Positions 1 to 64,000 are shown, counted from the first letter of the stretch. The stretch is 64,000 nucleotides of DNA from Mesotoga infera (GCF_900157305.1 NZ_LS974202.1:620001-684000); one strand, 5' to 3'. The notes: generated by a model from the sequence alone, not told the origin. Made by a program: numbers and translations.

Positions 1-1674
<1,674 letters not shown>

Positions 1675-1675
1675 C

Positions 1676-2362
1676 TTGCCCAACGCCTTCTTCGTGGAAG
1701 TCTCGGGCAATACCGTGAGGCTCGACGATATCGAAGTCAATCATCTGAGAGTTATACGCGCGAAAAAGGGAGATAGACTCACAGGGACGGATGGCAGGGG
1801 CGGCATATACAAATTCGTGCTGGAGGGAGTCGGAAAGCACGAAGCCACCGGCACGGTAATCGAAAAAGAATTCGTGGAAAGAGATGGCAGAACGATAATA
1901 ATAGCCGTGGCAGCAACGAAATGGCCGCGGCTTCGTATTTTGCTTGAGAAGGCGACGGAACTCGGAGTGGATCGCATAGAGCTTTTTCAGGGCCGGCGTT
2001 CGGTAGCACTTCTGGACGGTGAAAAACTCTCAAGATACACGGCCGTCGTGAGAGAAGCCGCCAAGCAGAGCGTGAATCCATACCTGCCGTCGGTGGAGCT
2101 GCAAAGAAATCTCGATCTGTCGGGAGCTCAAAATCTGCTACTGGATTTTCGGGGCAAACCGCTACGCGAACTCTCGAAGGAGCTTGCCACCGGAAGAGAG
2201 ATAAGATTGATCGTCGGTCCCGAAGGCGGTTTCACAGAGGAAGAGATTTCCGAAATCTCCGCCGCCAGCGTGAAAGTCTCGCTTGGCAGGAGAACCTTGA
2301 GGGTGGAAACGGCCATGATAGTGGCGCTTGGTTTGTTGAACGACTACACCGAAAGAATATAG
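1676..2362 (+). CDS. rsmE: 16S rRNA m3U1498 methyltransferase RsmE
   Basis: An RsmE-family SPOUT methyltransferase, which uses S-adenosylmethionine to methylate N3 of U1498 in 16S rRNA. The N-terminal 70 or so residues are the PUA-like RNA-binding domain (VNHLRVIRAKKGDRL). The C-terminal trefoil knot carries GPEGGFTEEEI and LGRRTLRVETA, the cofactor-binding loops of this family. The 228-residue length is typical. The start is TTG at 1676, supported by AGGAGGT at 1658-1664 inside the end of serS. It lies between serS and a sugar kinase in a tight operon. Confidence 0.95.
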   Translation: MPNAFFVEVSGNTVRLDDIEVNHLRVIRAKKGDRLTGTDGRGGIYKFVLEGVGKHEATGTVIEKEFVERDGRTIIIAVAATKWPRLRILLEKATELGVDRIELFQGRRSVALLDGEKLSRYTAVVREAAKQSVNPYLPSVELQRNLDLSGAQNLLLDFRGKPLRELSKELATGREIRLIVGPEGGFTEEEISEISAASVKVSLGRRTLRVETAMIVALGLLNDYTERI

Positions 2363-2383
2363 AGGAAAGGTGGCGCAGGCAAG

Positions 2384-3325
2384 ATGATTTTCACGCTTAC
2401 TTTGAACCCGGCTTTGGACAGATATCTCTACACAGGCAAACTGATAGCCGACGATACCGTCAGGATCGATAAAATCAAGGATTATCCGGCCGGCAAAGGT
2501 GTCGATGTCTCGCGGGTCATAAACGAGCTGGGTGGCCATTCGGTGGCGATCGCCTTTCTAGGAGGGCGCATCGGTGACGAGATCGAAGAGATGCTGAACG
2601 ACGAGGGCGTAGTTTACGCCTCTGTCAGGACTGAAGGTGAAACCAGAATGAACATACTTATCGAAAGCGATGGTGGACAGTACAGATTAAGCCTCCCCGG
2701 ACCGGATCTGAGCGAAAGAGAGATTGACAAACTCCACAAGACCATAGATATACTTCTAAGAGAGAGAGATACGCTGCTAATGTGCGGCAGTGTACCCGGA
2801 GGTGTTGGCAAAGATATATACAGGGTTCTGTGTGAGAGAATGACCGGGAGAAAGATCAAAGTCTACATCGATTCCGATAAAGAGCCGCTTGCCGAAGGTG
2901 TCAAAGCCTCGCCCACAGGCATAAAGCCGAACACCCATGAACTTGACAGGTTGCTGGGAAAGGAAAGTGGAGGCGATTACGAAAAGGCTTTGAGAGAAGT
3001 CTCGGAGAGGTACTCCATACCCGAAGTTCTCCTCACCATGGGAAAGGAAGGGGCGATGGCCATGATCGAGGGGAGAATCTACAGAGTCGAAGTGCCGGCA
3101 GTACCAGTCAAAAGCGCGGTCGGTGCGGGAGATTCCTTCCTCGGGGCTTACTGCATGTACAGGGAGATGGGCGGCACCGTGGAAACGGCCCTCAAAATGG
3201 CTGGAGCGGCCAGCGTCGCAACGGTAATGACGCCGGGTACCGAGCTTTGCCGACGTGAGGACGTCGTAAAAATTATGGAAAAAGTCAAGGTGAACAAAAA
3301 AGCCCAGGTAAGGGATTGGAGATAG
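2384..3325 (+). CDS. fruK: 1-phosphofructokinase-type PfkB sugar kinase
   Basis: A PfkB (ribokinase-like) family kinase of 313 residues. The N-terminus TLTLNPALDRYL and the GKGVDVSRVINELGG stretch are typical of the FruK/LacC branch. These enzymes phosphorylate fructose-1-phosphate or tagatose-6-phosphate with ATP. The second signature, SAVGAGDSFLGAY, supplies the anion hole and catalytic Asp. The gene begins 21 bases after rsmE behind a GGAAAGGTGG-like site. No fructose PTS or fru regulator is next to it, so the exact substrate is not fixed by context; 6-phosphofructokinase activity is an alternative. Confidence 0.85.
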   Translation: MIFTLTLNPALDRYLYTGKLIADDTVRIDKIKDYPAGKGVDVSRVINELGGHSVAIAFLGGRIGDEIEEMLNDEGVVYASVRTEGETRMNILIESDGGQYRLSLPGPDLSEREIDKLHKTIDILLRERDTLLMCGSVPGGVGKDIYRVLCERMTGRKIKVYIDSDKEPLAEGVKASPTGIKPNTHELDRLLGKESGGDYEKALREVSERYSIPEVLLTMGKEGAMAMIEGRIYRVEVPAVPVKSAVGAGDSFLGAYCMYREMGGTVETALKMAGAASVATVMTPGTELCRREDVVKIMEKVKVNKKAQVRDWR

Positions 3326-3498
3326 AGATCGAAGGAGGCGTCGCTTCTGTCAAAAAGAGTGAGACCTTAGGAAGCGAGAAACACCTTCAAATCGGCGAGA
3401 GCCTGAAACTGCTATCCACAGGTTCATGAACACTGCAAGCACTTTACATTAACTCCCATCGTGATAATTTCGATCAAAAACCCCTCAGACTTTCTTCA

Positions 3499-3504
3499 TA
3501 TAAT
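3499..3504 (+). promoter_or_regulatory. Candidate -10 box of the AraC/GyrI gene
   Basis: A perfect TATAAT at 3499-3504 lies in the 235-base gap before the regulator. The bases 17 upstream (AAAAAC) are a poor -35, so the promoter may need an activator or may be weak. Confidence 0.35.
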
Positions 3505-3560
3505 TGTTTCTACCATAACTGTGGGGGTGGAAAGGTTTGAGGACGCTAAAGGAATCTACT

Positions 3561-4430
3561 ATGAGAGAAGACTACATCGATTGCGTGAACTCGATAATCG
3601 ACTATATTGAGCAGAACCTTTTCCGACCGATAACCCTGGAAGAACTTTGTTCTGAGATCTTCTATTCGCCGGTCCATCTTCAACGCATCTTCTACTACAC
3701 CGTCGGTGAGACGATAGGCCGGTACATAAAGGGAAGAAGACTGAGCGAGGCGGCCGAAAGACTGGCTGGCACATCGATGTCGATACTGGAGATCGCCCTC
3801 CAGTGTGGTTACGATTCGCAGGAATCCTTCACGAGAGCTTTCAAGAGTAGATACTGCGTTACACCCGGTAAATACAGGCGCCTGGGACTGCATTTCACAC
3901 TCACTCACAGGAAACGGCTCACAAAGAAAAGGATCGAAAGACTGATGGGAGGGATAAACATGGAACCGAAAATCGTAAAACGAAAGGCCTTCAAAGTAGT
4001 GGGACTGAAGTACTACGGAAACGATCCCAAGAACAATTGCCCAAAGCTCTGGCAGGAATTTATGAAGAGGATAGGGGAAATCAGGAACGCTCTACCGGTT
4101 ATGGAAAGCTACGGCCTGATGTGTACCGGTGAGGAGGATTTCGTGGACGGCAAGTTCGACTATATCGCCTCAGTGGCCGTTTCGGACCTTGACAACATAC
4201 CCGAGGGAATGGTGGGAGCCGAAATACCGGAAGCCACTTACGCAGTGTTCACCCACAAGGGCAGACTCGACACCCTTCAGGAGACCTACGAGTACATCTA
4301 CGGAAAGTGGTTTCAGAACTCGGAGTATGAACCCGTCGGATTGAACGAGTTCGAACTCTACGACGACAGATACACCGGCGAAGAAAACTCCCAGTTCGAT
4401 ATATACATCCCCTTGAAAAAGAAAGCGTAG
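3561..4430 (+). CDS. AraC-family regulator with GyrI-like effector domain
   Basis: A DNA-binding regulator with two parts. The N-terminal 100 residues contain two helix-turn-helix motifs of the AraC type (ITLEELCSEIFYSPVHLQRIFYY and ILEIALQCGYDSQESFTRAFK). The C-terminal part, starting near PKIVKRKAFKVVGLKYYG, is a GyrI-like (SOUL/SBM fold) domain that binds hydrophobic small molecules in the Rob/BmrR group. I place the start at ATG 3561 behind AAAGGA; an in-frame TTG at 3537 would add eight residues. It stands alone and ends in a strong terminator. Likely target genes are not evident nearby. Confidence 0.85.
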   Translation: MREDYIDCVNSIIDYIEQNLFRPITLEELCSEIFYSPVHLQRIFYYTVGETIGRYIKGRRLSEAAERLAGTSMSILEIALQCGYDSQESFTRAFKSRYCVTPGKYRRLGLHFTLTHRKRLTKKRIERLMGGINMEPKIVKRKAFKVVGLKYYGNDPKNNCPKLWQEFMKRIGEIRNALPVMESYGLMCTGEEDFVDGKFDYIASVAVSDLDNIPEGMVGAEIPEATYAVFTHKGRLDTLQETYEYIYGKWFQNSEYEPVGLNEFELYDDRYTGEENSQFDIYIPLKKKA

Positions 4431-4445
4431 CCACTAACGATATAC

Positions 4446-4479
4446 GGGACCTTGTAGCATTTACAAGGTCCCCTTTTTT
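4446..4479 (+). terminator. Rho-independent terminator after the AraC/GyrI gene
   Basis: A perfect 11-bp stem (GGGACCTTGTA with TACAAGGTCCC, loop of five) is followed by a run of six T. It overlaps the end of the convergent hydrolase gene on the other strand, which has no T tract of its own here. Confidence 0.9.
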
Positions 4480-5383
4480 ATAAGGTCTCCAGAAGCCAAT
4501 GAATACTTTCGTCAATGACCTCTTCGAGATTGTCTTTGCCCTCGAACAGATCGTAGATATGCCCGGAGTTTTGAAGGAACAGCCTTTCCGGTCCTTCGTG
4601 ATAATCGATGAATATCCTTCCCGATTGCGGCTGAGGAAAGACTATGGCGTCGGTAAGACCCGATACAACCATCAACGGGCCGTCGTAGCGCGCCACCTCG
4701 GCTACCGGGTCTATGGTGAAAAGCTCATCGAAGAACTCCTTTTTCAACACCGTCGTTCCTCCCCATGAGATATTGGCCAGTATCGGCTCACCCGGGGCGG
4801 CTTTCATCGACGAGTCCACCGCATCGGCGCCCAGCAGGGCCGAATACGTGTGAATGGGAATAGCAACGGCCGACCAGAGAACGACACTCTTCACCCGAAC
4901 GTCTCGTGCCGCAACACAGGCCGCAACCAGACCACCTTGACTGAGGCCCAGAACGGCGATCTTTCTGTTATCGATCTCCGGAAGGCTTTCAAGAAAAGAA
5001 ATCGCGGCGATAGTATCGCTTATCTGACCGGAAAAAGTCGTGTCTTCCCAGTTTCCTTCGCTTATGCCCGATCCTCTGAAATCGAACCTGAGAGAAGCGA
5101 ACCCGGCTCCGGCCAAGCGGTCGGCGGTCATTTCGTACATCGAACCGCCCGTTCCCCTTACCTCGAGATCGTTCATGTGACCGAGGAAACCGTGGAGCAG
5201 GAGTACCACCGGAAATGACCTGTCGCCGGTCTCCGGCAAAGTGAGAATACCCCGCAGCTCTTGACCGTCGTTCTCGAACGAGACGGCTCTCTCGATCGCA
5301 ACGAACTGAGGACTGACCGTCTGACAGAAAGCCAAAACAACGAAAAGCAAAAAGGCCCCTATCGCAAAACTCTTGACTCTCAC
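4478..5383 (-). CDS. Secreted alpha/beta hydrolase
   Basis: An alpha/beta-fold hydrolase of the dienelactone hydrolase/S9-like group. Residues 1-21 are a signal peptide (FAIGAFLLFVVLAFCQ), so it acts in the periplasm or at the envelope. The oxyanion region VVLLLHGFLGH, the fold motif RFDFRGSG, the nucleophile elbow GLSQGG and a C-terminal His in NSGHIYD supply the expected catalytic set. The start is GTG behind AAAGGGGGTG. The substrate is unknown; an esterase or acyl-peptide hydrolase is likely. It is a single-gene unit between a convergent regulator and a divergent membrane-protein gene. Confidence 0.85.
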   Translation of the reverse strand: MRVKSFAIGAFLLFVVLAFCQTVSPQFVAIERAVSFENDGQELRGILTLPETGDRSFPVVLLLHGFLGHMNDLEVRGTGGSMYEMTADRLAGAGFASLRFDFRGSGISEGNWEDTTFSGQISDTIAAISFLESLPEIDNRKIAVLGLSQGGLVAACVAARDVRVKSVVLWSAVAIPIHTYSALLGADAVDSSMKAAPGEPILANISWGGTTVLKKEFFDELFTIDPVAEVARYDGPLMVVSGLTDAIVFPQPQSGRIFIDYHEGPERLFLQNSGHIYDLFEGKDNLEEVIDESIHWLLETL

Positions 5384-5541
5384 AAATACACCCCCTTTAG
5401 CTCAGTATAACAGGGAAGAGGCATATTGATTCATGAATGCTTCGCCAGTCAGGTTATTGCACGCCTCATAACTCTAACATCATTTTTCGTGGTTTTATCT
5501 GTTAGAATTTTCATTATTCCAACAAACCGGGAGTTATAAAT

Positions 5542-6336
5542 ATGAGGCTTAACAAAAATCTCTTTGAAAGAAAGCTCGGGCTTTTCTTTATGGTTCTATG
5601 GTTCGCGGTTATGTTCTTCTACATCACCTGGGACGGCTGGCTTTACGAGTGGCGCGACTGTGGTTATGACGGACCGAACCAGCATTTCGATCTGGACATG
5701 TCCGACATGGATTATGAATACACAGCCAGCGGCGAGAAAATCTACCACTCGACCAACAACCTGCACAACCTTATTTATCTTTGTTACTTCGTGTTTTTTT
5801 TCGGTTGGCTTGGTTTGCTTTTCGATATCGAGTGGGCAAAGCAGTGGACGATGGCGACCACAGGAATATCTGTCGTTGCTGCCCTTTCGACCTTGAGACT
5901 CTCCGATCACGTGTATATACTTCAAATCGTTTACGATGTGGTTCACCTTTCGGGGATAATCATGGGGTGTTACCTTTTCTGGAAGTACAATCTGAAGATC
6001 CGAAGAGCCATTCACGCCGTGCTGTTCACCTGGGCCGTTTACCTGTCGAGCCACCTGATCTTCACCCCGTGGCCTTACTGGGAGAACCAGGGAAAGGCCT
6101 ATTTCAGCATAAATCAGATCAACGATCTGCCCTTCTTCATTTTCGGGCTGGAGTACTTGCTTGTCGTGGCCCTTCTTCTGGGTATAGATGTTGCGGCAAG
6201 CCTGATAAACCCCAGGCTCGGTAACAGGTTTCTCAAGATAGCAGTACCATTCGGCCTGTACCTGTCGCTGTGCATAATCCTTATAGCTCTAGGTTTGATT
6301 ATCGTGCCGGAGATTCACATAAACACCTGTCCGTAG
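5542..6336 (+). CDS. Hypothetical multi-pass membrane protein
   Basis: I do not recognise a family. The 264 residues contain about six or seven hydrophobic helices, for example near residues 12-30, 78-98, 105-120, 128-146, 152-172, 195-215 and 232-255. An external-looking loop after the first helix is rich in Asp, Tyr and Cys (WRDCGYDGPNQHFDLDMSDMDY). A GGGAG site precedes the ATG. It stands alone between divergent and convergent neighbours. Confidence 0.75.
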   Translation: MRLNKNLFERKLGLFFMVLWFAVMFFYITWDGWLYEWRDCGYDGPNQHFDLDMSDMDYEYTASGEKIYHSTNNLHNLIYLCYFVFFFGWLGLLFDIEWAKQWTMATTGISVVAALSTLRLSDHVYILQIVYDVVHLSGIIMGCYLFWKYNLKIRRAIHAVLFTWAVYLSSHLIFTPWPYWENQGKAYFSINQINDLPFFIFGLEYLLVVALLLGIDVAASLINPRLGNRFLKIAVPFGLYLSLCIILIALGLIIVPEIHINTCP

Positions 6337-6338
6337 GC

Positions 6339-6506
6339 TCATATCGGAAATCTCAACTGTCCCAGCTCTTCGCTCTTTCTGAGGATCTGAACGGCGACTA
6401 GCTTTCCTTTCGAATCGAAATATTTGATCGCTTTTTCACGTCTTTTTGAATCTTCAGGACTTAATAGAATATATTCGTAACTCCCCCAGACCTTCCATCG
6501 TTTCAT
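6339..6506 (-). CDS. Small conserved-looking hypothetical protein (55 aa)
   Basis: A 55-residue frame on the minus strand, reading MKRWKVWGSYEYILLSPEDS onward and ending in QLRFPI. It has an excellent ribosome site (GGAGGGG) seven bases before the ATG at 6506, which is the main reason to call it. The sequence is soluble and mixed-charge (SPEDSKRREKAIKYFDSKGK, then VAVQILRKSEEL), with no membrane segment. It is convergent with the membrane-protein gene and ends two bases after that gene's stop. Function unknown. Confidence 0.65.
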   Translation of the reverse strand: MKRWKVWGSYEYILLSPEDSKRREKAIKYFDSKGKLVAVQILRKSEELGQLRFPI

Positions 6507-6511
6507 TTAAA

Positions 6512-6909
6512 CCCCTCCAAAATGAGCCCACAGGAAAAATAGTATCATTAATAATCGAATTTTCAACCGTTTTAGCCGATACAGATAAAAAGGCGCGTCA
6601 TATGACTCTAAGTCAGCGATAAGTCAGTTAAACTCTAACTAATAAACAATATATGACTCTAATCGTTTCTATTCAACCATAGTCGTCTCTCAAGAGATTC
6701 CACATCTGGAACAGCAGATGATAAAATTGTTTGTAAACGATAAGCATCCCGTACTTATCTTTTTTATCGGATTTTATATTTATATGGTCTTCACAGTTGC
6801 TTAAATGGCTTTCTATTGTTGCAGCGTTTGTATTCGATGTCTATCATCAATTGAAGAATGTTCAGCGCAGTTGCGCCATAATTTTGTGCTTCAGAAAGGC
6901 AGGTTTTTT
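6512..6909. other. AT-rich intergenic stretch
   Basis: No gene is supported here. A 12-bp direct repeat, ATATGACTCTAA, occurs at 6600-6611 and 6651-6662 and could be a protein-binding site. The region probably held the promoter of the truncated DUF6305 gene that follows. An upstream extension of that gene's frame (from 6805) is Cys-rich and lacks a ribosome site, so I do not call it. Confidence 0.4.
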
Positions 6910-7056
6910 ATGAGAAAGGTTGTTTTCTCGGCAGTGCTGGTACTTCTCTGTTCAGTGATTCTGGCCTCCGGCCTGTTGATGCCGGTGGTCAAACCACCCA
7001 TGATTGTCACCACTCTAGGGCAGAGTCCGGGGGCCCTGATGTTCAGATTGGTATGT
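6910..7056 (+). pseudogene. DUF6305-like secreted protein, truncated by IS200/IS605 element
   Basis: The frame begins MRKVVFSAVLVLLCSVILASG, a clear signal peptide, and continues with PPMIVTTLGQSPGALMFRLV. That is the start of the mature part of DUF6305-type secreted proteins as I remember them. It then runs directly into the right end of the transposon at 7057, so only about 49 native residues remain. The frame continues 15 more residues inside the element before a stop. The rest of the gene is not found on the far side of the element, so sequence was lost and not merely interrupted. Confidence 0.65.
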
Positions 7057-7215
7057 TTGACACTCCCCATGCCTGAAGGCAGGGGATTCTTGGGTGATTA
7101 AACCGAAGACCGTTTCTGGCATCGGAGTATGACCCCAAGTTAAGGGCTGTGTCAGCAGCCCGTCCCTAGGCAGAGCATATTAGCTCCTAGGGCTGGCAGA
7201 CTATCGCTTATACTA
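7057..7215 (-). ncRNA. Candidate omega RNA of TnpB
   Basis: In IS200/IS605 elements the guide RNA is made from the 3' end of tnpB through the right end of the element. Here that stretch holds clear stems: CCCTAGG (7164-7170) with CCTAGGG (7186-7192), GGGCTG (7144-7149) with CAGCCC (7156-7161), and the terminal hairpin at 7065-7085. The guide would begin just beyond 7057 in the truncated DUF6305 gene. The boundaries are inferred from family knowledge. Confidence 0.5.
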
Positions 7216-8299
7216 CACCATCTGCCACAGTTGCGGAAATAATATTCATCGCTCCCACTCTATCCCTGTGGGCTTTGAATCCACAACCACACACGTATTT
7301 TCTATCCTTGGCCTTGTTGTGTTTACCACATTTTGGACATTTCTGGCTTGTATATTCGGGATTAACGTATTCTACTTTAATTCCTACCAGAGTCGCCTTG
7401 TATTCTATGTACTTTGTCAGTCGATAGAAACTCCAAGGATGCAAATTTTTCTCATTTTTACGGCTTGTTTTTGCCGTGTTGCGAATATTCGTCAAGCGTT
7501 CCATATGAATAACTGCAACTTGATTTTCTTTAGCGAAATTAACAATTTGGCGGCTGATTTTGTGGTCTTGGTCTTTCATCCATCTCTGTTCCTTGTCGTG
7601 GCGCTTTTTTATAGCTTTTAGCTTTTTGAGTTTGCCGAGTTTTCGCCGTACTGAACGATGTTTGCGTCGGATAAATTTGGCCTGTCTGCCATTACCAACG
7701 AATTTGGTTTTACCTCCTTCCACAATGGCTACGGCAGGGTTTTTAAGACCTAAATCCACACCCATGATTTTATTGCTGGTCTCAGACTGTTTTTCATCTA
7801 TTTTTACGGCTATTTGGGCTATGTATTTACCTGATTTTTGCGTTATACGAAGACTGCCGAGTTTGCCGTTTAACTGTTCCCGTTGGTAGTCGGTCAGCAC
7901 TGCTTTAACTTCAATACGTTTAGACTTATCGGCAATTAATACAGGAAACGACAGGATATTTTCTTTTAGAGAATAGTTCTGGTTGTTCCAGATTGCGACA
8001 GGTTTTTTAAGAATTGGCACTCTGACTTCTCTTTGGTCTTCTGGTTTTAATCTGGCATTGGTATAAACATTCTTTTTATACTTTTTGAAAACACTTCTAG
8101 CGTCTTTTATCGCTTGGTTTTTTACTGCACTGGGAAGCTCCGCAATAACGGTTTTACTGGTATATTTAAGGGGTGCATCGGATTTTACGAAGTCTGCTAC
8201 CATTTGGTTGACCAAGCGGATGTATTCTTTAGTTGTTGCTTGAAGAAGAGACTCCTGCTCTTTAGTCGGTTCTAATTTAATCTTGACGGTGATTTGCAT
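7208..8299 (-). CDS. tnpB: TnpB, RNA-guided endonuclease of IS605 element
   Basis: A TnpB-type nuclease (Cas12 relative) of 363 residues, the usual length. The RuvC-like catalytic residues are visible as GVDLGLKNPAV (Asp), VIHMERLTNI (Glu) and HRDRVGAMNI (Asp). The zinc ribbon between them has CPKCGKHNKAKDRKYVCGC. The N-terminal half is the Lys-rich RNA-binding region. All key residues appear intact, so the protein may be active. It lies four bases downstream of tnpA in the same orientation. Confidence 0.93.
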   Translation of the reverse strand: MQITVKIKLEPTKEQESLLQATTKEYIRLVNQMVADFVKSDAPLKYTSKTVIAELPSAVKNQAIKDARSVFKKYKKNVYTNARLKPEDQREVRVPILKKPVAIWNNQNYSLKENILSFPVLIADKSKRIEVKAVLTDYQREQLNGKLGSLRITQKSGKYIAQIAVKIDEKQSETSNKIMGVDLGLKNPAVAIVEGGKTKFVGNGRQAKFIRRKHRSVRRKLGKLKKLKAIKKRHDKEQRWMKDQDHKISRQIVNFAKENQVAVIHMERLTNIRNTAKTSRKNEKNLHPWSFYRLTKYIEYKATLVGIKVEYVNPEYTSQKCPKCGKHNKAKDRKYVCGCGFKAHRDRVGAMNIISATVADGVV

Positions 8300-8303
8300 T
8301 TTT

Positions 8304-8711
8304 TCACCTCCTTTGCGAGGTTTTTTGGCTTTCGATGTACTGTTTAATTACGGAAAGCGATGCACCACCTACGGTAGCAACAAAATAACTGTTTGTCCAA
8401 AGTGTGGGCAGTTTCGTTGTCAAGTGCTTAAATTCTTGCCTAAGTATTCGTGAAGTATGACCTTTAATTGCTTTAACAAGCTTATGGACTCCATATTGCG
8501 GATCCACTTCGACAAGCAAGTGAACATGGTCAGGCATGATTTCCATTTCTATGATTTCTACTTGACGTTCGGCACAGATACTTACAATCAATTCCTTTAA
8601 TCGTAGTTCTACATCACCAACCAAAACTTTCCTACGATACTTAGGACACCACACTATATGGTACTTGCAAGAATATACAACGTTGTTGTTGGACTTAAAT
8701 TTAGTGTTCAT
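8304..8711 (-). CDS. tnpA: TnpA, Y1 (HUH) transposase of IS200 family
   Basis: A single-strand transposase of 135 residues that cuts and rejoins the hairpin ends. The HUH pair is seen in MPDHVHLLVEVD and the nucleophilic Tyr in VIKQYIESQ. The N-terminus VVYSCKYHIVWCPKYRRKVL is typical of IS200. Domains are complete and in frame, so the element looks recently active. tnpB follows on the same strand. Confidence 0.95.
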   Translation of the reverse strand: MNTKFKSNNNVVYSCKYHIVWCPKYRRKVLVGDVELRLKELIVSICAERQVEIIEMEIMPDHVHLLVEVDPQYGVHKLVKAIKGHTSRILRQEFKHLTTKLPTLWTNSYFVATVGGASLSVIKQYIESQKTSQRR

Positions 8712-8832
8712 ACATGTATTATATCATACAAAGCTATATAATACAAGCAGACAAATTGAACCAATTGAAAAACATTGTGTTTTCTAATTGATTTGTGCCT
8801 TATATCCCCATAGCTGAAGCAAGGAGCTTTAC

Positions 8833-9038
8833 GGCACTTACTGGTAATGTGGCCGATAGGCGATATCCTCCCACCCACCGCGGTGGTTGGTCGGGCCACG
8901 GTCATGGAACTGAAATTCAAAGGGCATTACTACAAAGACTTTTTGAAAACCGCGCTGATTCCAATGGGGTTCGTCTTGCTTGTCGCAACTCTCTTCCTGA
9001 TTTTCAGCAACGAGCTCTCCTTCTTGGTCGGCGGGTGA
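8833..9038 (+). pseudogene. C-terminal remnant of a membrane permease
   Basis: After the left end of the transposon a frame reads LLVMWPIGDILPPTAVVGRA and ends with a hydrophobic helix (LIPMGFVLLVATLFLIF). This looks like the last part of a multi-helix permease whose first several hundred residues are missing. A Met at 8847 exists, but no ribosome site fits it. Together with the truncated DUF6305 gene on the other side this shows a deletion next to the element. The transporter family cannot be fixed from the tail. Confidence 0.6.
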
Positions 9039-9065
9039 TGTCATGGCTGAAAGGAAGTGTTTATA

Positions 9066-9230
9066 ATGGCGATCCTAAACTCGATAATAAGCGTCTGCTA
9101 CTACCTGATAAGCGCATTTGTGGTCTTCGTGCTGGTTAAAAGCATTATAAAGACCAAGAACGTTCAAGATGCCATTCTTTACTCCGTCATGCTTATGCCC
9201 TTCATCCTGCGAATACTTCGCATAAAGTAG
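9066..9230 (+). CDS. Small membrane protein (54 aa)
   Basis: A 54-residue frame beginning MAILNSIISVCYYLISAFVV, with one or two hydrophobic helices. AAGGAAG lies about ten bases before the ATG. It ends 11 bases before the M14-like hydrolase gene and follows the permease remnant by 27 bases, so it was probably an accessory subunit of the permease operon. Its function is unknown. Confidence 0.6.
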   Translation: MAILNSIISVCYYLISAFVVFVLVKSIIKTKNVQDAILYSVMLMPFILRILRIK

Positions 9231-9241
9231 GGGGTGAAGAC

Positions 9242-10408
9242 ATGACTGATAGAAATCTATTGATCGTTAAGCTAGTCTCGCTCGCCCTCGTGGCGGTCGC
9301 CCTGGTGATCGCCGGAATTCAGTTCTACGATCACAGAAACTTCCAGGAGGAAGTGGTCAAAGGACCTGGCGTAACCCAGGTCAAGAAATTGAGCGACTAT
9401 TTCGAACCCCTGAAGGGAACTATCAACGATTGCAACATATATATTTTCGACAGCGGTGTCCCCGGAGGAACCGCCTTCCTTATCGGAAGCTCGCATCCTG
9501 AAGAACCTTCTGGCAATCTCACGGCACAGCTGTTTGTCGAGAACGCCAAGCTGACGAAGGGAAGACTGATCGTAGCGATCAGGGCCAACCAGAGCGCCTC
9601 TCGCGTTACAAGACCGGGAGATGCCTATCCCCTATATTTCGCCATCGAAACACCATGGGGAGAAAAGAAATTCAGAATGGGTGACCGTTGGTCCAGCCCG
9701 CTAGACTCATGGCCCGATCCGGAAGTCTATGTCAACTATCCCAGCGGCCAGTTACTGGCCTACATGGACGTAAGAAACTTCAACAGGACGTGGCCGGGCA
9801 GAGCGAACGGTATGATCACCGAGCAAACCAACTACGCCTTCATGAATTTGATTAAGGAAGAGGGCGTCGATATCTTCATCGATCTACATGAAGCCGAACT
9901 CGAATACCCGGTAATCAGCACCATCGTCGCTCACCAGAAGGGTGCCGACATAGCCGGTATGGCTTCCATGCTGCTCACCTCGACCGAGTTCAAGATCGGA
10001 ATGGAGTACTCTCCGAAGACTCTCCACGGACTCTCTCACAGAGAGGTCGGAGACCACTCGGATGCCGTCTCGATCTTGCTTGAAGCGCCGGAACCCTTCC
10101 TCGACAGAGTGAGAGGGATCACCGACGAGAAACTTCTTCTCACGGGACAGGATGAATTCATAGTGACGGCCGGTAAATTCGGCCTCCTCTACGAGAAGAT
10201 CGATGAAAAAGGTTGGCCAATAGACGTCAGAGTTGGAAGGCATTGCTCAACGGTTCTGATGATCTTTGAACTCTGGGGAGATTTCAACCCGGGAAAGGAG
10301 GTAGTGATCCAGGAAGTACCAAGGTACGACGAGGTAGTGAAGAACGGAACAGGATACTATTTCCGCGATCCGTCGAAGGCAAAGCCGGAAGATATTTATT
10401 ATGAATGA
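9242..10408 (+). CDS. M14/succinylglutamate desuccinylase-like zinc hydrolase
   Basis: Probably a zinc-dependent amide hydrolase of the M14/AstE-AspA fold, 388 residues. An N-terminal hydrophobic helix (residues 6-25) anchors or exports it. Candidate metal ligands are the His and Glu of GSSHPEEPSGN, which takes the place of the family's HGNE, and the His of DIFIDLHEAE. DVRNFNRTWPG resembles the substrate-binding Asn-Arg region. A GGGGGTGAAG site precedes the ATG. It follows a small membrane-protein gene and precedes two C69 peptidases, which suggests a role in using peptides or N-acyl amino acids at the cell surface. Confidence 0.75.
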   Translation: MTDRNLLIVKLVSLALVAVALVIAGIQFYDHRNFQEEVVKGPGVTQVKKLSDYFEPLKGTINDCNIYIFDSGVPGGTAFLIGSSHPEEPSGNLTAQLFVENAKLTKGRLIVAIRANQSASRVTRPGDAYPLYFAIETPWGEKKFRMGDRWSSPLDSWPDPEVYVNYPSGQLLAYMDVRNFNRTWPGRANGMITEQTNYAFMNLIKEEGVDIFIDLHEAELEYPVISTIVAHQKGADIAGMASMLLTSTEFKIGMEYSPKTLHGLSHREVGDHSDAVSILLEAPEPFLDRVRGITDEKLLLTGQDEFIVTAGKFGLLYEKIDEKGWPIDVRVGRHCSTVLMIFELWGDFNPGKEVVIQEVPRYDEVVKNGTGYYFRDPSKAKPEDIYYE

Positions 10409-10452
10409 CCGGACAGATTTGTGAGAGTACCTCACAAAGGAGGGGGTAAGTA

Positions 10453-12021
10453 GTGAAAAGGGTTCTTATAAGCATTATTCTAGTACTATCGTTCTTCTAC
10501 ACAGGTTTGATAGCCTGTACTGATATTCTCGTTGGAAAGCTGGCAACGACCGATGGATCTGTTATATGTTCTCAAACTGTTGATGGAACTTACGATTCAA
10601 GAATTCAGATAGTTCCAGCAGCCGATCATGAGCCGGGCAGCATGACTCCAGTATGGGAATGGATAGTTTATGCCGATAGAAGGCCGCTCGTACAGTTAGG
10701 CGAAATCCCACAGGTCGAACACACCTACCAGTATTTCCTTCACTCCTATCCATTTGGAAATGAGAAAGGACTTCTAATGGGGGAAACAACTCAAGGTGGA
10801 GCCAGAGCAACAGCCAACAGTCCGGATGCAATCATGACGATCGAGCAGCTTCAGGCCTTCGCACTTCAGAGATGCACAACGGCCAGAGAAGCAATACTTC
10901 TCATGGGCGCGCTCGCAGAAGAATACGGTTACAGAGAATCATGCAACCTAGGTGAGTGCATAACAATAGCCGATGGCAAAGAAGCCTGGATGTTCGAGAT
11001 TTATGGTGTTGGTCCTCTCTGGAAACCGGGCGACGGCCCCGGTGCAGTATGGGCTGCCCAGCGTGTTCCCGACGATCACATCTCCTGTAATGTAAACTAC
11101 AGCATGATCGGCGAAATTGATCCTGTAACCAAGAGACCACCCAACGTTCCTGAAAGTGATTTCTATATTTGCGATAACTATCTCGATACAGCCGTTGAAC
11201 TCGGTCTATACGATCCCGCATCGGGCGAACCATTTGTATGGAAATATGTCTATGGAAATGTTAAAGGCAAGTGGAGTTCGAGACTGTGGAGAATTTTCAG
11301 CACTCTGAATCCATCTGGTAACTGGCCATACGAGAAGACCGATGATTATCCGTTCTCTGTAAAGCCAGACGAAAAAGTTTCAGTGTTCGATATAATCGAG
11401 CTTTACCGTGATGTAATGACCGGTACCCCCGGTGACATGGAAGCCAATGAAGCCTGGCTTTACAAGAACTCAAAGGGAGAGTTGGTCAAGAGCGAACTGG
11501 CAACACCTCAGCCGGGCAGGGAATTCAGGAATCTTCTCGGTATAACCAACGTCAGGAACATCGCAGTCCAGAGCACTAGCTCCTTCTTCATCAACCAGAC
11601 AAGAGACTGGCTGCCACCTGAAATTGGCGCAATCTCCTGGTTCGGACTCGGCAACTCCAGAAAGGCCGTTGTAGTTCCTCTGTTCTGCGCTGTAAAGAGT
11701 GTTCCAAAATCTTGGACAATAGTTAACAGAAGCGATACGAAGATCGACAGAAACGCTGCTTTCTGGGCGTTCTACACTGTCGATAGGCTCTCCGGCGTGA
11801 GATATCAAGATATGATGCCGAGGGTCGATAAAGTCAGGATTCCGTTACAGGAAAAGATTTACAAATTGCAGCCCGCGGTGGAAGCGACTGCGCTTTCTCT
11901 TTATGAGACAGACCGCGAGCTTGCCATTGAATACCTCACCAGTTATGTGTCGTCCGTCATGCTTGAGGTCGAAAAGGCATACTGGGACCTCGCAGATTCA
12001 CTGATACTTAGATTACCGTAA
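10453..12021 (+). CDS. C69-family dipeptidase (PepD type), secreted
   Basis: A peptidase of family C69, an N-terminal nucleophile hydrolase. The first 21 residues form a signal peptide or propeptide, and Cys22 in LIACTDILVGK would become the new N-terminus and nucleophile. Other family marks are DGSVICSQTVDGTYDSR, MGETTQGG, TARE and WMFEIYGVGPLW. The 522-residue length fits secreted C69 proteins. The start is GTG behind AAAGGAGGGGG. A weak hairpin (12040-12061) separates it from a paralogue, so the two may be partly co-transcribed. Dipeptides are the known family substrates. Confidence 0.9.
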   Translation: MKRVLISIILVLSFFYTGLIACTDILVGKLATTDGSVICSQTVDGTYDSRIQIVPAADHEPGSMTPVWEWIVYADRRPLVQLGEIPQVEHTYQYFLHSYPFGNEKGLLMGETTQGGARATANSPDAIMTIEQLQAFALQRCTTAREAILLMGALAEEYGYRESCNLGECITIADGKEAWMFEIYGVGPLWKPGDGPGAVWAAQRVPDDHISCNVNYSMIGEIDPVTKRPPNVPESDFYICDNYLDTAVELGLYDPASGEPFVWKYVYGNVKGKWSSRLWRIFSTLNPSGNWPYEKTDDYPFSVKPDEKVSVFDIIELYRDVMTGTPGDMEANEAWLYKNSKGELVKSELATPQPGREFRNLLGITNVRNIAVQSTSSFFINQTRDWLPPEIGAISWFGLGNSRKAVVVPLFCAVKSVPKSWTIVNRSDTKIDRNAAFWAFYTVDRLSGVRYQDMMPRVDKVRIPLQEKIYKLQPAVEATALSLYETDRELAIEYLTSYVSSVMLEVEKAYWDLADSLILRLP

Positions 12022-12039
12022 TATTTTGGACCATATTTC

Positions 12040-12067
12040 GGGCCGGTTCCAAAACCGGCCCACTTTT
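12040..12067 (+). terminator. Hairpin between the two C69 genes
   Basis: A 9-bp stem GGGCCGGTT/AACCGGCCC with a CCAA loop is followed by ACTTTT. The short T run suggests partial termination that would lower expression of the second peptidase. Confidence 0.6.
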
Positions 12068-12086
12068 CGAAAAGGGAGTGAACATT

Positions 12087-13688
12087 TTGAGACGAGCGTT
12101 ATTGATTCTACTGGTGTTTGTTTTCACTTATGGAGCCATGGCAATGGCATGTACCTCAATCATGGTAGGTAAAGCGGCCTCCGTCGATGGCTCGACGATG
12201 GTTACCCACACCTGCGACGGCAGTTACGACGCCAGGATCCAGATAATCCCCGGTGGCGTGCACGCCGAAGGCGAAACTGTGAGCATCTACAAGGGTCTAT
12301 GCCAGGCCGGTATTCCCGGAAGAACTGTTACCTACGTAGGCGAGATACCCCAGGCGCCCGTGACCTACACCTACTTCCATATCGGTTATCCCTTCATGAA
12401 CGAGCACCAGATAATAATGGGCGAAACCACATGGAGTGGAAAGAGGGAAATAAGAAACGCTCAGGGATGGATGACGATCGAGCAGCTTCAGGTTCTCGCG
12501 CTCCAGAGAGCGAAGACAGCGAGGGAAGCCATCCAGATCATGGGTGAACTCGCCGAAAAGTACGGTTATGGTGACGGTGGCGAAGGCCTCACGATTATCG
12601 ACGGCGAAGAAGCCTGGTTGTTCGAAATAGGTGGCCCCGGCCCATTCTGGTCTCCCGGCAGCGAAGAGCCCGGTGCGGTATGGGTAGCCCAGAGAATCCC
12701 CGACGATCACGTCCTGGTACATGCCAACAGATCAAGAATAGGTGAAATCGATCTGGAAAATACCGATTACTTCATGGCATCTTCAAACGTTATATCTCTG
12801 GCCGTAGAGCTTAACCTGTGGGACCCCAACAGCGGGGAGCCTTTCAGGTTCTACGAAGCTTACTGCAACAAGACGGCTTTCTACAACACACGCCGTGAGT
12901 GGAGAGTTCTCGATCTTCTGGCGCCGTCTCTGGAACTCGATCCGTGGGCGGAGAGATACCCGCTTTCCGTGAAGCCCGATCACCTGGTTTCCGTAGAGGA
13001 ACTCATGATGATCAAGCGCGACCACTACGAAGGAACGGAATTCGACCTGACTCAGGGACTTGCGGCCGGACCTTTCGGCAACCCCAACAGATACGCCACG
13101 GCGGCCAACCAGAGACCTGCGGGCGTAAACTACGACGGATGGGAAAGAGCGATCTCCATGTTCAGATGCTCCTACGTTATTGTCGGTCAGGCCAGAAGCT
13201 GGATGCCGCCGGCGATCGGCGGAGTCGTCTGGTTCGGTGAAGACGCGCCACACTCCACCGTTTTCATCCCGTTCTACGCGGGGATCACGAGCGTTCCGCC
13301 TTCTTTCAGCCAGGGCGCGCGCGACTACTTCGACAGGACATCGGCATGGTGGGCCTTCAACCACGTTTCCAACCTGGCCGACCTGAGATACGATGTTGCG
13401 ATCAAGATAATACAGACCGAGGCCAGCAAGTTCGAGAAGGAATTCCTTGCCAATCAGCCCAGCATCGAAAAGGCAGCCCTTGTGCTGTACGAAGACAACC
13501 CGGCTCTGGCAATCGACTTCCTCACGACTTACAGCAACAACGCTGCCAACAGAGTCGTCGACAGATGGTGGAAGCTCGCAGACGAACTGATTTACACCCT
13601 CAACGATGGATACGTCAACGGTTCGACGGCAGGCTACCCGACCTGGTGGCTCGAAGCTGTCGGTTACGGTGATACGACCAGAAGATAA
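12087..13688 (+). CDS. C69-family dipeptidase paralogue, secreted
   Basis: A second C69 peptidase, similar in length and motif order to the gene before it. With a TTG start at 12087 (AAAGGGAG eight bases upstream) the leader is 21 residues and the nucleophile is again Cys22, in AMACTSIMVGK. A GTG at 12078 would place the start directly on the ribosome site and is less likely. Shared marks are DGSTMVTHTCDGSYDAR, MGETTWSGKRE and EAWLFEIGGPGPFW. The pair probably arose by tandem duplication and may differ in dipeptide preference. A strong terminator follows. Confidence 0.9.
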   Translation: MRRALLILLVFVFTYGAMAMACTSIMVGKAASVDGSTMVTHTCDGSYDARIQIIPGGVHAEGETVSIYKGLCQAGIPGRTVTYVGEIPQAPVTYTYFHIGYPFMNEHQIIMGETTWSGKREIRNAQGWMTIEQLQVLALQRAKTAREAIQIMGELAEKYGYGDGGEGLTIIDGEEAWLFEIGGPGPFWSPGSEEPGAVWVAQRIPDDHVLVHANRSRIGEIDLENTDYFMASSNVISLAVELNLWDPNSGEPFRFYEAYCNKTAFYNTRREWRVLDLLAPSLELDPWAERYPLSVKPDHLVSVEELMMIKRDHYEGTEFDLTQGLAAGPFGNPNRYATAANQRPAGVNYDGWERAISMFRCSYVIVGQARSWMPPAIGGVVWFGEDAPHSTVFIPFYAGITSVPPSFSQGARDYFDRTSAWWAFNHVSNLADLRYDVAIKIIQTEASKFEKEFLANQPSIEKAALVLYEDNPALAIDFLTTYSNNAANRVVDRWWKLADELIYTLNDGYVNGSTAGYPTWWLEAVGYGDTTRR

Positions 13689-13704
13689 TTCTAGTTTTTC
13701 TACA

Positions 13705-13737
13705 AAAAGGGCGGGCCTTCCGCCCTTTTTTCTTTTT
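13705..13737 (+). terminator. Terminator after the C69 pair
   Basis: Stem AAAAAGGGCGG/CCGCCCTTTTTT with a five-base loop and a continuing T-rich tail. A typical intrinsic terminator that closes the peptidase operon. Confidence 0.92.
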
Positions 13738-13920
13738 AAAATTGCCTATCCAGCTTTTGAAGGGAGGTATGTACTTCCGCAACATTAAATAAGTCATACT
13801 ATTTAAACATTAGTATTGCTTTTAAGAGCGATTGGAATTAAAATATAAGAAAACAGCTTTGCAGCAAATCAGTGCGGCGGGGCGATCCGTCGCAGATTCT
13901 ATTATTTTTGTGGTCTGGTG

Positions 13921-14391
13921 ATGATGTTGAAGAGAAGGGATAGGGGAGCGATCAGTGTCGCTCAGGCAAAGCGCCGACGCAAGGCCCATAAATATCTGGC
14001 TCTAATGGGTTTTCTGATCGGTGCATCATCGGTTATCTTGATAGCCGTTTCACACGAGATGTCAACCAGTCTAGTTGAAAGGGCCGACTCCATAAGACTT
14101 TTCTTCATTTTCGGGATATTCCTCGGGCCGGTTTCTTACCTTCTGTACCTGGTCTCGCAAATCGCCGCGTTCTCCAACGGAATACCGCATTGGAATTATC
14201 TTCTGTGCACTCTGGCAGTCATACAGGTATCGTTCTCGTTGTTCTTCGCCAGAGACATACTCATGATCGACAAGACCGGAAGGTACAGCCTTCAAACTCC
14301 CCAGTGGGCTCTATATATACTGTGGTCCATGCTGGTCTTCATGGTCGTATTCACCCTGATCGTTGCGATCGTTTCAAGGAAGAAGGTATGA
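13921..14391 (+). CDS. Hypothetical four-helix membrane protein
   Basis: I do not recognise a family. After a basic N-terminus (KRRDRGAISVAQAKRRRKAHK) there are four hydrophobic segments near residues 28-48, 60-82, 92-110 and 130-152. Tandem starts occur (GTG 13918, ATG 13921 and 13924) and no clear ribosome site helps to choose, so I take the first ATG. The C-terminal end overlaps the convergent flavin-reductase gene by 18 bases. Confidence 0.65.
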   Translation: MMLKRRDRGAISVAQAKRRRKAHKYLALMGFLIGASSVILIAVSHEMSTSLVERADSIRLFFIFGIFLGPVSYLLYLVSQIAAFSNGIPHWNYLLCTLAVIQVSFSLFFARDILMIDKTGRYSLQTPQWALYILWSMLVFMVVFTLIVAIVSRKKV

Positions 14392-14877
14392 ATCAGTTAT
14401 CTCTCCCATAACGAGAGAATGGTAAGAGTTGTCCCCATAGAAGGTGCTCGCGATGCTTTCGTTCAGTGCCAGCGGAGTTATCGCCTCTCGAGAGACGATC
14501 CTGCATTCTAGAACCGCGTCGGCCTCCCTCACGAACATAACAGAAGTTGTAAGGCCTTCAGAGGGTGTAAGCCCGGTCTCTTTGAACTTATCGAAATATC
14601 TACCACTATGGGTTCCGCAGAAGGTGAGCGCATCCTTCCACTGTTCGGACATGAAATTGACCGAAAAAACGTCGCTCCTTCTGAAAAAATTGTGTGTGTA
14701 TCTGCTTGGCCTCACCATGGCTATGAAGACCGGTCGATTCCAGGTGTAACCTATAAAGCCCCAGGCGACTGTCATCAGGTTTCGTTCCACTCCATCGGTA
14801 ACTCCAAGCAGAACTCTACCCTCTTTCAAAGACTTCAGAAGCTCTGAAGAGTGTTCTGGAAATTTGAACTCCGTCAT
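14374..14877 (-). CDS. Flavin reductase-like (flavoredoxin type) protein
   Basis: A flavin reductase-like FMN-binding domain protein of 167 residues. The N-terminal VLLGVTDGVERNLMTVAWGF and the following RPVFIAMVRPSRYTHNF are typical of the FMN-binding split barrel in flavoredoxins. FSVNFMSEQ and ADAVLECRI continue the family pattern. It likely carries FMN and serves electron transfer. A peroxiredoxin gene lies just upstream on the same strand, so a role in oxidative-stress handling is reasonable but not shown. Confidence 0.85.
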   Translation of the reverse strand: MTEFKFPEHSSELLKSLKEGRVLLGVTDGVERNLMTVAWGFIGYTWNRPVFIAMVRPSRYTHNFFRRSDVFSVNFMSEQWKDALTFCGTHSGRYFDKFKETGLTPSEGLTTSVMFVREADAVLECRIVSREAITPLALNESIASTFYGDNSYHSLVMGEITDSYLLP

Positions 14878-14920
14878 AATAAACCTACCTCACTTTCTTC
14901 TAAACGTCGTGATCGCTACG

Positions 14921-15388
14921 TTAAATCTTTTCCAGCCTGTCGCTTATCTCGTTGTAATTGGGTTCTACCTTCGGATCGTCAGAAACCCACGAATACACTA
15001 TATTGCCTTCCCTGTCGATTATGAAAACGGCCCTCTTGGAGACTAACAGTCCCCTTACACCGGCGAAATCTTCGTGAACGCCGCCATATTTTCTGGAGAT
15101 CTCTCCGCCGAGGTCGGAAAGAAGGGGGAAGGAAATCGAGTTCTGGTCTTTGAAAGCTCTGTTGGCAAAGGGACCATCGACACTTATGCCGATCACCTGC
15201 GCATCAAGCCTCTCGAAGTTCGCCAGAGAGTCCCTGAACGTGCAAAGCTCTTTCTGACAGACACTCGTGAAGGCACCTGGGTAAAATACCAGCACTATTT
15301 TTTTGCCAAGGAAAGAGCTGAGTCTGTAAGTCTTCAAATCAGTACCGTAGAGTGAAAAATCAACGGCTCTTTCGCCCTTGAGTAACAT
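14921..15388 (-). CDS. Peroxiredoxin, Bcp/AhpE type
   Basis: A thiol peroxidase that reduces hydrogen peroxide and organic peroxides. The 155-residue thioredoxin-fold protein has the active site FYPGAFTSVCQKELC. The peroxidatic Cys is residue 44, and a second Cys five residues later (Cys49) is the resolving position of atypical 2-Cys Bcp enzymes. GISVDGPFANRAF and FPLLSD are further family marks. A GGAGGTG site precedes the ATG at 15388. It lies upstream of the flavin reductase gene and downstream of the SRP RNA gene, all on the minus strand. Confidence 0.92.
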   Translation of the reverse strand: MLLKGERAVDFSLYGTDLKTYRLSSFLGKKIVLVFYPGAFTSVCQKELCTFRDSLANFERLDAQVIGISVDGPFANRAFKDQNSISFPLLSDLGGEISRKYGGVHEDFAGVRGLLVSKRAVFIIDREGNIVYSWVSDDPKVEPNYNEISDRLEKI

Positions 15389-15461
15389 ATTCCACCTCCT
15401 GAATACCGTCTATATTTGTCTTAATTCTAGCAGATGCGGAGAGGATTTCGTAGAAAAAGAA

Positions 15462-15729
15462 ACACCATGCATCCCTCTTCGACAGTGCCGACCTGGTCGC
15501 ACCTACCATCCAGCTCAGACTGAGCGCCCCTACGGCACACGAGATTGCCCGCTTATGGCTGCTTCCTCCCGGACCTGACCAGGTTCGCAAGTTCCCGTTG
15601 CGCAGGACTCAATCCTCAACACCTTCAGATAAACCGACACCAAACCGACAAAGCCTCGGAGGGCTTTCGGCCCCGCGTATGGCGGATTTCGGATACAGGG
15701 AACCGCCAGCTCCCCGCCTAGCATGGTGT
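15462..15729 (-). ncRNA. ffs: Signal recognition particle RNA, large bacterial type
   Basis: About 268 nt on the minus strand. The S-domain tip is recognisable as GGTCAGGTCCGGGAGGAAGC within CCTGGTCAGG...AGCAGCC. The 5' part has the Alu-domain sequence GGCGGGGAGCTGGCGGTTCC, as in the large SRP RNAs of Bacillus and Thermotoga. The ends pair perfectly: ACACCATGC at the 5' end with GCATGGTGT at the 3' end, which fixes the boundaries. A T-rich tail (TTTCTTTTTCT) follows on the minus strand. It binds Ffh to target secreted and membrane proteins. Confidence 0.95.
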
Positions 15730-15735
15730 AAATAC

Positions 15736-15764
15736 ATTATATATTCTGTCGGGCCAGCTTTCAA
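15736..15764 (-). promoter_or_regulatory. Sigma-70 type promoter of the SRP RNA
   Basis: On the minus strand TTGAAA (15759-15764) and TATAAT (15736-15741) are exactly 17 bases apart, with the RNA start about seven bases further on. This near-consensus promoter suits a highly expressed stable RNA. It starts within the short gap after the purH-like gene stop at 15772. Confidence 0.9.
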
Positions 15765-15771
15765 GTGCTCA

Positions 15772-17196
15772 TCAATTGTTTAATCTGGAGAAGTCGTAAC
15801 CGAGCTGGATTATCGCGTCGTTCCAATAACTTCTCTTCGTACCCGGGAGAATGATCTTCGAGACTCCTCCCCCGATCAGCTTATCGATGAGACTATCGTC
15901 AAGATCCTGATTGGAGGCGAACGTGGAACTTTTGAGATCGTATTTTGAAAGATCCAGTTCGTTCAACTCTTTGAAGCTGAGCCCGCCCTTCAGAAGGAGA
16001 CTCTCTCCATCTCTGAAAACGGAGACGTTATTGGCGCGGTTAACGCGAGAGCAGAAAAGCGCGAGTTTCTCGTCAAGCGGAAGGTCGAGAGCCGGCATTT
16101 TGAAGGACTCCTCCTTGACGAAGTAATTCCCGAAACCGGAATAAGCTTCCTTCGACAGAGAGACGGCCTCTCTCTCCGGTATGGTGAGTATCATCACGTC
16201 GTTTTTTCTCGCGGTCCTTATGGCGTCCCGATCGAAGACTCCTCCGAAGGCCTCCACGCCGCGTTCGCGAAGGGCGATCATCAGCTCGTCACTTATCGCG
16301 TAGGTCGAGGCGAACATAGTGTCGGGTCCACCGAAGTCTAGCTCGCCGGGCACCATCGCGGACGATACCTTCGTGATCTTACCCTTGTCCAGAAAGACCG
16401 ATATATTGTCTGTGTAGTAATAGAGCTCCATGAAGACGTTTATGTTTCTCAATTGCGACTTCTTCAATCCGACCGAAGGGTTGCCGATCTGGACCTCGTC
16501 GAGCAGCCCCGGCTCGATGGAAAGTTTCAGAAGATTGGCCTTCTGTGAAGGGTTGTCCCCATAAAGCAGAGGCATTATATACTCCATTATCGTATAGTCG
16601 TACTTCTCGGAGGCGAATATCTGCGAAAGCGCCTTATGAATCGAAGATACGTAAAGCATCACCGAATAAATAGCCTTGAGCGCGTATCTGCGTCTCTTCA
16701 AAAGCAAAACGTCACCGCAGAACTCGAGGCTCTCTATTATCTCGTCATAATCACCATGATCGGAGATCGCCACCACGTCCCTGTGGTTCTTCGCAGCCGC
16801 CATAAGCAAGGCCGGACCACTGACATCGATCTCTTTGGTAAGGTTCGACTCCTCGGGCGATTCTTCGACGGCGAGATCGAAGGGTTTCAGGTTAACCACG
16901 ACCATATCGAAGGGAAGAATCCCGTTGCTCTCCATCTCTCTCTGGTGTATCTTCGAATCCTGTATCGCCAGGACTCCGCCGATCACTTTAGGATGCAAAG
17001 ACTTCAATCTACCGTCGAAAATAGGCGGGAAGCCTGTGTAATCACCAACTTTGGACACTTTAATCCCGAAAGAATCCAGGTACTCCGCCGTGTGATCTGT
17101 CGCGACTATCTCCACACCATTCTTTGCCAGATACCGGCCGAGCTTCTCTATGTCAGTCTTGTCATAAACGCTTATGAATGCGCGCTTTATGTTCAC
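15772..17196 (-). CDS. purH: Divergent PurH-like protein (AICAR transformylase/IMP cyclohydrolase homologue)
   Basis: Homologous to PurH, which carries out the last two steps of IMP synthesis. The N-terminal cyclohydrolase half is well conserved: RAFISVYDKTDIEKL, DYTGFPPIFDGRLKSLHPK, VVVNLKPFDLAVEE and ALLMAAAKNHRDV. The C-terminal half keeps YGDNPSQKA in place of YGENPHQKA. However, the KHxxPCG motif carrying the catalytic Lys and His is replaced by KVSSAMVPGEL, and SDAFFPF is replaced by SNQDLDD. At 474 residues it is shorter than most PurH. The start is GTG behind GGAGG. It may be cyclohydrolase only, or a changed transformylase. Confidence 0.8.
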   Translation of the reverse strand: MNIKRAFISVYDKTDIEKLGRYLAKNGVEIVATDHTAEYLDSFGIKVSKVGDYTGFPPIFDGRLKSLHPKVIGGVLAIQDSKIHQREMESNGILPFDMVVVNLKPFDLAVEESPEESNLTKEIDVSGPALLMAAAKNHRDVVAISDHGDYDEIIESLEFCGDVLLLKRRRYALKAIYSVMLYVSSIHKALSQIFASEKYDYTIMEYIMPLLYGDNPSQKANLLKLSIEPGLLDEVQIGNPSVGLKKSQLRNINVFMELYYYTDNISVFLDKGKITKVSSAMVPGELDFGGPDTMFASTYAISDELMIALRERGVEAFGGVFDRDAIRTARKNDVMILTIPEREAVSLSKEAYSGFGNYFVKEESFKMPALDLPLDEKLALFCSRVNRANNVSVFRDGESLLLKGGLSFKELNELDLSKYDLKSSTFASNQDLDDSLIDKLIGGGVSKIILPGTKRSYWNDAIIQLGYDFSRLNN

Positions 17197-17347
17197 TCAT
17201 TGACACCTCCATCAAAATTTTCCAGATGAGACAAGTCTACATCATTTTTCCCGCAAAACTTTCATGTTCGCTTATTTCGGTGTTAGCCTAATACTACTAT
17301 ACTGAAGTATCTTATACCCAACGGGCCGGGTATATAAGGGGGGAACT

Positions 17348-18673
17348 ATGACTGTTGAGAAATTGATTCAGGAGGTAAAATCGGGAGAAATCAAATTCGT
17401 AAGGCTTCAGATAACCGATATAAACGGTATGCTGAAGAATGTGGAAGTCCCATCGAAAATGCTCCCGCAGATTCTGGAAAAGGGCGCGATGTTCGACGGC
17501 TCATCGATTGACGGATTCGTCCGGATCGAAGAGTCGGACATGTACCTCAAACCCGACGTAAACACTTACGCAACGCTGCCCTGGGACGGAAACCAGGGAA
17601 AGACCATAAGATTGATCTGCGACGTCTTCAAGCCCGACGGGTCGCCCTTCGAAGGCGATCCCAGGTACGTTCTCAAAAAGGTAATCGAAAGGGCTTCGAA
17701 ACTCGGCTATGAGGCCTTCGCCGGTCCCGAGCCCGAGTTTTTCATCATCAAAAGAGAAAAAGATTGTGTCGGATCCAACGGCAGATTTCTGGACATGGGG
17801 AGTTACTTCGATCTCCTTCCGGTCGATGGCGGAGAGGAAGTGAGGAAAAAGATAGTTCTCTCCCTGCAGGAGATGGGCTTCGAAGTCGAGGCCGCCCACC
17901 ACGAAGTGGCGCCCTCCCAGCACGAGATCGATTTCAGATACACCGATATACTGAAGACGGCCGACAACATACAGACTTTCAAATGGGTAGTGAAGACGAT
18001 ATCAATAGTCAACGGCCTGCACGCGACCTTCATGCCCAAACCCTTTGAGGGTGTAGCCGGCTCGGGGATGCACGTTCACCTCAGCCTTTTCTCGAAAGGA
18101 AAAAACGCCTTCCACGACCCCGAAAACGAACACGGGTTGAGCGAGGTGGCCCTGAACTTCATCGGTGGAATAATAGCACACGCAAAAGAGATCACCGCGA
18201 TCACCAACCCGACAATCAACAGCTATAAGCGACTTCTCCCAGGCTTTGAGGCGCCCGTAAACATATCCTGGGCCCTCGGAAACAGGAGCGCGATGATCAG
18301 AATACCCAGCGCCAGAGAAGAGGCCACAAGGCTAGAGTTCAGGAGCCCCGACCCAACCTGCAACCCCTATCTGGCCCTGGCGTTGACTCTGGCGGCCGGT
18401 CTGGACGGAATAGAGAACCATATCACACCTCCCAACCCGGTCGATGAAAACATATTCGACATGAAAGGCTCCAGAAAGAAACAGCTCATGATAGACAACC
18501 TTCCCCAGAACCTCTGGCAAGCTCTCGAATACACAAGAGCCAGCGAATTCGTGAAAGATGTTCTCGGCCAGCACATCTTGAGCACCTTCATAAGGGCCAA
18601 AGAGAGCGACTGGAACGAATTCGGCGCTGCCGTAACCAACTGGGAAGTGAAAAAATACATGGACCTTTACTGA
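17348..18673 (+). CDS. glnA: Glutamine synthetase type I
   Basis: Makes glutamine from glutamate, ammonia and ATP in the cytoplasm. At 441 residues it matches the GSI-alpha group of Bacillus and Thermotoga. Recognised parts are the beta-grasp N-terminus (FVRLQITDINGMLKNVEVP), MFDGSSIDGFVRI, the metal-binding GPEPEFFI, HHEVAPSQHEIDFRY, GSGMHVHLSL, NPTINSYKRLLPGFEAPV and the C-terminal EFRSPDPTCNPYLAL. No adenylylation-site insert is seen, in keeping with this subgroup. A GGGGGGAA site precedes the ATG. It is a single gene closed by a strong terminator. Confidence 0.97.
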   Translation: MTVEKLIQEVKSGEIKFVRLQITDINGMLKNVEVPSKMLPQILEKGAMFDGSSIDGFVRIEESDMYLKPDVNTYATLPWDGNQGKTIRLICDVFKPDGSPFEGDPRYVLKKVIERASKLGYEAFAGPEPEFFIIKREKDCVGSNGRFLDMGSYFDLLPVDGGEEVRKKIVLSLQEMGFEVEAAHHEVAPSQHEIDFRYTDILKTADNIQTFKWVVKTISIVNGLHATFMPKPFEGVAGSGMHVHLSLFSKGKNAFHDPENEHGLSEVALNFIGGIIAHAKEITAITNPTINSYKRLLPGFEAPVNISWALGNRSAMIRIPSAREEATRLEFRSPDPTCNPYLALALTLAAGLDGIENHITPPNPVDENIFDMKGSRKKQLMIDNLPQNLWQALEYTRASEFVKDVLGQHILSTFIRAKESDWNEFGAAVTNWEVKKYMDLY

Positions 18674-18723
18674 GGTTGGCCCTTCAGAAAAAATACTGAT
18701 CGGCCACACAGATTCTCTAGTAG

Positions 18724-18755
18724 AAAAGATGCCGGCCAATTGCCGGCATCTTTTA
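18724..18755. terminator. Bidirectional terminator between glnA and the FmdB-like gene
   Basis: A 13-bp perfect stem AAAAGATGCCGGC/GCCGGCATCTTTT with a five-base loop, A-rich on one side and T-rich on the other. It can end both glnA and the convergent minus-strand genes. Confidence 0.92.
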
Positions 18756-18790
18756 ATTGCTTTTCGGGCAATATATGTTGCTGCGCTCTC

Positions 18791-18994
18791 TCAATGGCCG
18801 CAGCTGGAACAGCTCCCGCCAGAGCAGGAGCCACAGCTCTCCGATCCGCCGGAACAGCCGTAGCTGGATATATTGGTTATCTGTTTCACCAGCGTCCCAC
18901 CACAACTGCTACACGCAGGAACCGGCGCGCTCATTTTCAGCAAGAGACTTTCCTCTCTTCCACATTTATTACAGACGAATCTGTACAACGGCAA
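18791..18994 (-). CDS. FmdB-family zinc ribbon protein
   Basis: A small protein of 67 residues. The start is placed at TTG 18994, giving MPLYRFVCNKCG, the usual FmdB N-terminus, with GGAGGT eight bases upstream; a GTG at 19003 overlaps the ribosome site and is unlikely. Two CxxC pairs (CNKCG and CSSCG) bind zinc, as in putative regulatory FmdB proteins. The C-terminus is a low-complexity Gly-Ser-Cys tail (SYGCSGGSESCGSCSGGSC), which could hold extra metal. It follows tldE closely and may be in its operon. The biological role of the family is poorly known. Confidence 0.85.
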   Translation of the reverse strand: MPLYRFVCNKCGREESLLLKMSAPVPACSSCGGTLVKQITNISSYGCSGGSESCGSCSGGSCSSCGH

Positions 18995-19011
18995 AGAAAA
19001 CACCTCCAGAT

Positions 19012-20355
19012 CTATTCGGAAGCGACATCCATCTCCGATACCACAACGGAGGGAGAACTCACCCTGAAGATAGAGGGCATCGCATCGCTTCCGATGGCTA
19101 CGATACTATTATAGACCTTCAAAATGCTGGAGGAAATAGTGAACTGCTCGACGGGATTGACGATCGAGCCGTTCTTCACGTAAAAGCCGCTCGCACCTAA
19201 CGAGAACTCACCGGATATGGGGTTGGCTCCCGAATGGAGGCCCGTGAGCTCGGTCACCACTATTCCTTCGTCCATTTCACTGACCAGTGTGTTGAAACTC
19301 TTTTCCCCGGGTTGAATGACGGTATTTATCATGGAGATCGAGGGTTTCGCCCTATAGCTCGACTTGATAGCGTTGCCTGTGGATTTGGTTCCGGCTTTGG
19401 CAGCCGTCTTAAGATCGTAAAGGAAGGTCTTCAGAACGCCATTCTCAACCAGCGTCTTCTTCACCGTCGGCACGCCTTCGTCGTCGAAAGGCCGGCTGTT
19501 CGGACTGATCGGCAGGAGAGGATCGTCGTAAACGGTGAGCAGTTCCGAAGCGATCTTCGTCCCCTCTTTGCCGGCTATTATGGAGAGTCCTTTTTGAACG
19601 TTCTCGGCCGAATACATGCTCGTGAAAGTCGCGAAGAGCTGGCCGAACATATCGTTCCTGAAAAGCACCCTGTATTTGCCACTTTTGACCCTCCCGGCTC
19701 CGAGCTGGTCTATCGCCCTTTTCGAGGCCTCTTTGCCCAGCGCCGAAACATCTATATCTCCAGGCTCTCTGGCGATTTTGAAGGTGAAGCCGGTTTTTTT
19801 CGAATCACCCTCGCCGGCGAGAGCAACGACGACAGCGACCCCGCCATCGGACGAGTAATGCCTGTCTAGCCCCAGCGTATTGACGATAAAAACCTCCGAC
19901 CGGCTGTCTCCCAGCCGGCACGTGGGCACCATGATAATCCTTTTGTCGTACTCGAGAGCGCTTCGCTCCAGCGCGATCACCCTTTCTATCTTCTCAACGA
20001 CCGGCTGCGCGGAAAAGGCGCCGCTGAAGCCTTCAAACTGCGGATACTCTCCGGAACCGTCGTGGAGAAAGTAAACGTCGTTGCCGCTCGCTATCGAGTA
20101 ATTCTCGAAGGCCTCGTCCACCAACATGGAGGCGGTCTCATCGGTCAGTTCCTCGGCGAAGGACGCGCCGATCTTCCCGGACTTCAGACCCCTGAAATAG
20201 ACTCCCAGAGAGGTGGCGTCGTTATAGCTGTCTATCTCGCCTCTCAGAGAGCTGAGCTGGAATTCGCTTCCACTGGAGTAGTAGATTTCGGCCTCGTCGA
20301 AACCCTTCTTTTTGGCCAGCGCAAATACCGTATCCTTGAATTTCTTCCACTCCAT
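19012..20355 (-). CDS. tldE: TldE/PmbA, metalloprotease partner subunit
   Basis: The non-catalytic partner of the TldD/TldE heterodimer, which cleaves unfolded peptides and matures some ribosomal natural products. The 447 residues fit the family, with KKGFDEAEIYYSSGSEF, GGVAVVVA and the C-terminal FSLGASGFYVKNGSI. The HExxxH zinc motif of TldD is absent, as expected for TldE. The ATG overlaps the tldD stop (ATGA), so the two proteins should be made in equal amounts. Confidence 0.92.
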   Translation of the reverse strand: MEWKKFKDTVFALAKKKGFDEAEIYYSSGSEFQLSSLRGEIDSYNDATSLGVYFRGLKSGKIGASFAEELTDETASMLVDEAFENYSIASGNDVYFLHDGSGEYPQFEGFSGAFSAQPVVEKIERVIALERSALEYDKRIIMVPTCRLGDSRSEVFIVNTLGLDRHYSSDGGVAVVVALAGEGDSKKTGFTFKIAREPGDIDVSALGKEASKRAIDQLGAGRVKSGKYRVLFRNDMFGQLFATFTSMYSAENVQKGLSIIAGKEGTKIASELLTVYDDPLLPISPNSRPFDDEGVPTVKKTLVENGVLKTFLYDLKTAAKAGTKSTGNAIKSSYRAKPSISMINTVIQPGEKSFNTLVSEMDEGIVVTELTGLHSGANPISGEFSLGASGFYVKNGSIVNPVEQFTISSSILKVYNSIVAIGSDAMPSIFRVSSPSVVVSEMDVASE

Positions 20356-21740
20356 CAGCTTCGCCCCCCAACGATCAATTCAGATACCCTTAGCGTCGGC
20401 TGCCCGACATCGGCCGGAATAGAGCCCGAGATCGAGCCGCACATCCCCTGACCCCTGGCCAGATCGTTTCCCACCATATCGATCTTCATGAGCACCTCGT
20501 TACCCTTTCCGATAAGAGTAGCGCCGCGAACGGGTTTGGTTATCCTGCCCTTCTCGATCAGGTAACCTTCGTTCACAGCGAAGTTGAACTCGCCCGTTGC
20601 CGGCATCACCGAACCGCCGCCCATGGATTTGGCGTATAGTCCGTAATCCGTTGCGGCGATTATCTCCTCCGGGTAATGGTCGCCCGGCAATATGAAAGTG
20701 TTGCTCATCCTTGAAGTCGGAGCGAAAGTGTAGTTCTGCCTTCGAGAGCTTCCAGTGGGTCCCATTTTCATCTTCAGGCCGCCCAGCCTATCGATCATGT
20801 AACTCCTGAGAACGCCCTTCTCGATCAGGAGGTTTCTCCTGGTGGGCGTTCCCTCGTCATCAACATTGGCCGAACCCCAGGCGTTGGGAATCGTCGGGTC
20901 ATCGACGGCCGAGACGCATTCACACGCTATCTTCTCTCCGAGTTTCCCCGCGAATACGGAGGCTCCCTTGGCGACGCTGGTGGCTTCCAGTGCGTGGCCA
21001 CAGGCTTCGTGGAAAATAACGCCACCGAACTCATTGGAGATTATCACAGGCATCTTGCCTGCCGGAGCGTATTCTGCCCGGATCATACGATCGGCTATTC
21101 GCGCCGCCCTCTCTCCGGCCGCACGGGGATCTATCCTGTTGAAAAGCTCGAAACCCTGCGCCGCACCCGGACCGTAGAAACCGACTTCCTTATCCCCGTT
21201 CACGCTTGCCACGGCAGAAACCATGAGCCTCGTTCTTACACGGCTGTCGCTGGCCTTGACGCCTTCGGAATTGTATATCCAGACGTTCTGGGAGTAATCG
21301 AAGTAATTCACGACGACTTGAGATATTCTGTCAGAAAAACCCGACGCCCCCTCGTGCGCCAGTCGCATAACCGCTGCCTTGTCTTTCTTGGAGATGATCT
21401 GCGGAGCGAAGAGAACCGGGCAGATGTCTTTGTATTCGCCGGCCCTGAAATCGAGAACCAGATCCCTTTCTATCTCCTGTCCCACCACCGACTTCAACCT
21501 GCCGGCCACATCCATTAGTCCCTCGAAACTCACGTCGTTGGTGTAGGCATAAATGCTCCTGGTACCTTTGAAAGCCCTCAATCCAGCTCCGAGAAGCTTT
21601 CCCGAGCTGCTGTCCTCGATCTCTCCCTGAATCATACTGATGTTGTTAGTGTATCTCTCCTCTACGAACACCTCGGCGAAATCGGCTCCGCCAGAGAGAA
21701 TACGGTTTATTATCTTCGAATAGGCTTCGTCTGAAAGCAT
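20355..21740 (-). CDS. tldD: TldD, zinc metalloprotease subunit
   Basis: The catalytic subunit of the TldD/TldE protease. The zinc site HEACGHALEA (HExxxH) is intact, and the C-terminal GEFNFAVNEGYLIEKGRIT and CGSISGSIPADVGQPTLRV are family marks. At 461 residues it has the usual length. AGGAGGTGC precedes the ATG at 21740. It is the first gene of a tldD-tldE(-fmdB) unit. No obvious peptide substrate gene is close by, so a housekeeping peptide-degrading role is likely. Confidence 0.95.
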   Translation of the reverse strand: MLSDEAYSKIINRILSGGADFAEVFVEERYTNNISMIQGEIEDSSSGKLLGAGLRAFKGTRSIYAYTNDVSFEGLMDVAGRLKSVVGQEIERDLVLDFRAGEYKDICPVLFAPQIISKKDKAAVMRLAHEGASGFSDRISQVVVNYFDYSQNVWIYNSEGVKASDSRVRTRLMVSAVASVNGDKEVGFYGPGAAQGFELFNRIDPRAAGERAARIADRMIRAEYAPAGKMPVIISNEFGGVIFHEACGHALEATSVAKGASVFAGKLGEKIACECVSAVDDPTIPNAWGSANVDDEGTPTRRNLLIEKGVLRSYMIDRLGGLKMKMGPTGSSRRQNYTFAPTSRMSNTFILPGDHYPEEIIAATDYGLYAKSMGGGSVMPATGEFNFAVNEGYLIEKGRITKPVRGATLIGKGNEVLMKIDMVGNDLARGQGMCGSISGSIPADVGQPTLRVSELIVGGRS

Positions 21741-21892
21741 TCAGCACCTCCTTTTGTTTGTTATTCTTACTATTCTACAACATTAAAGCGGCTCAACGGA
21801 GAACAAAAGAAGATACTATTTCTCGATATTGAAAAACCGGCTTTCGGCTTTTCCCCTCGACCCGCACCTGCCTCCAATAGCCCGGTCCACAA

Positions 21893-22963
21893 TCATGGCA
21901 GAGGGGCCATGTAATTGTGTTTGGCTATCGCCACGTGCCACAGTGGGACATCACACTCGTCGCCATCCAGGACCACCTCCCAGCTCTGCCCGCCGTTGAC
22001 CGTTCGCAGTATCTTGCCGAACTGCGGGTATCCGGCAGAACCTCCCGCTATGAGTGCGTGATTTCTGTCCAGCGCGGCTATCCCGAGTAAAAAAGAGTTA
22101 CTCATTCCGGCCGGTGGCTGCTCCTCCCAGCTTATGCCGCTGTCTCTGGTGAATATTATCGTGTCGAAGTCGCAGGCCGCCCAGTAAGTCCTCTCATCGA
22201 GCATCACCAGAGAGTTGAGATCCTTCCAGAAGAGTGGCCCGCCCGCAACCCATTGTTTCCCACCGTTGGCGGTCACCGCGTAGTGTCCCTTTCCGCCGAA
22301 AATTATCACGTGGTTTTCATCGGTCGCCTTCACTCCTATCCAGCCGTTTTCGTTGTAGTCATTCGGAAGAACTATCCTGTCCCAGGTAAGACCGCTGTCT
22401 TCGGTGCGCAGAACGATGCCGTTCTCGGCGCCCGCGGATTTGTTTCCCACGGCGTAGACGAGATTGTGATTTATCGCGTGTATTCCCTGAAGAAGATACT
22501 CCTGAGAGCCTTCGGGCAGATCGGCAACGGTCCAGCCTTTTCCTCCGTCTTTCGAAAACACTACCAGTCCCTTGTCCCCGCTAAGCCAGATATCACTATC
22601 GAATATCGAAATGTGCGCGAAATCGACAGCTTTCAATTCATCCGGCAAATCGACGACTTTCCAGTTTTTTCCACCATTCGTCGTCTTGATCAACAGGCCT
22701 CCGCTTCCGACGGCCCAGACCTCGTACATACTCACAGCGTACACGTCCGACAGGTAATCCCCTTCGGGGAGAACATCCGTACCCTGGCGGCTCCAGCTCC
22801 CGCCTGAATCGTCCGAATACAGTATCATAGCCTTGCCGTCCTTAGCAGCGTCCCCGACGACCCATGCGGAATAGCCGTACAGCTTTTCGAGCGGTATGCA
22901 ACCGCTGTTCAAAAGAGCAATAACTAGAGCGAAAACTACCCCTATCACGCATAGCTTCTTCAT
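21893..22963 (-). CDS. Ycf48/BNR-repeat lipoprotein
   Basis: A secreted lipoprotein. The N-terminus has a signal peptide with lipobox LNSGC, the Cys being the lipid attachment site. The mature part is built from about six repeats of a beta-propeller blade ending in phrases such as TTNGGKNWKVV, SKDGGKGWTVA, TEDSGLTWDRI and TVNGGQSWEVV. This is the Asp-box pattern of Ycf48-like and sortilin-type propellers. Such proteins usually bind other proteins or glycans; sialidase catalytic residues are not apparent. It stands alone beside a large repeat block. Function is unknown. Confidence 0.85.
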   Translation of the reverse strand: MKKLCVIGVVFALVIALLNSGCIPLEKLYGYSAWVVGDAAKDGKAMILYSDDSGGSWSRQGTDVLPEGDYLSDVYAVSMYEVWAVGSGGLLIKTTNGGKNWKVVDLPDELKAVDFAHISIFDSDIWLSGDKGLVVFSKDGGKGWTVADLPEGSQEYLLQGIHAINHNLVYAVGNKSAGAENGIVLRTEDSGLTWDRIVLPNDYNENGWIGVKATDENHVIIFGGKGHYAVTANGGKQWVAGGPLFWKDLNSLVMLDERTYWAACDFDTIIFTRDSGISWEEQPPAGMSNSFLLGIAALDRNHALIAGGSAGYPQFGKILRTVNGGQSWEVVLDGDECDVPLWHVAIAKHNYMAPLP

Positions 22964-23034
22964 TGAAAACCCTCCCTTTGCGACGAATTTCCCACGGAGA
23001 AATTCTACTCTATAGAAGAGCGGAAAGAGATGTC

Positions 23035-23870
23035 CTTGGAGAGAGCGAAAGAGCGGTTCCGGCGCGTTGCGCCCAAGTTCCTCGTTCTTAGTTAAGGAGC
23101 GCGAGAAGAGCGAAAAGAGCCGTCCTTGGTCCTTCGTCCAGGAGCGTGGACCCGTCCTTGGAAAGAACGAGAAGAGCGAGAGAACGAGATCTCGTATAGG
23201 AGCATTACGGGATGACAGTCACTTCCGTCATGCCGGATCTGATCCGGCATCTCCGCTCCTTCGAAAGAGCAAGAACGAGATCCCGTATAGGAACATTACG
23301 GGATGACAGGATGGGGGCGGTTAACGGAATGACAGCCCCTTTGGGTCATCCTGACGTGCTCCTAGTCAGGATCCCGGTCTTTCCTCCTTCCCGTCATTCT
23401 GAGCTTGACTCAGAATCTGCTCTTTGTTCTAAGGAGGGGATCCCGGGTCGGAGCCCGGGATGACAGTCACTTCCGTCATGCCGGACCTGATCCGGCATCT
23501 CCGCTCCTCGAAAGAGTGAGAGCGAGATCCCGTATAGGAACATTACGGGATGACAGGATGGGGGCGGTTAACGGAATGACAGCCCCTTCACGTCATCCTG
23601 GCGTGCTCCCAGCCAGGATCCCGTTCTTTGCGAAAAACGGGACAGACGTCAGGATCCCGTCAGTCCCGGTTTTTCGCGGTCTTTCCTCCTTCCCGTCATT
23701 CTGAGCTTGACTCAGAATCTGCTCTTTATTCTAAGGAGGGGATCCCGGGTCGGAGCCCGGGATGACAGTCACTTCCGTCATGCCGGACCCGATCCGGCAT
23801 CTCCGTTCCTTCTCGTGAGCGAAGCGAACTCTCAATGCTCTTTGGCTCTTACCAAGAACTAACAACTCAC
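23035..23870. repeat. Palindromic repeat block R1
   Basis: Intergenic block of hairpin modules. Three copies of the class C unit (GCCGG...CCGGC arms) are at 23227-23251, 23475-23499 and 23777-23801. Between them lie TACGGG (class A), CCCGGG (class B), TCTGAG (class D) and CCTGGC-type (class E) hairpins. A composite segment of about 250-300 bp that starts GATGACAGTCACTTCCGTCA recurs at about 23212, 23460 and 23762, so the block grew by tandem duplication. Open frames within it are low-value translations of the repeats. It separates the lipoprotein gene from the pilin operon. Confidence 0.9.
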
Positions 23871-24037
23871 CACGAACAACCGACAACCATGCCTGGAGGA
23901 AGAAAGCAAACGACTGTACACGGTTCTATTTATTTAAAATAACTACTGCTATAATTTATTCGAAGGGACGTATGGCATGAATTTGCTAATCCAAGCTATA
24001 CGGAGCTTGGTCGGCGATTTCGGCCGGAGGCGAATAG

Positions 24038-25399
24038 ATGAAAAGAAAAAAGGGAATAATACTCGGCATCACCCTGATGATGTTTCTCGTGATAGCCATT
24101 CTGGGAACCTCTATAATGGCCATTGTCATGAGCAAAGCCAAACAGGCCAACGATCTTGAAAAGCGCACGCAGGCTTACTTCTTCGCAAGATCCGGCGTCG
24201 AGATCGCCAGGCAATACTCTTCCATGGCTGATTTGGCAGACAAGATACACGTTCTATACGGTAACCTTCCGGGGGCAAACGAAAACGCCGACTTTTCCTA
24301 CTCAATACAGGACAACACGGGCGAATGGAAAACCGGTATTCGCGAAAAACTGGAAGCCTTCAGAAAACAAAACGGTCTGGCCGACAAAGAGATCGTAGTG
24401 GCCGTCTGGAAAGAAGGTCAGACAACGAAAATCCTCTCGCTGGGCACGGCAGCCGATGCCACGAGAGTGGTTTCTTTCGAAGGAACCAGCGCAACTTCCG
24501 CCGAACAGGTAATAAACATGGCCCTTTATTCATCGAGTCTGATATCCATAGGTAGTTCTGCCGGTTATTCAATTATCGGGACAGTTGGAACAGGAGATAG
24601 TAAAATCACTGGTGATATCAATAAAATCACAGGCGGTGTAGTCTATAATCTTGATATCGAATATGAACTTCCACAATTCCCGCCATTTCCAAACCTGACC
24701 AGCAGAGGGTCGTTTGTTTTTGAGAATAAAGAGAATCAAAAAACGATCAGTACTGACGGTTATTACTCGAGTTTGACAGTAGGGAATGGTAAAACTCTTT
24801 ACATTGACACAGGAGGCAAAGACACGGTAAGAAAAATAGTGGTAGACACTCTGGCTTTGAGCAGTGGGAGTATAGTGCTTACTGGAGAGGGAGAACTCGA
24901 GTTGTATGTTAGAGATTTAAAAGAGAAGAATAGTTCCGCTATATCTGGAAAGATCAACGAAGGCGGCAGTCCCGGAAGAGTGACGCTGTACGCTTCGGTC
25001 GATTCTTTAGATTTGACATCACTAGATATGGCCGGAACCGTTTATATCGAAAACCCTACCGGAGAGGTCAATATTGGATCTGGAAATGAAGGTACAGTAA
25101 TCCAAGGTCTAATAATAGTGGGCGGTGTAGACGACCCCGAAAACAATAAAGACATAATTAAAACTGCTGGTAATGCTAGTAGTGGTTACATAGAAGAACC
25201 TTTACAGACTGTTTTGTATGCGCCGCACCGTATTGTAGAGATGAAAGGAGATTCATCTTTCTACGGTGCGATAGTTGCCAAGGAGCTCACTACTTCCGGT
25301 GGTGGAAGTTCCGGAGGAATCGTATACATGATCGATGGCCTCGGCGACACTCTCGACCCGATCGTGGAAGTCAACTCCAGCGAACTGTGGGGCGAGTGA
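24038..25399 (+). CDS. PilX-like pilus-assembly protein
   Basis: First gene of a minor-pilin operon. The N-terminus, residues 2-30 (KRKKGIILGITLMMFLVIAI onward), is a positively charged stretch and long hydrophobic helix as in PilX/GspK-type minor pilins. It is followed by the conserved FARSGVEIARQY, like the PilX N-terminal domain. The rest (about 400 residues) is Gly-Ser-rich beta sequence, possibly an adhesive or surface domain. CGGAGG precedes the ATG. From about 24550 the sequence is more AT-rich than around it, hinting at a variable or acquired domain. Two prepilin genes overlap its end. Confidence 0.75.
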   Translation: MKRKKGIILGITLMMFLVIAILGTSIMAIVMSKAKQANDLEKRTQAYFFARSGVEIARQYSSMADLADKIHVLYGNLPGANENADFSYSIQDNTGEWKTGIREKLEAFRKQNGLADKEIVVAVWKEGQTTKILSLGTAADATRVVSFEGTSATSAEQVINMALYSSSLISIGSSAGYSIIGTVGTGDSKITGDINKITGGVVYNLDIEYELPQFPPFPNLTSRGSFVFENKENQKTISTDGYYSSLTVGNGKTLYIDTGGKDTVRKIVVDTLALSSGSIVLTGEGELELYVRDLKEKNSSAISGKINEGGSPGRVTLYASVDSLDLTSLDMAGTVYIENPTGEVNIGSGNEGTVIQGLIIVGGVDDPENNKDIIKTAGNASSGYIEEPLQTVLYAPHRIVEMKGDSSFYGAIVAKELTTSGGGSSGGIVYMIDGLGDTLDPIVEVNSSELWGE

Positions 25400-25731
25400 G
25401 GATGATGATTCGTCGTTTGAGTCAGGCACATGCCCTTCCCGGTCGAGGTGGAGGCTTCTCGTTCGTGGAGGTCCTCATAGCCCTGCTCATAATTATCATC
25501 TCGGTGGTGGCGCTGCTCAATTTCCTGACCGCGTCTTTGAGGGTGAACGACACCTCCTCCAAAATCGCGGGAGATCTACTCGTCAGCTCCGGAGAGCTTG
25601 AAACCGGGGATATTGAAGGAGTTACCGCGACGATCACCGTGAACGGCGTCAGCATCTCCGGCAAGTTGCGAGAATCGCCCTACGGCTCAAGCAAGAAACT
25701 CGTAGAGTTCGTGAGGTCTTCCGGTGATTGA
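25387..25731 (+). CDS. Type IV prepilin-like protein (short)
   Basis: A minor pilin with the prepilin peptidase site GGG|FSFVEVLIALLIIIISVV, including the Glu at +5 of the mature protein. About 90 mature residues follow the methylated helix, with little recognisable sequence. The start is uncertain: GTG 25387, GTG 25396 (overlapping the previous TGA) or ATG 25402/25405 all keep the cleavage site. It overlaps both neighbouring genes, which implies a tightly coupled operon. Confidence 0.75.
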   Translation: MGRVRMMIRRLSQAHALPGRGGGFSFVEVLIALLIIIISVVALLNFLTASLRVNDTSSKIAGDLLVSSGELETGDIEGVTATITVNGVSISGKLRESPYGSSKKLVEFVRSSGD

Positions 25732-26254
25732 ACGCAAAGGAAAGCCCGGCCTGACCCTTATGGAAGTCCTGATAGCCATGGCGATAATAGTGGCAGTTCT
25801 CATAATCTCTTTCAACATCTACAACCTCTGGTGGAAGGCTTATACCATGGCCTCAAATAAGGCCGTTATCGAGAGAGGTTTGACCTCGGCGATCGAGATA
25901 ATTATCAAAGAGCTGAGAGTGGCAAAGAGCGTGGCCCTCGTCGGAGATTTCGATTCGCTCTCCCCGACTCCGTCTTCAACGAACCTGTTCATCGGGCTGG
26001 ATCAGAACGAGAAAAGGGTGAAGATCTGGTCGGGAAACAAGAACAACATTTCCAATCTGATCGATGAAGACATCGATTTACTGGCCTTCAGCGTCGATAG
26101 CGTCGACAAAGATCTGCTGAACATAAGGATTGGAAACACCGAAAAGAGCGTCGAGCTGTCTTCCAGCGTCAAGATACTCAACAAAAAACTCGATGAATCT
26201 TACACGGAGACCTCGATCGTCGGTTTCGAAAAGTCAGTGAAACTCTTCGAGTAA
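25724..26254 (+). CDS. Type IV prepilin-like protein (PilW/GspJ position)
   Basis: A 176-residue protein with a short basic leader and the cleavage site KPG|LTLMEVLIAMAIIVAVL, Glu at +5, followed by a long helix. The position as third gene after PilX-like and short prepilin genes suits a PilW/GspJ-like minor pilin, which primes pilus or pseudopilus assembly. The GTG start overlaps the previous stop. No assembly ATPase or platform gene is in the window. Confidence 0.75.
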   Translation: MIERKGKPGLTLMEVLIAMAIIVAVLIISFNIYNLWWKAYTMASNKAVIERGLTSAIEIIIKELRVAKSVALVGDFDSLSPTPSSTNLFIGLDQNEKRVKIWSGNKNNISNLIDEDIDLLAFSVDSVDKDLLNIRIGNTEKSVELSSSVKILNKKLDESYTETSIVGFEKSVKLFE

Positions 26255-26299
26255 ACACCTCTTCTTGTGATCCATTGTTATGAAACTGCCGGGGGATTC

Positions 26300-26869
26300 T
26301 TAACCGGAGAATCCATCGGGCATCTTCTCGCGAATGCCCCTTACGCTTAGCCTGATTATCTCTTCCGACCGTTGGGGGTATTTCTTGAGCAGTTCATCGG
26401 TGGTTCCGGCTTCGAAGCAGGAGCCGGTGAATCCCGGCGCCATCGTGCAGCCGAAAAGCGAGTAACGTCCGCCCGGAACCATATAACCGGCCTGCCAGAC
26501 TCCGGCCGGAACGACGAATTGAACGAGCTGTCCTTTGACGAAGTCGTTTCCCATCGTTATATCTTCGCTCGAGCCGTCGGGATAAAGTAGAACCAGTTTC
26601 AAGGGATCGCCTCCGTAGAAATGCCACACCTCATCGGCAGTTAAACGGTGGAACAGCGAAAGGCTCTCCGGACTGTCCGAATAAAGACCGATCATAGCCG
26701 TCGAGAGCGGCCCGCCCTCGAGGGTTTTAACACCGGAGCGATAGGTGCTGACATACAGAGTGCTCTCGACCGGCAAACGCTGGAACTGGTAATGCTCTAT
26801 TATCGCTTTCGTATCCGGGTGAATCTCCTTCGCTTTTCTATCCTGTGATCGAGCCCTATCTTCCTTCAT
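26300..26869 (-). CDS. Cupin superfamily protein (DUF985)
   Basis: A DUF985-type cupin of 189 residues. The motifs HRLTADEVWHFYGGDPLKL, PDGSSEDITMGNDF, GQLVQFVVPAGVWQAG and YSLFGCTMAPGF follow the family order. The His residues of the first motif and the Glu are possible metal ligands, but family members are described without a clear enzyme role. It lies downstream of a Gfo/Idh/MocA oxidoreductase on the same strand with a 29-base gap, suggesting joint expression, perhaps in sugar metabolism. Confidence 0.88.
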   Translation of the reverse strand: MKEDRARSQDRKAKEIHPDTKAIIEHYQFQRLPVESTLYVSTYRSGVKTLEGGPLSTAMIGLYSDSPESLSLFHRLTADEVWHFYGGDPLKLVLLYPDGSSEDITMGNDFVKGQLVQFVVPAGVWQAGYMVPGGRYSLFGCTMAPGFTGSCFEAGTTDELLKKYPQRSEEIIRLSVRGIREKMPDGFSG

Positions 26870-26898
26870 CTAGCCTCCTCGAACGCATCTGTTTTAAC

Positions 26899-27990
26899 TC
26901 ATCTGGGGTTCAGCTCTACCTTCGTCCATCTGCCTTTTACGGCGCTTTCATAAATGGCCGAGCAGACGGCGGTGTTTCTGTAACCATCTTCGAAAGTGGG
27001 GTATGAAGCTTTAACGGAGGGCCGGCCTCTTTCGATATCGGTATAGACCTCCCTGAAGCATTCCTTGAAAGTGTCGACAAAACCTCCGCAGAAAGCGTCG
27101 GAACTGGTGAGAACACCGCCGGATTTACGGCTTCTGTTGAGCTCGCAGGGGCTTTCCGAATCCCACCATACCGATTCGTTCCGTCCGGTTACCTCTATCT
27201 CCAGCCTGTTTCCCCTTCCGTGAGAAACCTCCGACAGTATAACGTTCCCGATAGCCCCGCTGTCGAACTTCAAAAGGATCGCCGCGGCATCTTCGGAATT
27301 GACTGTTATCCTCTCCGAACCCTCTCTGTATTCGGGGTACATATCGTCCCCCGAGAGATATCTTTGCCTGGTGAACACGCCAAAATCGGCCGATACTTCG
27401 GTCACTTCAAGGCCGGTAAGGTATCTGGCGAGATCGATCCAGTGGGAACCGATTTCGGTGACTGCGCGCATATGTCCGGCCAGTTCGGGTTTATAGCGCC
27501 AGGAATAACGATCCGGAAGGGCATGGAATTCCTGGAGATATGCACCGTGAATCAAACAGACGCCACCAAACTCGCTTGCGGCCACGAGCTTTCTGGCTTC
27601 ATGGCACTTCCCGTGGAACCTTACGTTGAAATTGACGGCCGCGACCAGCCCCTTTTCCTTCGAGAGAGCCAGAAGTTTTTCGGCTTCCGCTGTATCCAGA
27701 CAGAGAGGCTTCTCGCATATAACGTGCTTCCCCGATTCCATAGCCCGTTTCGCCATCACATAATGAAGGGCCGGAGGCGTGCAGATGTGTACACAGTCGA
27801 TATCTTCTTGCAGCGCGATTTCGAAATCGACTCCATGACGTTCTATTTTCCACTTCTCCGCGAAGGCCGATGATCGTGATAGGTTCGATCCGACCACCGC
27901 GGCCACCTCGAATCCGAGCTCTCTTAGCGCGCGGGTGTGGATCTCCGCCGCGAATCCCGTTCCTACAATTGCCGCACGTATCTTTTCCAT
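26899..27990 (-). CDS. Gfo/Idh/MocA-family oxidoreductase
   Basis: An NAD(P)-dependent sugar or polyol dehydrogenase of about 363 residues. The Rossmann start IRAAIVGTGFAAEIH follows the initiating Met at 27990, which has CGGGGGAGA just upstream; a frame extension to 28032 is probably not translated. VHICTPPALHYVMAKRAMESG and the catalytic-region EKPLCLDTAEAEKLL (Glu-Lys-Pro) are classic. The C-terminal half is the alpha/beta sheet substrate domain. Substrate is not predictable. It likely forms a unit with the DUF985 cupin gene. Confidence 0.92.
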   Translation of the reverse strand: MEKIRAAIVGTGFAAEIHTRALRELGFEVAAVVGSNLSRSSAFAEKWKIERHGVDFEIALQEDIDCVHICTPPALHYVMAKRAMESGKHVICEKPLCLDTAEAEKLLALSKEKGLVAAVNFNVRFHGKCHEARKLVAASEFGGVCLIHGAYLQEFHALPDRYSWRYKPELAGHMRAVTEIGSHWIDLARYLTGLEVTEVSADFGVFTRQRYLSGDDMYPEYREGSERITVNSEDAAAILLKFDSGAIGNVILSEVSHGRGNRLEIEVTGRNESVWWDSESPCELNRSRKSGGVLTSSDAFCGGFVDTFKECFREVYTDIERGRPSVKASYPTFEDGYRNTAVCSAIYESAVKGRWTKVELNPR

Positions 27991-28182
27991 ATCTCCCCCG
28001 AAAAATGTATTAAGCTCTCTCATACACGTCAAGCGTAACCGATTGATATTCGCCGTTCATCTCTATTTTGCCACACAATTGGAAAAGTTGACACGGCAAG
28101 AGGCCAGTAACGTGCGAAGGCCGGCCTCTTTTCCAGGAAAGTTTGTTGGTGGGTTGTACATGACAGAACTATGCTTGCGATA

Positions 28183-28677
28183 TCAGTCGATTCCATTCGC
28201 CCACGAAGCGATACTCTCCCAGTTGCGGAAATCGCCGATCTCGGCCCCGTTTTTTTTGATTATCATTTTTTCGAAGGGATTCATCTTGCCGCTCTCTATT
28301 CTTCCTCCGAAGCAAGTTATTTCAACGGGTTTTACTTGCTCTATCACCGGTCTCAGAGATTCCGGAAAGCGCCAGTCACCCAGCAGCTCCAGCGGATCTC
28401 CCGCGCCGGTAGGACCGCTAAGAAAGATCCGCAGGGGCATCTTTGCAAGCTCGTCCGCAAAGGTTTTAAGGAACTTGACGGCCTCCCTCCTCCACAGCCC
28501 TATATAAACGGCCGTTCCGAGTATCGCTGTTTTGTACGGCGAGAGATCGGCGACTTTCCGGGTAGGCAGCACATCCACCTGCATCTGTCTTTTCCTGAGG
28601 ACCTCTCCGATCTTTTCGGCGATCTCCGCGGTCGATCCACGCTTGGTGGCATAAGCTACCAAAACTCTCTCTTTCAT
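28183..28677 (-). CDS. Flavodoxin-domain protein (HemG-like)
   Basis: A flavodoxin-fold protein of 164 residues. The FMN phosphate loop is seen in VAYATKRGSTAEIAEKIG, and LGTAVYIGLWRREAVKFL continues the pattern found in HemG-type protoporphyrinogen oxidases and related flavodoxins. It probably carries FMN and transfers electrons. No haem genes are adjacent, so HemG function is only one option. It is the last gene of a TetR-membrane protein-flavodoxin operon in which each start overlaps the previous stop by ATGA. Confidence 0.85.
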   Translation of the reverse strand: MKERVLVAYATKRGSTAEIAEKIGEVLRKRQMQVDVLPTRKVADLSPYKTAILGTAVYIGLWRREAVKFLKTFADELAKMPLRIFLSGPTGAGDPLELLGDWRFPESLRPVIEQVKPVEITCFGGRIESGKMNPFEKMIIKKNGAEIGDFRNWESIASWANGID

Positions 28678-29360
28678 GAGGCAAGCCTCCCGTTCGTTTC
28701 AGCGTCGCGGATCATTCCCGATAGAAAAGCAAGAATCATGAGTATAAACCCCCCTGCCAGCGATGAAAGCATAACCAGAGTGATCGTGTCCGGGTTTTTT
28801 ACGAACGGGACGAGTCCGAAGACAGCGATTTCCAGCGCAAATAGAATTGCAACGGAAGAGGCCACCAAAAAAATCAGCCAAAAACGGGCCGATTTTTTTC
28901 GAAGGCCACCGGTCTTTTCGTTCTTTGAAGGCTTCAAACGCTTGTGAATGAAAGTCGAGAAGACCCATATAATTGAGAAGAACACCACCTGCCCGATTCC
29001 CCCGCCAACCAGGAACAGCAAAACAAAGAGCAGCAGCAACACAGTCGGACCGTTCCTTCTGTGAAGGAAACCGACCGACCAGACTATAATGGCTATTCCC
29101 ACGGCCATGGAAGCGATCCCAGTGATCAGGAAATTGGGAATAACTGTGAAGGCCGGCTCGTTGCCGTATTCCCACATCTTGTCGGCCTCCCCGATCGCGT
29201 GGATCACCAATCCGTTCGTCGGGGTGAACCCCTGCAACGCCTCGAAGAAACCGTGGCCTATACCGCCAACACCGAAGATTATCGCCATAGTCGCTACGAC
29301 AACCAGTATTGTGCGATTGACAATCTTCGAACCTGTCTTTGAAATACCCGCTTGTTTCAT
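28674..29360 (-). CDS. Hypothetical membrane protein in TetR operon
   Basis: A 228-residue protein with about five or six hydrophobic helices (near residues 15-35, 70-92, 103-130, 158-180 and 195-218). The segment GVGGIGHGFFEALQGFTPTNGLVIHAIGEADKMW, between the first two helices, is conserved-looking and outward-facing. I recognise no named family. It is translationally coupled to both neighbours (ATGA at each junction) and so probably works with the flavodoxin under TetR control. Confidence 0.75.
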   Translation of the reverse strand: MKQAGISKTGSKIVNRTILVVVATMAIIFGVGGIGHGFFEALQGFTPTNGLVIHAIGEADKMWEYGNEPAFTVIPNFLITGIASMAVGIAIIVWSVGFLHRRNGPTVLLLLFVLLFLVGGGIGQVVFFSIIWVFSTFIHKRLKPSKNEKTGGLRKKSARFWLIFLVASSVAILFALEIAVFGLVPFVKNPDTITLVMLSSLAGGFILMILAFLSGMIRDAETNGRLAS

Positions 29361-29941
29361 TCCTTTGCCTCCTTATCATATCTGGCCAGAACCAGATCTA
29401 CCATTTGATTTATCTTTCGCCTTCGCTGCTTCTCATCGAAAAAGTCCGCGCCGAGATACTTACCGTAAAGATCGGGATCGACGACTATATGATGAAACGG
29501 AAGCATCAGCTGGAGGGCGATCACGTTCAGATCGGGAAGAGTGTAACCCTTGAAGATCTCCTGCAAAAGCGGTAAAACCATCTGACAGGAGTTCCTGCAG
29601 CCCTCTTTCAACTCGCCGGCTATGGCAATCCTGCTCACGTTGTAAAATTTGAAAGCCGCATCGGCAGTGGTAAGTAATATCTCTCTCAACCTGGTTTCCG
29701 GATCGTTTTCGATTGCATCGCTTCGCCGCAGCTGTCCGATGATCTCTCCCATCATCGTTCCCACGACCTGACCTATGAGATTTTCCTTCGACTGGAAATG
29801 GTAGTTGACCAGCGAAGGATTCACCCCGGCCCTATCTCCTATTTGCCTAGTAGTGAGTCTGTTTGCGTCTTTTCCCTCTTTAATCAATTCGAGCGTGGCT
29901 TTGAAGATTCTTTCTCTGGTGTTGATTTCTTCGGCTGTCAA
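29357..29941 (-). CDS. TetR-family transcriptional regulator
   Basis: A repressor-type protein of 194 residues. The N-terminal helix-turn-helix is LTTRQIGDRAGVNPSLVNYHFQSKENL; the remainder is the helical ligand and dimer domain, with no recognisable ligand signature. The start is TTG at 29941 with GGGGAGG eight bases before it. It is first in the operon, and a TTTGAAC/GTTCAAA operator lies about 45 bases upstream, so it most likely controls itself, the membrane protein and the flavodoxin. Confidence 0.9.
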   Translation of the reverse strand: MTAEEINTRERIFKATLELIKEGKDANRLTTRQIGDRAGVNPSLVNYHFQSKENLIGQVVGTMMGEIIGQLRRSDAIENDPETRLREILLTTADAAFKFYNVSRIAIAGELKEGCRNSCQMVLPLLQEIFKGYTLPDLNVIALQLMLPFHHIVVDPDLYGKYLGADFFDEKQRRRKINQMVDLVLARYDKEAKE

Positions 29942-29960
29942 TCGGTTCGCCTCCCCTGTA

Positions 29961-29998
29961 TTTGAACATAATTAAAATACATTTTGAACGTGTTCAAA
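29961..29998 (-). promoter_or_regulatory. Probable operator of the TetR operon
   Basis: TTTGAACgtGTTCAAA at 29983-29998 is a 7-bp inverted repeat with a 2-bp spacer, of the size TetR proteins bind. An extra half-site TTTGAAC occurs at 29961-29967, centred about one and a half turns away. On the minus strand TTGAAC could serve as a -35 with TAATTA 17 bases on, so binding would block transcription. Confidence 0.65.
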
Positions 29999-29999
29999 T

Positions 30000-30361
30000 A
30001 TATTATATTCATCCATATAGGTTTGTCAAGGGGGCTGGTTTTATCGAAACTGAAGGAGCCACAGATTTTGTTGAAAACCAGAACATATTTTGCTTCAAGA
30101 TTGGCCTTGATAAGCAATCAATGGCCTTACTTAGTGCGGCCGGCTCTTTTTGGGACGACTATTTTTTTCTGCTTATGCTGCTTCTATTGAGTCATGGTCT
30201 CAGTTCAGCACAATGCAGCTGGAAAAACCGACAGTGTTACAAAGTCGTTTGACTTACACCGTATGAATCTCTTTTCTCACCCAACATCAATGTCCGACGC
30301 TGTGAATTATTGGCCCAGCTTTCGCCTTCCGGGTGCGCCTCCATACAGCGATCAAATAGAT
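30000..30361. other. Intergenic region without supported gene
   Basis: Upstream of the TetR operon on the minus side. Short open frames exist on both strands, but none has a ribosome site or a recognisable protein. It may be decayed sequence; no repeat modules of the R1 type were noticed here. Confidence 0.3.
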
Positions 30362-30478
30362 TTAAAGTCTCGCCTTTCGATTTCGGCGAGCTCTTCTTTT
30401 TAATTTCCATTCCGGGGGACAAGTTGTCTTTCGTGCTTTCAATTGCTTTGAAAACTCATTCCGTTGATCATCTTTCAT
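30362..30478 (-). CDS. Possible 38-aa basic peptide
   Basis: A minus-strand frame of 38 residues beginning MKDDQRNEFSKQLKARKTTC and ending in a strongly basic run (KLKRRARRNRKARL). GGGGGTAA lies seven bases before the ATG at 30478, which is the only positive support. A different frame downstream (LFDRCMEAHPEGESWANNSQ) also looks protein-like, so this could be the first part of a frameshifted gene. Function unknown. Confidence 0.3.
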   Translation of the reverse strand: MKDDQRNEFSKQLKARKTTCPPEWKLKRRARRNRKARL

Positions 30479-30672
30479 AAGCTTACCCCCATTTGAAGTT
30501 CAGTTTCAGTACACCGCACGGTCGGCCCGATCGTCTTTATTGTTGTGACGGCTTCTATGGTTCGTTGCTAAAATCGCTCTATTTGGCGGCTCATTCGGGT
30601 GCCGTTACTCCGACTATTTAACATTATGCATGCAGTCTGTAATTCGATTGGCTTTCAGTCTTTTTGTCACTG

Positions 30673-30678
30673 TATAAT
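30673..30678 (+). promoter_or_regulatory. Candidate -10 of the acyltransferase gene
   Basis: TATAAT at 30673-30678, with TTGGCT 19 bases upstream (30648-30653) as a fair -35. A second -10-like TATACT is at 30683. The positions are 28-42 bases before the coding start. Confidence 0.4.
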
Positions 30679-30714
30679 TTACTATACTAAAATTCTCTTG
30701 GGGAAGTGACGGAT

Positions 30715-31818
30715 TTGCGAGGAAGAAGACTGCCGGGCGACAGATTCATATGGAGGGCACTGAGGCCTATTCTGAGGCGCCCATTCATGAAACGCTACAA
30801 TCTTCACGCGGTGAACGCCGAAAAGATTCCCGATCCGCCCTTCCTTCTGGTCGGAAACCACGCTTATTTCATAGACGCCGCTCTAATCGAGGCTTTCGTG
30901 AGCTATCCCATCGTGTGGGCCGTCGCAGCCGGCAATTTCAGGCTTCCCCTGGCAGCCTCTATTTTGAAGGCCGCCGACGCGATCGAAAAGCGGAAGGGAG
31001 TCCCGGATGTTGCCGCGATGAGAAAGATTCTCAGGGTGTTGAAGGACGGGGGCATAATCGGTCTGATGCCCGAGGGCTCCGTGACCTGGGACGGCGAGTT
31101 CGGCGAGGTGCCGCCCGGAACTGAAAAGTTTCTCGACAGGGTCGATGTTCCCGTGGTGGCGGCTAGGATGAACGGGGGTTATCTGACCAGGCCGAGGTGG
31201 GCCGACCACCACCGCTGGGGAAGGATCGAGATCGCTTTCGAGGTCTTTCGCGGAAGCGAGGCGCTGGATTTTCTTTCACATTCCTCCGACTGGGAATGGC
31301 AGAGAGAAAAGAAGATCGTTTTCAAAGGGCGAAAAAGGGCTTCCGGTATAGAGAGAATCGCATGGTTCTGCGAGAGATGCGGGGGCTTTCGCACAATTTC
31401 AGCCAGAGGCGACGAGGCGGTCTGCGCCGAATGCGGCGCCGCGTTGACAGTCGATGAGTACGGATATGTATCAGGTAGGAGCGTGCCGGAGGTTTTGAAG
31501 GTCCAGAGAGAGCTTCTGGCGGCATACCTCGCGAGAGAGGGTTCCCTCAAGGTCGGCCCGGGGGAGGCCGTGATCTTGAACACCCTTACAGAGGGGACAG
31601 AGAAAGTCAGAGGGGAGGTCTCGATCGACGGCCTCGAGCTGAGGGTAGGAGAGAGGAGCTATCGGCTTGAAAACGTCAGGGGCTTCTCCACTTATCTTAA
31701 GCGTTTGAACGAGTTCAACTACGACCGTGATGTGGTAAGACTTAAAACGGAACACTCCTCTTATCTTCTCTACTGCGCCCACCGCATCCTCGCCGGCCCG
31801 GAGGCCTCTACACTATAA
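30715..31818 (+). CDS. PlsC-type acyltransferase with zinc ribbon and C-terminal domain
   Basis: A membrane-lipid acyltransferase homologue of the lysophosphatidic acid acyltransferase group. Residues about 20-190 carry the catalytic HxxxxD (GNHAYFIDAALIE) and the acceptor motif MPEGSVTWDG. Unusually, it continues with a zinc ribbon (FCERCGGFRTISARGDEAVC, then AECG) and a further 110-residue domain. At about 367 residues it is well over the 200-250 usual for PlsC. The start is TTG 30715 with GGGGAAG eight bases before it; GTG 30706 overlaps that site. The extra domains may tether or regulate it. Confidence 0.8.
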   Translation: MRGRRLPGDRFIWRALRPILRRPFMKRYNLHAVNAEKIPDPPFLLVGNHAYFIDAALIEAFVSYPIVWAVAAGNFRLPLAASILKAADAIEKRKGVPDVAAMRKILRVLKDGGIIGLMPEGSVTWDGEFGEVPPGTEKFLDRVDVPVVAARMNGGYLTRPRWADHHRWGRIEIAFEVFRGSEALDFLSHSSDWEWQREKKIVFKGRKRASGIERIAWFCERCGGFRTISARGDEAVCAECGAALTVDEYGYVSGRSVPEVLKVQRELLAAYLAREGSLKVGPGEAVILNTLTEGTEKVRGEVSIDGLELRVGERSYRLENVRGFSTYLKRLNEFNYDRDVVRLKTEHSSYLLYCAHRILAGPEASTL

Positions 31819-33298
31819 CCGAGAAGCTCTGCTCCTCCTTCCTGTATCGAGACGCGACCGTTGCGATGGCCCTAGAGAGTCTTTCTATGCCCGTTTCTAT
31901 TTCTTCTTCCGGTACTCCTAGAGGGTTCAATCTCAAGTAGTTCTTACCGGAGGAATCGAAAGTGAAGAGACTTCCCGGCGATACCGCAACGCCCTCTTTC
32001 AGGGATTCTTCGGCAACTTTCCAGCAATCCATGGAATCGGGGAGCTCAAGCCAGAAGAAGTTACCGCCCTGCGCTTCGTTCACCTTCACGTATGACGGCA
32101 GGAAACGGTAGCAGGCCATCCGGGTCTTTTCGCATTTTCTGAGCGATAGCTTGATATATCGCTCCAGGTAAGCGTCGTATTCACCCGAGGAGAGAAGCTT
32201 CGCGGCGACCAGCTGGCTCAGGTTTGGCACGCCCAGCGAGATCATCCTCATCGGCTCGATCAGCTTTTCTATGAGAGCCTCGTCGGCCACGATCCAGCCG
32301 ATTCTCAAGCCCGGCGCGTATGACTTTGAGATGCCGCCGACCTCTATAACGCAGTTGTGAGTGTCGTAGTATTTCAAGGTTCTGGGCATCGGGCTCTGGT
32401 ACTGGATTTCCGAAAAGACCGTGTCGTCGATTATCGGCACGGAATACTTTTCGGCCAATCTGACGAGCAATTCCTTTTTCCGCTCGGGCATGTTCGCCCC
32501 GGTCGGGTTGTGGGAACAGCTCATGGTGTATATGTACTTCACGGAGCCCCTCTGGAGAGTGTTTTCCAGCGTGGCCATGTCGAAGCCCTCGCTGAACCTG
32601 TTTACGGGCAGGACCCGGTGCTGGAACATCCTGGAGATTTTGATAACGTTCAAATATGTGGGATTTTCGATTATGACGGCCTCTCCCGGTCTGGCCAGCG
32701 CGGAAAACAAAAGATAGATCGCCTCCTCGGTTCCGATCGTTACTAGAAGGTTTTTCGCGGAGACTTTAATACCCGAGCCGTTCAGCCTTATGGATAGATA
32801 CTTGAGTAACTCGGGGTTGCCCCTGAGCGAAGGGTACTGGAGCGATTCGTCGAGTTCTTCCTGTGATAGACCTTCCAGTATCTTTTTCAGAAGAGTCATC
32901 TGGTCGGCCCTCACTTCGGGAACGCCTGTGTCGAGCCTGATGCAGTCGTCCGGCCGACCCTTTGCGAGCGATGACCAGCGGGCCTCCCCAAAGGAGGATG
33001 TGGCCCAGGCGCTGAGCTGGTCGCTCCAACTTATCATTCCGAATTCCTTCTTGAGCTGTGTCACCGCGGCCACATAAGTGCCGCTGCCGGACTTTGAGTC
33101 GAGGAGACCGTCAAGTTTAAGCTCGTTGTAGGCTTTGATCACCACACTCCTGTTAAGTTTAAGCAACTTGGCCATCTCCCGCTCGGAGGGCAGTCTCGTT
33201 CCCTCCGGTATGTCGCGTCTCAAAATGGCAGCCCTCAACTGCTCGGTAAGCTGTTTGAAAAGAGGTACTTCCGTATTTCTCTCGATCGATACTTTCAT
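31808..33298 (-). CDS. MocR-type regulator (GntR helix-turn-helix fused to aminotransferase)
   Basis: A fusion of an N-terminal GntR winged helix (VPLFKQLTEQLRAAILRRDI, then GTRLPSEREMAKLLKLNRS) with a class I aminotransferase domain that binds pyridoxal phosphate. The PLP Lys is in GGISKSYAPGLRIGW, and SCSHNPTGANMP and IDDTVFSEIQY are standard. MocR proteins usually sense PLP or an amino compound and control genes of vitamin B6, taurine or amino-acid metabolism. I take the second Met (33298) as the start. The target here is unknown; neighbouring genes do not point to one. The gene converges with the acyltransferase gene, overlapping by 11 bases. Confidence 0.9.
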   Translation of the reverse strand: MKVSIERNTEVPLFKQLTEQLRAAILRRDIPEGTRLPSEREMAKLLKLNRSVVIKAYNELKLDGLLDSKSGSGTYVAAVTQLKKEFGMISWSDQLSAWATSSFGEARWSSLAKGRPDDCIRLDTGVPEVRADQMTLLKKILEGLSQEELDESLQYPSLRGNPELLKYLSIRLNGSGIKVSAKNLLVTIGTEEAIYLLFSALARPGEAVIIENPTYLNVIKISRMFQHRVLPVNRFSEGFDMATLENTLQRGSVKYIYTMSCSHNPTGANMPERKKELLVRLAEKYSVPIIDDTVFSEIQYQSPMPRTLKYYDTHNCVIEVGGISKSYAPGLRIGWIVADEALIEKLIEPMRMISLGVPNLSQLVAAKLLSSGEYDAYLERYIKLSLRKCEKTRMACYRFLPSYVKVNEAQGGNFFWLELPDSMDCWKVAEESLKEGVAVSPGSLFTFDSSGKNYLRLNPLGVPEEEIETGIERLSRAIATVASRYRKEEQSFSVIV

Positions 33299-33542
33299 AC
33301 CTATCACCGACCTCACCCCCTACGAAACGATTATATCTTTTCCAGTCCAGTCAACCATACCACTAATAAGATAGTGGAGCGTACCGCTTGACGATAATGA
33401 CTGCAAAGTTTTATTATAAGGGACTTTCGGAAATTAACTCCGAATAGAATTACAGATGAAATGGATCGCTCCAATCTATTGCCAGCGGAAAGGCGGCCGT
33501 TCCTGAGCGGTGATATATTCGAAGCGAAGGGAGGGATCGTAG

Positions 33543-33683
33543 ATGATACACAACCACTATCCGACAATAGAAGATCTCAGGACCGGGGAGATCGAAATCG
33601 AGAGGGAACTGGAAAGTCTGCGAAATGAAAGGATCTGGAGGAAAATCAGAAGGAGCGTCAGAGATGCGAAAAAAGGACGTTAA
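33543..33683 (+). CDS. Small charged protein (46 aa)
   Basis: A 46-residue frame, MIHNHYPTIEDLRTGEIEIE onward, ending RSVRDAKKGR. AGGGAGGG lies eight bases before the ATG. The sequence is highly charged and helical (ERELESLRNERIWRKIRRS), with no membrane part. A second tiny frame (33664-33723, 19 residues, MRKKDVKVVRSHGG...) overlaps its end with its own AGGAG and may be the start of a lost gene. Unknown function. Confidence 0.5.
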   Translation: MIHNHYPTIEDLRTGEIEIERELESLRNERIWRKIRRSVRDAKKGR

Positions 33684-33732
33684 GGTTGTCAGGAGTCACG
33701 GCGGAGTCTTCAGGGTCGGCTGAGCGGCCGCT

Positions 33733-34686
33733 TCATCTGGAGGTGGAATGAGAGCAAGTCAGGCCAACCTTGTCGTTTATTCTCTCCCTGTTGTCCACGA
33801 CCCATTCCAGGATCGATTCGGCGAAGGCGGCCTCCTCGGGATAGCCGCGGACAAGAAAGAAGTGAACCTGATTCAGTAGAACTGCACCCAGAAGGTACAC
33901 GATGCTCTCCCTTTCTTCGGTCGTCAACGTGTTGTTGAGGCAGTATCCCTCCAGAAGATGAGGGATCAGATAGAGCGCCAGCGAGGGAGAGCCCATTTTC
34001 TTGAACTCCGTCAAAACGCTGGATATTAGATAGGAGAGATCGAAAACCTTGACCTCCCTGCAGGAGTACTCGAAATCTATGACTCCGGAAACCCTGCCGG
34101 AATTGACGATTATATTGCCCGGGTGGTAATCTCCGTGTATCGCCTGAACCGGAAGCCGGTAGTAGAGCGAGAAGAACTCGCCGAAAAACTCTTCGATCCT
34201 CTCGCAATCTAAATACGGCAGATGGCCTCTCTGGCAAGTGAGAAATCGCAGCGAAGTCGATAGCGTCATGAAGAGATTCCTTCTCTGGATGGCATTATCT
34301 TTCAGTGTAGCGAGCGCCGAATGCAACCGTCCGGTGAAGAGGCCGATTTCGCGGGCCATTTCCGGAGTGGCGCAAGATATGTCCATGTCTGCCTTCTTTC
34401 CCTCTATGTACGTGAAGAGAGAGTAAACGAACCCTCCGATCCTGACTTCGAGGAGTCCGGCAGGATTCTTGACGGGGAGCGAGACGTTTATCCCATTATG
34501 AAACAGAGAGGAAAGAAAATCCCGCTGCATTGTAAAACCCGCAACGCCGGTAGGCCGCCTCTTGAGAATGTACAAAGATCGGCCCGAACTGACTATATAT
34601 GCACGACCATTGAGCCCGGAAACGAGCTTTATTTTGTCTTTGAACCCCCAGAACCTGGAAATCCGGGCATAGGGAATCTTTGGCAT
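33733..34686 (-). CDS. Aminoglycoside phosphotransferase-fold kinase
   Basis: A small-molecule kinase of the APH/ChoK/CotS fold, 317 residues. The catalytic loop is IHGDYHPGNIIV and the metal-binding Asp is in GVIDFEYS. The N-lobe has GLNGRAYIVSSGRSLYILKRR with the ATP-binding Lys. Such proteins include homoserine, choline and aminoglycoside kinases; HGDYHPGN with a CotS/ThrB-like C-terminal helical part does not decide the substrate. It is 56 bases downstream of an MFS transporter on the same strand, so both may deal with one compound. Confidence 0.85.
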   Translation of the reverse strand: MPKIPYARISRFWGFKDKIKLVSGLNGRAYIVSSGRSLYILKRRPTGVAGFTMQRDFLSSLFHNGINVSLPVKNPAGLLEVRIGGFVYSLFTYIEGKKADMDISCATPEMAREIGLFTGRLHSALATLKDNAIQRRNLFMTLSTSLRFLTCQRGHLPYLDCERIEEFFGEFFSLYYRLPVQAIHGDYHPGNIIVNSGRVSGVIDFEYSCREVKVFDLSYLISSVLTEFKKMGSPSLALYLIPHLLEGYCLNNTLTTEERESIVYLLGAVLLNQVHFFLVRGYPEEAAFAESILEWVVDNRERINDKVGLTCSHSTSR

Positions 34687-34742
34687 CTTATCACCCCGGA
34701 ATACAACAGAAGAATTATACTACAGATTCGTGAAAAAATAAC

Positions 34743-36020
34743 TCAGACCTGCCCACTCACACTCAAGCGTTTGATTCTTTTCCTTAGGCCGTACGCGATA
34801 ACCACCGTGGAGACAAGCGAGAAGGTGATCACGCCCGACCAGACGAAGGCGCTCGCCCCTCCGTACCTGTCGGAGACGGTTCCGACGAAGAGATTGCCCA
34901 GCGGCGTCGAGCCTGCGAAGACGAGCGAGTAAACGCTCATGACCCTCCCCCTCAGCTCGTTGCTGGAGTTTATTTGCATCAGGCTGTTGGCCGACGTCGT
35001 GAAGAAGATATTGGCCAGGCCCATCAGGCATATAAGGAAGGCGGAGAGGAGATACGACCTGTTGAAGCCAATCAACAGAAAGAGCGCCGAGGTGATGAAG
35101 GGGACCACGAAGAGCCGTGCGCGACTGGGGCCTTTAGCGCTCTTTCCGGCGATAATCAGTGCACCTATAAGCGAGCCCACGCCGAGAGAGGCCATGAGCC
35201 AGCCGTACCCCTGAGAGTCCAGCCCGAGCTGGTTGCGCGCGAAGACAGGTATGAGAACGCTGTAATTCATGCCGAAGGTGCTGACTATCGCCAGCATCAG
35301 TGTCGTGGTGATGAGTATCGGGCTCTTCACGAGATACGCCAGCCCTTCCTTGATATCCGGCAGAACGGTTCCGCGCGGTCTTCTGTTTATGACCGGCCTC
35401 ACGTCTATCTTGAAAATGCCGAGTATGACGGCTATGAAAGTTATCCCGTTTATGAGAAAACACCAGCCGGCTCCGACCATCGCCATCAATATCCCGGCGA
35501 CCGCGGGACCGACTATCCTGGCGAGGTTGAAAACAGTTGAATTGAGGGCGATAGCGTTGAGGAGCACGTCTTTGCCTACCAGCTCGATCATGAAAGACTG
35601 CCTGGCCGGTATGTCCAGGGTCTTCACCATGCCCAGGCCGAACGAGAGGAGAAAGATGTGCCAGTATTGCACGGTATTCGTGAAAACCAGAACCGCGAGT
35701 GCCAGGGCAAGCAGCATGGAGACGGACTGAGTGATCAACAGAATGGATCTCTTCGGGAAGCGATCGACGAAGACGCCGGCCAGTAGTGAGAAGACCAGCA
35801 CCGGCGTGAACTGGGCAACTCCCAGTAGTCCGAGAAGAAAGGGCGAGTCGGTAATGGTCAAAACGAGCCACGACTGGGCTGCGGTCTGCATCCACGTTCC
35901 CATGACCGAAATTAGTTGACCGATCCAGAAATACCGGTAATTCTTCACTTTGAAAGCCGGGAAGGCCTTGCCTATATGGCCGAGGAGTACACCCTGCAAA
36001 CCGTTAGCCAAACGAATCAT
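34743..36020 (-). CDS. MFS transporter, EntS-like exporter family
   Basis: A major facilitator with 12 predicted helices, of the MFS_3/EntS-type. YRYFWIGQLISVMGTWMQTAAQSWLV is the family's first helix and VDRFPKRSIL is the loop 2-3 signature. FGLGMVKTLDIPARQSFMIELVG is also characteristic. This group includes enterobactin exporters and multidrug pumps. I choose ATG 36020; TTG 36029 is possible, with no strong ribosome site for either. It is divergent from the ABC permease gene and followed by the APH-fold kinase, a pair that suggests resistance or export of a small molecule. Confidence 0.88.
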   Translation of the reverse strand: MIRLANGLQGVLLGHIGKAFPAFKVKNYRYFWIGQLISVMGTWMQTAAQSWLVLTITDSPFLLGLLGVAQFTPVLVFSLLAGVFVDRFPKRSILLITQSVSMLLALALAVLVFTNTVQYWHIFLLSFGLGMVKTLDIPARQSFMIELVGKDVLLNAIALNSTVFNLARIVGPAVAGILMAMVGAGWCFLINGITFIAVILGIFKIDVRPVINRRPRGTVLPDIKEGLAYLVKSPILITTTLMLAIVSTFGMNYSVLIPVFARNQLGLDSQGYGWLMASLGVGSLIGALIIAGKSAKGPSRARLFVVPFITSALFLLIGFNRSYLLSAFLICLMGLANIFFTTSANSLMQINSSNELRGRVMSVYSLVFAGSTPLGNLFVGTVSDRYGGASAFVWSGVITFSLVSTVVIAYGLRKRIKRLSVSGQV

Positions 36021-36082
36021 CTCCAACACAATTGTACTACAAATTTTGTTTTATAATCAGATGTACGCTCAGGAGGTTTTAC

Positions 36083-37114
36083 ATGACCGCATACATTCTA
36101 AGAAGGTTGCTCTCTGTTCCCCTGACAATGATAGGAGTCACCCTGATCGTATTCTGTGTTATATGGTCGCTCGGCCCGGACACTCTGTTGAGCGCTTATA
36201 TGACCGGCGGCACCGGAAGGGCTCCAAACGCTGCGGAGAGGATCATAAAAAAGTATGGTCTCGACGAGCCGGCCATAATCAGGTACTTCATCTGGATTTC
36301 AAACACGCTCCGGGGAGATATGGGGTATTCCATGGCCGGAAGGATGGATGTTAGCAAGGCCATTCGCCAGATGTTGCCGAGCAGTCTGGAACTGATCTTT
36401 CTTTCGCTGATTCCCATAATTCTGATAGGCTCCCGCTTGGGCCTCAGGGCCGCAATGAATCCCGATGGTCCGGTGGATTCAGTCTTCGGCTTTTTTTCGA
36501 CCGTCGGCTGGGCGACGCCCGACTTCATACTCGGGCTCTTAATCCTGACAGGGGGGTTCGTCTTTTTCAAATGGCTCCCGATCGGTGGCCTAAAACCGGT
36601 CATGGTCAAAGGCTGGAAGGATTATACTTATTCGACGCTGATCGACTCCATCCTGAACGGCCGTGTTAAGGTTTTTCTAGAACAATTGTTGTTTCTCCTC
36701 GAACCAGTAATGACTCTCTTTCTTGTGAATTCGGCCTACATATACCAGATCAGCAGGGCCGGCGCGCTCGAAGTCAAGCACAACGATTACATACGGACGG
36801 CCCGCTCGAAAGGCTTGAGCGAGAGAGAGATAATGCTCAAACACGTGAGAAAAAACGCTTTGATCCCCGTGCTCACGGCCGGGGGCGAGCTCTTCGCCTC
36901 CATGGTGGCAGGGGTCGTGTTCGTCGAAACGATATTCGCCAGAACTGGCATAGGAAGCTTGATTGCCGACGCCGCCCTCATGTTCGACGTCTTGACGCTG
37001 TCCGGTTGTGTCCTGGTGATCTCTATACTTATGATAACGGCGAACCTGCTGGTGGATATAGCCTACTCACTGGTGAACCCTAAAGTGACGCTCTGGAAGG
37101 AAATTCCCGGATAA
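36083..37114 (+). CDS. DppB-type ABC transporter permease
   Basis: An inner-membrane permease of the peptide/nickel ABC family, 343 residues. The N-terminus YILRRLLSVPLTMIGVTLIVF and the C-terminal EAA-type loop VKHNDYIRTARSKGLSEREIMLKHVRKNALIPVLT are diagnostic. The start is ATG 36083 behind CAGGAGG; the longer frame from 36032 is not supported. No binding protein, second permease or ATPase gene is next to it, so it must rely on partners elsewhere or be a leftover of a lost operon. TATAAT at 36052-36057 may be its -10. Confidence 0.88.
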   Translation: MTAYILRRLLSVPLTMIGVTLIVFCVIWSLGPDTLLSAYMTGGTGRAPNAAERIIKKYGLDEPAIIRYFIWISNTLRGDMGYSMAGRMDVSKAIRQMLPSSLELIFLSLIPIILIGSRLGLRAAMNPDGPVDSVFGFFSTVGWATPDFILGLLILTGGFVFFKWLPIGGLKPVMVKGWKDYTYSTLIDSILNGRVKVFLEQLLFLLEPVMTLFLVNSAYIYQISRAGALEVKHNDYIRTARSKGLSEREIMLKHVRKNALIPVLTAGGELFASMVAGVVFVETIFARTGIGSLIADAALMFDVLTLSGCVLVISILMITANLLVDIAYSLVNPKVTLWKEIPG

Positions 37115-37228
37115 GCTATTCGGAACATTTGAACATATATCGCCTACATCCGATCAAAAAAGTGTGGAATCTAAAGCGATCAACGATCGAAGTGCTCACA
37201 ACCACCGGGCAAAGAAGGAGGCAATACG

Positions 37229-38419
37229 ATGGAAAAACTCACTCCACATACTCTTCGAAAGGCTCAGATGGAAAAGGAACTTCAGAGACTTCTAGGCGTT
37301 GAAACAGAAATAAAATCCGATTCTTATCTTCTAAGTCTTTATTTCCCTCTGGAAAGCATCGGCAGAATCGAAGCCGAAAAACACGTGAGATCTTTGATTC
37401 TCGAAACGATGCGCTCGGACGAAAAACTGGCCGGACTTGGAAAACTCCACCAGAAGATCGCCGAAGCCATCGTGCAGAAAATCGGCAACACAGCCGACCT
37501 CGGTGTGGGTCTGGCCGTTTTCTTGCAGTTCAGCGCCGGTGAAAGCTCCAGAGAACAGAACGTTGGAGAAGTGAATTTGCTCGCTCTTTCGAGACGACCC
37601 GACAGGGAGATATACGTGGGCAAAACTTTCGACCTCGACCAGCTCATATGGCTCACCAATTCTACGGTCGAAGCGCTGGTTCTCAGCCTCAGGAGAGAAG
37701 AGGCGGCCCTGTATATGCTCGATAGAGAGAAGCTTTTCGAGATCGCCGTACTGAAAAACGAGTTCATCCAGGAGAGAGAAAAGGAGTACCTCGAAGGATA
37801 CTCACCTTCGCCGTCGGCGGGTGTGGTTTACCACGGGAGCGACTCGGAGAAGGTCGAGAGACTGAAAAACGAGGAGAACCGCAGATTTCTCCAGCACGTC
37901 GCAAGCGTTTTTAAAGAGGAGGAGAGGACGCCACGCGACTCCGACTTCATAATCGTCTTCTATTCCTCATCTTTCGGCGAATTCGTAGAAAGGATCGAAG
38001 ATGAAGTGAGACTCACGCTCCCCTCAGCGCACCGTGTCTTGGTCCAGAAAAACATCACCCAGGAGAAGCAAATACTTTCCGAGAGCGTGAAGATAGTTAG
38101 AGAAGAGAAACCCGAGATCGCGGTGGAGCTTTTGAAAAAGGCCAGAGAAAACTGCGATCGATACGCTCAAGACTGGAACGACGTCGCCAGAATGGCCAAT
38201 GACAGAAGAATAGACACACTGTTCATAAACCCCCTCGTAAGGAAGAGAGGTTATATTCTCGATAAAGAGCTCGTCTATACGAAAGCCGTGAAAGACAGCA
38301 GGGAGGTCAGGAACATAGGCCCCTGGATAGTGCGGAGCGTAACTGCCAGCAACGGTAAAATAGTGGTCGTGAACGGGGAAGTCCTCGAGAGCGGTATCGC
38401 GGCCAGATTGAGATACTGA
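37229..38419 (+). CDS. Bacterial eRF1-like (BaeRF) protein
   Basis: Resembles the bacterial archaeo-eukaryotic release factor (BaeRF) group. The C-terminal region VELLKKARENCDRYAQDWNDVARMANDRRIDTLFINPLV is like the L7Ae-type third domain of eRF1/Pelota. The middle domain around VGEVNLLALSRRPDREIYVGKTFDLDQLIWL matches the fold order. There is no GGQ motif, so it cannot release peptides in the eRF1 manner. Relatives such as Balon bind ribosomes in dormancy. AAGGAGG precedes the ATG. It stands alone before repeat block R2. The assignment is by pattern. Confidence 0.65.
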   Translation: MEKLTPHTLRKAQMEKELQRLLGVETEIKSDSYLLSLYFPLESIGRIEAEKHVRSLILETMRSDEKLAGLGKLHQKIAEAIVQKIGNTADLGVGLAVFLQFSAGESSREQNVGEVNLLALSRRPDREIYVGKTFDLDQLIWLTNSTVEALVLSLRREEAALYMLDREKLFEIAVLKNEFIQEREKEYLEGYSPSPSAGVVYHGSDSEKVERLKNEENRRFLQHVASVFKEEERTPRDSDFIIVFYSSSFGEFVERIEDEVRLTLPSAHRVLVQKNITQEKQILSESVKIVREEKPEIAVELLKKARENCDRYAQDWNDVARMANDRRIDTLFINPLVRKRGYILDKELVYTKAVKDSREVRNIGPWIVRSVTASNGKIVVVNGEVLESGIAARLRY

Positions 38420-39285
38420 AGAACGAGAAGAACCGGAACGAGAAGAGGAGAGAGGGCGAGACACGAGCAGCGGGTCTCGGGTTTCGGGTCTAGGGTCTAG
38501 AACGCGAAAAACACGGTTTTTCGCGGTCTTTGCTCCTTTTCGTCATGCCGGACCTGATCCGGCATCTTTGCTCCTTCGAAAGAGCAAGAGCGAGATCCCG
38601 TATAGGAGCACTACGGGATGACGTGATGGGGGAGCATTTCAGAGCAGGCTCTCCCCTTTCGTCATCCTGGCGTGCTCCCAGCCAGGATCCCGTTCTTTGA
38701 GATCCCGTATAGGAGTCCTGAATTTGATCCCTGAATAAGATCATTTCAGGGCAGGCTCTTCAGGACAGGCTCCACGGGATGACAGTCTTACTCCCTTCCC
38801 GTCATTCTGAGCTTGACTCAGAATCACGGTTTTCTAAGGAGCGAGATCCCGGGTCGGAGCCCGGGATGACAGTGCGGGGGCGTTACGGGATGACAGTCCC
38901 CTCACGTCATGCCGGACACTGATCCGGCATCTTTGCTCCTTCGAAAGAGTAAGAGCGAGATCCCGTATAGGAGCACTACGGGATGACGTGATGGGGGAGC
39001 ATTTCAGAGCAGGCTCTCCCCTTTCGTCATCCTGGCGTGCTCCCAGCCAGGATCCCGTTCTTTGAGATCCCGTATAGGAGCACTACGGGATGACAGTCTT
39101 ACTCCCTTCCCGTCATTCTGAGCTTGACTCAGAATCACGGTTTTCTAAGGAGCGAGATCCCGGGTCGGAGCCCGGGATGACAGTGCGGGGGCGTTACGGG
39201 ATGACAGCCCCTTCACGTCATGCCGGACACTGATCCGGCATCCCGGTCCTTCTCGTGAGGGAAGCGAACACTCTACGCTCTTTTT
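38420..39285. repeat. Palindromic repeat block R2
   Basis: It opens with the heptamer tract GGGTCTC GGGTTTC GGGTCTA GGGTCTA (38472-38498) and the CGCGAAAAA hairpin, then class C (38542-38566), A, E, B and D hairpins. A large part is tandemly repeated: 38589-38713 recurs at 38957-39081, and 38787-38900 at 39097-39211. The first copy differs by an inserted module of about 58 bp between them. No gene is supported inside. It separates the BaeRF gene from an outer-membrane-like gene. Confidence 0.9.
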
Positions 39286-39342
39286 GCGTTTGTGGAGAAC
39301 GTTTTACTCAATATCAACAACTACAGTTTTGGAGGTGTTCAG

Positions 39343-39885
39343 GTGAAAAAAGCACTTTTACTGGCCCTGACTCTAATTTTGACCGGGGCGATCTTCGCGA
39401 CGCAGTTTTCGGTGGGAATGGGTTTTGTTTTTAACCGGGATCGTCAGACTCAAGATTTCGACATCCAGTTCTTCGGGAGATTTCAGGCAGGCTGGCCGGT
39501 CTTCGGCGGGCCGATTCTCGGGGTTATAGCCGACATCCCGGCCTTCGGCGTGACGCTGAAGAATTTCGAATTTTATACTCTCGATCCCTCGCAGGTCAAC
39601 TTCGGCCTTTACACCGAAATAAGACTTAAAGACTTCTCGCCCACTCTTCCATCGATTTTCCTCAAGGCGACTTTAATGACGGAATTACAGAGCGTCATGA
39701 ATATGAAAATCGAGTACCTCCCGATCGTTTCACATATTGGGGCCGGTTACAGCATAGGAGATTTCAGCGTCGAAACCGGAAGCACGATCATAAACGTTGG
39801 ATTCAACATGGGGGGCAGACTCGCAAGGCACACCACCTTTTTCCCCCACTTTCACCTAATCGGCAGATACGATTTTAGCTTCTAG
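39343..39885 (+). CDS. Probable outer-membrane beta-barrel protein
   Basis: A 180-residue secreted protein. The start is GTG 39343 with GGAGGTG upstream; it gives the signal peptide MKKALLLALTLILTGAIFA. The mature part alternates hydrophobic and polar residues in barrel-like strands (FSVGMGFVFNRDRQTQDFDI, LKNFEFYTLDPSQVNFGLYT) and ends in an aromatic residue (GRYDFSF), a common outer-membrane insertion signal. No named family is recognised. A terminator follows. Confidence 0.7.
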   Translation: MKKALLLALTLILTGAIFATQFSVGMGFVFNRDRQTQDFDIQFFGRFQAGWPVFGGPILGVIADIPAFGVTLKNFEFYTLDPSQVNFGLYTEIRLKDFSPTLPSIFLKATLMTELQSVMNMKIEYLPIVSHIGAGYSIGDFSVETGSTIINVGFNMGGRLARHTTFFPHFHLIGRYDFSF

Positions 39886-39917
39886 CGGAGCGGGTTTAAT
39901 ACCCGCTCCGTTTCTAT
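39886..39917 (+). terminator. Terminator after the beta-barrel gene
   Basis: Stem CGGAGCGGGT/ACCCGCTCCG with a TTAAT loop, followed by TTTCTATTT. It directly follows the stop codon. Confidence 0.85.
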
Positions 39918-39998
39918 TTCGAACGACTGTGTTCAATGGATCTCTTTGGAGCGACTTGAGGTAGAATTCATAGAGGAACAGCATAAGGAGATGGTCCT

Positions 39999-41090
39999 AT
40001 GAACAGAAGGATTGTGGCGGTTGTTTTTCTTCTCTTTCTCGCTCTCTCTTTGATGATGTCTTACAGCCTCTGGGAGAGTTACTTCCCCGAATATGTGAAC
40101 GGTCCTCTTCCCTGGATGGCACCGGGCCTGAGGCTCAGTTACAGGGTGGATACCGCTGTTATGAAGCGTGGCGGCGGCCTGTCAGATACGGGGGGTTCCG
40201 GAACAGGCATCCAGCAAATGGATTTCGTGGCGGTCGAGCAGGATTCGACGGCGATCCTGAGTACTTACTTCATGACCATGAACGGAGGTTACTACCCGGG
40301 AGCTTCTTACGGCGCGCTCGAGAAACCGGGTATATCCGACTTCTGGCTGAATCCCGAGGTTTTTAAAGACCTATCCCGCTTCAACAGCGATAACACCACG
40401 GCGATGGCGATGCCGCTCCAGTTCGGAGGGCAGACCCTTCAGGTTGTGCGGGTCGAAACCACCGGAGTCGATACGAAACACGTTTACACCTACGATGCGG
40501 CATCGGGATTGCTTATCTATTTGCTGATGCAGATCCCCTCGGGAGAAAATATCCAGCAATCGTACATGGAGTTCATCTCGGCCAGATACATAGATCTCCC
40601 CTGGGCCAACTCTCCCAGGCCTTCCTGGAGCATGACCGACACGCTCTACGGAGGGACATACACGATTAATATACCCGGTTCCTACACGACTCCCCTTCAG
40701 ATGCAGGTGAACGTCACTCCTCTAAAGTCCTCCCAGAGCTGGGATTTAATCAAGATGACAATATCGCAGTACGGTATCCTGCCCTCGGAGGTGACCACCG
40801 TCACGGGCATCGCCCAGATCAACGGTGCTTTCTGGCTCTGCCCTCAGGCTCTGAAATCGCTGAACAGAGTTCAGACGATAGACCGGGATCCCGTTACCGG
40901 CGTCGTCACCGAAGTGGTTTTCGCCGGAAAGCTTCAGGACGGCACGAACGCGATAATGCTTCAGCAAAGCAACGGCACCTATATGAACCAGTATCTTTAC
41001 GATCAAAACACCGGCCGGCTTATCTATATCAAACTACAGTCGCCGAACAGCCTGAGCTACAACGTTACCGAGCTCTCGTTGATCAGATAA
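39999..41090 (+). CDS. Secreted hypothetical protein
   Basis: I recognise no family. The N-terminus has a signal peptide (residues 2-22, basic then hydrophobic: VAVVFLLFLALSLMMSYSLW). The mature 340 residues seem to hold two related halves, each with a TYDAASGLLIYL/YDQNTGRLIYIKL phrase near its end, so an internal duplication is likely. The rest is beta-rich and Ser/Thr/Tyr-rich. AAGGAGATG lies before the ATG. It ends ten bases before the convergent transporter gene. Confidence 0.7.
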   Translation: MNRRIVAVVFLLFLALSLMMSYSLWESYFPEYVNGPLPWMAPGLRLSYRVDTAVMKRGGGLSDTGGSGTGIQQMDFVAVEQDSTAILSTYFMTMNGGYYPGASYGALEKPGISDFWLNPEVFKDLSRFNSDNTTAMAMPLQFGGQTLQVVRVETTGVDTKHVYTYDAASGLLIYLLMQIPSGENIQQSYMEFISARYIDLPWANSPRPSWSMTDTLYGGTYTINIPGSYTTPLQMQVNVTPLKSSQSWDLIKMTISQYGILPSEVTTVTGIAQINGAFWLCPQALKSLNRVQTIDRDPVTGVVTEVVFAGKLQDGTNAIMLQQSNGTYMNQYLYDQNTGRLIYIKLQSPNSLSYNVTELSLIR

Positions 41091-41100
41091 TGCCGGATGA

Positions 41101-42252
41101 TCAAAGCCCCAGGAATTTCAGCCGGAAGTAACCGAAGGTCAGACTCAGAAGGAGCGAAATGGTGCTGGATACCATGAAAATGATCAGGTATTTGCCGTTC
41201 TGCCCGCGTTCTTTCACGTAGATCCTGTAAGCGATCAGGTTGGCGAGCGAGGCGATTATCGTTCCGCTACCGCCGATGTTGACACCCAGAGTAAGGCCCT
41301 TATAGCTGTCGGTGAAAGAAGAGAAGAGTATGGCCGAGGGAACGTTGCTTATTATCTGCGAGAAGAGGGCCGAATTCACCATCGTCTGCATATCTCCATT
41401 GGCGACCGATCTCATCAGGCCGGATATGAACTCGGTCCTGGTCATGTTGTCTATGAATATGAAAAAGAAGGCGAAGGTTCCCAGCAGAAAGTAGTCGATC
41501 TTCTTGAAAAATCCCCTGTCCAGCACCATGGTAACGACAAAGGTCAGGACCAGACCTATCCTGTAGTCTATGACCCTGAAAACCGAAAGCATAACTACCA
41601 GGAAAGCCAGCGCGAATATCATCAGCTTTCTCGGCTCGCGTATCTTCGAAGGTTCGACAGTGAAGGAGGCTTTCTTTCTGCTGTTCAGGAGGTTCATCAC
41701 CAGGGTCCAGCAGACGCCAAATATGGTGAAGGGCAAGAGAAAAGAAACGAACTCCCCGACCGGCACCTGGTACTTTTCAAAGAGAAAGAGGTTCTGCGGG
41801 TTGCCGATGGGAGTCAGCGCGCTTCCCACGTCTGCGGCCTGACTTTGAATCATCACCAGCCACATCGGGTCGAAGCCGGCCTTCAGGGCTATCAACATGG
41901 TGAGAGGGACGAGGGTGATCAGCGCGACGTCGTTTGTTATGAGAGAACTGACCGATGCCGTGAGCAGCACGATCATCACGCCTATACTACGCGGGCTTTT
42001 AAGGCTCTTCAGAGAGGAGCGGGCCATCCATTCGAGAACGCCGTACTCCTTGAAGGCCTGCACGACCAGCATAAGACTGAAGAGCTTGGCTATAACCTCC
42101 CAGTCAATACTCTCCAGTCTCGCACCCATGAAGATCGAAGACACGATCGATAGAGCCATGGATATCCAGAAAAGCATCTCTCTTACCAGGTGCCTCTTAA
42201 CGAAAGCCGGATCGAAGATCGTTCTTTTCAAAAGTTCGTACATATTATGCAA
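41101..42252 (-). CDS. ArsB/NhaD-like SLC13-type ion transporter
   Basis: A membrane transporter of the ion-transporter superfamily with about 10-11 helices. The marks are SLITNDVALITLVPLTML and ADVGSALTPIGNPQNLFLF, which in ArsB, NhaD and CitM proteins form the two inverted-repeat substrate sites. The substrate may be arsenite, sodium/proton or a dicarboxylate; no ars or citrate genes are near. At 383 residues it is slightly short for ArsB. The start is TTG 42252 with GAGGGGG nine bases upstream. Confidence 0.85.
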   Translation of the reverse strand: MHNMYELLKRTIFDPAFVKRHLVREMLFWISMALSIVSSIFMGARLESIDWEVIAKLFSLMLVVQAFKEYGVLEWMARSSLKSLKSPRSIGVMIVLLTASVSSLITNDVALITLVPLTMLIALKAGFDPMWLVMIQSQAADVGSALTPIGNPQNLFLFEKYQVPVGEFVSFLLPFTIFGVCWTLVMNLLNSRKKASFTVEPSKIREPRKLMIFALAFLVVMLSVFRVIDYRIGLVLTFVVTMVLDRGFFKKIDYFLLGTFAFFFIFIDNMTRTEFISGLMRSVANGDMQTMVNSALFSQIISNVPSAILFSSFTDSYKGLTLGVNIGGSGTIIASLANLIAYRIYVKERGQNGKYLIIFMVSSTISLLLSLTFGYFRLKFLGL

Positions 42253-42379
42253 GTTCTAATGCCCCCTCGTCTGCTGCCGAGAGAGATCATACCACCGAAA
42301 ATTCATACTGGAAAGACTGGCAAAGAAAATTGCGAAAGACGGAGATATGTATCGCATCCGAATAAGAGGTTAAATAATG

Positions 42380-42416
42380 AAGGCGGCCCCCGAAATTGAC
42401 TTCAGAAGACCGCCTT
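42380..42416 (-). terminator. Possible hairpin after the beta-barrel gene at 42437
   Basis: AAGGCGG (42380-42386) pairs with CCGCCTT (42410-42416) across a 23-base loop. On the minus strand AT-rich sequence follows. A weak terminator candidate. Confidence 0.3.
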
Positions 42417-42436
42417 GAAAGACACAACCGGGCTTT

Positions 42437-43258
42437 CTACTTGAGCTGGAAACCGATGCTCACATTTATAGTTGCCAGTCTATTGTCGGTGAAACCGTCG
42501 GGGCTGTCCGAATTATTCGATACGCCTTTTGCCGTGCCGCCTATGAAGCGCAGATTCAGGTAAGCTTCAAGATAATTCGTAAGCTTCAATCCGCCGCGCA
42601 GAGAAGCGTCCAGCACCGAGCCTTCGAAATCGAAGTCGGCCCCGTTGAAAAACCTGCTCGAGGCGTAAAAGCCGTCAATATCCGTCGCGACGTAGAACCT
42701 GTCGTTGAACCAGAGCTCACCTTTGACCTTTATCACCGGCACCGGGCCGACGTTCTTGTTGGCCACGAACTTCGTCCCGTCGAGCGATTCGAAGTATATA
42801 TCGGCGTTTCTTATTTGAAGAGAAAGCCCCAGCGCCAGATAGCTGTCGCCCTTTCTCAAAACGTCGTACGTGTAGCTCAAGCGATAGAAGGGAAAGCCGT
42901 AGTTCAAAACCATTCCGGTGCCGGCGGGAAAGAGCACGTCATCCACCAGCAGATCGCTCTTCAACTTGACCTTCGTTTGCACCGTCAGCGGTTGATAGAG
43001 AAAATGTACAGTGTGCCTGTCGATTCCCACGCTGGCGGTGAATCTCTCGAAGGGGAAGAGGACATCCTGCCCTCCATCTTTCACGTAATTGAATACTGTA
43101 CCGCTCTGGCCGAATTGAATGGTGTGGAAGATCACACCGGTGAAGCCCGACTCGTAGTCAAGCTCAAGGCGAAGACGATTAGCCGGATCGCTCAACAATC
43201 CGGCGAACGAGAACACTGCCAGTACTATAAATGCCGCGATCAATACTCTGACTTTCAA
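42437..43258 (-). CDS. Probable outer-membrane protein
   Basis: A secreted beta-rich protein of 273 residues. TTG 43258 is taken as the start because GGAGGTGA lies six bases upstream; it gives the signal peptide MKVRVLIAAFIVLAVFSFAG. Strand-like repeats (FRLSYTYDVLRKGDSYLALGLSLQI and similar, short aromatic turns) and the C-terminal NVSIGFQLK suggest a beta-barrel. No named family is recognised. It is a single gene next to DUF4180. Confidence 0.7.
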   Translation of the reverse strand: MKVRVLIAAFIVLAVFSFAGLLSDPANRLRLELDYESGFTGVIFHTIQFGQSGTVFNYVKDGGQDVLFPFERFTASVGIDRHTVHFLYQPLTVQTKVKLKSDLLVDDVLFPAGTGMVLNYGFPFYRLSYTYDVLRKGDSYLALGLSLQIRNADIYFESLDGTKFVANKNVGPVPVIKVKGELWFNDRFYVATDIDGFYASSRFFNGADFDFEGSVLDASLRGGLKLTNYLEAYLNLRFIGGTAKGVSNNSDSPDGFTDNRLATINVSIGFQLK

Positions 43259-43392
43259 AATAGTCACCTCCATTTACGATTATATGGTTTCCCCTTCATA
43301 CAAACAGCATATCGGTGACTGTCCGGCAGTTCTGGCATCTCCTTTAATGATGAAAATTCCGGCAAAGATTCGTGGGAAAGCGAAAAGCCGTT

Positions 43393-43773
43393 TTAAGACA
43401 GACCGAGGGCTTTCAACGCCTCTTCTTCGCTCGCCACGAAGAAAGTCTGCTTTCCCCTGTTCGATTCGTAAATGAAGGCTTTAAGACTTTTACTCGTATA
43501 GCCGCTGAAATCGCCAACAATCGCCAGTTTTATATAATAGGTGGACATCTTTTGCAGTATGTCTCCGGCCAGGCCGGTCCGGAGATCGTAGAAACTCTCT
43601 GGGAAGTTCTCTTTGTAGAAAATGAACCTTTCACACCCTTCATAACACAGATCGGCTATCGCATCGAGAACATCCTGCGAACTCCTGAAAACCTCATCCC
43701 GTCTCTCCATAATGCCAACCTTGCCTTTGTCCGTTTCGATAAGCCCTATAATGCGACTCCCCCCTTTTTTCAT
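43393..43773 (-). CDS. DUF4180 domain protein
   Basis: A 126-residue cytoplasmic protein. The segment CERFIFYKENFPESFYDLRTGLAGDILQKMSTYYIKLAIVGDFSGYTSKSLKAFIYESNRGK is the DUF4180 signature as I know it (FFDLKTGLAGEILQKF..Y..KLAIVGDF). The family has no established function; it often occurs beside regulators. The gene is alone here and marks the left edge of the repeat-rich island. Confidence 0.85.
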   Translation of the reverse strand: MKKGGSRIIGLIETDKGKVGIMERRDEVFRSSQDVLDAIADLCYEGCERFIFYKENFPESFYDLRTGLAGDILQKMSTYYIKLAIVGDFSGYTSKSLKAFIYESNRGKQTFFVASEEEALKALGLS

Positions 43774-43804
43774 TAGTCGATATATGATAGCAGAAAGCCA
43801 CTGA

Positions 43805-44490
43805 TCTAGAAACCGTCGTGACTTCCTGCGAAAAACCGGGACTCGGAAAGAGCAGTTCTTCGTTGCGGAGCTAGGAGCTTTGTTCTTCGTTCTTGGTTAG
43901 GAGCAAAAACCGCGAAAAATGGGTCGCGAAGACCGGGATCCTGACTGGGAGCACGTCAGGATGACGTGAGGGGAGAGCCTGCCCTGAAATGCTCCCCCAT
44001 CACGTCATCCCGTAGTGCTCCTATACGGGATCTCGCTCTTGCTCTTTCAAAGGAGCGGAGATGCCGGATCAGGTCCGGCATGACGGGAAGGGACTGTCAT
44101 CCCGTAGTGTCCCCATGGAGCCTGCCCTGAAATGCTCCCCCATCACGTCATCCCGTAGTGCTCCTATACGGGATCTCGCTCCTTACGATTGAAAGAGCAG
44201 ATTCTGAGTCAAGCTCAGAATGACTTCAAGTGAGTCCGGCATGACGAAAAGGAGCAAAGACCGCGAAAAAACGCGTTTTTCGCGTTCTAGACCCTAGACC
44301 CGAAACCCGAGACCCGCTGCTCGTGTCTCGCCCTCTCTCCTCTTCTCGTTCCGACTCTTCTCGCTCTTCCACGCATCGCTCTCTACCAAGAACAAAGTTC
44401 CTAGCTCCGGAACGAGGAACTTGGGCGCAACGCGCCGGAACCGCTCTTCTGTTCTCCAAGGACGGGTCCACGCTCTTGGACGATGGACGG
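43805..44490. repeat. Palindromic repeat block R3
   Basis: Modules of classes E (about 43947-43970), A (44003-44035), C (44060-44084), A again and D (about 44201-44225), then the CGCGAAAAA hairpin and a CCC heptamer tract (44292-44315, G-rich on the minus strand). A tail with AACAAAGTTCC and AAGGACGGGTCCACGC follows. No gene is supported inside. It lies between DUF4180 and the DUF5615/DUF433 pair. Confidence 0.9.
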
Positions 44491-44493
44491 CTC

Positions 44494-45101
<608 letters not shown>

Positions 45102-45139
45102 TCAATTATAACATCGTGACAACAGTCGGCTATTAACCG

Positions 45140-45375
45140 TTCTTCCCGCTCTTTCAAAGGAGCAGAGATGCCGGATCAGGTCCGGCATGACGTGAAGGAT
45201 GAAAGACCGCGAAAAACCGGGACTGACGGGCTCCTGATGTCTGTCCCGTTTTTCGCAAAGAACGTGCCCCACTCTTTAGAAAACCGTGATTCTGAGTCAA
45301 GCTCAGAATGACGTCAAGTGAGTCCGGCATGACGGGAAGGAGGAAAACCGTGATTCAGTCCCTGTTTTCCTTGTT
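45140..45375. repeat. Palindromic repeat block R4
   Basis: A short block with class C (45167-45191), a CGCGAAAAACCGG/TTTTTCGC-type segment and class D (about 45288-45312). It separates DUF433 from the first ATPase gene. Confidence 0.85.
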
Positions 45376-45389
45376 TTTGCGGCATCTTA

Positions 45390-46469
45390 TTAGAAGTCTC
45401 CGTTTCTTATTAACTCTGCAAGTACGCGATCAATGATCGAATACCTCCCGTACTCATTATTTACCCAGCTGGACCTCTCCAGTATTCGCAAAGCATCTGC
45501 AACTCTAGATTTAGAAGCGTAATCGCCGCTGGCCTGAAAGGATCGGAGTATTGCCGTGAAGTTTGTGGCACCGGATGCAATAAACTCTAGTGCCTTTCTG
45601 TATCTTGGACTCCGCTTCTCAAGCTCTTTGAGCTCATTGACAAAAAGTATCCTGGCTGTTCGGAAGGTTTCAGAAAGAGCTTCATCGTGGCTTCTTTTAA
45701 GTCGATTAAGACCGTACTGCACAAGATGTCCCGCTATTCCATCAAGATGGTTCTGAGCTTCAATAACCTCTTCAAGTGGGACTTGCATTTTGTTCTCGGC
45801 GAACGCCGCTTTCAAAAACTCTATAGAAGTATCTTTTGAGAAAGGCTTTAGAACTAACTCGTATATATATCTCCCGTGCAGCGGATTCTTATAATCATCA
45901 GTTCCAATGAAATCATGAATTAGGCCCACTTCCGAACCTGTGAGCAGAAACCTTATATTTGCGAGACTATCGTAAGACCATGCAATCAGGTTCTGTATAC
46001 TCTTTCCGCCTCTGTTTCCGTAATATCTAAAATACTGAGCCTCGTCGAAGGCGATAATAAATGGCTTTGGATGATCGTTAAGCTTCTCCAGAATCGAACT
46101 TAGAGTAACATCGTTCCAATCGAAGGTTACAGAGTTTCCCATGAAAGAAACCCCCTTGACCTTGCTCAGCAGAGTCTTAATTCTCTCTTTTCTTAGTTTC
46201 TTCTCGAGCTCTCCCTGTATAGCATACGAAAGATCCGCCTTGCCAATTGAACCGGAAGAATCCGAATATATCCTTCTGACGTCGATCATTATTGAGTCTT
46301 GCTCCGTTTCTGCAATGGCAACCCTCATTAGAGAAGACTTCCCGACTCTCCTTATACCTGTGATCACTGTGATCGGATTGTCTCTCAACGAAGACAGGAG
46401 CTCTTTGAGTTCTTCGCCTCTTGAGAAGAGGTCGGCTCCTTTGCTCTTTGGTTTTGGGTCTAGCAACAT
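45390..46469 (-). CDS. Archaeal-type (ATPase_2) AAA/STAND ATPase
   Basis: A P-loop ATPase of 359 residues. Walker A is TGIRRVGKSSLMRV, Walker B is PFIIAFDEAQYF, and a sensor-type region is IRFLLTGSEVGLI. The C-terminal 130 residues look like a winged-helix domain (FTAILRSFQASGDYASKSRVADALRILERSSWV). Such proteins are frequent near mobile or defence genes but few have known jobs. GGAGG precedes the ATG. Two 16-bp palindromes directly upstream suggest self-repression through the winged helix. Confidence 0.88.
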   Translation of the reverse strand: MLLDPKPKSKGADLFSRGEELKELLSSLRDNPITVITGIRRVGKSSLMRVAIAETEQDSIMIDVRRIYSDSSGSIGKADLSYAIQGELEKKLRKERIKTLLSKVKGVSFMGNSVTFDWNDVTLSSILEKLNDHPKPFIIAFDEAQYFRYYGNRGGKSIQNLIAWSYDSLANIRFLLTGSEVGLIHDFIGTDDYKNPLHGRYIYELVLKPFSKDTSIEFLKAAFAENKMQVPLEEVIEAQNHLDGIAGHLVQYGLNRLKRSHDEALSETFRTARILFVNELKELEKRSPRYRKALEFIASGATNFTAILRSFQASGDYASKSRVADALRILERSSWVNNEYGRYSIIDRVLAELIRNGDF

Positions 46470-46485
46470 ACTATTACCACCTCCA

Positions 46486-46519
46486 GTTCTGATATCAGAA
46501 CCAGTTCTGACCTCAGAAC
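46486..46519 (-). promoter_or_regulatory. Tandem palindromic operators of the ATPase gene
   Basis: GTTCTGATATCAGAAC (46486-46501) is a perfect 16-bp palindrome. GTTCTGACCTCAGAAC (46504-46519) matches it except at the two central bases. Their centres are 18 bp apart. They lie between the likely promoter (TAGAAT on the minus strand at about 46521-46526) and the ribosome site. Confidence 0.75.
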
Positions 46520-46719
46520 CATTCTAGCATACACTCTGATAATAGAAACGTCTTTGGAAGATCAGATATAAAAGACTTGAAGAGAAAAACGGTCCCTGTT
46601 TGTTGGAGCTGCAAGCAGACTGGCAGCGGAAAGTTTTTCCCCGACAAGAACCCTCTTCTCGGAGAAGGGCGGACATCTTTTTGCTCTTGTGAACGAAGAA
46701 CAAAGTTTTTGGCTGTTTG

Positions 46720-47125
46720 TTAGAATAAGATAGGCAAGGGAGCGAAGACCGGGATCCTGGCTGGGAGCACGCCAGGATGACGTGAGAAAACTGTCATTCC
46801 GCAACACCCCACTCGTGTCATCCCGTAATACCCCACTAATGTCATCCCGTAATGGTTCTATACTGTCATCCCGGGCTCCGACCCGGGATCTCGCTCCTTA
46901 GTGCTCCTTCGCTGTCATCCCGTAATGGTTCTATACGGAATCTCGCTCCTTACGATTGAAAGAGCAGATTCTGAGTCAAGCTCAGAATGACGGGAAGGGA
47001 GTAAGACTGTCATCCCGGGCTCCGACCCGGGATCTCGCTCTTCTCGTTCGTCTCTAAACAGAGGTAAGAGGAGGAGAGGCCAGAGGTAAGAAGATCAAAA
47101 TCCCGCTCTTCTCGCCTCTCACCTC
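46720..47125. repeat. Palindromic repeat block R5
   Basis: Class E (about 46752-46780), several GTCATCCCGTAAT half-modules, class B twice (about 46866-46891 and 47010-47035), class A and class D (about 46968-46992). A polypurine tail (AGAGGTAAGAGGAGGAGAGG) ends the block. No gene is supported in it; the frame at 46562-46807 is not protein-like. Confidence 0.88.
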
Positions 47126-47129
47126 TTTT

Positions 47130-47378
47130 TCAACGAAGTACTTCTATAGGTCTTGAATGATCAAATAGGTACTCTGGGCAGATGTCCAGTCCATTGGACC
47201 ATTCTACTGTATCAAAGCTAATTCGAGCCGAGCAGAAGACTTTCGGGTCTCGTAGCTCCGAGAATTTTCCTTTGTTCAGTATTCCCTCCAGATCTATCGC
47301 TCTCTCTTCCCCGTTACTGAACTCAAGTATGAGTTGATAAGGTTTACAGCTCTTTATCGACTTTACTCCAATACTCAT
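47130..47378 (-). CDS. DUF2442 protein (antitoxin-like partner)
   Basis: An 82-residue protein with the DUF2442 pattern: YQLILEFSNGEERAIDLEGIL, then FSELRDPKVFCSARI and TVEWSNGLDICPEYLF. It commonly pairs with DUF4160 in small two-gene units regarded as toxin-antitoxin candidates. GGAGGT precedes the ATG at 47378. The DUF4160 gene just upstream is frameshifted, so this partner may now be an orphan. Confidence 0.9.
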   Translation of the reverse strand: MSIGVKSIKSCKPYQLILEFSNGEERAIDLEGILNKGKFSELRDPKVFCSARISFDTVEWSNGLDICPEYLFDHSRPIEVLR

Positions 47379-47391
47379 GTCAATACCTCCA

Positions 47392-47657
47392 TTATTTTAG
47401 GGGCTCTATCTTGAAGGGAAGTTCACCGTTTGTCACAAGTTTCCAGTTAGCGATTAGCTCATCGGAATGAAGCTCAATCCATGCCTGAACCAATCGAAGC
47501 TTTTTTACAGAAATCTCGCCACTTAGAAGTTCTCCATCGGGAATTGAGATAGTAGAACTGTACTCTGATAGTAACTGTGTATATGAGGAGGGTTATGCTC
47601 ATTAGGAGAGCAGTACATCCTCACAATTATTCCGTAGAACATGCTTATTGTTGGCAT
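47392..47657 (-). pseudogene. Frameshifted DUF4160 gene
   Basis: The start is excellent (GAAGGAGG then ATG at 47657) and reads MPTISMFYGIIVRMYCSPNE, HNPPHIHSYYQ, the DUF4160 N-terminus. The frame then hits a stop after STVLLSQFPMENF. In the next frame the rest of the family is intact: EYSSTISIPDGELLSGEISV and KKLRLVQAWIELHSDELIAN, ending NGELPFKIEPLK. One missing G in CAG(G)AG near 47557 explains it. It is either a real mutation or a sequencing error. The DUF2442 gene follows 13 bases after the stop. Confidence 0.85.
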
Positions 47658-47744
47658 CGATTCCTCCTTCCATAGCATATTATACAAAAGAAACAGGCCA
47701 TATTAGTATCGCGGGGATCGCGTCACTGGGGAGAAACCTAAAAC

Positions 47745-48190
47745 GACAAGACTGTCACTATTGGGTCATCCCGTGGTGTCCCCGTACTGTCATCCCGTGT
47801 CATCCCGTGGAGCCTGCCCTGAAATGCTCCTATTCAGGGTCATCCCGTAATGCTCCTATACGGGATCTCGCTCTTCTCACTCTTTCGAAGGAGCGGAGAT
47901 GCCGGATCAGGTCCGGCATGACGGGAAGGGAGTAAGACTGTCATCCCGGGCTCCGACCCGGGATCTCGCTCCTTAGTGCTCCTTCGCTGTCATCCCGTAA
48001 TGGTTCTATACGGAATCTCGCTCCTTACGATTGAAAGAGCAGATTCTGAGTCAAGCTCAGAATGACATCAAGTGAGTCCGGCATGACGAAAAGGAGCAAA
48101 GACCGCGAAAAACCGCGTTTTTCGCGTTCTAGACCCTAGACCCGAAACCCGAGACCCGCTGCTCGTTTTTTGCCTAAAATGGAGTCTGTT
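47745..48190. repeat. Palindromic repeat block R6
   Basis: Contains GTCATCCCGT half-modules, the CCCTGAA...TTCAGGG hairpin (about 47816-47840), class A, class C (47898-47922), class B (about 47940-47965), class A and class D (about 48042-48066). It ends with the CGCGAAAAA hairpin and a CCC heptamer tract (48134-48157). It separates DUF4160 from HicB. Confidence 0.9.
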
Positions 48191-48325
48191 TATCTGTCGC
48201 CTGTTTATCTATTCTTTTGAGGCATATGCCCGGTCTTCGATGGTATAATTTTTTCGAGCGCCTAGAACATTACTGAGAAACATGCTGATATCACGCAAAC
48301 ATCAGAGTTTGAACGGAGGCTGAAT

Positions 48326-48535
48326 GTGAAAACTGAAATAATCTTTCTGATTGAAGAGGATCCTGTTTCGGGATTCTTCGCTCGGGCTCTGGGCCATTCC
48401 ATAATTACTGAAGCCGAGACTTTACAGGAGCTGAAGGAAAACATTCGCGATGCTGTGAGATGCCATTTTGATGAGAGCGAGCTCCCTAGAATAATCAGGT
48501 TGCACTTCGTCAAGGAAGAGGTAATTGCGCTTTGA
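48326..48535 (+). CDS. hicB: HicB-like antitoxin
   Basis: A 69-residue protein with a compact HicB-type fold: MKTEIIFLIEEDPVSGFFARALGHSIITEAETLQELKENIRDAVRCHF. The core resembles the degenerate RNase H fold of short HicB proteins that bind HicA. No DNA-binding tail is obvious. GTG 48326 is preceded by CGGAGG. It is upstream of and overlaps hicA (TTTGA junction), the reverse of the classic hicA-hicB order but common in this short subtype. Confidence 0.85.
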   Translation: MKTEIIFLIEEDPVSGFFARALGHSIITEAETLQELKENIRDAVRCHFDESELPRIIRLHFVKEEVIAL

Positions 48536-48774
48536 GACTCCCGAGAGACCTAAGCGGAGAAGAGCTTGTCAGGGCTCTCGCCAGGTTGGGTTACGAAGTC
48601 ACTCGACAAAGCGGAAGCCACGTAAGACTAACCACAAACCAGAAAGGCGAACACCACATAACCATCCCCCTGCATAACTCGCTGAAGCCAGGCACATTTA
48701 ACGTAATACTACTAGAAATCGCAGACCATTTTGGTATAACAAAAAAAGAGCTGGTTCGATTCCTTTTTGAGTAA
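48532..48774 (+). CDS. hicA: HicA-like mRNA interferase toxin
   Basis: An 80-residue double-stranded RNA-binding-fold toxin. The pattern LVRALARLGYEVTRQSGSHVRLTTN with the catalytic His in GSH, then HHITIPLHNSLKPGTFNVILLEIADHFGITKKEL, is typical of HicA. It cleaves mRNA when free. It starts at TTG 48532, overlapping the hicB stop. Confidence 0.92.
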   Translation: MRLPRDLSGEELVRALARLGYEVTRQSGSHVRLTTNQKGEHHITIPLHNSLKPGTFNVILLEIADHFGITKKELVRFLFE

Positions 48775-48804
48775 GTTCATCGGCTCCTGAGGTCCGTTGT
48801 AGCC

Positions 48805-49223
48805 AATTTTCGCGAAGACCGGGATCCACTCCTTAGAAAACCGTGATTCTGAGTCAAGCTCAGAATGACGTCAAGTGGGTCCGGCATGACGTGAAGGATG
48901 AAAGACCGCGAAAAATCGCGTTTTTCGCGTTCTAGACCCTAGACCCGAAACCCGAGACCCGCTGCTCGTGTCTCGCCCTCTCTCCTCTTCTCGTTCCGAC
49001 TCTTCTCGCTCTTCCACGCATCGCTCTCTACCCTCTCACCTCTGGTTCCGCTCTTTCAAAGGAGCGGAGATGCCGGATCAGGGTCCGGCATGACGGAAAG
49101 GAGGAAAGGACGGGTTTTCTCTCCTCTCTCTCTTCCTCTCGAGTCTTTTACCAAGAACCTGGACGCGCAGCGTCGGAACGAGGAACTGCTCTTCTGTTCT
49201 CCAAGGACGGCTCTTCTCGCTTT
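48805..49223. repeat. Palindromic repeat block R7
   Basis: Class D (about 48843-48867), the CGCGAAAAA hairpin, a CCC heptamer tract (48937-48960), a polypyrimidine segment and class C (about 49068-49093). It ends with a CTCTTCTGTTCTCCAAGGAC tail just before the 51-bp direct repeat at 49224. Confidence 0.88.
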
Positions 49224-49274
49224 TGTCGGAACAGTCCGGAATTTGACGGACCTGTCGGCCAGGTCGGAGTGATA
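49224..49274 (+). repeat. 51-bp direct repeat, left copy
   Basis: Identical over 51 bases to 50466-50516. In the right copy it spans the last codons of the ATPase gene (SEQSGI and stop) plus 31 bases beyond. The left copy lies just upstream of the same gene and carries the same end-of-gene sequence, as if an earlier gene copy once ended here. Confidence 0.9.
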
Positions 49275-49297
49275 TAATCGCTTTGGAGGTGTTGTTC

Positions 49298-50488
49298 TTG
49301 GACATAGGGAAGATAGTACAAGCACTGGTAGATAGGCCTCTTCAAAGTGAAGAAAATCACAGCCTTATCAACCGTCGTAAAGAGATTCGATCTCTCGAGC
49401 TTCTCATAAAATACCAGCCTTTCGGCATATTTGGCATTTCTGGAGAAACTGGAATAGGAAAGACTACCGTGCTGAATGTTCTTGATTCCGGAGATATAAA
49501 GAAGCTGAGTGTTTCGTTGATCCACAGGGATAATCGGGAAACGATTCTTTACGACCTGCTTTTCAGCCTGTCCAACCTCCTCAAAAAGGACTCTACCGGT
49601 AAAGTGAGCGCTATTGCGAAAGAAACCGAAGAATGGATCGTCGAGCAAGTCTCGATTATAAAGGGCGCATCGTTGGGATTCTCTCTCTTCGGAAGCGGCG
49701 GAGGCAGCATTGAGAAGCAAAAAATGCCGAGATTCAACGTTTTTGCCGCTCATGAAAAACTGCGAACTCTGCTCGAGACACTGGTAATGAACTACGGCAA
49801 GGTTCTACTGGTAATAGACGAACTCGATAAAGAAAGCAAGCAGGATGTTATTAATGTTCTCGATTCTTTGAAGCTTGAACTACAACAGGACAAACTGATG
49901 GTACTGTTTTCGTTGCCCTACGGTATTTACAGGGACTACAGGCAGGACAGGATGAAATGGAACGAATCGGGCAATCTTGAGAACGTGATAAAGGATGTAG
50001 TATTCCTGAGTGAGCTAACGGATTCGGATATAAGAGAGCTGCTTCTTAAGCGTCTTGGCAACCTCACCTCATGGTTCAGACCGGAATCGCTGGAACCGAT
50101 CGTTAGTTTCGCTGACGGTAATCCGCGGGATGCGCTCTGGATAGCCCAGAAAGTGGTTTTCGATAATGCAGGTGCGAAATTCATATCTGTAAGCGATGCA
50201 AACGAATCGATAAAGAAGATAGTAAGAGAATACATGGGAGATCTGGCACTCACAGAAATTCAGAGAAAAACGCTGAAAGTGGCATCGGACTTCTCTGGAA
50301 ATAAAGAAGAACTACTCGATCTATTGAAAAGCAATGCAATCAAAAGAACGACCTCCTATTCCACAATCGAAAGGCTTACTACATTAGGGCTGCTGATCGA
50401 AAGAAACGGAACATACAGAATATCTGGAAAAGCAAAAGTCTTTTTGAACACCTCCCAGCGAAAACTGTCGGAACAGTCCGGAATTTGA
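49298..50488 (+). CDS. AAA-type ATPase flanked by direct repeats
   Basis: A P-loop ATPase of about 396 residues. Walker A is FGISGETGIGKTTVLNV and Walker B is VLLVIDELDKESK. A C-terminal winged-helix-like part follows (TEIQRKTLKVASDFSGNKEEL to LGLLIERNGTYRISGKAKVF). It resembles KAP/STAND-type or archaeal ATPases without a clear named family. TTG 49298 is taken as the start, with GGAGGTG at a good distance. The 51-bp direct repeats at both ends suggest duplication or loss of a neighbouring copy. Role unknown; a defence or regulatory function is possible. Confidence 0.8.
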   Translation: MDIGKIVQALVDRPLQSEENHSLINRRKEIRSLELLIKYQPFGIFGISGETGIGKTTVLNVLDSGDIKKLSVSLIHRDNRETILYDLLFSLSNLLKKDSTGKVSAIAKETEEWIVEQVSIIKGASLGFSLFGSGGGSIEKQKMPRFNVFAAHEKLRTLLETLVMNYGKVLLVIDELDKESKQDVINVLDSLKLELQQDKLMVLFSLPYGIYRDYRQDRMKWNESGNLENVIKDVVFLSELTDSDIRELLLKRLGNLTSWFRPESLEPIVSFADGNPRDALWIAQKVVFDNAGAKFISVSDANESIKKIVREYMGDLALTEIQRKTLKVASDFSGNKEELLDLLKSNAIKRTTSYSTIERLTTLGLLIERNGTYRISGKAKVFLNTSQRKLSEQSGI

Positions 50489-50516
50489 CGGACCTGTCGG
50501 CCAGGTCGGAGTGATA
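50466..50516 (+). repeat. 51-bp direct repeat, right copy
   Basis: Right-hand copy of the repeat at 49224-49274. It includes the ATPase stop codon at 50486-50488. A related shorter sequence (CCAGGCCGGAGTG then TAAAATCTC) recurs at about 51326 and 60936. Confidence 0.9.
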
Positions 50517-50925
50517 AAATCTCTGCGAAAAACCGAGACTCGCGAAAGAGCAGTTCTTCTTTGCGGAGCTAGAAGCTTTGTTCTTCGTTCTTGGTTAGAA
50601 GCAAAGACCGCAAAAATTGGTCGCAAAGAACGGGATCCTGGCTGGGAGCACGCCAGGATGACGCGAGGGGACTATCATCCCGTAGTGTCCCCGCACTGTC
50701 ATCCCGGGCTCCGACCCGGGATCTCGCTCCTTAGTGCTCCTCCGCTGTCATCCCGTAATGCTCCTATACGGGATCTCGCTTTTTTGCTCTTTCGAGGGAG
50801 CGGAGATGCCGGATCAGGGTCCGGCATGACGGGAAGAGGCTGTCACACCGTGAATGCCTCCACACTGTCATCCCGTAATGCTCCTATACGGGATCTCGCT
50901 CTTCCGTTAAATCTCTCCTGGTACT
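50517..50925. repeat. Palindromic repeat block R8
   Basis: It opens with a segment (GCGGAGCTAGAAGCTTTGTT region, 50517-50640) that recurs at about 51340 and 60955. Class E (about 50634-50662), class B (about 50698-50723), class A, class C (about 50805-50830) and class A hairpins follow. It ends at the conserved lead-in to the GIY-YIG gene. Confidence 0.88.
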
Positions 50926-50982
50926 TAAGATCTTGGTGTATTATTCATTCATTAAAGAATTTCTATAATTTGAGGTGATGCT

Positions 50983-51279
50983 TTGAATTCAGGGTTTGTG
51001 TACATAATGACAAATCCTTATAGAACAGTGTTCTACATTGGAGTCACCAATAATCTCTTCCGAAGGGTCCAAGAACACAAAAATAAAACAGTAGAGGGCT
51101 TTACCAATAAGTACAACTGCACTATCGTTGTCTATTACGAATTCTTTGAAAGAATCTCGGATGCTATCAGAAGAGAAAAACAACTGAAGAGCTGGAAAAG
51201 AGAATGGAAGCTACAGCTAATTAAAGAAAGAAACCCGGATCTTCAAGACCTTTGGGAAGAAATTAAAAACGGTTACTGA
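50983..51279 (+). CDS. GIY-YIG nuclease domain protein, intact copy
   Basis: A single-domain GIY-YIG endonuclease of 98 residues, UPF0213/YhbQ-like. FVYIMTNPYRTVFYIGVTNNLFRRVQEHK carries both Tyr motifs and the catalytic Arg; the metal-binding Glu is in RREKQLKSWKREWK. TTG 50983 follows GAGGTGATG. A nearly identical copy lies at 59391-60897, broken by an insertion sequence. The identity extends well into flanking noncoding DNA, so the gene and its surroundings moved together. Its role may be DNA repair or mobility of its own locus. Confidence 0.92.
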   Translation: MNSGFVYIMTNPYRTVFYIGVTNNLFRRVQEHKNKTVEGFTNKYNCTIVVYYEFFERISDAIRREKQLKSWKREWKLQLIKERNPDLQDLWEEIKNGY

Positions 51280-51319
51280 TAAAAAGAACAAGATACAGGA
51301 CTTAACTTGATGAACCAGG

Positions 51320-52095
51320 CCAGGCCGGAGTGTTAAAATCTCTACGAAAAATCGGGACTCGGGAAAGAGCAGTTCTTCGTTGCGGAGCTAGAAGCTTTGT
51401 TCTTCGTTCTTGGTTAGAAGCAAAGACCGCAAAAATGGGTCGCGAAGACCGGGATCCTGGCTGGGAGCACGCCAGGATGACGGGAAGGGACTGTCATTCC
51501 GTAGTGTCCCCATGGAGCCTGCCCTGAAATGCTCTTATTCAGGGTCATCCCGTGTCCAATCCCGTAATACCCCGCTAATGTCATCCCGTAATGTTCTTAT
51601 ACGGGATCTCGCTCCTTACGGTTGAAAGAGCAGATTCTGAGTCAAGCTCAGAATGACATCAAGTGAGTCCGGCATGACGGGAAGGGACTGTCATCCCGTA
51701 GTGTCCCCGCACTGTCATCCCGGGCTCCGACCCGGGATCTCGCTCTTGCTCTTTCGAAGGAGCGGAGATGCTGAATCAGGTCCGGCATGACGGGAAGGGA
51801 GGAAAAACCGCGAAAATGGGGACTGACGGGCTCCTGACGTCTGTCCACGTTTTTCCGAAGACCGGGATCCTGACTGGGAGCACGTCAGGATGACCCGAAG
51901 GGAGGAAAACCGTGATTCTGAGTCAAGCTCAGAATGACATCAAGTGAGTCCGGCATGACGGAAAGGAGGAAAGGACTGGTTTTCTCTCCTCTCTCTCTTC
52001 CTCTCGAGTCTTTTACCAAGAACCTGGACGCGCAGCGTCGGAACGAAGAACTTGGGCGCAACACGCCGGAACCGCTCTTCCTGTTCTTGAAAAAA
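51320..52095. repeat. Palindromic repeat block R9
   Basis: Begins with the CCAGGCCGGAGTG segment and the GCGGAGCTAGAAGC tract, followed by class E, the CCCTGAA hairpin, class A, D, B and C-like modules, a second E and a second D. One C module (about 51764) has drifted to ATGCTGAATCAGGTCCGGCAT, with mismatched arms, which is useful as a decaying copy. It ends with the AAGAACCTGGACGCGCAGCG tail near the end of the GGDEF gene. Confidence 0.9.
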
Positions 52096-52103
52096 TTGTG
52101 AGA

Positions 52104-53636
52104 TCATATAAATTTTATGGCGTTTCTTCCAGAGTTCTTTGCCTCGTATAGAGCTCTGTCGGCAAGAGAAACTAGTTCCTCGAGGGAGCCTGTGTCCTCC
52201 CTTATGGTAGTGAGTCCGAAACTGAGCGATAACTCCTGTCCATTCAGCAAAGGTTCTTTGATCTTACCTACCACCACTCTTATTCTATCTAGCACCTCCA
52301 GCGCGGCTTTTGAATCGCAACCAGGAAAAAGTATTATGAATTCATCTCCCCCGAACCTGCCAAACACATCGGACTCTCTTATATTATCCCTGACGATGCT
52401 AGTGACCTCTTTGAGAACTAAATCACCCACTTCGTGGCCGAAGGAATCGTTTATCGCCTTTAAGTTATCAAGATCGCAGACCGCAAGAGAAAGACTTTTG
52501 TTTCCTCTGGAAGCTTTGAGAAACTCGGCTTTTGCCTTGTCGAAGAAGCCTCTCCTGTTGTAAATTCCTGTCAATGGATCAGTAAGGGAGATCGTTTTCA
52601 ACTCTTCGAGGAGTTCGGCGTTGCTGAGCGATAAACCCAGAACGCTCCTGATATTTCCCAGTACGGGGAGATAGCGATCGGAATACTCTGGAAAGGCGAT
52701 TTTCGAGATCTTCAACGCTCCGAGCAATTTATCGTCATGCCGGACTTTCATCCATAGGTCTCTTCCACATTCGAGCGAGAAGATATCTTCGGGATTTTCC
52801 GGGATCTGCAGAACCTCTTCGGTGATGGTAGAACCTCTTGCAGATGAGTAAATCTCTCTCCAGCCGTCCCGAAATTTCTCGAAGAAAAGGACTTCCTCTG
52901 GAGCGAAAAGCATTTCGGCGAGCGTGGATATTTTCTCTAGGACCTCGTTCTTAGAATTCAGACTGGCTATCTCCATGAGGACTTCGTTGATCATTGCATA
53001 ATTGGCTATCTGCCTGTGGAGATCGAAATCGAACGCCTCTTCGAAAAGACCCATCTTCCGTGCTATTGTGTCGTAAACAGAGGCCAGAACAAAGTTTTTT
53101 ACATAATCAAGCCCTATATCGATCACATCTGTCGGGAGCTTTACGGCTTTGGCAAAATCGGCGAGTTCACGTTCCGGGTTTTCGATTACCCCGGTTTTAA
53201 GGTGAACGATCAATGTGGAGAACTCACTCATGAAGCTAGAGTTCTTAGAAGGATCGAAACCCCAGTTTCTCAAATGCTCTCTCCATTGAGAAAGCCAGCC
53301 ATCTGTTACCAAATAGGAATTCCTTTTTATCTGCTGTTGTAAAATAACTTTGGGAGCTAAGAGCTCCTGGCAAAAATCGTAGGCAATATGCGTTATTTCA
53401 GGTCTTTCGCGCAGGTGTTCTAAGATCGGACAGGACCTAGGAGCGAAAAGGAAGTGAAGCTTCTCGCCCGAAGAGCTCAAAACATCGTTAAGAATTTCGC
53501 GCATGCCTGACCGGGGTGAAACTTCGCACAAAGCCGGATAAAAGTAAAAACTCAGCGCTTGAAACTCTTCGCGGGTGCTAATCTCAAGCATCTCCTGCTG
53601 GAAATTGGAGCAGGCAACCACCACTATCTTCTTCAT
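52104..53636 (-). CDS. DUF1638-GAF-GGDEF diguanylate cyclase
   Basis: A three-part signalling protein of 510 residues. Residues 1-190 match DUF1638 (IAYDFCQELLAPKVILQQQI, then YLVTDGWLSQW), a domain usually found with corrinoid methyltransferases. Residues about 200-340 look like a GAF-type sensor. The C-terminal GGDEF domain is complete: LTDPLTGIYNRRGFF, NDSFGHEVGDLVL, RFGGDEFIILF. It should make cyclic di-GMP. Its ATG overlaps the stop of the UroD-like gene, so its output is probably tied to that methyltransferase and the corrinoid protein. Confidence 0.88.
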   Translation of the reverse strand: MKKIVVVACSNFQQEMLEISTREEFQALSFYFYPALCEVSPRSGMREILNDVLSSSGEKLHFLFAPRSCPILEHLRERPEITHIAYDFCQELLAPKVILQQQIKRNSYLVTDGWLSQWREHLRNWGFDPSKNSSFMSEFSTLIVHLKTGVIENPERELADFAKAVKLPTDVIDIGLDYVKNFVLASVYDTIARKMGLFEEAFDFDLHRQIANYAMINEVLMEIASLNSKNEVLEKISTLAEMLFAPEEVLFFEKFRDGWREIYSSARGSTITEEVLQIPENPEDIFSLECGRDLWMKVRHDDKLLGALKISKIAFPEYSDRYLPVLGNIRSVLGLSLSNAELLEELKTISLTDPLTGIYNRRGFFDKAKAEFLKASRGNKSLSLAVCDLDNLKAINDSFGHEVGDLVLKEVTSIVRDNIRESDVFGRFGGDEFIILFPGCDSKAALEVLDRIRVVVGKIKEPLLNGQELSLSFGLTTIREDTGSLEELVSLADRALYEAKNSGRNAIKFI

Positions 53637-54685
53637 CGAATATCTCCATTCGAGATCGGGTACTCACCCCATTTGTGCACGGCCTCGGAAATCGCCTTCA
53701 AAATCTCGTCGGAAACTTGAAAAGGGATTTCGCCATGGTTGTCCGACAAAATAAACCCCCCGCCATTTGCCCCCTGCTCGATCACTCCTCTGACAGTCTC
53801 TTCGGCTTTTTCTCGATCCCAAGATGTCATCTCAACACCGTTCAAATTGCCTATAAGCGAGAGTTTCAGTCTCGAAGCCTTCTCCTTCAGTTTCGGTATA
53901 TTCTCCAGAGCGCTGAAGCCAATCGCAACGGTTCCGGTTGCCGGCAGCAAATCTAGAATATCCATACAAAGACCTGACGCGAAATGCATCGCCACGGGTG
54001 CCTTTATTCTGGAGATAACTTCCTTCGCAATAGGGTATCCAGTAGCTTTGAAAGTTTCCACGTCCGTTATGCTGGGCGAAGAAAGAGGATCGAAATAAAC
54101 GATCGCGGTCGCTCCGGCCTCCACCTGAGCGTTTGCCCACCTCACGCTGAACTCCTTGTTGAATCTCATCAGTCTGTCGAAAAAGTCCCTATCATCGTAA
54201 AGGATATCCAGGTATCTCTCGAAGCCCATCTGCATCACCGGCAACGAAAAAGGCGAAATGACAACACCTAAGACTGGAACACCACCCCTTCCCTCCTCCT
54301 TGAGAGCATTTATCGCCTTCAACACACTCTGTAGAGGGCGGACCGTTCTCGGATCAGGCATCGCCAATCCTTCAATATCTTCGACTTTCTTTATGATCGG
54401 CTCCCCTGCATTTGGAGGTCCATCCTCGCTGTAAACTATATCGCCGCCAAACGCCTCTATCTCTCTAGCAGCGTAGAAGAAGGGAAAATAACAATCGTTG
54501 TCGTACTTTCTTCGCAGCAAGATCTGACCCCTGACAACATTCTCTGCGCTGGAAAAATACTCACGTATAGTCATGCCAAGTTCCTTCGCGCCATGCATAG
54601 TCAGAAGCAAGAAGAGCGGTACCCTGTCTGGTTCCTGAAAGCTAAGGGATTTTAAGACCCTCTCCATGGAAGTTATTTCGCTCAT
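53633..54685 (-). CDS. Uroporphyrinogen decarboxylase-family (MtaA-like) protein
   Basis: A 350-residue UroD/MtaA/CmuA-fold protein. The fold marks are MERVLKSLSFQEPDRVPLF, PVLGVVISPFSLPVMQMGFERYLD and VYFDPLSSPSI. In MtaA-type methyltransferases zinc is held by HxC and a later Cys; here the first motif is HFA (residues 234-236) and the later site reads SDNHGEIP (314-321), so the Cys ligands are missing. True haem synthesis is unlikely given the partners. It may bind a methylated substrate or the corrinoid protein without normal catalysis. Confidence 0.85.
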   Translation of the reverse strand: MSEITSMERVLKSLSFQEPDRVPLFLLLTMHGAKELGMTIREYFSSAENVVRGQILLRRKYDNDCYFPFFYAAREIEAFGGDIVYSEDGPPNAGEPIIKKVEDIEGLAMPDPRTVRPLQSVLKAINALKEEGRGGVPVLGVVISPFSLPVMQMGFERYLDILYDDRDFFDRLMRFNKEFSVRWANAQVEAGATAIVYFDPLSSPSITDVETFKATGYPIAKEVISRIKAPVAMHFASGLCMDILDLLPATGTVAIGFSALENIPKLKEKASRLKLSLIGNLNGVEMTSWDREKAEETVRGVIEQGANGGGFILSDNHGEIPFQVSDEILKAISEAVHKWGEYPISNGDIR

Positions 54686-55317
54686 CTCGAATCACCCGTA
54701 ATCTCGTTTAATATATTGATAGCCTCGGCTGCCGTCTTTCCGTATCTATCGGCTTTAACTCTTCTCCAGAGTGTTTCGTCGGCATTGAAAGGTGCACCCC
54801 CGACGACGACCTTTGTTTGGAAGCCGCTTTCTTTGAGCTCTGTGATGAAGCTCTCGATTTTCAAGGCAGAATGCAGCATCAAAACAGAGATGAGAAGAAT
54901 CTCCACATCGTATTTCTTGACTACACCGAGCAGCTCTTCGTTGCTTGAAAGCGATCCCAGATCCATTACTTCATAGCCTGAAGACCTCAGGAAACTCCTC
55001 ACTATCCTCTTCCCGAGAGTGTGTCGATCGTACAGCGTCACAATCGCAATACGTGCACCGTCTTTCTTCTCATGCTCTATATCTCGGGTGAACTCATCCA
55101 AAAGACGTTCAGAGATCTTACCTGCAATATATACCTGTGAAAGCGAGGCTCTTCCTTCTGCCCAGGACCGGCCTATTCTCTCCAGCGCATCTATCAGGTA
55201 ACTGTCAACAGCCATCTGCAACCCTTGTTCTGACACGATCAGCCCGAACTGTTTACTGACTCTGGAATAACTTGCTGAAAGAAGCGCTAATTCCAGATCA
55301 CTCGAAGTTATATCCAC
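54682..55317 (-). CDS. Corrinoid (B12)-binding protein, MtbC/MttC type
   Basis: A methyl-carrier type corrinoid protein of about 211 residues. An N-terminal helical cap (DLELALLSASYSRVSKQFGL, WAEGRASLSQVYIAG) precedes the Rossmann domain with the lower-ligand motif DRHTLG (DxHxxG), then LLISVLMLHS and VVVGGAPFNADE. I set the start at GTG 55317, with AGGAG eight bases upstream; the frame continues to 55371 without a ribosome site. It is the first gene of a coupled operon with the UroD-like and GGDEF genes. Confidence 0.88.
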   Translation of the reverse strand: MDITSSDLELALLSASYSRVSKQFGLIVSEQGLQMAVDSYLIDALERIGRSWAEGRASLSQVYIAGKISERLLDEFTRDIEHEKKDGARIAIVTLYDRHTLGKRIVRSFLRSSGYEVMDLGSLSSNEELLGVVKKYDVEILLISVLMLHSALKIESFITELKESGFQTKVVVGGAPFNADETLWRRVKADRYGKTAAEAINILNEITGDSR

Positions 55318-55371
55318 CTCAACCACTCCTGTGAAAAGAGAACTATCTCGTTTATTCTCTATTTTACACAA

Positions 55372-55678
55372 AGAGTATGCAAAGCAGTGCCACTGACTCT
55401 ACAATTCTGGACAGTTGACCGAGTAATGCATCAAAATAGAATCTATTCAGTTATCAGGTCTATGCTCATAGGTCATCGCTATTACCTTCCTGGATGCAAG
55501 ATGTTCTAGCCCAAATGGGCCTCGTAGGCTTTAACGCAGGACGATGGACGGCTCTTCCCGCTCTTCCGCTCTTCACACCTCTCCCCTGTCTCGTCCTCTC
55601 TCCACATCTCGTGCTCTCTGAATACAAAATATGTTATATTATCAGTATATAAATATGTTTACTCGGTGGTGATATATC
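55372..55678. other. Intergenic region between the corrinoid operon and MazEF
   Basis: No gene is seen. About 55538-55620 holds a fragment of the repeat-block tail (GGACGATGGACGGCTCTTCC then a polypyrimidine run), so this junction is a reduced repeat block. AT-rich sequence at 55625-55665 probably holds the MazEF promoter (several TATA-like boxes, none with a clear -35). Confidence 0.5.
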
Positions 55679-55930
55679 TTGAAGACGCAGATCGTGCGAA
55701 TTTCATCCGAAACTCACTCCAGACTTAAGGCCATGGCTTTGGCCAGCGGCGAAACGATAGGGGAGATTCTGGCTAAAGCGGTAGATGCATACAGACGGGA
55801 AATGCTTCTAAACGACGCCAACAGAGCCTTTGCAAAACTAAAAGAAAGGGAAGAACTCTGGAAGGATGAACAGAAAGAGAGAGAAGAGTGGGAAACGGCG
55901 CTCGCAGATGGACTGAAGAAAGATGAATAA
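55679..55930 (+). CDS. MazE/RHH-like antitoxin
   Basis: An 83-residue protein with a ribbon-helix-helix-like N-terminus (QIVRISSETHSRLKAMALASGETIGEILAKAVDAYRRE) and a charged, likely disordered C-terminus that would wrap the toxin. The start is TTG 55679 behind GGTGGTGAT. The toxin gene overlaps its end by eight bases. It should repress its own operon and neutralise the MazF-like protein. Confidence 0.88.
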   Translation: MKTQIVRISSETHSRLKAMALASGETIGEILAKAVDAYRREMLLNDANRAFAKLKEREELWKDEQKEREEWETALADGLKKDE

Positions 55931-56270
55931 CCTACCTTCCAGAGGTGAAATCTGGCTGGCGAACCTGAACCCGGTCAGAGGTAGAGAACAGGCCGGTTTT
56001 CGACCATGCCTGGTAATTTCCGTTGACCAGTTCAACCACGGACCGGCAGAACTCGTGATCGTAGTTCCAATTACATCAAAAAACAAATCCATCCCCCTTC
56101 ATGTTGAGATATCCGGCAAAGAAACCGGGCTTGATCTCACAAGCTACATCAAGAGCGAAGACATAAGATCCATATCTAGAGACAGACTGGAAAAGAGAAT
56201 TGGCAGAGTCTCGGAAGAAGTAATGTGCCAGGTCCTCGAACTCATAAAAATACTTCTCGATATAACATAA
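55923..56270 (+). CDS. mazF: MazF/PemK-family mRNA interferase
   Basis: A 115-residue toxin of the MazF/PemK fold. RGEIWLANLNPVRGREQAGFRPCLVIS is the family signature, and VVPITSKNKSIPLHVEI and LTSYIKSEDIRSISRDRLEKRIG complete it. The Arg in GREQAGFRP and a later Thr/Ser region supply the ribonuclease site, which appears intact. It cuts mRNA at short sites when unbound. ATG 55923 lies inside the antitoxin gene end. Confidence 0.93.
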   Translation: MNNLPSRGEIWLANLNPVRGREQAGFRPCLVISVDQFNHGPAELVIVVPITSKNKSIPLHVEISGKETGLDLTSYIKSEDIRSISRDRLEKRIGRVSEEVMCQVLELIKILLDIT

Positions 56271-56309
56271 TAGGTGATCGAGGATAGATCTTACATCTGA
56301 CGAAAATGT

Positions 56310-57215
56310 GCACTGACGGGCTCCTGACGTCTGTCCCGTTTTTCGCAAAGAACGGGATCCTGGCTGGGAGCACGCCAGGATGACGTGAGGGGAGAGCCTG
56401 CCCTGAAATGCTCCTATTCAGGGTCATCCCGTGTCATCCCGTAATACCCCGCTATTGTCATCCCGGGCTTCGACCCGGGATCTCGCTCTTTAGTGCCCCC
56501 GTACTGTCATCCCGTAATAGCCTGTCCTGATATGATCGAATTCAGGACTCCTATACGGGATCCCGTTCTCCCGCTCTTTCGAAGGAGCGGAGATGCCGGA
56601 TCAGGTCCGGCATGACGGGAAGGGACTGTCATCCCGTAATGTTCTTATACGGGATCTCGTTCCTTAGTACTCCTCCGCCGTCATCCCGTAATAGCCTGTC
56701 CTGATATGATCGAATTCAGGACTCCTATACGGGATCTCGCTCTTGCTCTTTCGAAGGAGCGGAGATGCCGGATCGGGGTCCGGCATGACGGCAAGGGACT
56801 GTCATCCCGTAATGTTCTTATACGGGATCTCGCTCTTCCCGCTCTTGCTCTTTCAAAGGAGCGGAGATGCCGGATCAGGTCCGGCATGACGAAAAGGAGC
56901 AAAGACCGCGAAAAACCGCGTTTTTCGCGTTCTAGACCCTAGACCCGCTGCTCGTGTCTCGCCCTCTCACCTCTGGTTCCGCTCTTCCCAAGGACGGGTC
57001 CGCGCTCCGGGACGAAGGACGATGGACGGCTCTTCTGCGTGAGAACCATAGTGGTATGTTAGGAACCGTGGTGGGTTGTGCGTTGTAGGTTGTTGGAAAG
57101 AACACTTATACGAATCTCGTTCTTACCAGACCCTATACCCCAAACCCCACACACGGTTCTTTCCGCTCTTTTCGCTCTTTCGAACCAAGAACAAAGCTCC
57201 TAGCTCTGCAACAAA
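56310..57215. repeat. Palindromic repeat block R10
   Basis: A large block: class E, the CCCTGAA hairpin, class B, two GTCCTGA...TTCAGGAC hairpins (about 56524-56552 and 56697-56725), three class C units (about 56591, 56766 and 56866), several class A units and the CGCGAAAAA hairpin. Here the CCC heptamer tract has only two units (56937-56946) instead of four. The part 56958-57172 is nearly identical to 61320-61534 before the other AbiE pair. Confidence 0.9.
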
Positions 57216-57335
57216 CAACCGCTCTTACTAAAAATGGAGTCGCTATTTTCTTATTTCACTTGACATTGATCACCTAAAAATATAAAATATATTTACTATA
57301 TGCCAATAGATGTCAACTAACAGAGAGGGGATCAA

Positions 57336-58139
57336 GTGAGATTAGAACTGTTTTTTGAAGAATCACCGGTCTTCACGACTCATGAACTAAAAGAATTCCT
57401 GAAGAAGAATAAATCTAAGAGTCTTGAGAACTACAGCGTTCTTCTGAATTATCACGTTAAGAGAGGCCGGATCCTCAAAATCTGTCGTGGTCTCTACGCA
57501 GTAGTACCTCTAAACCAAAAGGCAGAACAATTCAACCCTGATTCATTTCTCGTTGCAGCAAAGAGAACAGAGGATGCGATTCTTGCCTATCATACGGCTC
57601 AGGAATTCAATGGGAATACCTACTCGCTTTTCAACACCAGAACATTCTTGACAATGAAGAGTGTGCGTCCTTTAGTATTCAGGGAAATCGAATACATTCC
57701 GACTCACCCCTCTCAGAAACTGCTTCGCTCAGACAACTACTTCCTACTCACGGAACAAGTGGATATAAAAGGCATAAACGTTTTTATAACCAGTAGAGAA
57801 AGAACCTTTGTAGATATGCTCGATCGACCCAATCTATGTGGCGGAATTGAAGAGGTCTGGCGTTCTCTCAAAATGACCGAGTATCTAAACACCGAAAACC
57901 TGCTGAAGTATCTGAAGGCACTTGGCAACTCTACCACGAGCGCCAAAGTTGGCTTCTTCTTACAAAGACATCCGAGCATCATAAAAAATGACCAAACTCT
58001 ATTGAGAGAACTAAAAAAAATGATCCCCGTTTCGCTGCATTACTTTGATCGATCACGAGTTGAAAGGGCCAAGTTGGTAAAGGAATGGAATCTCGTAATT
58101 CCTGAAAACATATTGAATGAAAGGTGGGAAGAGCGATAA
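57336..58139 (+). CDS. abiEi: AbiEi antitoxin (AbiE system 1)
   Basis: A 267-residue AbiEi-type regulator. The N-terminal winged helix (FFEESPVFTTHELKEFLKKN, LNYHVKRGRILKICRGLYAVVP) binds the promoter; the C-terminal domain follows with ITSRERTFVDMLDRPNLCGGIEEVW. In AbiE type IV toxin-antitoxin systems it represses the operon and counteracts the nucleotidyltransferase toxin. The toxin gene overlaps its end by 16 bases. A GAGGGG site precedes the GTG start at 57336. Confidence 0.9.
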   Translation: MRLELFFEESPVFTTHELKEFLKKNKSKSLENYSVLLNYHVKRGRILKICRGLYAVVPLNQKAEQFNPDSFLVAAKRTEDAILAYHTAQEFNGNTYSLFNTRTFLTMKSVRPLVFREIEYIPTHPSQKLLRSDNYFLLTEQVDIKGINVFITSRERTFVDMLDRPNLCGGIEEVWRSLKMTEYLNTENLLKYLKALGNSTTSAKVGFFLQRHPSIIKNDQTLLRELKKMIPVSLHYFDRSRVERAKLVKEWNLVIPENILNERWEER

Positions 58140-59101
58140 GGATATCCAGAGAGACCCTGTCCAGATTATCCGGTCAGACGGGTTATCGGCAGGAGATTAT
58201 TGAGAAAGTCTCGCTACTGCTTTCGTGGCTTGACCGCGCATCAAATATCGATCGTCTTGTAGGAAGTTTCGCTCTAAAAGGGGGGACGGCAATAAATCTG
58301 TTCTTCCTGGAAATTCCAAGATTATCGGTAGATATAGATATCAACTATATTGGATCCCCCACTCGAGAAGAACTCGACCGTGACAGAAGCGGTTTTGAGA
58401 AAATCATAGAATCAGTCTGCCTCGAAGAAAGCCTGTCCATAAGAAACAAAAGGGATTCAGAAGCAGCTACCTCTTATTCATTGAGGTACGTGAGCTCCCT
58501 ATCTTCTGGAGGAAACCTATCTATTGATATAAACTACATGATGAGAATTCCACTGTTTGAAATTGAGACAATGGATTCAAGGCAGCTAGGTAGTCAAATA
58601 GCCCGCAGAGTCCCATTAGTAAACAAGCTGGAAGTTTTCGCCTCGAAAATTGCGGCCTGCTTTTCGCGAGAAACAAGCAGAGACCTTTATGATGTATATC
58701 TACTTGAGAAGCAAATAAGCACCCTTGACCTTGAAAAACTCCGGCTTGCCTTTACGGTTTTCGGGGGAATGAATCGAGAAAACTGGCTCGAAATAGATGA
58801 AAAAACACTTCGAGTAAACGAAAATGACCTGAAAAAGCGATTGCTGCCACTTCTAAGGGGTACACTTGACAAAGAAAAGCTCGAAACTCTTGCCAGTGAT
58901 ATCGAAAATTCTTGCCAGAAAGTAGTCTCCTACTTGCTACCTCTGAACGACAATGAAAGAGAATTCTTAAGAATCCTAAACGAAAAAGGGGAGATCAAAC
59001 CAGAAATCATTACCGACGACAAAGAACTGGCAGATAGAATCAAGAAACAGCCTATGCTCAAGTGGAAAGCACTAAACATCAGACAAACCTTTCAAGGCTG
59101 A
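58124..59101 (+). CDS. abiEii: AbiEii nucleotidyltransferase toxin (AbiE system 1)
   Basis: A 325-residue nucleotidyltransferase. The core FALKGGTAINLFFLEIPRLSVDIDINYIG holds the GG and DxD metal site, and NKLEVFASKIAACFSRETSRDLYDVYLLE is the second family motif, with the catalytic Lys. AbiEii proteins block growth and abort phage infection. It has a GTG start inside abiEi behind GAAAGGTG. All motif residues appear present. Confidence 0.93.
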   Translation: MGRAIRISRETLSRLSGQTGYRQEIIEKVSLLLSWLDRASNIDRLVGSFALKGGTAINLFFLEIPRLSVDIDINYIGSPTREELDRDRSGFEKIIESVCLEESLSIRNKRDSEAATSYSLRYVSSLSSGGNLSIDINYMMRIPLFEIETMDSRQLGSQIARRVPLVNKLEVFASKIAACFSRETSRDLYDVYLLEKQISTLDLEKLRLAFTVFGGMNRENWLEIDEKTLRVNENDLKKRLLPLLRGTLDKEKLETLASDIENSCQKVVSYLLPLNDNEREFLRILNEKGEIKPEIITDDKELADRIKKQPMLKWKALNIRQTFQG

Positions 59102-59124
59102 TCAAAGAAGACTCGTCAACTGTA

Positions 59125-59320
59125 ACGCCCTTCTACTGTCATCCCGTGTCATCCCGTAATGCTCACCCTTATGTCATCCCGTAATGGTTCTATACCGTCA
59201 TCCCGGGCTCCGACCCGGGATCTCGCTCCTTAGTGTTACTCCGCTGTCATCCCGTGGAGCCTGTCCTGAAATGCTCTTATTCAGGACTCCTATACGGGAT
59301 CTCGCTCTTCCGTTAAATCT
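59125..59320. repeat. Palindromic repeat block R11
   Basis: GTCATCCCGT half-modules, class B (about 59199-59224) and a TCCTGAA...TTCAGGA hairpin merged with class A (about 59260-59300). It leads straight into the second GIY-YIG copy with the same junction sequence as at 50903. Confidence 0.85.
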
Positions 59321-59577
59321 CTCCTGGTACTTAAGATCTTGGTGTATTATTCATTCATTAAAGAATTTCTATAATTTGAGGTGATGCTTTGAATTCAGGG
59401 TTTGTGTACATAATGACAAATCCTTATAGAACAGTGTTCTACATTGGAGTCACCAATAATCTCTTCCGAAGGGTCCAAGAACACAAAAATAAAACAGTAG
59501 AGGGCTTTACCAATACTCAACTTATGCACTTTGACTTAACCTAAAGAAGGAAATAGAACAGGGTCATTGAAAAAGGC

Positions 59578-59631
59578 ATGAAATCATCGTATATTCGTGG
59601 TGATCAGACCATACGAAAGGATGATTTCATG
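59578..59631 (+). promoter_or_regulatory. Hairpin covering the transposase start codon
   Basis: ATGAAATCATC (59578-59588) pairs perfectly with GATGATTTCAT (59620-59630), and inside it CGTAT (59588-59592) can pair with ATACG (59611-59615). The right arm contains part of the AAAGG ribosome site and the A and T of the ATG at 59629. In a transcript entering from outside the element this would hide the start. Confidence 0.65.
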
Positions 59632-60723
59632 CCCACAACGAATATATCACAGATTATCTCGGATGTCATCGGTTCAGTTCGCTTCCTACGTATAGAGCAG
59701 AGAAGGTTTGTTGAAGGGTATTCCTGTGCCCTCTTCCTGTCCGCTCATAAGAACACCAGCAGACTGGCCCCCTTCTGTTCTTCTTCTCAGTCATCCATCT
59801 CGAGAATGTTGAGCTCTCAGTCACTCTCCACAAGAGACCTTTCATACGCGAGAGTAGATTACATCTCTAGATTCCTCCAGGAGTATTCTCTCGAGTTCAA
59901 GTACATCATTCTGGACGAGACTGTCATGAAGAGGAGAGGAAAGAGAATCGAGAATCTCGGGAAGTTCTACTCAACCATAGAGAATAAAATCGTGAGCGGT
60001 GTCTCTCTCTTGAGCGCTATCGGCTGGGTGAAAGATAAACTCTACTTCCCTCTCTTCTCCTCTTTGAGAGACGAAGAGAATCTCACAGACCAGTTCATTC
60101 GAATGCTAGAGAGGATACCTTTCAAAGATACTATCCTCATGATGGATGGAGGAATACTCTGCTCGGAGATATTTCTGAAGGCTATGGAAATGGGGTTCAC
60201 AGTAATCGGAAGACTCAACCCTGTGATGAATGTTATCTTTCAGGGGCGCAAGCTCCATCTGTCCAAACTGAGAAACAAGACTCGCGGTCTCTCTTCTATC
60301 ATTGTGAAGATACCCAAATACAACAATGCCACTGTCAAGCTTGTCTTCCATAACACAGACCAAGAGAACAGAATCATCCTCTCAAGCGATACTTCTCTGA
60401 CCGATTGGGAGATCCTTGAGCATTATAGGAAGAGAAACTACATCGAGACCTACTTCAAAGCAGTCAAGCAGAACTTCGGTCTCAAGGCCCAGGTCTTCTC
60501 CTCTACCAGTTTTCAGAAGCATGTCGAACTTGTCCAGCTTGCCTTCACTACATGGATGATCGCCAACTTCTATCGTTCTGTCAAAGACCAGGTCTCTCTC
60601 AGGGATTTCCTTGAACTGATCAAATTCGATTACTTCTTCCAATTAGCTCGAAGCTCTTCCGCTAGCGATTCTTCTATCCACTTCCTTCTTCCTCGCTTTG
60701 TTAACTCGAAGTGCATAAGTTGA
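59629..60723 (+). CDS. DDE transposase of the 1209-bp IS
   Basis: A transposase of about 364 residues (ATG 59629, AAAGG upstream; ATG 59578 is an alternative that would be part of the hairpin). The catalytic acidic residues are seen in YIILDETVMKRRGKRI (first Asp), DTILMMDGGILCSE (second Asp) and HYRKRNYIETYFKAVKQNFGL (Glu with the Y-R-E-K spacing of IS4-type enzymes). The stop codon is inside the right terminal repeat. No frameshift is seen, so it may be active. Confidence 0.92.
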   Translation: MPTTNISQIISDVIGSVRFLRIEQRRFVEGYSCALFLSAHKNTSRLAPFCSSSQSSISRMLSSQSLSTRDLSYARVDYISRFLQEYSLEFKYIILDETVMKRRGKRIENLGKFYSTIENKIVSGVSLLSAIGWVKDKLYFPLFSSLRDEENLTDQFIRMLERIPFKDTILMMDGGILCSEIFLKAMEMGFTVIGRLNPVMNVIFQGRKLHLSKLRNKTRGLSSIIVKIPKYNNATVKLVFHNTDQENRIILSSDTSLTDWEILEHYRKRNYIETYFKAVKQNFGLKAQVFSSTSFQKHVELVQLAFTTWMIANFYRSVKDQVSLRDFLELIKFDYFFQLARSSSASDSSIHFLLPRFVNSKCIS

Positions 60724-60934
60724 GAATAAGTACAACTGCACTATCGTTGTCTATTACGAATTCTTTGAAAGAATCTCGGATGCTATCAGAAGAGAAAAAC
60801 AACTGAAGAGCTGGAAAAGAGAATGGAAGCTACAGCTAATTAAAGAAAGAAACCCGGATCTTCAAGACCTTTGGGAAGAAATTAAAAACGGTTACTGATA
60901 AAAAGAACAAGATACAGGACTTAACTTGATGAAC

Positions 60935-61555
60935 CAGGCCAGGCCGGAGTGTTAAAATCTCTGCGAAAAACCGGGACTCGCGAAAGAGCAGTTCTTCTTT
61001 GCGGAGCTAGAAGCTTTGTTCTTCGTTCTTGGTTAGAAGCAAAGACCGCAAAAATGGGTCGCGAAGAGCGAGATCCTGGCTGGGAGCACGCCAGGATGAC
61101 GCGAGGGGACTATCATCCCGTAGTGTCCCCATGGAGCCTGCCCTGAAATGCTCCTATTCAGGGTCATCCCGTGTCCAATCTCGTAATACCCCACTAATGT
61201 CATCCCGGGCTCCGACCCGGGATCTCGCTCTTACTCTTTCGAAGGAGCAAAGACCGCGAAAAACCGCGTTTTTCGCGTTCTAGACCCTAGACCCGAAACC
61301 CGAGACCCGCTGCTCGTGTCTCGCCCTCTCTCCTCTGGTTCCGCTCTTTCCAAGGACGGGTCCACGCTCCGGGACGAAGGACGAAGGACGGCTCTTCTGC
61401 GTGAGAACCATAGTGGTATGTTAGGAACCGTGGTGGGTTGTGCGTTGTAGGTTGTTGGAAAGAGCACTTATACGAATCTCGTTCTTACCAGACCCTATAC
61501 CCCAAACCCCACACACGGTTCTTCCCGCTCTTCCTGCTCTTTCGAAGGACGGTCT
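60935..61555. repeat. Palindromic repeat block R12
   Basis: Starts with CCAGGCCGGAGTG and the GCGGAGCTAGAAGC tract as at 51326, then class E, the CCCTGAA hairpin, class B, the CGCGAAAAA hairpin and the full CCC heptamer tract (61285-61308). The last 215 bases (61320-61534) match 56958-57172 upstream of the first AbiE pair. No gene is supported in it. Confidence 0.9.
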
Positions 61556-61652
61556 CCTAACATATTTTTCTATTTCTCAAGTATTGACTTTAATGCACAC
61601 AAACGATACAATTATATGCGTAAATGATATTCGCTTTTGTAGGAGGTGATAT

Positions 61653-62246
61653 ATGTCCTATATCAACAAGATTCTAGACGTCGCGCGTAAAAACAACGGT
61701 ATAGTAACATCGAGACAAATCACAGATGCGGGGATAAACCGTCAGTATTTGAGAATTCTTGTAGAAAGGGGCCTTCTCGAAAGATCAGCACGCGGTGTTT
61801 ATATTATTCCTACGATTCTTGACGATGAGATGTTCAACCTCCAAAACCGCTACAGGCGGGGGATCTTTTCTCACGGAACAGCACTATTCTTGCTTGGTTT
61901 GACAGATCGAACCCCGATCAAGTATTCAATGACATTTCCGATCGGCTATAATACCTCAAATCTAAAAGAAGAAAATGTTGAATACTATCGCGTCAAAGAC
62001 GGGTTATACGAACTTGGTATAACCACGACAAAAACTCCTAATGGCAACGAGGTAAGGGTCTATAATGCAGAGAGAACACTGTGCGACACTCTAAAGGGAC
62101 GAAGTCATACAGATATACAGATCATCAGCGAAGCATTCAAGAGATACGTAAAACTGCTCAATAGAGATATTCCATTGATTTCAGAATACGCAAAGCTCAT
62201 GAGGGTAGAAAAGAAGCTTCGGGCTTATTTAGAGGTGTTACTTTGA
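61653..62246 (+). CDS. abiEi: AbiEi antitoxin (AbiE system 2)
   Basis: A 197-residue AbiEi-like protein with the N-terminal winged helix NNGIVTSRQITDAGINRQYLRILVERGLLERSARGVYIIP and the domain containing SHGTALFLLGLTDRTP and VYNAERTLCDTLKGR. It is distinct from the copy at 57336 and shorter. AGGAGGTGAT precedes the ATG. It represses and antagonises the downstream toxin in this system type. Its end overlaps abiEii by four bases. Confidence 0.9.
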   Translation: MSYINKILDVARKNNGIVTSRQITDAGINRQYLRILVERGLLERSARGVYIIPTILDDEMFNLQNRYRRGIFSHGTALFLLGLTDRTPIKYSMTFPIGYNTSNLKEENVEYYRVKDGLYELGITTTKTPNGNEVRVYNAERTLCDTLKGRSHTDIQIISEAFKRYVKLLNRDIPLISEYAKLMRVEKKLRAYLEVLL

Positions 62247-63082
62247 AGAATTCGATGCAGCTGAAAGCGATCGTTAAGAACATGGCTAAAAGCAAGAAAA
62301 TCTCCGCTCAGATTGTCCTGCAGAACTATATGCTGGAGCGTTTGCTGGAAAGAATTTCATTATCACGCTACCAATCGAACTTCATCTTGAAAGGTGGATT
62401 TCTTATCGCGTCAATAGTAGGCCTTGATACAAGAGCGACCATGGATATAGACGCGACCATTAAAGGGCTAAAGATTAATGCAGAAAGCATACAGAACATG
62501 CTGAACGAGATTTGTGCGATAGAAATTAATGATGAAGTCATTTTCTCGCTCAGAAGGATTGAAGAGATACGTGAGAGTGCAGATTATCATGGATTCCGCG
62601 TAGCCCTGGAAGCGGTGTACCCTCCGATAAAAGTACCTCTGAAAGTTGATATCACCACAGGAGACATCATCACGCCAAAAGAAATCAACTACGAATTTAG
62701 ACTGCTCTTCGATTCCCGGAGCATCAGAATACTTGCATATAACCTGGAGACGATAATGGCCGAGAAACTAGAAACAACGATAGCAAGAGGAAATCAAAAT
62801 ACTCGTCCCAGGGATTATTACGACATCTATATAATTCGCAAACTGCAGTGGCAAAACATTGATCCGCGTACTCTGAAGGAAGCTTTGCTCAATACCTGCC
62901 AAAGCAGAGGAACTATAAACATAATTAAGCGCTATGACGAAATACTAAAAACGGTCCAGACCAGCGATGCAATGAGTGAGTTCTGGAAAGATTATCAGAA
63001 TCAGTTCGATTATGCCAGAGATATCGGATTCGATCATATCTGTCATACAATAAGAGAAATACTTAACGATATTCTAGAATAG
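62243..63082 (+). CDS. abiEii: AbiEii nucleotidyltransferase toxin (AbiE system 2)
   Basis: A 279-residue nucleotidyltransferase with ILKGGFLIASIVGLDTRATMDIDATIKG (GG and DxD site) and LETIMAEKLETTIARGNQNTRPRDYYDIYII (second motif with catalytic Lys and Asp). It is clearly a different subfamily from system 1: shorter and with Thr-Met-Asp-Ile-Asp at the metal site. The start is TTG 62243 overlapping the abiEi stop, with AGAGGTG upstream. Confidence 0.93.
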   Translation: MKNSMQLKAIVKNMAKSKKISAQIVLQNYMLERLLERISLSRYQSNFILKGGFLIASIVGLDTRATMDIDATIKGLKINAESIQNMLNEICAIEINDEVIFSLRRIEEIRESADYHGFRVALEAVYPPIKVPLKVDITTGDIITPKEINYEFRLLFDSRSIRILAYNLETIMAEKLETTIARGNQNTRPRDYYDIYIIRKLQWQNIDPRTLKEALLNTCQSRGTINIIKRYDEILKTVQTSDAMSEFWKDYQNQFDYARDIGFDHICHTIREILNDILE

Positions 63083-63129
63083 AAACAAATCTACTCGAAC
63101 TATAACCTTTCGTGAAAAAATGGAGTCCC

Positions 63130-63905
63130 CTATTTTTCATACTGTCATTCCGGCTTCGAACTCTGCTTCGTGTCATCCCGTGGAGCCTGTCCTGATAAGC
63201 CTGCCCTGAAATGTTCCTATTCAGGGTCATCCCGTAATGCTCACCCTTATGTCATCCCGTTGTGCTCTTAAACGGGATCCCGCTCCTTACGGTTGAAAGA
63301 GCAGATTCTGAGTCAAGCTCAGAATGACATCAAGTGAGTCCGGCATGACGCGAGGGGTCTGTCATCCCGTAACGCCCCCGCACTGTCATCCCGTAGTGCT
63401 TCTATACGGGATCTCGCTCTTGCTCTTTCAAAGGAGCGGAGATGCCGGATCAGGTCCGGCATGACGGGAAGGGACTGTCATCCCGTAATGTTCTTATACG
63501 GGATCTCGTTCCTTAGTACTCCTCCGCCGTCATCCCGTAATGCTCCTATACGGGATCTCGCTCTTGCTCTTTCGAAGGAGCGGAGATGCCGGATCGGGGT
63601 CCGGCATGACGGCAAGGGACTGTCATCCCGTAATGCTCCTATACGGGATCTCGCTCCTTACGGTTGAAAGAGCAGATTCTGAGTCAAGCTCAGAATGACA
63701 TCAAGTGAGTCCGGCATGACGTGAAGGAGCAAAGACCGCGAAAAACCACGTTTTTCGCGTTCTAGACCCTAGACCCGAAACCCGAGACCCGCTGCTCGTG
63801 TCTCGCCCTCTCTCCTCTGGTTCCGCTCTTCCAAAGGACGGGTCCACGCTCCGGGACGAAGGACGAAGGACGGCTCTTCGCTCTTCCCACCTCTAACCTC
63901 TCGCC
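63130..63905. repeat. Palindromic repeat block R13
   Basis: Half-modules, the CCCTGAA hairpin, class A (several), class D twice (about 63302-63326 and 63674-63698), class C twice (about 63440 and 63586), the CGCGAAAAA hairpin and a full CCC heptamer tract (63767-63790). It ends with the AAGGACGGGTCCACGCTCCG tail and a polypyrimidine stretch. It is the last block before a strong promoter at the window edge. Confidence 0.9.
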
Positions 63906-63957
63906 TCTCACCTCCCACGATCTCTTAAAATTTTACATTTCTCCTAATCTCCTTATC

Positions 63958-63986
63958 TTGACTGGCATACGAAAACTTAATATAAT
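63958..63986 (+). promoter_or_regulatory. Near-consensus promoter at the window end
   Basis: TTGACT (63958-63963) and TATAAT (63981-63986) are exactly 17 bases apart, pointing to the right. Transcription should start near 63993, so the next gene lies beyond the window. Together with the SRP promoter it is the best -35/-10 pair seen. Confidence 0.85.
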
Positions 63987-64000
63987 TAGAAGCATAAACC

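Follow-up and report, generated by a model that had tools for sequence, protein, structure and literature searches.

A candidate corrinoid-based sensory input cassette shared by Mesotoga infera and bacteria of at least seven phyla

Introduction

Corrinoid proteins and methyltransferases of the UroD fold have so far been known as metabolic machinery, and the question raised by a locus of Mesotoga infera is why genes for such proteins should be coupled to one for cyclic di-GMP synthesis. In this locus, a gene for a B12-binding protein is followed by one for a protein with the UroD/MtaA fold (hereafter URO) and then by one for a protein composed of DUF1638, GAF and GGDEF domains. The original prediction, made from a window of 64,000 nucleotides (GCF_900157305.1, NZ_LS974202.1:620001-684000; "the window" below), was that the set is less a methyl pathway than a sensor in which the state of the corrinoid or its methyl group controls cyclic di-GMP synthesis. 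The GGDEF proteins hitherto known to have a B12 domain are photocobilins (PMC11796333), and a census of the stimuli of cyclic di-GMP signalling in 2022 lists no cobalamin or corrinoid input (PMC8846402). In the full-text open-access literature, furthermore, we found no published description of such a set. We have examined the three proteins by profile, alignment and structural model and compared the set among genomes.

Results

Organization of the locus

The three genes are co-directional on the minus strand (Table 1), and both junctions are the ATGA overlaps that had been proposed to couple them. The corrinoid gene begins with GTG and is preceded by a Shine-Dalgarno sequence, AGGAG, at 55326-55330, 8 nt upstream of the start; an alternative in-frame TTG is located at 55371. 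A scan for promoters and terminators gave nothing that clearly exceeded shuffled sequence. The three genes have no further companion: a PemK/MazF toxin pair lies on one side and a GIY-YIG gene on the other, and AbiE pairs and a transposase occur in the region. An accessory island adjoins the cassette at 55679-63082, in which a PemK/MazF toxin and its small partner are accompanied by two pairs of AbiEi/AbiEii genes and by a DDE transposase. A related MAG has a set with 94% identity; aligned with it, the window matches over 52101-55421 at 91.5% identity, and the match ends at both edges, beyond which the flanks are unrelated. Because the alignment is thus confined to the cassette, the three genes move or persist as a unit.

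Table 1. Features of the cassette, with positions counted from the first nucleotide of the window
Feature	Position	Strand	Evidence
Corrinoid (B12) protein, first gene	54682..55317	-	GTG start 55317; B12-binding Pfam 7.2e-18
DxHxxG cobamide His-ligand motif (DRHTLG)	55012..55029	-	D115, H117 and G120 invariant, 22 aligned
URO, UroD/MtaA-fold protein, middle gene	53633..54685	-	URO-D Pfam 8.8e-54
URO residues 234-236 (HFA), place of HxC in MtaA-like enzymes	53978..53986	-	H234 45/45; Cys at 236 0/55
URO residues 314-321 (SDNHGEIP), place of the second zinc Cys in MtaA-like enzymes	53723..53746	-	H317 44/45, E319 44/45, D315 43/45
DUF1638-GAF-GGDEF protein, third gene	52104..53636	-	Pfam, TIGR00254, AlphaFold and Foldseek
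DUF1638 domain, residues 1-185, Cys 9, 37, 69 and 89	53082..53636	-	Alignment of 42 sensor proteins
GAF-type domain, residues ~205-340	52617..53024	-	AlphaFold model and Foldseek matches to many GAF structures
GGDEF (diguanylate cyclase) domain, active site and RxxD I-site intact	52113..52598	-	TIGR00254 6.4e-48; RESDVFGRFGGDEF

The corrinoid protein

Among solved structures, the corrinoid protein is matched best by 4jgi (8.5e-13), and its matches also include 8j2y, a photocobilin-type GGDEF protein with a B12 domain. The DxHxxG motif had been read as intact, and indeed its Asp, His and Gly residues are kept in all 22 aligned sequences, with the motif being present in 54 of 55 B12-protein matches. 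Ser162, Leu164, Gly191 and Gly192 are also conserved, which completes the His-on motif set, DxHxxG...SxL...GG. By motif, the protein is predicted to be a His-on corrinoid protein of the methyltransferase type.

In the B12 domain of CarH-type photoreceptors, a capping motif, W-x9-EH, is expected. At the corresponding place (W+10/+11), 44 of the 55 B12 matches read VY or IY and none reads EH, and we have therefore rejected a B12-dependent light sensor comparable to CarH or photocobilins, which we consider very improbable. While B12 domains with a GGDEF output do occur in photocobilins (8j2y; PMC11796333) and some bacteria carrying the cassette (Allochromatium and Viridilinea) are phototrophic, Thermotogota are not phototrophs, and the known photoreceptors contain neither a URO partner nor DUF1638.

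URO and its remodelled zinc site

The AlphaFold model of URO (pLDDT 95.6, pTM 0.93) shows the UroD-type barrel fold; its best match in the PDB is MtaA (4ay7; TM 0.85, E 2.6e-20), and uroporphyrinogen decarboxylases rank below. The profile scores of URO fall below the cut-offs of both families, namely 90.5 bits against the curated 235.4 for MtaA/CmuA (TIGR01463) and 50.1 bits against 302.95 for HemE, the uroporphyrinogen decarboxylase (TIGR01464).

The tripeptide HFA at 234-236 and the sequence SDNHGEIP at 314-321 are exactly as predicted. An alignment was made of 45 members of the URO subfamily and six further UroD-fold proteins, which were taken both from the same genomes and from others. At the place of the first ligand, HIC-G in the MtaA-like controls corresponds to H-x-A-S-G in the subfamily; at the second, the controls have Cys in the same column as His317, where the subfamily reads D-N-H-G-E-I-P. 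A Cys residue at 236 or 317 was sought in 55 URO sequences of the subfamily and its sister sets and found in none, and other UroD-fold proteins of the window's genome retain the zinc Cys. As judged from these alignments, the loss of both Cys ligands is real, old and uniform across the subfamily. The prediction that the zinc ligands are replaced is thus borne out for the two Cys residues but goes too far for the site as a whole: His234 is kept throughout, and the nearly invariant His317 takes the place of the second Cys, so that the aligned site is better described as remodelled, with two potential metal ligands remaining, than as simply lost. Asp315 and Glu319 neighbour His317 and are conserved to a similar extent (Table 1). 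A metal site could be formed from His234, His317 and Glu319, and methyl transfer may still take place. Even the His residues are gone from the sister sets L117, L124-126 and L128, which have Tyr, Phe or Leu at 234.

We have rejected decay of URO as a pseudogene, since the changes are uniform among the 45 sequences of the alignment and the reading frame is open. Thirty-two polar positions are nearly invariant, many of them unlike those of the MtaA-like controls in the alignment, which suggests one specific ligand.

The DUF1638-GAF-GGDEF protein

The GGDEF domain of the third protein is clearly recognized (Pfam 3.2e-44; TIGR00254 162.6 bits) and has both its catalytic motif and the RxxD I-site intact (RESDVFGRFGGDEF); by these motifs, the protein is a predicted diguanylate cyclase. 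The GAF domain gave no Pfam match and was recognized from an AlphaFold model covering residues 1-340 (pLDDT 86), to which Foldseek matched many GAF structures. In the window protein, DUF1638 (PF07796) scores 24 bits against the Pfam cut-off of 27, and the same domain in relatives scores 27-52 bits, several above the cut-off.

Cys9 is invariant among the 42 sensor proteins that were aligned; Cys37 and Cys89 are each kept in 41, and 40 have a Cys within 66-70. Stand-alone DUF1638 proteins (L182, L117, L128 and L181) have Cys, His, Cys and Cys at the same four places. The four-Cys site in the sensor proteins is probably a metal site, to go by its conservation. These Cys residues, together with the change of one His in the stand-alone proteins into Cys in the sensors and the anaerobes and sulfur oxidisers among the carriers, could also speak for a redox or gas (NO, O2 or CO) sensor, in which the DUF1638 site and the cobalt change state and URO merely caps the corrinoid. 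We nonetheless consider such a sensor unlikely, as the strongly conserved URO pocket suggests a specific ligand and not a mere cap.

In Phaeobacter, B12-dependent methionine synthesis requires a DUF1638 gene as well as a RamA-like one (PMC5764234), and in Ruegeria, growth on methylated amines is accompanied by an increase in a DUF1638 protein (PMC12478193). From these associations, we infer that DUF1638 would be a natural reader of corrinoid proteins.

Distribution of the cassette

The search of other genomes for the three-gene set found the same first two genes at 49 loci in 48 genomes, with DUF1638 at 48 of the 49 loci. A gene order shared by 49 loci is far beyond chance. The carriers belong to Thermotogota, Gamma- and Alphaproteobacteria, Spirochaetota, Bacillota, Chloroflexota, Bacteroidota and Nitrospinota, i.e., at least seven phyla, where phyla were inferred from the centre genome of each search. 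With centre genomes included in the counts, members of the URO subfamily were found in 10 of 103 genomes of Thermotogota at 1e-20 (one of the ten being a sister set), in 25 of the 195 genomes searched in the order of Allochromatium, and, sister sets included, in 4 of 296, 4 of 299 and 7 of 251 genomes of the phyla of a Spirochaetales record, a Clostridiaceae record and Viridilinea, respectively. Further carriers are records of Nitrospinota, Bacteroidota, Alphaproteobacteria and Thiodiazotropha.

The URO subfamily is sharply bounded: against a profile built from the first set of homologues, members score 522-572 bits and the next UroD-fold proteins below 155 in eleven carrier genomes, with the sister sets elsewhere scoring 305-410 bits against the same profile. 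On the URO tree, the subfamily forms one branch with a support of 100, within which phyla are mixed (11 changes of phylum, compared with the least possible 7).

Constant input and swapped outputs

Architecture was recorded for the 49 core loci of the 48 genomes. The corrinoid gene precedes URO in 48 of them, the exception (L030) lying at a contig start, and DUF1638 follows URO in all except L107. The output after DUF1638 is GGDEF in 25 loci (in a separate reading frame in L129) and a histidine kinase in 21, either fused (18 loci) or encoded by the next gene (L022, L116 and L118). In L027, DUF1638 has no adjoining output gene, and in L104 the contig end cuts the set. The GGDEF motifs are mostly GGDEF, GGEEF or GGEEL; the kinases belong to more than one family (HExRT and HHRxKNN types) and have their phospho-acceptor and ATP motifs, and fused-kinase proteins often have REC and Hpt as well. 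The URO tree demands at least six switches between GGDEF and kinase. A fixed input with interchangeable outputs is what characterizes a sensory module, and the comparison of sequences shows a constant three-part input, swapped outputs, a zinc site that has been remodelled and inheritance of the set as a unit. L107 and L027, which lack DUF1638 and an adjoining output, respectively, were counted against a sensory reading.

Each set has one URO except for L023 of a gamma symbiont, in which two tandem corrinoid-URO pairs precede one DUF1638-HK-REC-Hpt protein and a REC-GGDEF gene (2559-6041); this layout suggests two inputs to one kinase. The genome with L023 holds another set, L127. In L116 (G488:C266, 945-2465), URO and DUF1638 are in a single open frame; we have set aside a fusion here, as the C-terminus of URO is missing and DUF1638 is split from GAF, which makes an assembly error possible.

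Several sister sets have other arrangements. In the genus of the window, L128 (G025:C356:1-10000, 119-4082) encodes a corrinoid protein, a URO without any zinc ligand, a stand-alone DUF1638 protein and a GAF/HD-GYP-type protein (HHERQNGSGYP). By its motif, the HD-GYP domain is the opposite cyclic di-GMP output, breakdown versus synthesis. In L124, L125 and L126 of Chloroflexota (e.g., L125:4718-7701), a corrinoid protein and a URO with neither His234 nor His317 are followed directly by a histidine kinase, with no DUF1638. L117 has B12, URO, DUF1638 and a histidine kinase with REC. L181 of Thiodiazotropha (G109:C14:9000-25000, 6091-11507) represents a third sensory clade, in which B12, URO and DUF1638 are followed by two HK/REC genes; its URO has the sequence MHHVGG and lacks Cys ligands.

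Neighbouring genes, activases and methyltransferases

Among 98 flanking genes near the sets, the commonest families are response regulators (8), GGDEF (7) and PAS (6), and corrinoid methyltransferase families were absent from the 25 commonest. No methyl-acceptor enzyme recurs beside the cassettes, and MtaB/MtbB-type enzymes, which were sought next door, are no constant companions of the set. An enzyme of the MttB family occurs in only 1 of 48 carrier genomes. A RACo/RamA activase was seen within none of the cassettes and is found in 14 of 49 carrier genomes but absent from 35; the window's genome has one about 146 kb away, with which reductive activation is possible there. Owing to the scarcity of Ram and MttB and to the swapped outputs, a plain methyl pathway has been rejected as the main reading.

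The proposal that no substrate-specific methyltransferase is present is weaker than stated, because some proteins of the UroD fold are themselves substrate methyltransferases, as exemplified by the O-demethylases OdmB and VdmB mentioned in PMC10418091. With this precedent, the set might instead be a trigger enzyme, an active corrinoid methyltransferase like the O-demethylases, in which URO demethylates a substrate to the corrinoid protein while the DUF1638 protein reports the flux or reactivates the corrinoid and also signals. OdmB and VdmB act on aryl methyl ethers and are expected to have a zinc motif of their own. The fully intact corrinoid motif, the link of DUF1638 to B12 reactivation (PMC5764234) and a possible alternative metal site formed by the conserved His, Asp and Glu of URO all fit such an enzyme. 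We regard it as unlikely, however, given the sparse activases and the lack of a recurrent methyl acceptor described above; also, the sister sets without His at 234 retain kinase or HD-GYP outputs.

Discussion

The cassette is very probably a dedicated signalling system. That a sensor, rather than a methyl pathway, is encoded finds strong support in the constant corrinoid-URO pair, the swapped outputs, the universal loss of Cys, the signalling neighbours and the rarity of MttB. The best reading of these sequences is an undescribed modular corrinoid-based sensory input cassette, and a modular sensory system taking its input from corrinoid methyltransferase parts is, in full, a likely explanation. 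That the state of the corrinoid is what is read is somewhat less certain but still favoured. We lean slightly towards a new class of input, in which a separate corrinoid protein and a remodelled receptor of the methyltransferase fold would sense a specific metabolite through the ligand state of cobalt, and the metal site of DUF1638 would pass the signal on to outputs that can be exchanged (cyclic di-GMP synthesis, HD-GYP and kinases) in at least seven phyla, with spread as a cassette.

As a mechanism, the URO barrel would bind a small molecule and the cobalt of the corrinoid protein would physically dock there. The ligand or substrate in URO would decide whether the cobalt is methylated, coordinated or shifted in oxidation state. 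DUF1638, with its four-Cys and probably metal-binding site and with stand-alone relatives that serve corrinoid proteins, would then read whichever of these states is relevant, and the signal would pass via GAF to the output, in the window protein to cyclic di-GMP synthesis, in either direction. Alternatively, substrate turnover by URO and the corrinoid protein may have persisted, and the third gene might do no more than regulate it.

If the sensory reading is true, the machinery of corrinoid methyltransferases has become a general sensor for several signalling pathways, and DUF1638 gains a function as a reader of corrinoid proteins. With its outputs swapped, the same input is open to study in cultivable bacteria such as Allochromatium and relatives of Mesotoga, where the signal is directly testable.

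Any novelty lies in how the input system is put together, its parts all coming from known families or superfamilies. With MtaA, MtbA and CmuA (TIGR01463; 4ay7), URO shares the fold, a corrinoid partner and the His residue at the first zinc-ligand position; unlike them, the URO subfamily has both zinc Cys residues replaced and is coupled to a signalling output gene instead of a methyl pathway. The type 1 mlp gene clusters, which are widespread in anaerobes, also combine UroD-superfamily proteins with a corrinoid protein but hold at least two Mlps and a Ram/RACE activase and have no output (Kountz and Balskus, PMC10418091); the cassettes usually have one URO, no Ram and an output domain, and hence differ from such clusters in both the number of Mlps and the activase. 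Photocobilins and CarH (8j2y; PMC11796333) likewise associate a B12-binding domain with GGDEF or other outputs, but the domain is in the same chain and light is sensed, whereas in the cassette the corrinoid protein is encoded separately, is of the methyltransferase type and is accompanied by a UroD-fold partner and DUF1638. Finally, the accessory DUF1638 (PF07796) proteins, PGA1_c13340 of Phaeobacter (PMC5764234) and SPO2162 of Ruegeria (PMC12478193), have in common with the third protein the association with corrinoid genes and Cys at three of the four places, while in the cassette the domain is fused to GAF and GGDEF or a histidine kinase and has Cys, not His, at place 37.
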